A DNA stretch of 36,661 nucleotides from Verrucomicrobiota bacterium (GTDB taxonomy: Bacteria; Verrucomicrobiota; Verrucomicrobiia; Chthoniobacterales; JAFAMB01), in the NCBI GenBank assembly GCA_019243005.1, contig JAFAUY010000287.1, positions 1 to 36,661 on the forward strand, written 5' to 3'. Each line of letters begins with the position of its first letter. Within the stretch, counting starts at the first letter, position 1. Under the pieces are notes generated by a model, which was not told the origin of the DNA, did not search any database, and worked only from the letters and a program-made list of their open reading frames with translations. The position numbers and the translations under genes were made by a program. Positions 1 through 36,661 of this stretch are shown one piece after another.

Positions 1-275
1 CAAACCGGCCGGCAGCAGCCAGCGCAGCGGCGAGTTTTATTTAAACAGCAGGCGGTTGCTGCCGATCCACGTGCCTGGGTGATCCGGTGCCGGGGTACGC
101 CGGTTGGGAGCCGGGCGGTTTCCGTGAAAGCCAGACAAACCGGGATAACCGTCGCCGGCTCGGAGGCTTGCTCCGCGATGGAGGAAAAGCGCAAAATTCG
201 TGAGGCAACGAGTCTTAATGATTAAACCGCCTGCGGCGCCGCGCGCGGCGCTCGCGGGTCGGCGATTTTTAGAGA
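1..275. other. Non-coding leader upstream of the lhgO-like gene
   Basis: I see no convincing gene here. Two perfect palindromes lie just before the first gene: an AT-rich 11-mer, TTAATGATTAA, at 215-225, and a 16-bp all-GC palindrome, GCGCCGCGCGCGGCGC, at 236-251, which ends 24 bases before the ATG at 276. The first resembles a regulator half-site pair and the second could form a hairpin in the 5' leader. No known riboswitch consensus was recognised. Confidence 0.4.
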
Positions 276-1499
276 ATGACGTTTGACATGCAACGATTCG
301 ATTGTGTCGTGATCGGGGGAGGTATCGTTGGGCTGGCGGCAGCCTGGGCGATTCTCGAAAAAAGGCCTCAGAGCCGTATCGCTGTTCTGGAGAAAGAGAA
401 CGGCTGGGCCCGCCATCAGACCGGTCGAAACAGCGGGGTCATCCACTCCGGCATTTATTATAAGCCGGGAAGTCTCAAAGCGAAGTTGTGTGCCGAGGGA
501 AACCGCCGGCTTCGGATATTCTGTGACGAGCACGGGATCCGGTACGAAGCGTGCGGCAAAGTCATCGTGGCAACCACGGCGTCTGAGCTTCCCTTATTGG
601 AAACGCTTTACCGGCGCGGTCTGGCAAACGCCTTGACCGTCAGGAAGCTGAGTGCGGGCGAGGTGAAAGAGATCGAGCCTTATGTGAGTTGCCTGGCGGG
701 GATTCACGTTCCGTCGACGGGCATCGTCGATTTTGCCGCGGTTTGCCGGAAGCTGGCCGAGTTGATCCAAGCTCGCGGGGGCGAACTGCATCCGGGGACG
801 AAGGTTCTGGGCTTCCGGCCGGCCGGCAGCGGGAGCGTGCTGGAAACTTCCGGCGGCGCCATGGCCGCCCGCTGCGTCGTCAATTGCGCCGGTTTACACA
901 GCGATCGGGTGGCAAAACTGGCCGGTGCCAAACCTGGTGCGCGGATCGTGCCTTTTCGGGGTGAATACTACGAGTTGAAACCCGAACGCCGCGGCCTGGT
1001 GCGGAACCTGATTTACCCGGTACCCGATCCGCAATTCCCGTTCCTGGGGGTCCATTTCACCCGGATGATCGACGGCAGCGTTCACGCCGGACCGAACGCG
1101 GTGCTTAGCCTGAAGCGGGAGGGTTACCATCGCACGTCCTTCGATCTGCGGGATTTCGTGGACACAATGACCTACCCCGGGTTCTGGCGGCTCGCGGCCA
1201 GGCACGCGAGATCGGGACTCGGGGAAATGCACCGATCCTTCAGCAAAAAGGCATTCGTGCGCAGCCTGCAGAAATTGATTCCTGAAGTCTGCGAAGGAGA
1301 CCTGGTCCCGGGAGGGGCGGGCGTGCGGGCCCAGGCGTTACGTCCTGACGGCGGCTTGGTGGACGATTTTCTAATCATAAAGAACGCATCCGCAATGCAC
1401 GTGTGCAATGCGCCTTCGCCGGCTGCGACGGCCTCCCTGGAAATCGGACGGACGATCGCGGAGCAGGTCCCACTGTTCAGCGGCAGCGCATTGGTGTAA
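276..1499 (+). CDS. lhgO: L-2-hydroxyglutarate oxidase-like FAD-dependent oxidoreductase
   Basis: A 407-residue flavoprotein of the DAO/LhgO family, which oxidises L-2-hydroxyglutarate to 2-oxoglutarate and passes electrons to the membrane quinone pool. The N-terminus carries the FAD-binding Rossmann motif GGGIVGLAAAW, followed by the family hallmark around residues 48-65 (HQTGRNSGVIHSGIYY) and a KPGSLKAKLC segment. The C-terminal GGAGVRAQAL stretch and the final SPAATASLEIG helix also fit. Length is normal. ATG at 276 and ATG at 288 are both possible; the conserved fold begins right after the second, and neither has a clear Shine-Dalgarno. The stop is 3 bases before the next gene, so it is probably cotranscribed with the PIG-L, YdcF-like and export genes. 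Its place in an exopolysaccharide operon suggests a possible second substrate, but that is inference. Confidence 0.88.
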   Translation: MTFDMQRFDCVVIGGGIVGLAAAWAILEKRPQSRIAVLEKENGWARHQTGRNSGVIHSGIYYKPGSLKAKLCAEGNRRLRIFCDEHGIRYEACGKVIVATTASELPLLETLYRRGLANALTVRKLSAGEVKEIEPYVSCLAGIHVPSTGIVDFAAVCRKLAELIQARGGELHPGTKVLGFRPAGSGSVLETSGGAMAARCVVNCAGLHSDRVAKLAGAKPGARIVPFRGEYYELKPERRGLVRNLIYPVPDPQFPFLGVHFTRMIDGSVHAGPNAVLSLKREGYHRTSFDLRDFVDTMTYPGFWRLAARHARSGLGEMHRSFSKKAFVRSLQKLIPEVCEGDLVPGGAGVRAQALRPDGGLVDDFLIIKNASAMHVCNAPSPAATASLEIGRTIAEQVPLFSGSALV

Positions 1500-1502
1500 A
1501 TT

Positions 1503-2153
1503 ATGTTGCAAGCCTCTTTGGGAGCAGTGCGTCGAGTGCTTTGCCTCGGAGCGCACTCCGATGATATCGAGATAGGCCTGGGTGGAACCTTGCTGACCCT
1601 GGTTGAACGGGTGCCCGCCCTGGAGGTCTGCTGGGTTGTCTTCAGCGCCCCGGGCGCGCGTACCGGTGAGGCGCAGCGGAGCGCGGATGAGTTCCTGGCC
1701 GGGATCGAACGCAAGCGTGTCGAGATCGGATCGTTCCGCGAGAGCTATTTTCCAAGCCAGTGGCCGGCAATCAAAGACTGGCTCGAGCAGATCAGAGCAA
1801 CGTTTGATCCGGAGGTCGTGTTTACCCATTATCGCGATGACCGGCACCAGGACCACCGGGTGCTCTCCGACCTGGCCTGGAACACGTTCAGAAATCACTT
1901 GATCCTCGAATATGAAATCCTCAAGTACGACGGAGACCTGGGCCATCCCGGGGTGTTTATCCCGTTGTCGGAGCAACTCTGTAACCGGAAGATCGAATTG
2001 TTGCTGAAACACTTTCAAACCCAGTTGAGCAAGCATTGGTTCACCCGGGATACGTTTGAGGCCATGCACCGTATCCGGGGAATCGAATGCGCTTCGCCCA
2101 CGGGTCGTGCGGAAGCTTTCTACTGCCGGAAGCTGGTCTTCAACTCGCCTTGA
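1503..2153 (+). CDS. PIG-L family deacetylase (LmbE-like)
   Basis: A 216-residue protein of the PIG-L/LmbE zinc-dependent N-deacetylase family, which removes acetyl groups from N-acetylglucosaminyl compounds. The N-terminal motif reads AHSDDIEIGLGG (residues 18-29), the family's AHPDDE motif with Ser replacing Pro, so the His and Asp metal ligands are kept. The second metal motif appears as HQDH (residues 118-121). The C-terminal half (HWFTRDTFEAMHRIRGIE) resembles LmbE proteins of sugar-modification clusters. It starts 3 bases after the flavoprotein stop and ends 10 bases before the YdcF-like gene, so all three are likely in one operon. A glycan or nucleotide-sugar deacetylase is the natural reading here; the exact substrate cannot be deduced. 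Confidence 0.87.
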   Translation: MLQASLGAVRRVLCLGAHSDDIEIGLGGTLLTLVERVPALEVCWVVFSAPGARTGEAQRSADEFLAGIERKRVEIGSFRESYFPSQWPAIKDWLEQIRATFDPEVVFTHYRDDRHQDHRVLSDLAWNTFRNHLILEYEILKYDGDLGHPGVFIPLSEQLCNRKIELLLKHFQTQLSKHWFTRDTFEAMHRIRGIECASPTGRAEAFYCRKLVFNSP

Positions 2154-2163
2154 CTCCACAGCG

Positions 2164-3081
2164 ATGCGGGAAACTTTTCACACGAAAACTGCCGGGACGA
2201 GTGGCGTCGAAAACGTGCCGCCGTTCTGGCGTCGTATCTCGATGGGGCGTACGAAGGGGTTACGCCTGGTCCTGGTCCAGCGCCGGCTGGTCTGGTGCCC
2301 GACCTGGCTGGGTGCGTTCTGCCTCGTGGCGCTTCTGGTCAGCCCGATGGCCTGGTGGTATTTTTGGGGAGAACGTTTCCTTTCGACTACCTGCCGGCTG
2401 CCGGCCGACGTTCTGGTGGTGGAGGGTTGGATCGGGCAGGAAGGCGTAGACGCCGCCGGCGCCGAGTTCCGGCAGCACGGTTACCAGTACGTCGTGACGA
2501 CGGGCACCGTAACCGGCGAGCGCTGGGAAACGGATCGCTGGAGCTACGCCGACGTGGCTGAACGCGAGCTGATCCGGTTGGGAATACCGCGCGATCGCGT
2601 CATCGTCGCCTTTACCGGGGACGCCAGAAACCGGCGTACGTTCCAGTCTGCCGTAACCGCCTGCCAGGCGCTTCGAGCCAGGGGCATCCAGCCGAAAGGG
2701 CTTAATGTATTCACCCTTGGCCCTCACGCTGCACGCAGCCGCCTGGTGTTCACCAAGGTTTTCAGCCCCGGAACCAAAGTCGGGGTTATCGACTGGACGC
2801 CATCCGATTACGAGCCCGGACCATGGTGGCATTCGAGTGAGCGGGCCAGGGAAATGATTTCGGAAACGGCCGGCTACCTGTTCGAGTACCTGTTTAATTC
2901 GGGCCGCAGCTCGAACACAAGCAACGCCCCAACCGCCGTGAGCCGGCAACAGCCCGGTCGAAGTTCAGGCGATCCGCGCGGATCGCGGGGGGCGGAATCC
3001 GAAAACCATCGCGTGGCGGTTTCGGGGTTCCCACGGGGGCGCAACGGAACGTTCTGGACAGCAGCCCTGATCAGCCCTTAA
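2164..3081 (+). CDS. YdcF/SanA/ElyC-like (DUF218) membrane protein
   Basis: About 305 residues. One transmembrane helix (WLGAFCLVALLVSPMAWWYF) near the N-terminus is followed by a soluble alpha/beta domain beginning ADVLVVEGWIGQ. The body (VVTTGTVTGERW, ELIRLGIPRDRVIVAF, RNRRTFQSAV, HAARSRLVF) matches the layout of the DUF218/YdcF family found in envelope and exopolysaccharide loci, whose biochemical role is poorly defined. After about residue 250 the tail is rich in Ser, Arg and Gly and looks disordered. ATG at 2164, 10 bases after the PIG-L stop, is chosen as start; ATG at 2242 is an alternative that still keeps the helix. It probably acts at the inner membrane facing the periplasm. The family is fairly secure and the function unknown. 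Confidence 0.72.
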   Translation: MRETFHTKTAGTSGVENVPPFWRRISMGRTKGLRLVLVQRRLVWCPTWLGAFCLVALLVSPMAWWYFWGERFLSTTCRLPADVLVVEGWIGQEGVDAAGAEFRQHGYQYVVTTGTVTGERWETDRWSYADVAERELIRLGIPRDRVIVAFTGDARNRRTFQSAVTACQALRARGIQPKGLNVFTLGPHAARSRLVFTKVFSPGTKVGVIDWTPSDYEPGPWWHSSERAREMISETAGYLFEYLFNSGRSSNTSNAPTAVSRQQPGRSSGDPRGSRGAESENHRVAVSGFPRGRNGTFWTAALISP

Positions 3082-3308
3082 GACATCACGTAACCAGGAC
3101 AGATTAACCCAAAACCGGTGGGTCAAGGATCGCGATAAGCGTAGGGGGTGATTAAATACGACACGCGGGATGAGGGTTGCCGGAGAGCCCCTAACCAGAT
3201 TAAATCCAGACAAGATTCATGGATAAATTTCTTAAATCTGCCAACCAGATCGCCGCGGCGCGTTACCTCTCGCCAAGACCCGCGGTGAGCGGGAAAATTA
3301 ACGGGAAA

Positions 3309-3923
3309 ATGGGCCTGTTGCGGAAGGAGTCGCTCGGGATCGTCGTCATGCTGGCCGCCCTCGTGCTCCTCTGCGCCGGATGCCAAAGTGCCCCGCCGAG
3401 GCGCACGCTTCCACGCTCGGCGGCCCAGACCCCGGGCGTTCTGACCGCCGGAGATGTGGTCAAGGTCTCGTTCACCGGGGCGCCGGAGCTTAACCAAACC
3501 CAACGCATCGGCACGGACGGAAAACTCAGCCTGCCGCTGGTCGGAGACGTTTATGCCGCCGGCAAGAGCCTCCACGAAGTCCAGACCGAACTGGCCCGTC
3601 TGTATAAACCACAACTCCAGAACAGCGAGGTAATCATTACCCTGGAGAGCAGGGCCGTGCCGGTGGTCGTGTCGGGTGCCGTGCAGAAGCCCGGAAAAAT
3701 CACCTTCGAGCGACCGGCGACGCTGCTGGAAGCCATCATGGAGGCCGGCGGGTTCACTCCTGATGCAAACCTGAAAAAAGTGTCCCTTATTCGTATCGTG
3801 AATGGCGAACACGAAACGCAGATCTATGATCTGAGGCCGGTTATACGCGGTGTGCCGACGCGCGCGGTCTACGTCAGCGGCGGCGACGTGATTTATGTGC
3901 CGCAGAAAATCCTCAATTTCTGA
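3309..3923 (+). CDS. Wza-like polysaccharide export lipoprotein
   Basis: Member of the polysaccharide biosynthesis/export family (Wza, BexD, GumB type), which forms the outer-membrane channel or its periplasmic part for capsule and exopolysaccharide export. The reading frame is open from ATG 3219, but the ATG at 3309 gives a proper lipoprotein signal: KES, a hydrophobic run, then the lipobox LCAGC with the lipidated Cys at residue 25. The Poly_export domain follows (AGDVVKVSFTGAPEL, IGTDGKLSLPLVGDVYAAGKS), then an SLBB-like domain (VVVSGAVQKPGKITF, LLEAIMEAGGF). At 204 residues it is shorter than Wza, as is common for such proteins outside Enterobacteria. It ends the plus-strand run and converges on the FN3 gene. 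No chain-length/tyrosine-kinase partner is in the window. Confidence 0.88.
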   Translation: MGLLRKESLGIVVMLAALVLLCAGCQSAPPRRTLPRSAAQTPGVLTAGDVVKVSFTGAPELNQTQRIGTDGKLSLPLVGDVYAAGKSLHEVQTELARLYKPQLQNSEVIITLESRAVPVVVSGAVQKPGKITFERPATLLEAIMEAGGFTPDANLKKVSLIRIVNGEHETQIYDLRPVIRGVPTRAVYVSGGDVIYVPQKILNF

Positions 3924-3947
3924 CGGCAACCTTTGAGTGCCGTGCCG

Positions 3948-3973
3948 GGCGGCCGTTCCAAAAGACGGCCGCC
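3948..3973. terminator. Hairpin between convergent genes (possible bidirectional terminator)
   Basis: Perfect 9-bp stem GGCGGCCGT / ACGGCCGCC around an 8-base loop, 24 bases after the export lipoprotein stop and 29 bases before the FN3-gene stop on the other strand. Neither side has a strong T-run, so termination efficiency is uncertain; placement between converging genes is the main support. Confidence 0.5.
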
Positions 3974-4002
3974 AGCCGCCACGCAAATCGCACGAAGGCC
4001 GT

Positions 4003-4686
4003 TCAGGGCGTGACCCTCGGAAGAGGAGGCTGCGTCATCGTCACCTGAACCGGATTGCTGGTTACGGAGACGCCTTGATCGTCAACCGCAACTGCGGTCA
4101 AACTGTAACTGCCTGCGGCCGGATGGCTCAACGTATAGGTGTACGGGGCGCTCGTGGCTTCTCCGAGGTAAGTACCTTGGTTGTAGAACTCGACGCGCGC
4201 GATCGATCCATTGGTTTCGCTGGCTGAAGCAGACAACACGATGCTGACCGGTACGACGAATCTTGTTCCCACAGACGGCGAAACCGTCAGGCTGACCGTA
4301 GGCGGCCCATTCTGCACGGCCACAGCGGTAAACGAAACTTCGTTTGAGGGCACGCTTTCAATGCCGGCGGTGTTGTAGTCAGTGACCGCGAAGTAGTACG
4401 TCTGGCCGAGTGTCAGGTTCGACACGGTGGTAGTCGTGGCATTACCTACCTCAGTGCTTTGAGAATAATTCCCGCTCGTCGTCCCATAATAAAGGCGATA
4501 GCCGGCGATGCCGGAATCATCACTGGGAGGATCCCAAAGCAGCGTGACGTTCCGGGCGGTCTGCGCAGCCGCGGAAAAACCACATAGCAGCCACCCCACC
4601 GCCCCGGCCATGATGATTACCATTTGAACACCAGCACTGATCAGGGCCCCGTGTATGACGTTGCGTTTCACTGTCATCGGTGTCAT
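4003..4686 (-). CDS. Secreted protein with fibronectin type III and bacterial Ig-like domains
   Basis: A secreted or surface protein of about 227 residues. A signal peptide (NVIHGALIS through GFSAAAQ) is followed by an FN3 domain over roughly residues 45-120 (VTLLWDPPSDDSGIAGYRLYYG, TYYFAVTDYNTAGIES, in part) and a Bacterial Ig domain of the Big_7 kind over about residues 130-220 (SIARVEFYNQGTYLGE, AAGSYSLTAVAVDDQG). It ends shortly after the Ig fold. There is no PEP-CTERM-like motif with a C-terminal helix and basic tail, so it does not look like an exosortase substrate although it lies near the exosortase gene. Starts at 4698 (GTG), 4686 (ATG) and 4677 (ATG, better spaced from AGGG) are all in frame. 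Likely role is adhesion or matrix structure; no enzymatic domain is visible. Confidence 0.8.
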   Translation of the reverse strand: MTPMTVKRNVIHGALISAGVQMVIIMAGAVGWLLCGFSAAAQTARNVTLLWDPPSDDSGIAGYRLYYGTTSGNYSQSTEVGNATTTTVSNLTLGQTYYFAVTDYNTAGIESVPSNEVSFTAVAVQNGPPTVSLTVSPSVGTRFVVPVSIVLSASASETNGSIARVEFYNQGTYLGEATSAPYTYTLSHPAAGSYSLTAVAVDDQGVSVTSNPVQVTMTQPPLPRVTP

Positions 4687-4828
4687 CCCTGATGCCACCC
4701 GGCTGCAGGTGAGTCAAGTTCGAATCGAAGAATCTTTACCTGAACCGTTTCCTAACGCTGTGTACGGTTGTTATCGGACCATGATTTGGCGCACGTGACC
4801 GTAACTCCCGTTACCACCGTGTTAGCTG

Positions 4829-4984
4829 TCACAGTCTTGCAAAAAGCAGGATTGAAACCGACAGGATAATCGTTATTAATGGTGCCAGCGCGAGGCAGTG
4901 AACGCTCTGGCGGGGTAGGTCTGGACGATCAACCGAACGCAGCATCCGACGGGTGAGGCTCAGCGAAAAAGGCGGTGATATCAT
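4829..4984 (-). CDS. Possible small tail-anchored membrane protein
   Basis: Small frame of 51 codons in the 375-base gap between the FN3 gene and the glycosyltransferase, on the same strand. The N-terminal half is polar and basic (SLTRRMLRSVDRPDLPRQ); the C-terminus is a hydrophobic helix (LITIILSVSILLFA) ending ARL. An AGGGG sits 7 bases before the ATG, and a full AGGAGG lies 16 bases before it, unusual in this SD-poor window. The frame can also extend upstream to 5017. No homologue is recognised, so the call rests on the RBS, the helix and the position. Confidence 0.33.
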   Translation of the reverse strand: MISPPFSLSLTRRMLRSVDRPDLPRQSVHCLALAPLITIILSVSILLFARL

Positions 4985-5061
4985 AGAACCGCCCCTGTTT
5001 CCTCCTAGATGACACAACCGTCAAAAATTATTAGATGCCACACGGCTGGCGAATCAGAAGC

Positions 5062-5808
5062 TCATCGCCTGAGCTGCGGCTCACTTCGAAAGCTGGCGGC
5101 TTTACTGCGGAGCAGATTGAATTTTAGAATGTACCAGAGGGCATCGATGCCGTCCTTCACGCCGATCTTTTTGCCTTCTTCGTAAGTGCGACCGTAGTAG
5201 GAAATCGGCACCTCGTAGATGCGTGCGCCGATTTTCCGGCACTTTGCCACAAACTCGATCTCAAATCCGAAGCCGCGTGATTCGATCACCATGGACCGGA
5301 AAATCACGCCGCGAGCCGCCTTATAACCGGTCTCGATGTCAGTCAGATTGAGGTCGGTCAGGATGTTGCTGAAAAAGGTCAAAAACTTGTTGGCGAGAAA
5401 ATGCCGGAAATAGAGAACCCGGCCCGCTTTGCGCACCAGAAATCGCGAACCCAGGCAAACGTCAGCCTTCCCGGCGACGATCGGCTCGATCAGTTCCGGT
5501 ATTTCCTGCGGATCGTACTCCATGTCGGCATCCTGGATGACGATGATGTCCCCGCGTGTCTGCTCGAAAGCAGTTTTCAACGCCGCCGTCTTGCCCTGAT
5601 TCTGACGGTGGGAAAGCACCCGGACACGCGGTTCGTGCTCGGCAAACGCTCGGCATCGCTCAGCCGTCCCGTCCCGTGAAGCGTCGTCCACGATCAGGAC
5701 CTCGAATAACGTCGGAACGCACTCAAACAAGCGGGTCAAAACCGCTGCGATCGTCTTCTCCTCGTTGAAGGCCGGGATAACGATGGTCAACCTTGGTTTG
5801 GGCGTCAT
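5062..5808 (-). CDS. Family 2 glycosyltransferase, dolichyl-phosphate mannosyltransferase-like
   Basis: A GT2 enzyme of about 248 residues that moves a sugar from a nucleotide donor to a lipid carrier or glycan at the cytoplasmic face. It has the GT-A start TIVIPAFNEEKTI, the nucleotide-binding VLIVDDASRDGT, the metal-binding QDADMEYDP (a DXD variant), and the DPM1-like C-terminal section (TDIETGYKA, GFGFEIEFVAKC, VPISYYGRTYEEGKKI). There is no long membrane tail, so it is a DPM1-type single-domain enzyme. ATG at 5808 is preferred because the fold starts a few residues later; GTG at 5835 is possible. It lies downstream of the exosortase on the same strand, 135 bases away, plausibly in one transcript. 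The sugar and acceptor cannot be read from sequence. Confidence 0.88.
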   Translation of the reverse strand: MTPKPRLTIVIPAFNEEKTIAAVLTRLFECVPTLFEVLIVDDASRDGTAERCRAFAEHEPRVRVLSHRQNQGKTAALKTAFEQTRGDIIVIQDADMEYDPQEIPELIEPIVAGKADVCLGSRFLVRKAGRVLYFRHFLANKFLTFFSNILTDLNLTDIETGYKAARGVIFRSMVIESRGFGFEIEFVAKCRKIGARIYEVPISYYGRTYEEGKKIGVKDGIDALWYILKFNLLRSKAASFRSEPQLRR

Positions 5809-5943
5809 GAAAGAGGGTTTCTGGGTATCGCACACCGTTCACGGGGAAACTAACGTAAACGCTGCGAGGCTCCCCCAAACTTGGCAACCTGAAAAATTTC
5901 GAGCTCCGGCGTTTGGCCGACCGACGAAAAAGCCGGGGGAGGG

Positions 5944-7467
5944 TCAAATCCGGATAAGATTCTCGATTTGGAGGCGCAGCGCCGATTCCGCTTGGTCGGC
6001 GGTGGTATTCCCAAAAATCACAAGCTCGAGCATCTGCTGGCCAAGGTTGCGCTCCCCGCGAAGGACCGACTCGAATTTTGCGGAGCGGGTCCAATCGAGC
6101 CTGAGTTTTGGCAACGCTACGGACTTTAGATGGTCCTCCCAAAGGCAAAAGAAGACGTGCACCGGTTCACCGTTGTACTCAAAATCCAGCGCGTGAAACG
6201 GAATGGTCAGGCTTTTGGCTTTGACCGTGATGGTGCCCCGGTCGGCCTGGAGTCTGTAGCCGGCCGCAGGCAGGCATTTCTCGGGCCGATGCAACCGGGC
6301 CTGGATCCTCGAACGTACCGGACCCGCGGTCCACCTGAAGAAAAAACCGGTCCACCGGGTTGCGTCGCCGTTCGTCCAGGATGCCGCGCTACCTTCGTCA
6401 AAGCCCAGCGCTTCGGCTTCCTGCGCGGGAATGGCAATCTCTTCAAAGTGCGCCATGGAAGCCGGCCATTCAACCGACCAGCGACCGGTGTCCGCCCCCT
6501 CGTGCGCCCGGTACCAGATTTCCGTGGCAAGCAGCATGAACAGGAGCCAGGCAGCCAGCCCGGCAATCAGCTTCCCGGGCAGTGGATTCGGACGGGACCG
6601 CGGGAACCATTGCAAGCTGCTGGAAGGCGTCCCGGAGAGAAGATGGGCGAAACCCCAAACGATGACGAAGCAGATGGCCAGGATCGCGAAGCCGGCAGGA
6701 TCGTGCCACTTCGAAATGGCGTCCGTTCCGCATGCGGCAGCCACCCAGGAGAGCAGGAAGGTGCGTCCGATATTGCAAGCGAAGGCGGTCAGCATTCCGC
6801 AAAGGACAAGTCCGGCCCTGCGCCGCCATCGTGCCCGGTAGAGCTCACCCAGGAAGAGCGACACCAGGAGCGTCGCCTGAAGAGAGCGGATCCCGCTGCA
6901 GGCAGCCTCGACGCCGAGCAGCCCGGTCTTGACCTCGATCAGGTTTCCGTGCTGCATGGCCTGAACGCCGAAAAGGTTCAAGCCGGCGACCGTCACCGCG
7001 GTCGCGACCTGCATCAGGCGCTGGGTGATCATGTCTTCCATATCGCCGGGCCAGGGCACCGTCGCCAAGATTAGGCAAACGCTGAATGCGAAGTGCCTGG
7101 CCCATGCCCTTCCGCCCAGGAAGTAAATTGTACAGATCGTCAGAGTTATTACTTCCAGGGCCAGGAGCCAGCTGACCAGACGCCAGTCCGGATTGGGCTG
7201 CTCGAAAAGCCACGTGGGAAGCAACGCGAAACCGGCCAGGCAAAACAGTACCTTTGCCCGGACCGAGTGTGCCGCCTCGACGGCCGGACGGCTAACCCAG
7301 CGCATCAAGAACAGGTAGGCGCAAAGCACGGGGCCAAACCACCCGAAACTATACTCGGCGTTGGTTGCCCAGTGTACCGACAAATGCGCGACCAGCAGGC
7401 ACCAGAGCGCGCCGACGACAACGAACGGCAAAATGCCCTGGAGCCGCTTCGGAAGGGATTCGATCAT
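5944..7467 (-). CDS. Exosortase with C-terminal EpsI-like domain
   Basis: A multi-pass inner-membrane transpeptidase-like enzyme of the exosortase/archaeosortase family, which processes proteins with PEP-CTERM-like C-terminal signals and is usually tied to exopolysaccharide loci. Counting from ATG 7467 (507 residues), the catalytic set is visible: Cys190 in EAACSGIRS with Arg194, Arg235 in CNIGRTF and His255 in KWHDPAGF. After the last helices (about residue 325) a periplasmic EpsI-like domain follows, including HRPEKCLPAAGY. ATG at 7467 has AAAGG close upstream and precedes the first helix; the frame also opens at TTG 7542. I cannot assign the Xrt subclass, and no substrate protein with a recognisable sorting signal is in the window. 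Confidence 0.9.
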   Translation of the reverse strand: MIESLPKRLQGILPFVVVGALWCLLVAHLSVHWATNAEYSFGWFGPVLCAYLFLMRWVSRPAVEAAHSVRAKVLFCLAGFALLPTWLFEQPNPDWRLVSWLLALEVITLTICTIYFLGGRAWARHFAFSVCLILATVPWPGDMEDMITQRLMQVATAVTVAGLNLFGVQAMQHGNLIEVKTGLLGVEAACSGIRSLQATLLVSLFLGELYRARWRRRAGLVLCGMLTAFACNIGRTFLLSWVAAACGTDAISKWHDPAGFAILAICFVIVWGFAHLLSGTPSSSLQWFPRSRPNPLPGKLIAGLAAWLLFMLLATEIWYRAHEGADTGRWSVEWPASMAHFEEIAIPAQEAEALGFDEGSAASWTNGDATRWTGFFFRWTAGPVRSRIQARLHRPEKCLPAAGYRLQADRGTITVKAKSLTIPFHALDFEYNGEPVHVFFCLWEDHLKSVALPKLRLDWTRSAKFESVLRGERNLGQQMLELVIFGNTTADQAESALRLQIENLIRI

Positions 7468-7568
7468 AAAGCCTTTTACTTCTGCCCTAACGACCGCCGG
7501 TTCCTGTGCAGGGGTATCCGAGCCTGGGGTTTGTATTGCCAAAGATGACGGACGACACCATAGCCACG

Positions 7569-7596
7569 CACCCTGATTAGGCGGCTAATCCGGGTG
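7569..7596. promoter_or_regulatory. Leader hairpin upstream of the exosortase gene
   Basis: A 12-position stem with one mismatch: CACCC-T-GATTAG, loop GCGG, CTAATC-C-GGGTG. It lies about 100 bases before the chosen exosortase start and 26 bases before the alternative TTG. There is no T-run, so it may be an operator or leader structure. Only the structure is seen; the function is inferred. Confidence 0.35.
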
Positions 7597-7781
7597 GCGG
7601 TCAAAGTGATAACGGCGGGAATACGAAGCCGTCACAGCCGCTATAAAATCTCGCAATTCAAATTCTGAAATGGGGAGAAGCTTGCGCCGGACGCGGCGTA
7701 CCGGGAACGCGCGCAGCAGCCGGCAAACGCAAGAAACGTGGACGACCGCCAGTCACCCGTGCTAAAAGAGCGTGCACGCTC

Positions 7782-7874
7782 GTGATCGAAATTCTCGGAT
7801 CCACATGGTGGGTGGACCACCTTATGTTGGGGGTCGGTGTGGCCAGCTTTCTTTACATGCTGATCACCCGGTGA
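7782..7874 (+). CDS. Possible 30-residue membrane microprotein
   Basis: Short frame starting at GTG inside the otherwise empty 505-base stretch between the exosortase and ATP-grasp genes, on the opposite strand to both. The product has a short polar start (MIEILGSTWWVD) and a hydrophobic helix (HLMLGVGVASFLYMLITR). A perfect 14-bp palindrome, GAGCGTGCACGCTC, ends exactly at the base before the start codon. There is no Shine-Dalgarno and no homologue I can name. The single-helix pattern with a basic end is typical of bacterial membrane microproteins, but chance is not excluded. Confidence 0.27.
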   Translation: MIEILGSTWWVDHLMLGVGVASFLYMLITR

Positions 7875-7972
7875 GCCGGCCCGGGTGTAAGTTTTCCCCG
7901 GGCTCGGGACGCGTCCCCGTTTAACGCGTCGGCAATGCACGCGCGGTCGCGCGTTTTCGCGAACGGGGGACC

Positions 7973-9196
7973 TCAAAAGCCTCGTCTGACGGACAAATAG
8001 GGAATCAGGCCGAGCTCAACCATCGCAGGGAGCGGGTCCTCCGGACTGAATACCGATTCGACGCCGGCTCGCTGCAGCGAGCGAAGGTAAGCCCACAAAT
8101 CCTGCCGGCCCCGTAGGATTTCCAAGGCCGCCGCCGGCGCGTCCGTGATCAGGCGAACCCAGTTGACACCGGCACGGCCGCGGCAGGGTTCCAGCGTTTC
8201 TCCAAGCTGGTCGGCAAAGAGGAGGTAGGGAAAATCCACCCCGGCACCCGACCCGAGGCTGTGATAACCCCAGGTGCGCGCATTGACGTCGAGCAACTTG
8301 TACCGGCCGTCACGCGGATCCAGTTTGTATTCCAGTTCAACCAATCCGTAGTAGTTGATGGCGCGCAGGAAGCGTTCAGACAGCGTCTCGAGCAACGGGA
8401 GATCGATGGTCTCAACGTAGGTGCTGGCCCGTCCGAATTCGGGCGGGTGCTGCCGGCGCCGGCGCACGACCATACTCCCGATCGCCCGGCCTTCCTTGAA
8501 AAAGGCGCAATAGGCGAACTGCTGGCGGCCATCCCCAGGAATCAACTCCTGAATCATCACTTCTTCCGGGCCGACCTGGGCGGCCGCACGCCCGAAGCGT
8601 TCCCGCAGTTCGGCGTGGCTGTCGGCGCGCCAGGCCTTCGCTTTGGTTGCGTAGATGAAGTGCTCCTTGATGGCGGGCTTGACGGCGAACGGCGGGTCCG
8701 CGGTGATGTCCGGCAGGTCTTCCGGGCTCCGTGCATACCAGGTCGCCGGGGTTGCAAGCCCGAGTTCATTCGCCAGACGGTACGTATTCCGTTTATCCCA
8801 TACCCACTTCACCGTCTCCCAGTCCGGCGTCGGCACGCGAAAAAACTCGGCCAGCGCGGGCCGGTACCGTGAGAGCGCCGCGACGGTTTCATCTCGCGTC
8901 GGATAAATGACCCAGCCTTTCAGGTCCAGACGGTGACCCAGGTCCAGGATGGTATCGGCGGCCTGCTTTTGCTCGCGCAGGCTGGGAACGGCGACTGAGC
9001 GGGTGGCGTAGCGGGAAAAGCGGGCGATGGAAACCTCGTCGTCGATGACGCAGACGGGAACGTTATGCCGTCCGAGGCTGCGAACAATTCCCAGCCCCTG
9101 GTAGTCGCCCCCGATCACGAGGGCGCCGACCGGCTTTTTTGCAAGGTCCGGCACCGCGCCGCGCGTGACCGGGAGCTCTGGTTTGGCGGCAGGCAT
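7973..9196 (-). CDS. ATP-grasp carboxylate-amine ligase
   Basis: A 407-residue ATP-grasp enzyme, which would activate a carboxylate as an acyl phosphate and join it to an amine or thiol. A pre-ATP-grasp Rossmann-like region (ALVIGGDYQGLGIVRSLGRH, VCVIDDE) is followed by the ATP-binding lobe (FAVKPAIKEHF, EEVMIQELIPGDG) and the metal/ATP motif LVELEYKLDPRDGRYKLLDVNAR, in which the Glu and Asn ligands are present. Overall it resembles D-aspartate ligase-like or PylC-like proteins of surface and peptide pathways. ATG 9196 lies 5 bases after the stop of the flavin enzyme, so the two are surely cotranscribed and probably act on the same molecule. The substrates are unknown. Confidence 0.82.
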   Translation of the reverse strand: MPAAKPELPVTRGAVPDLAKKPVGALVIGGDYQGLGIVRSLGRHNVPVCVIDDEVSIARFSRYATRSVAVPSLREQKQAADTILDLGHRLDLKGWVIYPTRDETVAALSRYRPALAEFFRVPTPDWETVKWVWDKRNTYRLANELGLATPATWYARSPEDLPDITADPPFAVKPAIKEHFIYATKAKAWRADSHAELRERFGRAAAQVGPEEVMIQELIPGDGRQQFAYCAFFKEGRAIGSMVVRRRRQHPPEFGRASTYVETIDLPLLETLSERFLRAINYYGLVELEYKLDPRDGRYKLLDVNARTWGYHSLGSGAGVDFPYLLFADQLGETLEPCRGRAGVNWVRLITDAPAAALEILRGRQDLWAYLRSLQRAGVESVFSPEDPLPAMVELGLIPYLSVRRGF

Positions 9197-9201
9197 CAGC
9201 G

Positions 9202-10407
9202 TTATCGGTTTTTAGCGGGGCGGGGCGAGTTTCCGGCGATGCTCCGGACCAGTGCGCGCGAGGCGTAACGTGCGCCGGAGACAAACTGCATGAGCGGGCC
9301 GAAACTCCACGCGGCCGGGGCGCCAAGGATGTGCAGACCCGGGACCGAGGTTTCCAGCCCCTCTTTCAGCCGCGGGTAGCCGTTGAAGCGGTCGATCAAA
9401 CTGACGAGTCCCGGGGCGAGAAAATCGTATTTGGACAGATCGACCCGGTAGCCGGTGGCGAGCAGGATGTGATCGACGGTGCGCTCGCTGTGATCGTCCA
9501 GCTTGACCTTGACCTGTTCAGCGGCCGGTGTGACCTCCACCACCGAACGCCCGAGTTTGATCGGGGTATGATTTAGCCGGTCCACCAGCCAGCGAGCGCC
9601 GGCGGGCCGGACGGCGCGCTTTCTCAGCTTGTCCTGCAACCCGCGCGGCAACTGCCTGAGCAAATGAGGGCGGGCCAGGAGCTGGCTGAGAACGGCCGGC
9701 CCGACGTCGGTCGGCGCGTAGAGCAGGTTCCGGGTGAACGTTCCGAGCCGATGGTGCAGCGTCTTGGAGGCCCATCCGCCCAGCCAATGAATCCGAGGAG
9801 ACCGCGCGACGATTTCAACCCCGGCGCCTTCCTCGTGAAGCAAAGCTCCCGATTCCAAGGCGCTCTGCCCACCGCCGACGATGAGCACTCGTTTGCCGGC
9901 GAACTTCCGGAAGTCGCGGTGCTCTGAAGAGTGAGAAGTCAGGAAAGCGGGCAGGCTTCGAAAATCCGGCGGCCGCCAGGCAAACGCCCCGATGCCGGCC
10001 GCGATGACCACGCGCCGCGAAAGAACCGCGTCGCCGTCGGCGAGAGTGAGCCGAAACCCCTTAGGATGCGCTTCGAGGTGGGTGACGTTTCGACGGTCGA
10101 GGTCAGGCACCGCCTCGCGCTGGTACCAGAGGCCGTAGCCGACGAAGTGTTCGATCGGCACGGGCAGCGCGAATTTTGCGCCGTGCGCCGCCTGGTACGC
10201 TTCCAGCGTCAGTGCGCTGTCTGGATCCGCGATTTGCGTGGCGGTCCAGTTTGAACGGAGGAACATGCCGGCCGGCATGTTCTGATCCCAGAACGACATG
10301 GGCTGGCCAAATACCCGGACTTCCAAGCCCTTAATGGCGCGCAGATGCGCCGCCGCGGCAAGCCCATAAGGGCCTGCGCCGATGATCACTAAATCAAAGA
10401 TCGTCAT
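9202..10407 (-). CDS. NAD(P)/FAD-dependent monooxygenase-like oxidoreductase
   Basis: A 401-residue two-dinucleotide flavoprotein. The FAD-binding motif IIGAGPYGLAAAAHL opens the protein; an NAD(P)H-binding GGGQSALESGALL lies at about residues 172-185; ATGYRVDLSKY near residue 315 is the conserved ATG motif of class B and N-hydroxylating monooxygenases. Segments such as FLRSNWTATQI and LGAPAAWSFGP fit the lysine/ornithine N-hydroxylase and flavin monooxygenase clan. The likely reaction is NADPH-dependent oxygenation of an amine or similar group. It is followed after 5 bases by the ATP-grasp ligase and preceded by a deacetylase gene 115 bases upstream on the same strand. It could instead be a reductase without oxygenation; the class is safer than the reaction. 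Confidence 0.8.
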   Translation of the reverse strand: MTIFDLVIIGAGPYGLAAAAHLRAIKGLEVRVFGQPMSFWDQNMPAGMFLRSNWTATQIADPDSALTLEAYQAAHGAKFALPVPIEHFVGYGLWYQREAVPDLDRRNVTHLEAHPKGFRLTLADGDAVLSRRVVIAAGIGAFAWRPPDFRSLPAFLTSHSSEHRDFRKFAGKRVLIVGGGQSALESGALLHEEGAGVEIVARSPRIHWLGGWASKTLHHRLGTFTRNLLYAPTDVGPAVLSQLLARPHLLRQLPRGLQDKLRKRAVRPAGARWLVDRLNHTPIKLGRSVVEVTPAAEQVKVKLDDHSERTVDHILLATGYRVDLSKYDFLAPGLVSLIDRFNGYPRLKEGLETSVPGLHILGAPAAWSFGPLMQFVSGARYASRALVRSIAGNSPRPAKNR

Positions 10408-10522
10408 TTTTCAGCTGCTTCAACATCATTTCGGCGATATCTAACATACCTAACTAATCCGTCCGTGACTGGATGAAAGGTTTGCCGTAACCCTCGTCCA
10501 GAATCCTGCACGGGCGCAGCGA

Positions 10523-11908
10523 TCAACGAACCGCCAGCTCGGCAGAAACGGTCTCCATCTCGTAAACAAGTTTGTCCTCCACCCGAACCGCATAGGCGAC
10601 CCTCGCTCGCTCGCTCCCCTTGCCGACAATCGTCCAGGAGCCGCCTGACTGAACCAGGGTCATTTCACTCCGCAGCTTCCACCACGCTGCGATCTCGCCG
10701 GGTAAGGCGATGCAAATCTTTCTCCGGGCACGCAACCCGGAAAGGTAGTCAAGCAGTTCCGCGTATACCCTTCGCGCGGCTGACTCGATCACGTAATCCG
10801 GGTGAACGATGAAGCTGATAAGGCCGTGCTTCGCGCCGATCAGGGCGATCTGCTGTTTCCAGAGCCGGATCGAATAATCTTTGAGGATGTAAAATAGAGA
10901 GTAGTCCTGCGTCGTCGTTACCGGCAGTTCGAGCGTTCTGCCGATGAAAAAGGGGAAAACGGTGCAGCAACCGCCGCGCTGAGGATCCAGGTGCGCCACG
11001 TTCGGCATTGACATGTCATAGGAGAAATCAAGCGCGTCGCACCAGTCCGCGTTTCGATAGAGCACCGCCGAGCGGAAGCCCAGGGCGCCGTATTCCTGCG
11101 CGTAACGCTTGATCCGTTCGGCCCGGCGCAGAAACTCCGCGCGCTCGGCAAACAGGTGGCCATCGTGGTTCAGGTCATGCACATTTACCTCAAACCCTCG
11201 CTCCCGCATGTTGTCCAGAAACCTTCGCGAGAACGAGTAGCGCTCCTCCGGCACCAGCTGGAACGAGGATTTGATCCCGAATGAATCGTTCAAATCCATG
11301 AGTTGAGGGCAGAAATCCAGGCCCGCGTGCGTTTCTACGTCGTGCGTCAACATCGCACAACTGCGGTTGCCATCCGGCCAGAACCAGATAAACGGAAGGC
11401 GGTCGAGGTTCCGGGATTTCATTGCCAGCAGCAGGAGTTGCTCCAGGATGTTCTCGACGGTTCGATCCACCGGCCACGAGGGGAAAGGAATCTTTTCCCA
11501 GCCGCGCAAATATAAAGATTGCAGGTGCTTGCGCACCGCGACGGACATGAATGGGCGGGCCGAGTAATACAAACTGCGCACCAGGCCACGGGTGGTGCGC
11601 AGGCCGCTGCGCGATGCCGATTTGTCGGTATACCGCTCGAGACGCAAATTGTTCACCACTTGAACCGGGTCAAAAGGAAGTAAAACCGTTTCCGCATGCG
11701 TGCTTACGTGCTGATAAGCGTCCTGAAGATTTCTTGCCGGGAGGATCGGAGCGACCCCGGAAGAACACTGCCCGTAACACACGGTCCCGGAGCCGAACTG
11801 AAAATAACCCAGCGCCAGCGAAAGATCTCGCGTTACTGAAAAGCGGGCAAAATCGTCGGGGCAACGATAGTGGCCCGACAGGAGCGCCTCAGCGTTGGCC
11901 TGTTGCAT
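10523..11908 (-). CDS. Polysaccharide deacetylase-like protein, copy 1
   Basis: A 461-residue protein with a NodB/CE4-like core in its second half. The metal/catalytic motif reads LTHDVET (residues 187-193), followed by the His pair in VHDLNHDGH (residues 243-251), then LGFRSAVLYRN and FIVHPDYVIE. The first about 170 residues, including CYGQCSSG and a basic WPVDRTVENI region, belong to no domain I know. ATG 11908 is chosen because the same MQQANA start is conserved in the second copy (17836-19194), although a TTG one codon earlier is also open. The two copies share roughly four-fifths of residues by eye and differ mostly at residues 28-75. It probably removes acetyl groups from N-acetylated sugars of a surface glycan. 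Confidence 0.8.
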   Translation of the reverse strand: MQQANAEALLSGHYRCPDDFARFSVTRDLSLALGYFQFGSGTVCYGQCSSGVAPILPARNLQDAYQHVSTHAETVLLPFDPVQVVNNLRLERYTDKSASRSGLRTTRGLVRSLYYSARPFMSVAVRKHLQSLYLRGWEKIPFPSWPVDRTVENILEQLLLLAMKSRNLDRLPFIWFWPDGNRSCAMLTHDVETHAGLDFCPQLMDLNDSFGIKSSFQLVPEERYSFSRRFLDNMRERGFEVNVHDLNHDGHLFAERAEFLRRAERIKRYAQEYGALGFRSAVLYRNADWCDALDFSYDMSMPNVAHLDPQRGGCCTVFPFFIGRTLELPVTTTQDYSLFYILKDYSIRLWKQQIALIGAKHGLISFIVHPDYVIESAARRVYAELLDYLSGLRARRKICIALPGEIAAWWKLRSEMTLVQSGGSWTIVGKGSERARVAYAVRVEDKLVYEMETVSAELAVR

Positions 11909-12040
11909 CAAAATGTTTCCTACTAATCATCCCCCGTACCGAACCTTGCACCAGAACCGGTACAAACCGTTAGCCAATGCTGCCGACCGGCGAATTATCT
12001 CGCGACCATCACGATGGCGTAGACAGCAGGTGATTTGACC

Positions 12041-12103
12041 GGGCTGGTGATCTGGTTGTTGATAGACGCTGGCATTGCAGAAGGCAATATTCTTTTACGC
12101 GCC
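12041..12103. promoter_or_regulatory. Upstream element shared by both deacetylase copies (copy 1)
   Basis: About 63 bases here align at roughly 70 percent by eye with 19319-19384 upstream of the second deacetylase gene. The best-kept core is GCAGAAGGCAAT at 12077-12088 against GCAAAAGGCAAT at 19356-19367. The core lies about 165 bases before each ATG. It may be a shared promoter or operator, or simply a remnant of the duplication. Confidence 0.45.
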
Positions 12104-12289
12104 CAGTTATGCATGAGGGAAACACCAATAGCCACTTCAGAGATTGAGGTGAGCCGTCGCAAAATTTTATCAGCTACAGTAGATCCCGGCATTTTAGGTT
12201 CGGGCCGGCCTTGCCGGGAAAACGGGATCCGAGCGATCCGGCAGCTGCGATAACTGGCAATTGAGAAAAATCAGCCGCGCTTTCCCCGC

Positions 12290-12745
12290 TCAGATGCCGA
12301 CCATAAACCAATCGGCAGGGCGCGGCTGCTGTATCTCCACGGCGAGCGAAGCCAGCGTTTTTTGGTCGAGAACCTGGCTGATGGCGTCTCGAACCCCTTT
12401 CATGACCAGGCGAATCGGGCAGGCGGCTTCATCGGGGCACTCCGGACACGGACGATAACCGCTGCGGCTGACGCAGCTCACCGGGGCGAGGGGACCTTCC
12501 ACCAGCCGGATGATACGACCGATCGTAATTTGATCGGGCGGCTCCTGGAGCGTGTACCCGCCACCCTTGCCGCGCGTGCTCTTCAGGATCCCTTCATTTT
12601 TCAAGGTAAGCAGGATGCTCTCCAGAAATTTGCGCGAGATTTTTTCTGCCGTTGCGATTTCCGCGATGGGCGTGACGCCGTTTCCGTAACGCTGGGCAAG
12701 GTATAATGCCGCCCGAACCGCGTATTTGCCCTTTCGCGAAATCAT
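12290..12745 (-). CDS. Rrf2 family transcriptional regulator, probably Fe-S binding
   Basis: A 151-residue regulator of the Rrf2/IscR family. The winged helix-turn-helix occupies residues 1-75 (ISRKGKYAVRAALYLA, ISRKFLESILLTLK, STRGKGGGYTL). The wing is followed by a Cys-rich stretch with Cys91, Cys100, Cys103 and Cys109, close to the three Cys ligands of IscR/NsrR, so it could sense iron-sulfur status, oxygen or NO. ATG 12745 gives the canonical family N-terminus; ATG 12811, with AGGGAC 5 bases upstream, adds 22 residues and is equally well placed. The frame runs open to 13180 but the extra part shows no domain. Fe-S genes sufU and sufS are 15 kb away. A dyad in its own promoter region suggests autoregulation. 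Confidence 0.87.
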   Translation of the reverse strand: MISRKGKYAVRAALYLAQRYGNGVTPIAEIATAEKISRKFLESILLTLKNEGILKSTRGKGGGYTLQEPPDQITIGRIIRLVEGPLAPVSCVSRSGYRPCPECPDEAACPIRLVMKGVRDAISQVLDQKTLASLAVEIQQPRPADWFMVGI

Positions 12746-12811
12746 CGAGTAATCGCCGGCACGCTGCCGGGGAACGGTGGTCCGAGGAAACGGGGCGTAT
12801 TCATAGCGCAT

Positions 12812-13501
12812 TATAGTCCCTATGAAGTTGATAGGATTCAAGCAAAACCTCGGATTTGCCGGTAGGCGCGATTCGGCCCTCTCGGGGCGGGAATACGGCA
12901 AGGCCAACGGGCTCCGGCGGGCACGGCGCAACACGGCCGCCGCCGCGTCCTCGAACCCCGAACGCCAGCCGGCACCCGATTCCTCTCCCCGCCGTCGCGA
13001 GCCCCCAAACCTCCCGACGGGAGGCAGCCCGCTCAAAGTCGCGCCGCGCAGGTTCCCTGACCGGCGGCCCGCCTCTCCGGTGCGCTCTTTGGCATAAAGA
13101 AACGCCGTCTCGACTTTCAGCTCTAACAAATTTATGGAGTTTTCTGATACATTTTGGTCGATCTGAGAAACTCTGACCACTGACCCGCTCGTGACCGATA
13201 ATTCTTAACCCCCGTGCACCCGGTTGGTACTTAGTCCTGCGAAGCCGCGATGGTTTGCCGATGTATTTAGACCCCAGGCAGGCGAGCATATACAACGTTT
13301 GAGACGGGTCCTCCGTAGGCGTTTCCATGCCAACTTGTTGTCAGGTGTTTAGGCCTAAGTTAACCAATTGCGCCGGCCTAGGGAAACGACGTGGACGCCA
13401 GAGCGCCTTGCACCAAGGGCGGCCGGGTACGGCAGAACCGGTGTGGTCCTGTTTTGGGTCATCCACGTTCTACCCGCCAAGCAGCGCTTCAGGGTCCGAG
13501 C
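12812..13501. other. 690-base intergenic region between divergent Rrf2 and acyltransferase genes
   Basis: No convincing gene; frames here have odd Arg/Pro/Ala-rich composition typical of GC-rich noise. Two dyads are visible: CCTAT-N7-ATAGG at 12819-12835, next to the ATG 12811 of the Rrf2 gene, and an imperfect one, GAGTTTTCTGAT at 13137-13148 with ATCTGAGAAACTC at 13161-13173. Both could be operators serving the divergent promoters. The plus-strand operon start lies at 13502 with no clear -35/-10 pair. Confidence 0.35.
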
Positions 13502-14650
13502 ATGAGCATTACAAACGAGGCTGATCTAAAGTGGAAGAGCGGTACGGGTACGACGGTAATCACCCGGGTGACGGCAGATCTGGTCCCCGCCATCAGAGAT
13601 TTTAATTCACGCCTGGATGCCGCCGGTGCGCCGCGGGAGTTCCGGTTCCCGGAGTCTCATGTTTCCAGGTGGCTCCCCAAGGTGGACCAGCGACGGCTCT
13701 ATGAGGAATACTTTGCGTTGCTAGAGAGGGGTACCGTTCGCGGCTGTTACATTTTCAAACACCAGGATTTCTCATTTAACGGCGTGATCCGCCCGGTCGG
13801 CTTTTGGCATTGGTCGATATCCGAAGGGATGGTCAACAACAAGTACTTCTGGGTTGCTTCCCAGATGCTGGGGCCTGAATTGAAGGCTCAGCCCCTAATC
13901 TATGGCTTGGCGATGAGCGATCAGCTCACGCGGCTGTTGACGGGCCTCGGTTGGAATGTGTGCCGGGTGCCGTTCTACTTTAAGATGAATCGCCCCGGGC
14001 CTTGCCTGAGCGAAATCCGCGCGTTCCGAAAAACCAGGGTTCAACGGTTGATAGTGAACATCGCAGCTAGAACAGGAATCGGAGGACTTGCGCTCAGGGC
14101 TCTGCAGGGTGCCCGCGAGAGTCGCGCTCGGCGCGATGAACGGGCGGAGATCGTCGCGGACTTCTCCGCCTGGACTGACGACTTGTGGGACGCATGCAAA
14201 GGGCGGTACGCGATGATCGCCGTCCGGGACAGTGAAAACCTAAACATCTTGTACCCTGCAGGCAGCAGGTTCTTGTGCTGCAAAGTCATCCGCGGCAACG
14301 CCGTTCTGGGCTGGGCTGTGATTCTGGACACGCAGATGCACGACAACAAGCATTTCGGGAACCTGCGGGTGGGGTCGATCGTGGATTGTCTTGCATTACC
14401 GGAACAAGCGTTCGGGGTAATCCGAGCAGCCACGCAGGTACTCGAAGCTCGCGGGGTGGATGTGATTGTGAGTAACCAGTCCCACGCTGCCTGGGGCGCA
14501 GCCCTGCGACGCGCGGGATTTCTCCGGGGTCCTTCAAATCTCCCTTTTGCAGCGTCGCGCGAACTAACCAAACTGATTGAGCCGTTCCCATCCAAAATGG
14601 CACAAGTTCATTTGACCCGTGGGGATGGCGACGGTCCGATCCATCTTTAG
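13502..14650 (+). CDS. GNAT-like acyltransferase
   Basis: A 382-residue protein that looks like a two-domain GNAT-fold acyltransferase, by its PRDFN-type start (LVPAIRDFNSRLDAAG), the central QPLIYGLAMSDQLTRLL region and the C-terminal FGNLRVGSIVDCLALP and AWGAALRRAGF segments. No catalytic residue can be fixed by eye. ATG 13502 is selected because the upstream extension to 13391 is compositionally poor. It is 81 bases before the LLM oxidoreductase on the same strand and probably begins the operon. If the carrier protein below is loaded with an acyl or aminoacyl group, this enzyme is a good candidate for transferring it. Acyl donor and acceptor are unknown. Confidence 0.65.
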   Translation: MSITNEADLKWKSGTGTTVITRVTADLVPAIRDFNSRLDAAGAPREFRFPESHVSRWLPKVDQRRLYEEYFALLERGTVRGCYIFKHQDFSFNGVIRPVGFWHWSISEGMVNNKYFWVASQMLGPELKAQPLIYGLAMSDQLTRLLTGLGWNVCRVPFYFKMNRPGPCLSEIRAFRKTRVQRLIVNIAARTGIGGLALRALQGARESRARRDERAEIVADFSAWTDDLWDACKGRYAMIAVRDSENLNILYPAGSRFLCCKVIRGNAVLGWAVILDTQMHDNKHFGNLRVGSIVDCLALPEQAFGVIRAATQVLEARGVDVIVSNQSHAAWGAALRRAGFLRGPSNLPFAASRELTKLIEPFPSKMAQVHLTRGDGDGPIHL

Positions 14651-14706
14651 TCTATCTTTAACGAGGAGCGCGCCGCCTGCTGCGCAATCCGATTCAACCC
14701 TCAATA

Positions 14707-14732
14707 TCGAACATTTAAGGTCGAACATTTAA
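14707..14732 (+). repeat. Tandem 12-bp repeat at the LLM oxidoreductase start
   Basis: TCGAACATTTAA occurs at 14707-14718 and again at 14721-14732, so that the last A of the second copy is the first base of the ATG. The repeat takes the place where a ribosome-binding site would lie; only AAGG between the units could serve. A 14-base period of this kind may be a slippage product or a protein-binding site. Confidence 0.5.
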
Positions 14733-15772
14733 TGACCAACAACGGATCTTCAAAATCGATCGAACTGTTTTCCACCTGCCCGCAGTCCAGCGCGATTCAA
14801 GCCGACTCCTACGTGCGCAGGGTAGCCGACGTGGCGCGCTGGAGCGAGCAGTGCGGCTGCAAAGGTATTCTCGTCTATACGGATAACTCGCTGGTGGATG
14901 CCTGGCTCGTATCCCAGCTCATCATCCAAAACACGGAGCGGCTGTGCCCGCTGGTCGCCGTGCAGCCCGTCTACATGCATCCGTATTCCGTCGCCAAGAT
15001 GGTCGCCTCGTTCGGCCACCTGTACGGCCGGCGCATTTACCTGAACATGGTGGCGGGCGGCTTCAAAAATGACCTAGCCGCTCTCAACGATCTCACACCC
15101 CATGATAAGCGATATGCCCGCCTCGTCGAGTACACCACCATCATCAAGGAACTCCTGACGAGTCCGGCGCCCGTGACCTTTGAGGGTGAATTCTACAATG
15201 TAAACAAACTGAAAATGACGCCGTCGCTGGCGGCCGAACTCTTCCCCGGCATCTTCATTTCCGGGTCATCCGAGGCGGGCCTCGCGTCGGCCAAAGCCCT
15301 TAAGGCGACGGCCGTCAGGTATCCGAAGCCTGTCAAAGAATATGAAGGCGAGGCCCCGCCCGACGGGGTGGATTCCGGTGCCCGGGTGGGAATCATCGCC
15401 CGCAGCGCCGAAGCTGAGGCTTGGGAGATCGCCGAGCAGCGGTTTCCCGAAGACCGGAAAGGCCAGATCACTCACCAGTTGGCGATGAAAGCTTCGGATT
15501 CATTCTGGCATTACCGGTTATCCCAGATCGCGAAAGAGACCAGAACGGGCAGAAGTCCATATTGGTTGCGGCCTTTTGAGAGTTACAAGACTTTCTGTCC
15601 CTATTTGGTTGGAAGTTACGATCAGGTCGCCGAGGAACTGGCACGATACGTCAAGCTTGGATACAGGACCTTCATACTGGACATCCCGCCCGATCAAGAG
15701 GAACTGCAGCATATCGCAATTGTCTTTGATCTTGCCTCCCGGATGCAGACAGAGGAGGGGGCAAGTCGATGA
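14732..15772 (+). CDS. LLM class flavin-dependent oxidoreductase
   Basis: A 346-residue luciferase-like TIM-barrel oxidoreductase (SsuD/bacterial luciferase clan) that uses reduced FMN and oxygen. Visible family features: FSTCPQSS start, SEQCGCKGILVYTDNSLVDAW, the VAVQPVYMHPYSVAKMVASF barrel strand and the FMN-phosphate section (YLNMVAGGFKNDL). Near the end GSYDQVAEELARYVKLGYRTFILD is the typical LLM helix-strand. Its stop overlaps the adenylation gene start by ATGA, so translation is coupled. LLM enzymes beside adenylation and carrier proteins occur in natural-product clusters, where they hydroxylate a carrier-bound aminoacyl group; that role is inferred here. It could also act on a free small molecule. 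Confidence 0.88.
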   Translation: MTNNGSSKSIELFSTCPQSSAIQADSYVRRVADVARWSEQCGCKGILVYTDNSLVDAWLVSQLIIQNTERLCPLVAVQPVYMHPYSVAKMVASFGHLYGRRIYLNMVAGGFKNDLAALNDLTPHDKRYARLVEYTTIIKELLTSPAPVTFEGEFYNVNKLKMTPSLAAELFPGIFISGSSEAGLASAKALKATAVRYPKPVKEYEGEAPPDGVDSGARVGIIARSAEAEAWEIAEQRFPEDRKGQITHQLAMKASDSFWHYRLSQIAKETRTGRSPYWLRPFESYKTFCPYLVGSYDQVAEELARYVKLGYRTFILDIPPDQEELQHIAIVFDLASRMQTEEGASR

Positions 15773-17379
15773 CAGAGCCTGCCGCGTTCAGAAGCCTCAT
15801 TGACGGCTTTGTCCAATCCGTTAACCGCTTTCCTTTGAGGGAAGCCCTTGTCGTGGATGGCGAACGTCTTACCTACCTCACGCTGCAACGCCTCGCAGGT
15901 AAGATTGCGTCCACGATCCTGCAGCACGAGCAGGATGGGTTCCCTCTCGTGGGGCTCCTGGCGCATCGGAGCAAAACGGCCTATGCAGGTGTACTGGGCA
16001 TACTTGGCGCAGGGAAAGGATATGTCCCGCTGAATCCCAAATTCCCGATAGAGCGTACACGAAGGATGCTGGCTCTCTCCGGGTGTGGAATGCTGATCGC
16101 GGGAAGAGAGGGTTTTCGGCACTTGCCAGAGCTCTTGATGGATGCCGGCCGGCCTTTAACGGTGATCCTTCCGGACGCTTTCGACGCAGGTGATCTATCA
16201 TCAGACTTTCCTCAGCACCGATTCGTCTCATCGCAAAAGATGACCGGTGGTGACGCGTTTTCTTCCGGGATAACGGCTAACCCGGCCAGGATCGCTTACC
16301 TGCTGTTTACTTCAGGAAGTACCGGCCAACCAAAGGGCGTTCCTATCCCCCAATCAAACGTGCGCTCATACGTCCAGCATGTTTGCGATCGGTACGATGT
16401 GAACGAGACCGACCGTTTTTCGCAGGAGTTTGATCTCACGTTTGACTTGAGCGATCACGACATGTTCGTGTGTTGGGAGCGTGGCGCCTGCTTGTTCTCA
16501 GTGCCGGAAAAATCAGTTCTGGCCCCGGCAAAGTTTATCCGTGAACACCGGTTGACCATGTGGTTCTCGGTGCCTTCGGTGATCGGGCTTCTTGTACGAA
16601 TGAGATTGTTGTCGCCCGGCTGTTTTCCATCCCTACGATACAGCCTGTTTTGCGGAGAACCTCTGTCCGCCTCCTACGCCCAACGCTGGCAGGAAGCCGC
16701 CCCGAATTCGATTTTGGAAAACTTGTACGGGCCTACTGAGACAACGATCGCCATTTCTCATTATCGTTGGAACAAAAGCGGCTCTCTTGAGGCGGAATGT
16801 GTGAATGGGATTGTGCCCATCGGCTGGATCTTCGACGGGCAGGCGTGCAGGGTCATCGATGCCGACCGAAAAGCTGTTTCGGCCGGGGTTCCCGGAGAAC
16901 TGTGCCTGTGCGGCTCGCAAGTAACCACCGGCTACTGGAATGACCCTGCGAGAACTCAGGAGCAGTTTGTCCGGTTGCCGGGTGCCGGGGAGGACCTCTG
17001 GTACCGAACCGGGGACATGGTCCAGCAAAGTGCGGACGGTTGCCTGTACTATCTGGGCAGAATGGACCATCAAGTCAAAGTCCGCGGCTACCGGGTGGAG
17101 TTGCAAGAAATCGAGGCGGTGCTTCGAAAGGCGTGTGGCACCGAACAGGTCGTGGCGATCGCCTGGCCGGTTGAAAACGGCAGTGCGGACGGAATCGTTG
17201 CCTTTGTTTCCGGGGCCGGCGGTTTCGATCACGATCGGGTATTGGATTACTGTGGCAGAGTTCTGCCCGGGTATATGGTTCCAAGAAAGCTCTATTTGTG
17301 TGACGAATTTCCGCTCAATGCCAACGGCAAGATTGACCGTGCCAGGCTGGTCTGTATACTCACGGGCAGGGAGAAATGA
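15769..17379 (+). CDS. Stand-alone amino-acid adenylation enzyme (NRPS A domain/DltA-like)
   Basis: A 536-residue ANL-superfamily ligase that would adenylate a carboxylic acid and load it on a carrier protein. The core motifs are intact: A3 TSGSTGQPKG (181-190), A5 NLYGPTE (318-324), A7 YRTGD (412-416), A8 starting GRMDHQVKVRGYRVEL (430-445) and A10 NANGKIDR with catalytic Lys521. The substrate region has FDLTFDLSDHDMF (221-233) with Asp226, aligning to the Asp that binds the alpha-amino group in NRPS and DltA enzymes, so an amino acid is likely. There is no condensation or thioesterase domain. It overlaps both neighbours by ATGA. DltB and DltD partners are absent, which argues against a true dlt operon. 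The specificity is not predictable by eye. Confidence 0.9.
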   Translation: MTEPAAFRSLIDGFVQSVNRFPLREALVVDGERLTYLTLQRLAGKIASTILQHEQDGFPLVGLLAHRSKTAYAGVLGILGAGKGYVPLNPKFPIERTRRMLALSGCGMLIAGREGFRHLPELLMDAGRPLTVILPDAFDAGDLSSDFPQHRFVSSQKMTGGDAFSSGITANPARIAYLLFTSGSTGQPKGVPIPQSNVRSYVQHVCDRYDVNETDRFSQEFDLTFDLSDHDMFVCWERGACLFSVPEKSVLAPAKFIREHRLTMWFSVPSVIGLLVRMRLLSPGCFPSLRYSLFCGEPLSASYAQRWQEAAPNSILENLYGPTETTIAISHYRWNKSGSLEAECVNGIVPIGWIFDGQACRVIDADRKAVSAGVPGELCLCGSQVTTGYWNDPARTQEQFVRLPGAGEDLWYRTGDMVQQSADGCLYYLGRMDHQVKVRGYRVELQEIEAVLRKACGTEQVVAIAWPVENGSADGIVAFVSGAGGFDHDRVLDYCGRVLPGYMVPRKLYLCDEFPLNANGKIDRARLVCILTGREK

Positions 17380-17708
17380 AGCCGAAATTTGAACTTGAAA
17401 TCGTCGATCTGGCCGTCCGCTGGGTGAAACAAAACATGCAGACAAGTGGCAACCGTCATGTGGAGCTTACCGGGGACACGGACCTGATGGAAAGCGGGCT
17501 GCTAGATTCAGTCGGATTCGTTGAATTGATTGTGTTTATAGAAAGTCAAACGGGCTGTAATATCGACCTTACCGATGTCGATCCCAGCGAATTTACGACG
17601 ATGGATGGCCTGTGTAGGATCGCGTTGAGAAATTATCAAGCGCCCAAGACGATGCAACCAGCCGTTAACCCGACGGTTGAGACGTGCCCGCGGCTGGCCA
17701 ACACTTAG
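17376..17708 (+). CDS. Acyl/peptidyl carrier protein
   Basis: A 110-residue stand-alone carrier protein. The first about 85 residues form the four-helix PP-binding fold, with Ser45 in GLLDSVGFVEL as the expected 4'-phosphopantetheine site. The usual DSL motif is DSV here, a known variation. The remaining 25 residues (QAPKTMQPAVNP through LANT) are low-complexity and probably disordered. The start overlaps the adenylation gene by ATGA, which supports a dedicated loading pair like DltA/DltC or PltF/PltL. No phosphopantetheinyl transferase is in the window, so activation must use one elsewhere. Confidence 0.9.
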   Translation: MKPKFELEIVDLAVRWVKQNMQTSGNRHVELTGDTDLMESGLLDSVGFVELIVFIESQTGCNIDLTDVDPSEFTTMDGLCRIALRNYQAPKTMQPAVNPTVETCPRLANT

Positions 17709-17729
17709 GCACAAGGTTTTGACGACGTA

Positions 17730-17754
17730 GGCCCCTCGGGGCCGCCTCCGGCGG
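17730..17754. terminator. GC-rich double hairpin between convergent genes
   Basis: GGCCCCTCGGGGCC at 17730-17743 and CCGCCTCCGGCGG at 17742-17754 are adjacent inverted repeats 22 bases after the carrier-protein stop; the second deacetylase gene ends on the other strand at 17836. No T-run follows, so termination is only suggested by place. Confidence 0.35.
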
Positions 17755-17835
17755 ACGGCGCGTGGCATTCTCCGGAGGCCGGGTGGTGGCGGGTGAAAGG
17801 TCCGGCGCGGGCGCAAACCATCGCCACCGTCCCCA

Positions 17836-19194
17836 TCACGTCATCTCGTACACGAGCGTGTCGTTCACCCGAACCGCGTAGGCGACCCTCGCTCGCTCAC
17901 TCCCTTTTCCGGCGATCTGCCAGGAGCCTCCTGAAGCAACCAGTTTCATCTCGCTTCGCATCTTCCACCACGCCGCAATCTCACCGGGCAGGGCAGTGTA
18001 AATCTCGCCCTGGGCGCGCAACTCAGAGAGGTATTCCAGCAACTCGGTGTACACCCCGCGCGCGGTGTGCTCGATCACGTAGTCCGGGTGAATGATGAAG
18101 CTGATAAGGCCGTGTTTCTCCCGGATCAAAGCGATCTGCTGTTTCCAGAGGCGGATCGAGTAGTCCTTGAGGATGTGAAACAGGGAGTAGTCTTGTGTGG
18201 TAGTTACCGGCAGTTCGAGGGTATTCCCGATGAAAAAGGGGAACACGGTGCAACAGCCGCCACGCTGCGGATCCAGATGCGCTACGTTCGGCGTCGACAT
18301 ATCATAGCAAAAGCTAAGCGCATCGCACCAGTCGGCATTTCGATAAAGCACAGCTGAGCGGAAGCCCAGAGTGCCGTATTCCTGCGCGTAACGTTTTATC
18401 CGTTCGGCGCGGCGCAGAAACTCCGCGCGGTCGCTGAAAAGACGGCCATCGTGGTTCAAGTCATGGACATTGACTTCGAAGCCTCGAGCCCGGATATTTT
18501 CCAGAAACGTCGGTGAGAGCGCGTATCGTCCCTCAGGCACAAGTTGGAATGATGACTTGATTCCGAAAGAATCGTTCAAGTCCATGAGTTGCGGGCAGAA
18601 ATCCGCCCCCGCACGCGTTTCTACATCGTGCGTTAGCATCGCGCAGCTGCGGTTGCCGTCTGGCCAGAACCAGATGAACGGAAGGCGGTCGATGTTCCGG
18701 GCATCCATGCCCAGGATCAGGAGTTGCTCGAAGATGTTCTCGACGGTTCGATCCACCGGCCATGAGGGGAAAGGAATCCTTTCCCACCCACGCAGATACA
18801 AATTTTGAAGGTGCTTCCGTACGGCAACGGACATGAACGGGCGGACCGAGTAATACAGGCTTTGCACCACGTTGCGGGTGGCGCGCTTACCACTGCGCGA
18901 TGCCGTTTTAGCGGTGTACCGCTCGAGGCGCAGGTTGTTGACGACTTGAACCGGGTCGAAAGGAAGCAAAACCAGGCCGTCGTGTATGCGCACGTGCGGA
19001 CGAGCGTCGTGGATGGCTCCTGTCCGGAGAGACGCAGAGACGCCGGAGGAACACTGCCCGTAGCAAGTTATCCCGGGCCCGAACTGAAAATAATCCGGCA
19101 TTGGGGATAGATCCGGCATTACCGAAAAACTGGCAAAATCGTCGGGGCAGTGATAGTGGCCCGACAGGAGCGCCGTTGCGTTAGCCTGTTGCAT
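17836..19194 (-). CDS. Polysaccharide deacetylase-like protein, copy 2
   Basis: A 452-residue paralogue of the protein at 10523-11908, in the same strand orientation. The catalytic core is almost unchanged: LTHDVET, VHDLNHDGR (His to Arg at the last position), LGFRSAVLYRN and FIIHPDYVIE. It ends at VYEMT, nine residues shorter than copy 1. The two diverge most at residues 28-75, which may mark a different acceptor or partner. ATG 19194 is chosen because MQQANA starts both copies; the frame extends to 19359, but that part is not kept in copy 1. It converges on the adenylation operon, so it has its own promoter upstream of 19194. Confidence 0.8.
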   Translation of the reverse strand: MQQANATALLSGHYHCPDDFASFSVMPDLSPMPDYFQFGPGITCYGQCSSGVSASLRTGAIHDARPHVRIHDGLVLLPFDPVQVVNNLRLERYTAKTASRSGKRATRNVVQSLYYSVRPFMSVAVRKHLQNLYLRGWERIPFPSWPVDRTVENIFEQLLILGMDARNIDRLPFIWFWPDGNRSCAMLTHDVETRAGADFCPQLMDLNDSFGIKSSFQLVPEGRYALSPTFLENIRARGFEVNVHDLNHDGRLFSDRAEFLRRAERIKRYAQEYGTLGFRSAVLYRNADWCDALSFCYDMSTPNVAHLDPQRGGCCTVFPFFIGNTLELPVTTTQDYSLFHILKDYSIRLWKQQIALIREKHGLISFIIHPDYVIEHTARGVYTELLEYLSELRAQGEIYTALPGEIAAWWKMRSEMKLVASGGSWQIAGKGSERARVAYAVRVNDTLVYEMT

Positions 19195-19850
19195 CAGAAT
19201 GTTTACCTGGTCTCCCGGACGAAATTCTGCACCAGGTCCCATCCAAACCCTTGTTAAGCGCCGGCCGCCCAATGACGTCGCGACCACTCCAGCAGCATTA
19301 ACGGTCAAGAGGCTCGATCGACCTGGTAATTTGGTTGTGCATAAACATTGGTAGTGCAAAAGGCAATCTTTTTGTTGGACGCGGCCACGCTAGCTTTGGG
19401 AATCCCTTTGTTCTGGGATCCATATAAAACACGATTGTAGTTATAAATTCTAACGGCCCGGCGGGGTCAATGCGTTGCCTCCAAAGCTGGGCGGTTGGTA
19501 ATTCACAAATTTATAGTAAAAGCTGCCTGCAAGAAGAATCCGTAACCCGCTCTAAAATTGTTTCCCGGACCTGCCTCGGAAATCAGGAGGTCCGTGCAGT
19601 ATGCAGCTTGACTCGGGGATCGGATCCTGGATTTAATTGGCGCCAGGTTATCGAGTGCGTTCATACGTGCCAGAAGGGGGGCAGGTTGATAAGCGTGATG
19701 GATGGCCGCTCATAGTCTCCCCTCGGCCGGCGTGTGTTGATTTATGTGCATATAGCGAGGGAAGTTGCGCAAAGGGCGCCGGGATTGGCTCCGGTACCTC
19801 AAAAAGGTCAATGTGGGCCCACGCCAGGGTACGCAATCGATTGATACGTC
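19195..19850. other. 656-base intergenic region between divergent genes
   Basis: This stretch lies between deacetylase copy 2 (minus) and the FemAB-like gene (plus). Bases 19319-19384 match the region upstream of deacetylase copy 1. Around 19430-19460 there is an AT-rich section (TATAAAAC, TTATAAATTC) that is the most promoter-like spot. Small frames at 19470-19870 show no domain and no ribosome-binding site. No RNA gene was recognised. Confidence 0.35.
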
Positions 19851-20891
19851 ATGGATTTACAAGTAGTTGACCCGGTCCAGGACCATACCTGGGACTCGCT
19901 CGTGCTTTCGCACCCCAACTATCATTTTTTCCATAGCACTTGCTGGGCGAGAGTGCTTTGCAAGACTTACGGCCACAGGGCGGTCTACCTCCGTTGTTTC
20001 CAGCAAGGCGAACTTAAAGCGCTGGTTCCAATGATGGATGTACGCAGCTTTCTGACCGGATGCAGGGGAGTTTGCCTCCCGTTTACGGATTTTTGCAGTC
20101 CACTCATTTTCAGTGATCGTGATCGGGTCTGGCCGTCCGTAGTGGCTACCCTGACCCAAGTGGCTCGGGAGCGAAAATGGAAGTATTTTGAAATCCGTGG
20201 TGGAAGGGCGCTTGATCCCTCGACGAAGCCTGCGGCGGGGTACTATGGCCACAGGCTGGATTTGGGCGGCAGTACGGAAGAGCTTTTTGCCAGCCTGAAA
20301 AGTTCCGCTCGGCGGGCCGTTCGGAAGGCGGAGCGTAGCCGGTTGCGCGTTGAGGTGACCCGAACCCGGGACGCGCTTTTGGATTTTTATCGACTGCATG
20401 CGGCCACCCGGAGGCGCCACGGCGTTCCTCCCCAGTCGGTCGCCTTTTTTCTAAATATATACGACGAAATCATCCGGCAAAACCTGGGATTTGTAGCCGT
20501 TGCAAGCATGGCGGCGTGCCCGGTCGCCGCCGCAGTCTTTTTACATTTCGGCAAGAGAGCCGTTTACAAATTCGGCGCATCTGACCACAAATTTCAAGAG
20601 TTCCGGGGCAGCAACCTGGCCATGTGGGAAGGGATCCGGTTCCTGACGGAAAACGGGTTTGAAACGGTGCATTTTGGCAGAACCGCGCTGGAAAACGACG
20701 GGCTGAGACGGTTCAAGCAGACGTGGGGAGCCGAGGAGGACCGGATAGAGTACCTTCGATTTGGTCCGATAGCCGAAGCGAAGGCGAAGACCCAGGCCAC
20801 CACCTCAGGGGTTCACCGCAGCGTATTCGGCCGGTTACCCGTAAGTTTGAACTGCCTGGCCGGTACCCTCATTTATCCGCACCTGGATTAA
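19851..20891 (+). CDS. FemAB-like aminoacyltransferase / GNAT protein
   Basis: A 346-residue member of the FemAB/GNAT clan, close in layout to the FemAB proteins linked with exosortase/PEP-CTERM loci. The N-terminal half has FFHSTCWARVLCKTYGHRAVYL and LKALVPMMDV; the C-terminal half has the family's ARRAVRKAERSRL, LHAATRRRHGVPP and YKFGASDHKFQEFRGSNLAMWEGI (in part), with the end EFL-type helix FETVHFGRTALENDGLRRFKQ. Family members join amino acids or acyl groups to amino acceptors such as cell-wall peptides. ATG 19851 has no Shine-Dalgarno. The last 23 bases overlap, tail to tail, the formyltransferase on the other strand. It is a candidate transferase for the carrier-bound product; the substrate is unknown. 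Confidence 0.8.
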   Translation: MDLQVVDPVQDHTWDSLVLSHPNYHFFHSTCWARVLCKTYGHRAVYLRCFQQGELKALVPMMDVRSFLTGCRGVCLPFTDFCSPLIFSDRDRVWPSVVATLTQVARERKWKYFEIRGGRALDPSTKPAAGYYGHRLDLGGSTEELFASLKSSARRAVRKAERSRLRVEVTRTRDALLDFYRLHAATRRRHGVPPQSVAFFLNIYDEIIRQNLGFVAVASMAACPVAAAVFLHFGKRAVYKFGASDHKFQEFRGSNLAMWEGIRFLTENGFETVHFGRTALENDGLRRFKQTWGAEEDRIEYLRFGPIAEAKAKTQATTSGVHRSVFGRLPVSLNCLAGTLIYPHLD

Positions 20892-21831
20892 GCCTGGTCC
20901 CGGGCGTCAGCACGGCTTGCGCGTTGAGCGAGCGGCCATCAATGATCAGCCAGCGCACCGACACCCATTCGTCAGCGGCCGCGACCAGGACTCCGGACTC
21001 GTCTGACGTGCCGACCGTTCCGGGTGTGCTGTCAGAGCGCCGAAAGGTACGGACCGCTTTTGCAACGGCGATTTCGCGTCCTTTGAAGGAAACCTTTGGA
21101 TGGCCCCACGGTGAGCGATACGGCGCATAGTCACAGGCGCGAACAAAATTTACAACCTCGCGGGCCGGCCGGTTCCAAGACAACCAGCCTTCCTCCGGGA
21201 CTTCCTTGCCGAAGTAGCGCCTCTTCGTCAGGTCCTGCTGCAACCTGGGAATAGCGTCCGGATCCGCGGACGCCGTCTCGAGGAGTTGGTGAATGAGCGC
21301 CAGGCCTGCTCGCACGCATTTTTGAGTCAGCAGCACCGGGGTATCGGTCTCCTCGATCGGGAACGTCGACCTATAGGCAATGTCGCCGGCGTCAATTTCC
21401 GGCACCATCCAGTGGACCGTCACCCCATGGGTCGGTTCTCCGAGGTAAATCGCCCAACTTACCGCATTCAGGCCGGCATAGTGGGGGAGCGGACCGGGAT
21501 GCAGGTTGAATGCACCGATCCGTGCAGCCTGCAATACGGCACCCGGGATGATGTACAGGGAATGCACGTTCAGAATGATGTCCACTTGTGCAGACCTGAG
21601 GGCATCCGCAAATTGCGGGTCTTTGACCCGCCGGGCCGGCCAGACGGTGCATCCAAGCTCTTTGGCGGCAGCCGTAATGGCTGCCGTCCCGGGTTTACCA
21701 GGTGTGACGGACGTCATTACGGCCATGATCTCGCAGTGGCTTTGCGCCAATGCCCGCAACGCCCGCAAACCAGCCGATTCTTCACCGATCAGCAGCACCT
21801 TCGGCCGGGTCCGGCCAGATTCCGTCTCCAT
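20869..21831 (-). CDS. Formyltransferase (methionyl-tRNA formyltransferase-like)
   Basis: A 320-residue protein of the N10-formyltetrahydrofolate-dependent transferase family. The N-terminal Rossmann domain (KVLLIGEESAGLRALRAL) leads to the catalytic motif FNLHPGPLPHYAGLN with Asn109 and His111, and Asp147 in EIDAGDI is spaced 36 residues from the His, as in Fmt. The C-terminal half (EEGWLSWNRPAREVVNFVRAC, YRSPWGHPKVSF) resembles the Fmt/ArnA C-terminal domain. It may be an accessory enzyme that formylates an amino sugar or amino acid, as ArnA, VioF and FdtF do, rather than the housekeeping initiator-tRNA enzyme; no def gene is next to it. The start ATG 21831 has AAAGAG upstream. The 3' end overlaps the FemAB-like gene. 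Confidence 0.87.
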   Translation of the reverse strand: METESGRTRPKVLLIGEESAGLRALRALAQSHCEIMAVMTSVTPGKPGTAAITAAAKELGCTVWPARRVKDPQFADALRSAQVDIILNVHSLYIIPGAVLQAARIGAFNLHPGPLPHYAGLNAVSWAIYLGEPTHGVTVHWMVPEIDAGDIAYRSTFPIEETDTPVLLTQKCVRAGLALIHQLLETASADPDAIPRLQQDLTKRRYFGKEVPEEGWLSWNRPAREVVNFVRACDYAPYRSPWGHPKVSFKGREIAVAKAVRTFRRSDSTPGTVGTSDESGVLVAAADEWVSVRWLIIDGRSLNAQAVLTPGTRLNPGADK

Positions 21832-22074
21832 AGCGGCTCTTTACGGTTACACCATTTTCCCGTCAGCCAACAGGTGCCTCATCCTTTCGACCATCCCTGA
21901 CGCATGCCCGTTTCGGGCGCGAGTTGATCAGCCCGGCCGCCTGAAAGCAGCCGGCAGATTCGTTCATCCTCCGACGTTTCTACTAGACGCCGGAGTGGTA
22001 CCGTCAAGGGAGCACGTTGCGCTCTGCCCGATGAGGCGATTGCGATGTTTCCACCCGGGCTTCTCACGCGCCCG

Positions 22075-22866
22075 CTATAGCCGTTCTGCGTACCTGAGCG
22101 CGGCGCGGTAACCTTGTAAAATTTGCTTGAGGCTGAAAACGATCGCCGAGATCTGGTTTTCACCGGGTTGCTGCCGGGGGGTGCAAAGGCTCAGGCAGAA
22201 CGGGCGTGGCCGCAGGTGGCCCGTATTAAAAATCGACGCCGGTTCGAAGCCGGACGGCAGCCAGAGCCGGATCGGTTCCGATGCCAGCGGCACGAACCGC
22301 TGCGCCAATTCGACGGCCGGCCATAGCACCTCCGTGGCGATCAACCGGCTGCAGGTCCGTATCTGGAACCCTGAGATCGGCTGATCGCCGCGGATAAAGA
22401 CAACGGCGTCAAACTCGTTCCGTTCAAGCTCCTGTTCAAAAAAGCGGACCGCGGGATCGATCGATCCACGCCAGAAATCATTGGTAAACGCCCGGCCGTC
22501 GCCGTCCCAAGGGTGCGGGTTGGCCTGTGGATAGCCGAACAGCGCATAGTCCTGGGCCAGCAGAGACGCCAGATCGAGTTCGATGAGGAGTTTGGCCAGC
22601 GCCGCGGTCGCCACGGTATCGCCGGCGCTCAGGCCGGCGATCAGCGCCAGGCGAATCGGAAGGTCCCGGCCTCGCGGACCGATCAGGACAAAGCTCGGGA
22701 TCACTTTCCCGCCGGCGTGAAAGCTCCGCCACCGCGCCAGGCCGGGTGAACGGTCAGCGAGGTTGTTCAGTGGGGCTAACGCGTTTTCATCCAATTCAAG
22801 CGCGGGCGGCGGCGTACAGGGCAAAGCGGAGGCAAGTCGAGGCGGCATGAGCATTGGCCTTGGCAT
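22075..22866 (-). CDS. M14 carboxypeptidase-like protein lacking zinc ligands
   Basis: A 263-residue protein with the outline of a small M14/succinylglutamate-desuccinylase-type carboxypeptidase. RLALIAGLSAGDTVATAALAKLL takes the place of the usual GGVHGDEPAG-type strand, GYPQANPHPWDGDGRAFTNDFWRGS takes that of the NPxGxxxxxRxNxxGxDLNRxFW motif, and FIRGDQPISGF that of the LHADD strand. Thus the HxxE pair and the last His ligand are all missing, so a zinc peptidase activity is unlikely. ATG 22866 opens the frame; ATG 22854 or 22848 would also work. It is 243 bases upstream of the formyltransferase on the same strand. Family assignment is by motif geometry only and should be treated as tentative. 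Confidence 0.58.
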   Translation of the reverse strand: MPRPMLMPPRLASALPCTPPPALELDENALAPLNNLADRSPGLARWRSFHAGGKVIPSFVLIGPRGRDLPIRLALIAGLSAGDTVATAALAKLLIELDLASLLAQDYALFGYPQANPHPWDGDGRAFTNDFWRGSIDPAVRFFEQELERNEFDAVVFIRGDQPISGFQIRTCSRLIATEVLWPAVELAQRFVPLASEPIRLWLPSGFEPASIFNTGHLRPRPFCLSLCTPRQQPGENQISAIVFSLKQILQGYRAALRYAERL

Positions 22867-23008
22867 GACGTTGAGGTTGGAGGCGCAGGGATCAGCGATG
22901 GCTGGTAACGGGCGGAAGCATAGGCGGGGACCCGTTTAATGTCTACTTTTTTGATAGAGTTTTGAGGTCCCTGAGCCGCCCGTCCGGTTCTTGCCCGGTG
23001 ACCACGCC

Positions 23009-23030
23009 GGGGCAGGCGCGTGCCCGCCCC
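23009..23030. terminator. GC-rich hairpin after the SulP gene
   Basis: GGGGC-A-GGC, loop GCGT, GCC-C-GCCCC: nine positions with one mismatch, starting 14 bases beyond the sulP stop on the minus strand. No T-run follows in that direction, so it is only a possible terminator. Confidence 0.35.
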
Positions 23031-23044
23031 GGGCCGAGGAGGCG

Positions 23045-24811
23045 CTAAACCTGGTGAGACAGCGCTCCCGCGTCTGCCCGCGCCGCCGTCGGCCCGCCAC
23101 GGCCGATGCCGTTCGCTTCTAAAAGTTCGTACGCGGAAGCCACCGCCTTGAGGGTGGCGGAAGGCGTTTCAACGCTTTCAGGAAAGATGCGGTCGGCGGG
23201 GAACCAATCCGCGAAGCGCAGGTTGGCCAAACCCTTCGCCAGATCCGGGCGGACGCCGCAGAGCAAAACGACGACGCGCTCGCGCCCCATCTCTTGCAAA
23301 AAATGCTGAAGAAGTTCCAGGCAGACCATGTCGGGGTTGCGCGTTCGCTTGAAACGTAAAACCACGACCCGAGTCCCTTCCTTGCTGATCCGCAGCTTCA
23401 CTTCCTCGAAAAAACGATCCAGCTCCGGGGCGGTGCCAAAGAAGAGTTCGCCCTCGAGGTTATAGAGAAGCAGTTCGGGGCAGGGCGGGTCTGACGGCAA
23501 CCGTTCACGGAGAACCTGTTTGGTGGTAACCACCAGTTCTGAGACCCTCAAGCGCGCGGCGCGGGGGACAAACAGGAGAATCGAGAGGGCCACCCCGATG
23601 AGGATCGAAAATTCGACGCTGATGAACACGGCCGCCGCCGCGGTGAGCACGACCAAGCCGGCATCATAGCGCGAGGTGCGCATCGCGTAACGCAACCGGT
23701 TCCAGTCAACCAGCCTCGCCGCCGTGACGACGAGCAAGCCGGCCAAAGCCGCCTTGGGGATGTAGCGCGCGAGTGGAGCGAACAAAAGCACGGCGGCAGC
23801 GGTGGTTGCCGCCGCGAACACACCGGACATGCGACTCACGGCTCCGGCCTGAAAGTTGATCGCCGAGCGCGTCAGCGACCCTGAACCCGGCAGGCATTGG
23901 AAGAACGAACCGGTCAGGTTGGCGACGCCTTCGGCGAAGCACTGCTTGTTATAATCGAGCGTCTGGCGGGTCTGGTGGGCGATGGATTTGGCGATGGCAA
24001 GCGCCTCCAGCAAGCCCAGGAAGGAAATGGCCAGGGCGCTGCCGGAGAGTTGCTTCACCCACCAGAACCTGATCTCCGGGATGTGCGGTAACGGCAGGCT
24101 GGCCGGGACCTCGCCGACCACGGCCAGCAGCGTCCTGCCGCCGGAGGCGGGTTGGGTCCACCCGAAGAAGGCCGCCACCGCGGCCGCCGTGACCAGGGCC
24201 ACGAGCATGTCAATCTGCGGCAGACGGTACCGGCGTGCCAGCTTTCTCAGGAAGATCACCAGGAAGATCGTTCCCAGTCCGATCCCGAGGGCATACCGGT
24301 TCACCGGGCCGCCTTCCGTCAGTGTAAGCCAGAATCGCTCCACGACCTGCTGATGCCCGGTGCCGCGATCGCGAATGCCCAGCAAGTTGCCAAATTGCCC
24401 CAGCGCCACCAAGCAGCCGGCCCCGGCCATGAATCCGAGCACCACGGACTCGGAAATGTAACGGGTCAGGTCACCCAGTTTGAACACCGCGATCAGAATC
24501 TGGATGACGCCGACCATCAGGCCCAGAAGGAAGGTGGCCTGATAAGCATCGAAACGGGCCTCGGGATCAAGGAAAGCCAGGGCACTGAAGACAACGAGAG
24601 AGATGGCGTTGGTCGGGCCGTTGATCAGGTGGGAGGAGGAACCGAAGATCGACGCCACTGCCGTCACCACAATGGCGGAGTAAAGGCCAAAGCGCGGGTC
24701 GATGCCCGCGATGAGCGCATACGCCATCGCTTGGGGTAAAGAGATGGCCGCGACGGTCATGCCTGCCAGGAGATCTCTGCGCGCAGCATCCCAGGAATAT
24801 TTCAAACGCAT
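23045..24811 (-). CDS. SulP family anion transporter with STAS domain
   Basis: A 588-residue inner-membrane transporter of the SulP/SLC26 family, which carries sulfate, bicarbonate or related anions. The N-terminus has the family start (WDAARRDLLAGMTVAAISLPQAMAYALIAG, in part), then about 12-14 hydrophobic segments, including the signature LINGPTNAISLVVFSALAF and SGSLTRSAINFQAGA. From about residue 445 a STAS domain follows (LLLYNLEGELFFGTAPELDRFF, VVVLRFKRTRNPDMVCLELLQHFLQ). Length is normal. The start ATG 24811 is firm by family but has no Shine-Dalgarno: a 15-bp perfect hairpin arm ends 5 bases upstream. It stands alone, with a possible terminator after the stop. The substrate ion cannot be predicted. 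Confidence 0.92.
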   Translation of the reverse strand: MRLKYSWDAARRDLLAGMTVAAISLPQAMAYALIAGIDPRFGLYSAIVVTAVASIFGSSSHLINGPTNAISLVVFSALAFLDPEARFDAYQATFLLGLMVGVIQILIAVFKLGDLTRYISESVVLGFMAGAGCLVALGQFGNLLGIRDRGTGHQQVVERFWLTLTEGGPVNRYALGIGLGTIFLVIFLRKLARRYRLPQIDMLVALVTAAAVAAFFGWTQPASGGRTLLAVVGEVPASLPLPHIPEIRFWWVKQLSGSALAISFLGLLEALAIAKSIAHQTRQTLDYNKQCFAEGVANLTGSFFQCLPGSGSLTRSAINFQAGAVSRMSGVFAAATTAAAVLLFAPLARYIPKAALAGLLVVTAARLVDWNRLRYAMRTSRYDAGLVVLTAAAAVFISVEFSILIGVALSILLFVPRAARLRVSELVVTTKQVLRERLPSDPPCPELLLYNLEGELFFGTAPELDRFFEEVKLRISKEGTRVVVLRFKRTRNPDMVCLELLQHFLQEMGRERVVVLLCGVRPDLAKGLANLRFADWFPADRIFPESVETPSATLKAVASAYELLEANGIGRGGPTAARADAGALSHQV

Positions 24812-24816
24812 GGCTT

Positions 24817-24877
24817 AGAGGGTGTGTGGGAACCGAGGGCAGTGAGCTTGGTCGGCCTGGCCTCCCACACACCCTCT
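24817..24877. promoter_or_regulatory. Long hairpin immediately upstream of the SulP start
   Basis: Perfect 15-bp inverted repeat: AGAGGGTGTGTGGGA at 24817-24831 and TCCCACACACCCTCT at 24863-24877, with a 31-base loop. In the sulP transcript the stem would end 5 bases before the ATG and would cover the place of the ribosome-binding site, so it may control translation. It may also be the terminator of an older unit or the end of an intergenic repeat. Confidence 0.5.
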
Positions 24878-24977
24878 TTAATGCCACAAATGCCACAAGC
24901 GCAAAATTGCCACAAATAAAGAAGGGTGGCGAGTGCCGGGTGTCGCGTAAAGAGACGCTACGCCGGCCGCGTTCCCT

Positions 24978-25205
24978 TCATCTGTGTAATCTGCGGATGG
25001 ATTTCTTTTCTGCGTGGTCTGCGGATCCGCCGCCCCCGCAGGCCTTCGGTGATGGTGGCAGGTCAGGGTGGGCGGCGGATGATCGTCTTTATCTGTGGAT
25101 GCGCCGTGGTCCGCCGTGTGAACCCCGTCGCCGTGACCACCGCTTCCGCGGTGGCCGCCCTGTGATCGTACTCCGTGGTGGCAATCTGTGTGATCTGTGA
25201 ATACT
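24978..25205. repeat. Verrucomicrobial-type intergenic repeat block, copy A
   Basis: This gap holds degenerate copies of a short unit: ATCTGTGTAATCTGCGGAT at 24980-24998, ATCTGTGTGATCTGTGAAT at 25184-25202 (16 of 19 bases alike), and partial ATCTGTGGAT at 25091-25100. CTGCGTGGTCTGCGGAT at 25010-25026 recurs, reversed, at 33722-33738. GCCGTGTGAACCCCGTCGCC at about 25113 recurs in altered form at 34790. I see no gene here. From general knowledge, such strings are common between genes of Verrucomicrobiota and Planctomycetota. Confidence 0.6.
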
Positions 25206-25215
25206 TTAGGCGATC

Positions 25216-25710
25216 ATGCCGAATCCGGGCCAACCGACGATCAGCGTAGGCGCGACGGGCGCAGTGGTCCGGCGTCTGCAGCGGGCGCTGCGCCGTACGC
25301 CGAACCTTGGTATCAGCGTTGACGGCGTGTTTAACGCGCAACTGGAAGCGGCGGTAAAGGAGTTTCAGACCGGGGCCGGTCTGGTCGCTGACGGCGTCGT
25401 TGGCCCGCTGACCTGGAATGCGTTGCCGGATGGGGGGCCGATGCCGCTCCTCAGCGAGGGTGCCTCGGGCGAGGTGGTTCGCAGCCTGCAGACGGTGCTG
25501 ACCAACGGCGCTCCGGGCCAGTGGGGCACGACTCCGCAGGGGATCGACGGCAATTTCGGACCCCACACGCGAGCGGCCGTGGACGCATTTCAGACCTGGG
25601 GCGGGGTCACGGCGGATGGAGTTGTGGGGGATCAGACTTGGGCCGTGTCGTTGCACGCCGCGAGTGCGACCCTGGAAACGGCGGTCGGGCTCAACTTCGT
25701 GGTCGATTGA
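25216..25710 (+). CDS. Protein with two peptidoglycan-binding (PG_binding_1) domains
   Basis: A 164-residue protein that is nearly all peptidoglycan-binding domain. Repeat one (about residues 12-70) reads GATGAVVRRLQRALRR and DGVFNAQLEAAVKEFQ and ends DGVVGPLTWNAL; repeat two (about 82-145) reads GASGEVVRSLQTVL and DGNFGPHTRAAVDAFQ and ends DGVVGDQTWAVS. These are the usual three-helix motifs that hold cell-wall peptide. There is no signal peptide, membrane helix or catalytic domain, which is odd for a wall-binding protein; a non-classical export route or a cytoplasmic role is possible. ATG 25216 follows TTTAGGCGATC. The next 300 bases hold strong hairpins, not a hydrolase gene. Confidence 0.85.
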   Translation: MPNPGQPTISVGATGAVVRRLQRALRRTPNLGISVDGVFNAQLEAAVKEFQTGAGLVADGVVGPLTWNALPDGGPMPLLSEGASGEVVRSLQTVLTNGAPGQWGTTPQGIDGNFGPHTRAAVDAFQTWGGVTADGVVGDQTWAVSLHAASATLETAVGLNFVVD

Positions 25711-25773
25711 TCCGGATCGGGGATCACTGCATGGCTGGAGGCGTTGTTCGTGGCTGGGTCCGGTTGAGCCGCT

Positions 25774-25870
25774 AGCCTGCATCGCTCACAAATTGCTGGA
25801 TGATCCCAGGGATTGGGAGGCGATGCAGGCTCTGGCAGCGGAACTCTCCGGCTACGCCGGAAAATTCCGC
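25774..25870. terminator. Tandem stem-loops after the peptidoglycan-binding gene
   Basis: First element: perfect 12-bp inverted repeat AGCCTGCATCGC (25774-25785) / GCGATGCAGGCT (25820-25831) with a 34-base loop. Second element: GCGGAACTCTCCGGC-TAC-GCCGGAAAATTCCGC at 25838-25870, 13 of 15 pairs, followed by TGCTTTTTG, a fair intrinsic terminator on the plus strand for the gene ending at 25710. Confidence 0.55.
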
Positions 25871-25928
25871 TGCTTTTTGAAGAGGAGAGTTAAAAACAGT
25901 TTGTTTGGATTCCTCGATTCTAAAACAC

Positions 25929-25963
25929 GCTCTTAAAGAGACGCGCAGCGTCTTTTTAAGAGC
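25929..25963. terminator. Strong hairpin after the nitroreductase gene
   Basis: A 16-pair stem with one G-T pair: GCTCTTAAAGAGACGC (25929-25944), loop GCA, GCGTCTTTTTAAGAGC (25948-25963). It is 53 bases past the nitroreductase stop (26016) on the minus strand and 219 bases past the plus-strand gene, so it may end either transcript. The stem itself contains the T-run. Confidence 0.55.
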
Positions 25964-26015
25964 TTTCTTGCCCGCAATGAGCGCGTCGCTTCGGCTTCCG
26001 TGTGATTTTTGCGGG

Positions 26016-26630
26016 CTAGGCTGGGTTCGCCTCACCAAATCCGAAGACGCCCTCGTGCATGAGTTCACGAATCGGCCTGCGCCCGGATGGAACCTCGCGC
26101 TGGCGCAACGTTTCGGGTAGGTTGCCGGGATCGCCCGGATGCCCGGCCGCAAACATCGCGACCACGGCATAGTCGTCCGGAACGGCGAGCGCCGTACGCG
26201 CTTTCTCGAAATCAAAACCCTGCATCGCGTGAACGACCAAGCCCATCGCCGTGCCCTGAAGCGCAAGGTTTTCATAAGCGAGGCCGCAGTCAAACACGTG
26301 CACGGGGTTGGGTTTACCGCTCTTCTGAAAAACCTTGTGGGCCAGAATCACCACCAGCAAAGCGGCGTGTTGGCACCAAGCCCGGTTGCCCTCGACGAGC
26401 AGGTCGAAAAACCGCGGCCACGACGGCGTGTCGCGTCGCGCATAAAGAAAGCGCCATTCCTGTTCGTTATAGGTCGACGGCGCCCAGCGGGCGGCTTCAA
26501 AGAGGGTAAACAGTTCCTCTTCGCTAAGCGGCTGGCCGTTCATGGCACGAGGTGACCAGCGCCGTATGAAAATCGGTTCAATGGGAAAATCGGCCCTGCG
26601 GTGCTGCTCGGCTCTCGGCAATTGACTCAT
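26016..26630 (-). CDS. Nitroreductase family protein
   Basis: A 204-residue FMN-dependent NAD(P)H oxidoreductase of the nitroreductase superfamily. Characteristic pieces: IFIRRWSPRAM (FMN-phosphate Arg-Ser region), LFEAARWAPSTYNEQEWRFLYA, the FDCGLAYENLALQGTAMGLVVHAMQGFD helix region (in part) and VVAMFAAGHPGD near the C-terminus. Members reduce nitro compounds, quinones or flavins, or act in aldehyde reduction; the substrate is not deducible. The start ATG 26630 lies only 1 base inside the start of a spurious plus-strand frame. It is a single-gene unit ended by the hairpin at 25929-25963. Its links to the flanking genes are not obvious. Confidence 0.9.
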   Translation of the reverse strand: MSQLPRAEQHRRADFPIEPIFIRRWSPRAMNGQPLSEEELFTLFEAARWAPSTYNEQEWRFLYARRDTPSWPRFFDLLVEGNRAWCQHAALLVVILAHKVFQKSGKPNPVHVFDCGLAYENLALQGTAMGLVVHAMQGFDFEKARTALAVPDDYAVVAMFAAGHPGDPGNLPETLRQREVPSGRRPIRELMHEGVFGFGEANPA

Positions 26631-26928
26631 GATCCCAATCTCTTGCGGCTGCTCTGGATGTCAATGCTGCCGTAAACTGCTTAATTACCGGCTGGCTGCA
26701 ACAGCGCCGGGAATGGTTTTTAATCTAACATCGTTTTTGTCATGGATCGATTTTACGCCTATGGCCAGGCTACCTCGGCGAAGTCAGCAAACGCCTGTCG
26801 GATCGCGCCCTCACTGTTAGGAGGTGTTAGGTCCCGAGGCGGCTCAAAACTCCCCTGCGGCAGGCAAAAATTCGGGCGCTTGCAATGCCGGGCGGGATAG
26901 CCTAACCTGTGGCGTTCGGAGCACCCCT

Positions 26929-27345
26929 ATGGCTCAGAAACTCATTGACCTTCTGAAAGGGCTTGATAACGACGTACGGGTCCACGACGGGTTGATCACG
27001 TGTGAACCGTGGTGCCTTGTCCACGCGCTCACCGATGCCGGCTTCCAGGATGAAGCCTGCTACCGTTTGGAATCTCATCGTATCGTGCGTCTCGATGACC
27101 AGGGCCGCGGAGAAAACTCGGTCGTCTACACGGTGGACCGCTACCCGGATGCCAAAGACGTGCAAAAATCGGTCTTCGATCTGCTGGAAGCGATGACCGG
27201 CGAGGAACGTAAAGCCTACGCGCAGTTGCCGCCGGCGACGGCTTTTGGAAGCTGCGAAAGCATCCGTGCCTTCATGGAAAGCCACGCCGAAGACGGCGAG
27301 GATGCCGAAACCGTCGCGCACCGGTACGTCAAAGCGGCGCGTTGA
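26929..27345 (+). CDS. Conserved-looking hypothetical protein
   Basis: A 138-residue soluble, acidic protein that I do not recognise. It starts MAQKLIDLLKGLDNDVRV and includes LITCEPWCLVHALTDAGF, a paired-strand YRLESHRIVRLDDQGRG and a helical C-terminus (QKSVFDLLEAMTGEERKAY, SIRAFMESHAEDGEDAETV). No signal, membrane helix or catalytic motif is seen. The open frame begins at 26824, but ATG 26929 starts the well-behaved part; there is no clear Shine-Dalgarno. It lies between nitroreductase (divergent) and sufU (convergent, 63 bases apart), with no operon partner. Coding composition is good, so the gene is likely real. Confidence 0.7.
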   Translation: MAQKLIDLLKGLDNDVRVHDGLITCEPWCLVHALTDAGFQDEACYRLESHRIVRLDDQGRGENSVVYTVDRYPDAKDVQKSVFDLLEAMTGEERKAYAQLPPATAFGSCESIRAFMESHAEDGEDAETVAHRYVKAAR

Positions 27346-27408
27346 ACCGGCGGGCGTGTTTAGCGCCCGGCTCATGCAGAACGGTCGTTGCCCGGAGGGC
27401 TGGCCGGG

Positions 27409-27864
27409 CTACCCCTGGGGCCCACCCCCCTCGGACGGTCCTGCCGGCTGGTTCAAGGCCTCCTCAAGCGCATGCCAGCTCAAGGTTGCGCATTTCAGAC
27501 GCTGCGGGAACCGTTTGACGCCCGCGAGCGCACGCAGGTTCCCCAGGGCCGGGCCGAGGTCATCCGGCCCGGTAAGAGAACGGATGAACTCGCGCTCGAG
27601 TCGAAGAGCTTCCCGCACCGGTTTACCCTTGATCTGGACCGTCATCAACGAGGCGGAGGCCATGCAGATCGCGCACGCCTGGCCCGTAAAGCGAAGTTCC
27701 TCGATCGTGTCATTTTGGCCTTTGCGCACGTAAAGGGTTATCTGGTCGCCGCAAGCAGGATTGTAACCTTCGCTTCTAACCGCCGGCGGAGCCAGTTCAC
27801 CGAAGTTTCGAGGTCGCCGCGCGTGATCCAGGATCATCGATTGGTAAAGCTCGTCGAGTTCCAT
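27409..27864 (-). CDS. sufU: Fe-S cluster scaffold/sulfur-transfer protein SufU
   Basis: A 151-residue protein of the SufU/IscU/NifU-N family. The ligands typical of SufU are in place: Cys38 and Asp40 in YNPACGD, Cys64 in TGQACAICMASASLMT, and a third Cys in RLKCATLSWHAL. The insertion before the last Cys (PDDLGPALGNLRALAGVKRFPQ, in part) distinguishes SufU from IscU and suggests zinc-dependent acceptance of persulfide from SufS. The C-terminus ends with a Pro/Gly-rich tail. Its ATG starts directly after the sufS stop codon with no gap, so it is translationally linked. The sufB, sufC and sufD genes are not in the window. Confidence 0.93.
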   Translation of the reverse strand: MELDELYQSMILDHARRPRNFGELAPPAVRSEGYNPACGDQITLYVRKGQNDTIEELRFTGQACAICMASASLMTVQIKGKPVREALRLEREFIRSLTGPDDLGPALGNLRALAGVKRFPQRLKCATLSWHALEEALNQPAGPSEGGGPQG

Positions 27865-29106
27865 CTAAGCGCCGAAATAATCGGCGGCCGAACGCAAGGT
27901 GTTCAGCAGCCGGTCAATTTCCTCAGTTGTATTATAAAAGTAGAAACTCGCGCGGGCGGAAGCGCTCAAGCCGAGTTTCCGCATCAGGGGTTGAGTGCAG
28001 TGGTGTCCCCCTCGCAACGCCACGCCGAACTGATCCGCGTACGCCACCAGGTCATGGGCGTGGATACGCCCGAGTTGAAAACTGACGATCCCCGCCCGGT
28101 CCTGTCGGGGACCCAGGATGCGGATCCCGGGTAATTCCCGTAACCGTTCGTAGGCCAGGCGCCCAAGCAGGTGGTCGTTCGATTCGATGGCCGGGCGGCC
28201 AAGACGATCCAGGTAATCGAGCGCTTTAGCCAGGCCGATCGCGCCAGCGATGTGAGGGGTGCCGGCTTCAAACCGGTGCGGCGCCGGTTTCCATTCGGCC
28301 CGTTCGTACGTCACGCTGGAAATCATTTCGCCGCCGACCTGGTATGGTTCCATTTGCTCCAGGAGGTGCGATTTGCCGTAAAGCACCCCGATGCCGGTCG
28401 GGCCGCAGCATTTGTGACCGGAAAAGGCGAGGAAGTCGCAGTCGATCGCCTGGACATCCAACGGGCTGTGACCCGCGCTCTGGGCCGCATCGACCAGGGT
28501 GATGACGCCCACTTTTTTAGCGGCCTGGCAAATCCGGGCGATCGGGTTAACGCATCCGAGCGAGTTCGAAATGTGCGTGAACGCAAGGAATCGCACCGGT
28601 AACTCGTCAAGGAGCCTCTCAAGTCGATCCCAATCGACGCCGGCGCCATCCTCTCCGGTAACCGGCAGAAACTTCAATTGCGCGCCGGTCCGTTGCGCGG
28701 CGATCTGCCAGGGAATCAGGTTGGCGTGGTGTTCCATTTCGGTGGTGAGAATGACCTCTCCCGGCCGCAGCCTGGCCGTGACCCAGCTGGCCGCGACCAG
28801 GTTGATCGATTCCGTGGTTCCGCGGGTGAAGACGATTGAGGCGGGCTGGGCGGCGTTCAGAAACCGGGCTACGCGCGTCCGAGCGGCCTCATAAAGCTGC
28901 GTCGCCCGGGTGCTGAGCGCGTGCAGCCCGCGATGCACGTTGGCATGGTCCTCCCGGTAATACCGGCTGATCTCCTCGATCACACAACCCGGGCGCTGCG
29001 TCGAAGCGGCGTTATCGAGGTAGACCAGCGGGTGGCCGTTTACGCTTTGATGCAGGATTGGAAAGTCCTGGCGGGTACGATCTGAGAGAAACGCTCGGTT
29101 TACCAT
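27865..29106 (-). CDS. sufS: Cysteine desulfurase SufS
   Basis: A 413-residue pyridoxal-phosphate enzyme (group II NifS/SufS) that removes sulfur from cysteine as persulfide for Fe-S assembly. The N-terminus DFPILHQSVNGHPLVYLDNAASTQRP (in part) is diagnostic; ANVHRGLHALSTRAT follows; the PLP Lys is in FSGHKCCGPTGIG, and the catalytic Cys is in LRGGHHCTQPLMRKLG. ATG 29106 fits the normal SufS length; ATG 29145 would add 13 residues. It precedes sufU on the same strand with no gap. An Rrf2 regulator with Fe-S-type cysteines at 12290-12745 could control such genes, but that link is only a guess. Confidence 0.93.
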   Translation of the reverse strand: MVNRAFLSDRTRQDFPILHQSVNGHPLVYLDNAASTQRPGCVIEEISRYYREDHANVHRGLHALSTRATQLYEAARTRVARFLNAAQPASIVFTRGTTESINLVAASWVTARLRPGEVILTTEMEHHANLIPWQIAAQRTGAQLKFLPVTGEDGAGVDWDRLERLLDELPVRFLAFTHISNSLGCVNPIARICQAAKKVGVITLVDAAQSAGHSPLDVQAIDCDFLAFSGHKCCGPTGIGVLYGKSHLLEQMEPYQVGGEMISSVTYERAEWKPAPHRFEAGTPHIAGAIGLAKALDYLDRLGRPAIESNDHLLGRLAYERLRELPGIRILGPRQDRAGIVSFQLGRIHAHDLVAYADQFGVALRGGHHCTQPLMRKLGLSASARASFYFYNTTEEIDRLLNTLRSAADYFGA

Positions 29107-29189
29107 AGCCGCGTCCCAATCAGATGTAAGCACGATTTGAGGCACTCGTCGACTCCAGGCTCAACCGGGTAATCGCCGGCTGATTAAAA

Positions 29190-30281
29190 TCAGGAAAGCG
29201 AGCTGATGAGGTGACGCTTGATGCCCGGGCGCCAGGGACGGCTTCGGCGTGGCGCATCGATGGTGAATCGAGGAACCCGGATCCAGCCGGCTCGATCGAA
29301 GAACAGCGTGCGGCTCTGAGGTTTGACGAAAGCCCTTTGTAAAGGCGGCAGGTCCGGCAACCGGATAAAAAGGCTGCGGGCATCACGGGCCACCTGAACC
29401 TCGTGCAAGAGCGAGCCGGTAACCTCGTCCCGGAGAAAAGCGGGGCCACGCAGGCGCGGCACCGCCAGGCTCCAGCGCATCGATTCCAGCCCTTCGGTCT
29501 GCATCACCAGCAGCAGATCCAGCCGGTCACCGGCCAGCGTCTCCGTGGGAATTTCGATGACGAGCTCGCCGTTCTGGATGGAAACATTCCGAACCGGCGG
29601 CTGGAGGAGGAAATCGCTCAGTTCATCGTAAAAACATTCTTCGGGCTGCGCGTAAGCGGTGAAACGCCGCCGGCTTGCCGCCACCTGGGATTCATGGGCC
29701 AGAATGGCCGCCAATTTAGTTTTAACCTCATCGGGCGCCAGCCCCAGCGTATGCGCCGGTTCGGGCAGGGGCGCTTGTGCCCGATGGACCACGTAATTGA
29801 GCGTGGTGGGAGGCGGTTCCGGCAAGCTCGCGCAGGCCAGGGACAGAAGCACATGCAGTGCGCTGTGATCGGGATGCGCGTCCTCCGCGGCCGGTTGCAA
29901 TACCAGGGTCGGCTTCCACTCCAGGATCTGCTCGCGCAAAAGGTCAAAGGCCGGCCGGATGGCGCGCATCAGTAAACTGGTGATGCCCTGGTCCGGCAAA
30001 TCCCAGAATACCGCCTGATCTTCCGAGCCGCCTAAAACGCGGAGGGCCGCCAGCGCTTCTTTCTTGCGCCGTTCACCCCAGCGTTTACGATCAGCCAGAC
30101 CGATGCGCCAGCGCCGCTCGAACAAGCGTTGCGCCCAGGGGTTATTATCCCCACTGGTGGCATAAACGATACGGGTAGGCGTTCCTACCTGAAAAGCGCG
30201 TTGTAAAAATCCGCCCGCCGCTAACGACTCGTCGTCGGGGTGAGGTGCAAATACCAGAATTCGATCTTCTGCAGAAAACAT
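29190..30281 (-). CDS. PIG-L family deacetylase with C-terminal extension
   Basis: A 363-residue protein. The first about 230 residues form a PIG-L/LmbE domain with the metal motif FAPHPDDESLAAGG (residues 11-24) and the second metal motif DAHPDH. The last about 130 residues (from VRNVSIQNGELVIEIP) form a separate beta-rich region without a known name, perhaps a carbohydrate-binding or lid domain. ATG 30281 is used; the frame also opens 44 codons upstream but that part is Arg/Ser-rich and unlike coding sequence. It is 84 bases upstream of sufS on the same strand. Deacetylation of an N-acetylated sugar or its conjugate is likely. It differs from the PIG-L at 1503-2153 in length and motif. Confidence 0.87.
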   Translation of the reverse strand: MFSAEDRILVFAPHPDDESLAAGGFLQRAFQVGTPTRIVYATSGDNNPWAQRLFERRWRIGLADRKRWGERRKKEALAALRVLGGSEDQAVFWDLPDQGITSLLMRAIRPAFDLLREQILEWKPTLVLQPAAEDAHPDHSALHVLLSLACASLPEPPPTTLNYVVHRAQAPLPEPAHTLGLAPDEVKTKLAAILAHESQVAASRRRFTAYAQPEECFYDELSDFLLQPPVRNVSIQNGELVIEIPTETLAGDRLDLLLVMQTEGLESMRWSLAVPRLRGPAFLRDEVTGSLLHEVQVARDARSLFIRLPDLPPLQRAFVKPQSRTLFFDRAGWIRVPRFTIDAPRRSRPWRPGIKRHLISSLS

Positions 30282-30534
30282 GTTGGCGATTGAGAAGCAG
30301 CCGGAAGGACCGGTCGGGGGCATGACGGACCCCCTGGACTTCCGGTCACTCGCTCGGCTCCTGCCGAAGGACGCCGGAAGTCTCGCACGCTGGGGCGCTC
30401 TGGTACTTGACATGGGTTGCCAAGATTATGCAAATCATTTCAACTGCAACCACAAACTACACGGTCATCGCTCGCGCGTTGTTGCATTCTGTCAACGCCG
30501 AAGCATCCTGCAGCAAGGAACAAATTAGCAGATT

Positions 30535-31758
30535 GTGAGTTTAACGGCGCAAACGGATCACCTCGGGATCACTCTGGGACCAATTCATGACCTCGCTCAC
30601 GAGGCGAGTTGGACAGGGCGTACTTCGGTCGGTCAAGCATGGGTATTCGATTCGGCGGCTAAAATCGATCCGCGGCTTTGGCGCGGCGCGTTCCGGCAGC
30701 ACGTCCGCGACGCTCGCTTTTATGAAGTGACTGAGCACACGCTGAAAGGCCAGTTCAGCCAACGTTATTTTGTTCTGCGCAACGAGGCGAGCGGCGCGAC
30801 CGCCGTGCAGCCTTTTTTCTTCGTTAGCCAGGATCTCACGGCGGGGTTGCCGTCATCCGTGCGCCAGTGGGTGGGGGCCCTGCGACGGCGGTGGCCGAAG
30901 CTCCTTTTCCTGACCATCCTGATGGTGGGAAGCCCGGCAGGCGAGGGACAACTTGACTTGCGCGAGGCGTGGGTCTGCCGGGCCTTGCGCGAAGTCCTGG
31001 CGGCCTACGAAAAAGTGGCGCGCCCGTCCATGGTGATGCTCAAAGACTTTCCGTCCGAGTACCGCCTGCTGTTTGGCGAATTCATCAAACACGGGTTCGC
31101 CCGGATGCCGGGGCTGCCCTCTGCGCAACTCGAGTTGGACTTCGCCAGCTTCGAGGAATACATGCAGACGAAGCTAAGCAAGGTTTTTCGAAAGAGCCTT
31201 CGGCGAAAGTTCAAGGTGCTCAGCCAGTACCCGCCGATCACGATGGAGGTGGTGTCCGATATCACGCCCTACATCGACGAGATTCTGCCACTTTACCTGC
31301 AGGTCTACCAACGCGCCAGGCTGAGTTTCGAGGTGCTTAACCGCGACTATTTTCTGATGCTAAGCGCCTTACTGCCGGACAAGGTCCGTTACTTTCTTTG
31401 GCGACAGGAAGGCCGGATCATCGCGTTTAACCTCTGTCTGCTGCACGACGGTACGCTCTACGATCTCGACGTCGGTTTTGATTATTCTCTGGCCCTGGAC
31501 CTGCACCTCTACTTTGTGACCTGGCGCGACGTGATCCAGTGGTGCCTGCAGCACGGCCTCCATACCTACCATGCCGGACCGTTGAACTACGATCCGAAAC
31601 TGCATTTACGGCTCGCGTTGCTCGCGCAGGACGTCTATGCGCGCCATCCTTCGAAGCCGCTGAACCTGCTGCTTCGGATTGCCATGGATTACCTGGGCCC
31701 GGTTCGGTACGAGCCGTTGCTCCGGAAATTCCCGAACTACGCCGAACTGTTTGAGTGA
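30535..31758 (+). CDS. GNAT-like acyltransferase (peptidoglycan/glycan-type)
   Basis: A 407-residue protein of the GNAT/FemAB-related acyltransferase clan. Segments such as MLKDFPSEYRLLFGEFIKHGFAR (in part), YMQTKLSKVFRKSLRRKFKV, ILPLYLQVYQRARLSFEVLNRDYF and LYDLDVGFDYSLALDLHLYF match the double-GNAT layout seen in proteins linked with exopolysaccharide gene sets. No catalytic residue is certain. It starts with GTG at 30535, with AAGGAA about 15 bases upstream. It is divergent from the PIG-L gene (253 bases between starts), and that gap must hold two promoters. A pairing of PIG-L deacetylase with an acyltransferase would allow acetyl groups to be exchanged for other acyl groups; this is inference. 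Confidence 0.7.
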   Translation: MSLTAQTDHLGITLGPIHDLAHEASWTGRTSVGQAWVFDSAAKIDPRLWRGAFRQHVRDARFYEVTEHTLKGQFSQRYFVLRNEASGATAVQPFFFVSQDLTAGLPSSVRQWVGALRRRWPKLLFLTILMVGSPAGEGQLDLREAWVCRALREVLAAYEKVARPSMVMLKDFPSEYRLLFGEFIKHGFARMPGLPSAQLELDFASFEEYMQTKLSKVFRKSLRRKFKVLSQYPPITMEVVSDITPYIDEILPLYLQVYQRARLSFEVLNRDYFLMLSALLPDKVRYFLWRQEGRIIAFNLCLLHDGTLYDLDVGFDYSLALDLHLYFVTWRDVIQWCLQHGLHTYHAGPLNYDPKLHLRLALLAQDVYARHPSKPLNLLLRIAMDYLGPVRYEPLLRKFPNYAELFE

Positions 31759-31853
31759 TATAGAGCCGGCTTTGCCCCGGCGCAGCAAGCAACCAACGAC
31801 CGCGCTCAGGCAAATAAATTCCAAGCCGGCGTAGGGGCAAGCGCTTAACCCCC

Positions 31854-32759
31854 TTAGGACGAAGCTTCGGGCACCCGGGTTGGTCCCTTCATCGTTACGC
31901 CAGGCTTCGCCTTCGGCAGGTCCGGATCCATAAAGCCGAGGGCGTGCGGTGGTTTGATGATGCGGACGCCCGCGGCCCGTTGCTGTTCACGGATCTTCAA
32001 ATGCAATTCATGCATCTTGGTCCAGTGCACCTTGGGCTTGAAATGGTGTTCGGCATGGTAACCGTTGTTAAACCAAAGCACGTTGTAAAGCTTATTGTAA
32101 CTGCTTACGCCCCAGGCAAGTGGGACGTCCGGATTGCCGCCGTAATGAAGAAAGTACCCATTCAGGTAAGAAAGGCAGTGACCGAGGTAATAAAACGGCA
32201 GGTAAAAAACCATGAACTTCCAGTTCAGGAAAAACGCGAGTAAGCACAAAGAGGCCCAGGACGCAATTTCAAAGACCGCGAAATAAGCGGTGAACGGACG
32301 GCGCTTTTTCAGGTCCTGGAAGATCGGCATCGGATCGTCGCGGAAATAGCTCAGGAAGGTGTACGCCCATGGATTTTCCGGCTCCCCTTCGTGACCGTGC
32401 CGGTAGATGGAGAGCAGATCAACGGTTTCGCCCCGCTCGTCGGGCCGGTCACTGTTGCCTTGGTGGTGCTTGTTATGGAACACCTCATAAAACTGTTGGG
32501 AAAATCCGACCGTCACCGACAGCAGCCAGCAGAACGCCCAATTCAATGGCTTCCACGAAAAGTAGGGGTTGTGGATCAGGTTATGGGCGATCCCGTTGAT
32601 GTTCCAGGAAATGCTTACCGAATAGATGAAGCCCGTGATCAGCAGAATCCACCAGGGCGTGTACGGAAACACCACGAACATCGTGATCAGATAAGCGGTG
32701 TGCAGCAACTGCGCGGTTACCGGTATCCAATCGTTTGACGAGTGGGCCAAAATCTTCAT
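31854..32759 (-). CDS. Fatty acid desaturase family protein
   Basis: A 301-residue membrane di-iron enzyme. The three histidine boxes are present: HNLIH (59-63), HNKHH (95-99) and HAEHH (about residue 245). Between them are four or so hydrophobic helices (VTAQLLHTAYLITMFVVF, ILLITGFIYSVSISW, LCLLAFFLNWKFMVFYLPF). Desaturases of this shape act on acyl-lipids or carotenoid/sphingolipid-type substrates; the spacing does not resolve which. No cytochrome b5 or ferredoxin gene is adjacent. It is divergent from the transporter pair beginning at 32870, leaving about 110 bases for both promoters. Confidence 0.9.
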   Translation of the reverse strand: MKILAHSSNDWIPVTAQLLHTAYLITMFVVFPYTPWWILLITGFIYSVSISWNINGIAHNLIHNPYFSWKPLNWAFCWLLSVTVGFSQQFYEVFHNKHHQGNSDRPDERGETVDLLSIYRHGHEGEPENPWAYTFLSYFRDDPMPIFQDLKKRRPFTAYFAVFEIASWASLCLLAFFLNWKFMVFYLPFYYLGHCLSYLNGYFLHYGGNPDVPLAWGVSSYNKLYNVLWFNNGYHAEHHFKPKVHWTKMHELHLKIREQQRAAGVRIIKPPHALGFMDPDLPKAKPGVTMKGPTRVPEASS

Positions 32760-32869
32760 ATCCGAATTGACACCCTAAATTGAAACACGAACACTTGCAA
32801 CGGCCACATAAAAAACTTTCTACTCTAGCAGTGTCGAAGCCATCCTTAGTTACGCCGGGACCAGCACCC

Positions 32870-33283
32870 ATGATCGCCTCGGGCCAAGCGCCAAAACCCC
32901 GACCGCCCTGGTTTTTTCATCCTCTGCTCCAGCTCTGCATCAGCGTCGGGCTCTCTTCGGCCAGCCAGATCCTCTTCAAGGTGGCGACCAATGCCGGTGA
33001 CGACAAGCATGCCATTAATCCGCAGCTGTTCACCTCCTGGGCGCTCTGGGGTGGCATTGTCGCCTCCCTGACCAGCTTGGTGAGCTGGCTCTACGCGCTG
33101 CGGTCCGTCCCGCTGGTCATTGCTTTTAACTTGGCGGCCGTGACTTACATCCTCATTCCGCTCGGTTCCTGGGTTTTTCTCGGTGAACAAGTGCCTCCCA
33201 TCCGCTGGTTGGGCATCGCCCTGGTGACCCTTGGCGTTCTCGTGATCGCCCGGCCGCTTTCCCATATGGAGGAACGCCTGTGA
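32870..33283 (+). CDS. EamA/SMR-like transporter subunit 1
   Basis: A 137-residue protein with four hydrophobic helices (LLQLCISVGLSSASQILF, LWGGIVASLTSLVSWLYAL, LVIAFNLAAVTYILIPLGSW, WLGIALVTLGVLVIARP) of the small multidrug resistance/DMT type. ATG 32870 fits a short N-terminus; the frame also starts at 32780. It overlaps the next gene by GTGA, and both are half-size DMT proteins, so together they look like an obligate pair as in ArnE/ArnF or YdgE/F. Those carry a lipid-linked amino sugar or polyamines. The divergent desaturase gene suggests a lipid-related role. Confidence 0.82.
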   Translation: MIASGQAPKPRPPWFFHPLLQLCISVGLSSASQILFKVATNAGDDKHAINPQLFTSWALWGGIVASLTSLVSWLYALRSVPLVIAFNLAAVTYILIPLGSWVFLGEQVPPIRWLGIALVTLGVLVIARPLSHMEERL

Positions 33284-33621
33284 CCCTAGCGTATTTTCTC
33301 TTGCTGATACTCGTGGAGACCTGCGCCGTCGCCGGCCAGATCTTTTTCAAACACGCGATGGGCGGAGAAGGGACGCCGCAACGCAAGTGGCGCCGGCCGG
33401 CCGGGATCACGGCCGGGGTGATGGCCATGACGATTGCGTTTTTCGTCTGGCTTGGCCTGCTCAAACGTTTTGAGCTCAGTTACCTCTATCCTTTCGAAGG
33501 TTTTGACCGCATCATCCTGGTCTTCGCCGCGTCGGCTTTCCTGAAGGAACGGATGACGCGGGGCCTTTGGGCCGGGGTGCTCCTGATCGTCGCCGGATCG
33601 ATCCTGGTGTCGCTGAGCTAA
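33280..33621 (+). CDS. EamA/SMR-like transporter subunit 2
   Basis: A 113-residue four-helix membrane protein (LAYFLLLILVETCAVAGQIFF, ITAGVMAMTIAFFVWLGL, LYPFEGFDRIILVFAASAF, WAGVLLIVAGSILVSLS). The start is GTG, overlapping the stop of subunit 1 by four bases, so they are translationally coupled. The conserved GQIFFKHAM region lies where SMR proteins carry GQ-type residues, and the KRFELSYLYPFEG segment is like ArnF-type proteins. It lacks the central Glu14 of EmrE in an obvious place (VETC is near). A flippase for an undecaprenyl- or lipid-linked sugar is one possibility. Confidence 0.82.
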   Translation: MTLAYFLLLILVETCAVAGQIFFKHAMGGEGTPQRKWRRPAGITAGVMAMTIAFFVWLGLLKRFELSYLYPFEGFDRIILVFAASAFLKERMTRGLWAGVLLIVAGSILVSLS

Positions 33622-33699
33622 GCGCGGGCACGGCGAGCGGGCGGGCACGGCGATTCGGCGGGCACCGCCTGGGAGGTTCACGCGGCGAGCGCGGCGGAT

Positions 33700-33792
33700 C
33701 CACGGATAGAAAAATCCCATCATCCGCAGACCACGCAGAGAACGCAGAAAAGAGAAAACGTCCACCGATTACGCAGATTACACCGATTGAGG
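33700..33792. repeat. Intergenic repeat block, copy B (reversed)
   Basis: ATCCGCAGACCACGCAG at 33722-33738 is the exact reverse complement of 25010-25026, and CGCAGATTACAC at 33772-33783 is the exact reverse complement of 24984-24995. The piece between is longer here (33 against 14 bases) and contains a second related unit, ACCGATTACGCAGATTACACC. Upstream, CGGGCACGGCGA-like units are repeated at 33625-33655. No gene was seen in 33622-33882. Confidence 0.6.
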
Positions 33793-33882
33793 TCAGACCG
33801 GCGGGACGAGGCCCTCCCGGCTTGACACCGGCAACTCGCCCCTACGATCGCGCCCATTACCCCTTACCCGCCACCGGCTTGT

Positions 33883-34746
33883 ATGGAAGCGCCTTTTACC
33901 CGCTTTATCGACCTCGACGGCGCCTGGCCCGCTGACATTCTCGGTGCCGGGAACTACCTGGACCGCCACGCTTGGGGACCTCGAGTCCGTTATTGCGCGC
34001 CGGCCCGGGAGATTGAAGCATTCTGGGCGGAAACTTCGGCTTCGGTCGCGCCTTTCACCCTGTACGGCTCGGGCGATTATCATCATTTATCCGCCTTATG
34101 GCTCCGCCAATTGAGCGAGCCATTCACGCTCGTCTCATTCGACAATCATCCGGACTGGGATACCCGGCCGCCGGCCTGGTGCTGCGGCACCTGGCTGAAC
34201 CAGGCTTTTAAGCAGCGGCAACTTGAGGCGGTGGTCGTCTGGGGTTGCGCCAACTTTGAGCTGAATCCGCCGCACCGGTGGTTCGGCAACCAGAAAGCCG
34301 TTGCATCCGGCCGGTTGATCCTCATGCCCTGGCGGGATCGTTTCGGCCGTTCCGCCCAACGGCGCTATCCCGGGATCGTGGCGGGCACTTGGCGCGCAGA
34401 ATTTACCCGCTTACTCGGGCAGATGCGTGATCGCACCGTTTACGTCACGATCGACATGGATTGCCTGCGGCCCGGCGACGCGGTGACCGATTGGGAACAA
34501 GGCTTGTTCACGGTTGAGGACGTTGCCTGGGCGCTGAATGAACTCCGGCGTGAAACCCGGGTCATTGGCGGCGACCTTTGCGGTGCGCACTCGCCGGCCA
34601 GCTACGCCCGCTGGACTCAACGTAAAAACGCGACCATGGATCACCCGAAAAAGCCGCCGGTGGACCGGCAGACGGCGTTACGGACCAACCTGCGGGCGTT
34701 TCATCGGATCTGGCCGGCGCTCACCGGCCGATCCGGTAACGCGTAA
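33883..34746 (+). CDS. Arginase/agmatinase-fold (ureohydrolase-like) protein
   Basis: A 287-residue protein with the manganese-ligand pattern of ureohydrolases: the H-box GSGDYHHLS (residues 62-70), the D-x-H-x-D motif in FDNHPDWD (86-93), and the D-x-D in TIDMDCL (Asp191, Asp193). The closing motif GGDLCGAHSP is where arginases hold the guanidino-binding Glu, replaced by Asp here. It is a distant member, and could act on a substrate other than arginine or agmatine. The start ATG 33883 lacks a Shine-Dalgarno. It is not close to any arginine or polyamine gene. The fold is fairly sure; the substrate is not. Confidence 0.75.
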   Translation: MEAPFTRFIDLDGAWPADILGAGNYLDRHAWGPRVRYCAPAREIEAFWAETSASVAPFTLYGSGDYHHLSALWLRQLSEPFTLVSFDNHPDWDTRPPAWCCGTWLNQAFKQRQLEAVVVWGCANFELNPPHRWFGNQKAVASGRLILMPWRDRFGRSAQRRYPGIVAGTWRAEFTRLLGQMRDRTVYVTIDMDCLRPGDAVTDWEQGLFTVEDVAWALNELRRETRVIGGDLCGAHSPASYARWTQRKNATMDHPKKPPVDRQTALRTNLRAFHRIWPALTGRSGNA

Positions 34747-35023
34747 CGGGTGCCGGGTTCGGAGTGCGGGCTCGCTATGCCCGCCGTGTGGCCGTGTGAA
34801 TCCTGTCGTTGTGCCCGCCGGGTGAGGCTATTTTTCCGCCGGTAACGGGTTGTGCATTGCTCCTCGGCGGGTACCTTTTATTCGCCATGCCTTTTCCCTG
34901 GGATTTGCTAACGGTTAGTGAAGGCACGGCCCGTTTGGTCGGCAGTTCCGATACCCCACAACAACAGAAAAATTTTGACGCGACCCAGTTCCAGCTGGCG
35001 TCGGTCGATTAACACCTCGCTCT
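34747..35023. other. Intergenic region upstream of aconitase
   Basis: No gene is convincing here. A degenerate copy of the intergenic repeat (GCCGTGTGAATCCTGTCGTT near 34791) is present, related to the one near 25113. A short frame at 34887-35012 has no ribosome-binding site or family. Confidence 0.4.
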
Positions 35024-36661
35024 ATGAATCCGAAAGACATGCTTCGCGAATTGCGGCTCAGCGGCGGCAAGGTTTATCGCTACTATTCGCTCCCGGCGCT
35101 TGAGGAGGCCGGCATCGGGCCGATCCCACGGCTGCCCGTTAGTGTCCGCATTGTGCTTGAATCGGTGTTGCGAAACTGCGACGGAAAGAAGGTTTCCGAG
35201 CAGGATGTGGTTTCGCTGGCGAATTGGAACGCGAAACACCCGGCGAACGAGGAGATTCCGTTCGTGGTCGCGCGGATCGTGCTGCAGGATTTCACCGGGG
35301 TGCCGTTACTGGTGGACCTGGCGGCCATGCGCTCGGCGGTCAGCCGGTTACAGCGGGACCCGCGGATGATTGAACCGTTGGTGCCGGTCGACCTGGTGGT
35401 GGATCACTCCGTGCAGGTGGATTTTGCCGGGACGCCGGAAGCCCTGGCGCTCAATCTCGACATGGAATTCAAGCGCAACCGGGAGCGCTACCAGCTTCTG
35501 AAGTGGGGACAACAAGCCTTCAAGACGTTCGGAGTCGTTCCGCCGGGCATCGGCATCGTGCACCAGGTTAACCTGGAGTACCTTGCCAAAGGCGTACTCA
35601 CGAAGAGCATGCCCGAGGGCGAGGTCGCCTACCCGGATACGCTGGTGGGAACCGACTCGCATACGACGATGATCAACGGCCTGGGCGTGGTCGGCTGGGG
35701 CGTCGGCGGCATCGAGGCGGAAGCGGGCATGCTCGGGCAGCCGGTTTATTTTCTTACGCCGGAAGTCGTCGGCGTTCACCTGACGGGCACCCTCGGGGAA
35801 GGCGTCACCGCGACCGACCTTGTCCTGCGGGTCACCGAGATGCTCCGCAAACAAAAGGTGGTCGGCAAGTTTGTCGAGTTCTTCGGCGAAGGCGCCGCCG
35901 CGCTTGCAGTGGTCGATCGGGCCACGATCGGGAACATGGCTCCCGAATACGGCGCGACGATGGGGTTTTTCGGGGTCGACGAGCAGACGCTTTCCTATCT
36001 GCGCGGCACGGGCCGGAGCGATGAACTTTGCGAGCTGTTTCAGAAGTATTATACGGCTCAAGGCCTCTGGGGCATACCGCGCAAGGGGCAGGTGGATTAC
36101 AGCGTCGAACTTGAACTGGATCTCGGCAGCATCGTGCCGGGCGTGGCCGGTCCGAAACGGCCCCAGGACCGCATCAATCTCCCTGAGCTTAAGCAGACGT
36201 TTGAGAACCTCCTGGAAAAACCTCTGACGGAGGGCGGCTACGGGAAAAAGATCAGTGACTTGAGCTTCCGGGTGCCGGTGCACATGAACGGGTCCGGTCC
36301 CGGCGCTGATGCGCATTTGCCGTCCACCGACACGGACACCCCCCTCCACCCGCCGGAGGGCGCGCCGAAAAACTACGGGGAAATGGTTCAGAATCGTCCG
36401 GCGCCGCACCAGGTCGGCGATCCAACTACGGGACACCGCCCGGCGGACACGGAAGTCGGGCACGGCAGCGTTTTGATCGCGGCCATTACCAGTTGCACCA
36501 ACACCAGCAACCCGAGCGTGATGCTGGGGGCCGGGCTCCTGGCCAAAAAAGCCGTTGAACGCGGGCTCAAGGTTGACCCGAGGGTCAAGACGTCGCTCGC
36601 CCCCGGTTCGCGGGTCGTGACCGATTACCTGAATAAGACGGGCTTGCAGCCGTACCTCGAT
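35024..36661 (+). CDS. acnA: Aconitate hydratase AcnA, N-terminal 546 codons (runs off the window)
   Basis: TCA-cycle enzyme that converts citrate to isocitrate through a 4Fe-4S cluster. It begins [20 protein letters not shown], then has the AcnA/IRP1 signatures [17 protein letters not shown], the [19 protein letters not shown] segment, [21 protein letters not shown], and [16 protein letters not shown]. The first cluster-ligand Cys is in [12 protein letters not shown]; the later Cys pair lies beyond the window. Between FRVPVHMNG and VLIAAITSC there is a long Pro/Thr/His-rich insertion of about 55 residues, not usual in this position. ATG 35024 has no Shine-Dalgarno but matches the family start. 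Full-length enzymes have about 900 residues, so roughly 60 percent is seen. Confidence 0.95.

Follow-up and report, generated by a model that had tools for sequence, protein, structure and literature searches.

Two divergent NodB/CE4-fold deacetylase paralogues, probably of ancient separation, in a putative surface-glycan decoration block of a Verrucomicrobiota bacterium

The two similar genes that bracket an adenylation operon on the 36,661-nt contig analyzed here (the window) are, on a reading that we favor with some confidence, anciently diverged and separately maintained deacetylases of the NodB/CE4 fold, located in a 14-kb block for the decoration of extracellular polysaccharide or surface glycans. 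The components of this reading that were established are the homology, age, constraint, fold and motifs of the two copies, the recurrence of a gene cassette and the absence of the block from a congener. The two genes, designated deacA and deacB, and the repeat copies that contain them are as follows:

10556-12105, minus strand: repeat copy 1, comprising most of deacA and about 195 bp upstream
10523-11908, minus strand: deacA, predicted divergent NodB/CE4-fold deacetylase, 461 aa
17842-19387, minus strand: repeat copy 2, comprising most of deacB and about 195 bp upstream
17836-19194, minus strand: deacB, paralogue of deacA with the same motifs, 452 aa, ending 9 residues earlier

By blastn, the two copies form a single direct repeat pair (1,226 of 1,554 columns identical, 79%; E-value 0.0), and a repeat search placed these elements of about 1.55 kb at a spacing of 7,286 bp, in agreement with a preliminary description of a direct repeat of roughly 1.5 kb with copies about 7.3 kb apart. 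That description also held that the genes share orientation and most residues, vary at about residues 28-75 and remain similar for some 190 bases past the ATG, all of which was borne out: both lie on the minus strand, their proteins are 81.2% identical (367/452; codon-aligned DNA, 80.8%), residues 28-75 are 52% identical, and similarity reaches about 195 bp 5' of the ATG, at 65%. The catalytic region (residues 174-416) is 86% identical, and hence similar rather than "near-identical" as first described. The upstream similarity (local score 56, versus a shuffle maximum of 26) is common to deacA and deacB only, being absent from the upstream DNA of three relatives. An N-terminal coding extension was rejected as its source, since that frame contains stops in the deacA copy, where the similarity is therefore non-coding. 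No other matches to the two genes were found in the source genome.

The divergence of the pair is substantial (dS 0.73, dN 0.115, overall dN/dS of about 0.16). Between the source and its congener (genome G010), dS ranged from 0.43 to 0.68 for seven genes on one contig and was 1.11 and 1.23 for two genes on another, and the value for deacA and deacB exceeds seven of these nine. By those seven genes, the split between the two deacetylases appears to be older than the split between the congeners. Purifying selection acts on both genes, and each retains the full set of catalytic motifs. Among 106 columns conserved at 90% or more in 42 relatives, deacA departs at three and deacB at four, none of them within the motifs, and the differences between the two proteins sit on columns that are variable across the family (P = 7e-18).

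Fold and motifs point to divergent NodB/CE4-fold deacetylases as the predicted identity of both proteins. The motifs THDVE (188-192), HDLNHDG (244-250), GFR (277-279) and HPDY (369-372) of deacA recur in deacB, and both carry D190/E192, H244/H248, R279 and H369-P370, which we take to be the catalytic aspartate and metal ligands of NodB/CE4 deacetylases. D190, E192, H248, R279 and H369 are kept in all 42 other relatives and H244 in 32, the first histidine of the second motif being a glutamine in the remaining 10. The deacA model (pLDDT 89.5) matches 3rxz with a Z score of 22.3 over 230 residues, followed by HP0310 (3qbu, Z 21.7), ArnD (8t0j, 19.1) and WbmS (3hft, 15.4), and Foldseek assigned the NodB-type fold an E-value of 6e-10. 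While sharing the catalytic-domain fold and residue pattern of these enzymes, deacA and deacB differ from them in having some 150-170 additional residues at the N terminus and a sequence score below the Pfam cut-off. The gathering score of PF01522, which is a curators' threshold and not a biochemical feature, is not reached by either protein (deacA, no hit; deacB, 12.5 of 23.1 bits), so the label used here is NodB/CE4 fold and not PF01522 membership; one relative (L045) does score 23.1 bits. A PDB sequence search with deacA returned nothing but two thioredoxin matches at an E-value of 0.1.

The genomic context of the two genes consists of the following features:

7891-22087: 14.2-kb block, missing at the corresponding position of the congener G010
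7973-9196, minus strand: ATP-grasp-type ligase-like gene, conserved partner, next after the oxidoreductase (score for PF15632 below the cut-off)
9202-10407, minus strand: FAD-dependent oxidoreductase, conserved partner, immediately downstream of deacA
19851-20891, plus strand: FemAB/GNAT-type transferase, divergent from deacB
20869-21831, minus strand: formyltransferase-type enzyme

deacA is part of a recurring cassette in the order deacetylase, FAD oxidoreductase, ATP-grasp. Among the 39 deacetylase loci with enough flank, the oxidoreductase lies directly downstream in 11, the ATP-grasp gene in 13 and both in 10, and in 23 of 49 other loci a homologue of the FemAB/GNAT-type gene sits immediately upstream of the deacetylase gene. 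The same three genes occur in this order in Bradyrhizobium sp. Gha, at 73%, 84% and 86% identity. In the congener, window positions 7781-7890 and 22088-22962 sit 135 bp apart, with those 135 bp in place of the block. The unit of gain or loss, at 7.9-22.1 kb, is therefore larger than the bracketed segment, and presence in one congener and absence from another is a feature that it shares with genomic islands. No tRNA was found, and repeats at its ends were limited to a shared 8-nt word. Promoter and terminator scans returned 4 and 11 sites, no more than the 4.8 and 11.0 in shuffles, and were uninformative.

Between the two deacetylases lie a regulator and a four-gene operon:

12290-12742, minus strand: Rrf2-family regulator, divergent from the operon
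13511-14650, plus strand: operon gene 1, N-acyl/aminoacyltransferase, probably of tandem-GNAT type (model of low confidence)
14732-15772, plus strand: operon gene 2, luciferase-like flavin monooxygenase
15769-17379, plus strand: operon gene 3, amino-acid adenylating ligase (above the TIGR01733 cut-off)
17376-17708, plus strand: operon gene 4, phosphopantetheine carrier protein

The ligase exceeds the TIGR01733 cut-off (333.7 over 317.4 bits) and the carrier protein that of PF00550 (23.4 over 20.8 bits). The ligase falls below the DltA equivalog threshold (247.1 of 559.85 bits) and matches DltA-type enzymes and 4oxi (E-value 1e-92), presumably AlmE. For operon gene 1 there was no match to any Pfam family, and its structural model resembles a tandem GNAT, a label that is tentative because the model is poor (pLDDT 57.5). 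As in AlmEFG and DltABCD, an adenylating ligase and a carrier protein would feed a transferase; the operon differs from those systems in that its candidate transferase resembles a tandem GNAT (in the same poor model) and in the insertion of a luciferase-like monooxygenase, and no gene of AlmG or DltB type was seen within it. deacB and the operon are transcribed toward each other and hence are not part of a single transcript. Operon genes 1 and 2 were found in none of 53 deacetylase loci, and with the linkage seen in no other locus the case for a shared pathway comes from one contig. The operon is present in relative G005, whose genome shows no deacetylase match, albeit at 84% estimated completeness and with the contig ending just past the carrier gene, so that a deacetylase there could be missed. 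An ORF beside the homologue of operon gene 1 in G029 and G733 reached an hhalign probability of 29% against NodB, with no Pfam or NCBIfam hit.

The best-surviving alternative, though one to which we assign well under even chances, is that the genes are xenologues, deacA having arrived along with the genes for the oxidoreductase and the ATP-grasp protein in a lineage also reaching Bradyrhizobium, and deacB independently. The protein tree places deacA with Bradyrhizobium and apart from deacB (99/75), as does the nucleotide tree at 63% bootstrap, and nucleotide sites at which deacA equals Bradyrhizobium outnumber those at which deacB does (142 versus 74). A clade of deacA and deacB, however, is not rejected (AU P = 0.40), outgroup-polarized sites favor it (56 and 46, against 37 and 38), and the 195-bp upstream similarity is confined to this pair. 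The family itself is mainly acidobacterial and patchy. A search for more copies in the phylum at an E-value of 1e-60 returned 1 of 387 sampled genomes, the source genome itself, in a sample drawn evenly and evidently without genome G009. The deacetylase was found in 1 of 265 Bradyrhizobium genomes, that of Bradyrhizobium sp. Gha itself, and in none of 72,556 plasmids.

A divergence in specificity through residues 28-75 is unlikely. The low identity of this stretch is accompanied by a dN/dS of about 0.58, versus about 0.08 in residues 174-416, but it falls outside the catalytic domain and is the least conserved part of the whole family (majority residue 44%), so that drift explains the difference. 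The earlier alternative of two deacetylases, perhaps of different specificity, acting in one pathway stands insofar as both genes are intact and constrained. More doubtful than a divergence through residues 28-75 is that one copy is redundant and decaying, with relaxed constraint on deacB. Its branch is longer (0.13 versus 0.079 for deacA), and it has more unique nucleotide changes with Bradyrhizobium as outgroup (142 versus 74); against this, amino-acid changes do not differ significantly (28 versus 17, P = 0.14), the open reading frame and all motifs are retained, and the overall dN/dS is low.

The reading put forward in the preliminary description, that a crossover between the repeats removes the regulator gene (Rrf2 family) together with the operon, so that a hybrid deacetylase remains, creating a phase-variable or unstable island, is poorly supported and very improbable, given a longest exact word of 30 nt, the dS of the pair, the lack of conversion and the lack of a relative with a hybrid copy. 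The repeats do share orientation, their 79% identity includes that one exact block, and the region around them is missing from the congener. The 30-nt run, however, matches shuffled-mismatch expectation (mean 26.6; 25% of shuffles reach 30), and seven blocks reach 20 nt; these are not long near-identical repeats. Recombination declines exponentially as sequences diverge, and MEPS in bacteria does not exceed 30 bp, according to passages in PMC8918686. The pair predates the congener split by the seven genes noted above and has not been homogenized, the ends of the congener gap do not fall in the repeats, and nothing in the G010 genome matches the deacetylase. Gene conversion was rejected, as windowed site patterns and half-gene trees revealed no switch and no mosaic of deacA and deacB was seen against Bradyrhizobium and outgroups. 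Among 50 genomes checked for close pairs of copies, none had such a pair and no hybrid was found, and no recombinase was detected with Pfam among the 11 predicted genes of the block, three of which (deacA, deacB and operon gene 1) have no Pfam match over cut-off. An identity below about 75% had been proposed as too low for recombination; at 79-81% the pair lies above that line, making very rare recombination conceivable. deacA and deacB look like stable, separately kept relatives, and the repeat would be what remains of a duplication or a second acquisition rather than a working switch.

On the favored reading of separately maintained paralogues, each deacetylase would take the N-acyl group off an amino sugar, and the amine so freed would receive new groups from other enzymes of the block. 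The ligase would load an amino acid onto the carrier protein, where the flavin monooxygenase may oxidize it and the tandem-GNAT protein may transfer it to the amine, with the FemAB-type and formyltransferase-type enzymes as further candidates for re-acylation. That these steps constitute an undescribed "deacetylate, then re-acylate" pathway, in which the four operon proteins add an oxidized amino acid to exopolysaccharide amines and the two deacetylases serve different sugars or decorations, is a speculative proposal of low probability. No paper on the deacetylase family, cassette or isolate was found within the literature library searched. According to PMC1569441, the families correlated with EpsH include polysaccharide deacetylases (PF01522). 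The exosortase-linked PEP-CTERM/EpsH exopolysaccharide loci described there and the source alike have genes for an exosortase, an export protein and a deacetylase as neighbors; the source differs in that its exosortase is not part of the 14.2-kb block and, in the congener, is found on a different contig.

These results replace the story of a phase-variable island with a dated one: judged by most of the genes compared, the paralogues separated before the congeners did, and the unit that really varies is the surrounding block, not the bracket. In the source soil bacterium, the deacetylase probably trims sugars of the outer slime coat, and the block points to a testable surface-decoration pathway. 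Because Bradyrhizobium sp. Gha, whose genome record carries no MAG label, has a homologous cassette, this pathway might be accessible to study in an organism other than the uncultured source.

Duplicated deacetylase genes within a direct repeat, as claimed in the preliminary description, were borne out at these positions by alignment. The enzyme set of the surrounding 14.2-kb block (7891-22087) is:

7973-9196 (-), ATP-grasp-type gene
9202-10407 (-), FAD oxidoreductase
10523-11908 (-), deacA, copy A, putative deacetylase, 461 aa
13511-17708 (+), operon genes 1-4: probable tandem-GNAT transferase, luciferase-like monooxygenase, amino-acid adenylating ligase and carrier protein (the ligase-carrier pair)
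17836-19194 (-), deacB, copy B, putative deacetylase, 452 aa
19851-20891 (+), FemAB/GNAT-type enzyme
20869-21831 (-), formyltransferase-type enzyme

The copies, spaced 7,286 bp apart, are identical in 1,226 of 1,554 aligned columns, and the repeat spans about 195 bp of DNA upstream of the gene (65% identity), a stretch common to A and B only, together with the gene except its final codons, the stop of copy B falling 9 residues before that of copy A. The window's genome (3.78 Mb across 469 contigs; completeness estimated at 86%) yielded no third copy. Neither copy scores over the cut-off of any Pfam or NCBIfam family; at a lax threshold copy B has a PF01522 match of 12.5 bits, and the cut-off of 23.1 bits is reached by one distant relative. 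The predicted AlphaFold structure (44 sequences; mean pLDDT 89.5) matches NodB/CE4 deacetylases. Both copies and all 42 relatives have D190, E192, H248, R279 and H369, and H244 occurs in 32 of the 42, with Q in the remaining 10; these six residues are presumably the base and metal ligands, as in the family. The stretch at residues 28-75 varies across the deacetylase family as well.

Divergence between the copies is considerable (dN 0.115; dS 0.73 by NG86 or 0.80 by YN00). Nine window genes compared with the congener G010 served as a yardstick: dS is 0.43-0.68 (median 0.57) for seven genes on its contig C77 and roughly double that, at 1.11 and 1.23, for two on the exosortase contig, C133, and the dS of the copies therefore lies above seven of the nine genes and below two. 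The longest identical run between the copies is 30 nt, and seven exact blocks reach 20 nt; in 2,000 mismatch shuffles the longest run averaged 26.6 nt and was at least 30 nt in 25%. A review of bacterial recombination (PMC8918686) puts the identical segment required at no more than 30 bp, with an exponential fall as divergence rises; crossing over should therefore be possible at one spot and very rare. With a longest run of 30 nt and a dS of 0.73, the recombination switch or unstable island initially proposed is unlikely.

The block itself is variable. G010 matches window 7781-7890 and, after 135 bp, 22088-22962, with nothing at the corresponding place for the intervening 14.2 kb, and neither the deacetylase nor operon gene 1 has a match anywhere in that genome; partial oxidoreductase-gene matches (64-73%) occur on its contig C84. 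The ends of the block have no tRNA and share only an 8-nt word, and GC content is 58.5% inside vs 60.4% outside. The difference from G010 may reflect either gain or loss. Elsewhere in the window, 283-7431 compares with a congener locus (L160) in which the exosortase gene points the other way with respect to the flanking genes, and which lies on a different contig from the collinear block. Two dispersed repeat families were also seen, at 25766-26026 (dozens of matches in G003, about 80%) and at 33640-33810 (dozens in G010), and a perfect 22-bp palindrome lies at 10261-10282, within the start of the oxidoreductase gene.

The deacetylase was found at 53 loci in the scan of named genomes, for the most part in Acidobacteriota, other phyla being represented by isolated cases. 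Within the order of the window, a match of some kind is present in 32 of 213 genomes, near full length only in the window's genome and G009, the others covering part of the protein. Among the 50 genomes with named loci counted for multiple copies (3 of 53 left out), nine carry two or more matches at E 1e-20; in two of these (G214 and G255) the additional match spans nearly the whole length and lies on another contig, in one case with an internal stop. Apart from the window, no second copy lies within the fetched loci of the named-genome set. At one locus (L056) the single deacetylase gene is split into two pieces. Where at least 3.5 kb is available downstream (n = 39), the oxidoreductase directly follows the deacetylase at 11 loci, the ATP-grasp gene at 13 and both at 10; a FemAB-type gene lies upstream at 23 of the 49 loci with at least 1.5 kb there. 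In the window, deacA retains the oxidoreductase and ATP-grasp partners, and the FemAB gene adjoins deacB but is divergent from it. None of the 53 loci contains a homologue of operon gene 1 or 2.

The same three-gene cassette is present in a polysaccharide gene cluster of Bradyrhizobium sp. Gha (L005:10001-14179; 73, 84 and 86% identity), the sole such genome among 265 of the genus, and there likely reflects inter-phylum transfer. Against it, dS is 0.80 for deacA, 0.75 for the oxidoreductase and 0.64 for the ATP-grasp gene, and 1.27 for deacB. A protein tree (53 rows) groups copy A with Bradyrhizobium (support 99/75), and topology tests on it reject neither A+B (AU p 0.40) nor B+Bradyrhizobium (p 0.39). 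In nucleotide trees, the A+Bradyrhizobium grouping has 63% support with the whole gene and 63% and 52% with the two halves. Site patterns polarised with two outgroups lean towards A+B, with counts of 56 and 46; A+Bradyrhizobium has 37 and 38, and B+Bradyrhizobium 16 and 21. The pair may have arisen either by duplication in the genome or by separate acquisition, and we entertain both readings.

Operon genes 1-3 are 71-80% identical (dS 0.71, 0.71 and 0.77) in G005, a genome of the same family that, at 84% completeness, has no deacetylase match. In the region concerned (L115:4884-10523) the operon is intact apart from an in-frame gap, about 134 codons long, in the ligase gene; two separate oxidoreductase fragments lie close by. 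The gap and fragments possibly represent decay. In two distant relatives, a homologue of operon gene 1 directly follows an unassigned ORF with weak NodB-like motifs (L116:9089-11180 and L118:1498-3542); one ORF further upstream in G733 appears FkbH-like by eye.

Beyond the deacetylase fold, we infer every step of the pathway. In the simplest chain, the putative deacetylases would expose amines on an exopolysaccharide, the ligase-carrier pair would load an amino acid, and a new N-acylation would follow deacetylation. The arrangement of ligase, carrier and transferase resembles AlmEFG, in which, according to PMC12930378, the ligase loads glycine on the carrier for the transferase; the transferase of the block appears different, and for that reason we do not file the block under AlmEFG. 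Overall, the deacetylase genes are best regarded as a pair of old and conserved paralogues (or xenologues) lying within a surface-glycan block that is itself variable.
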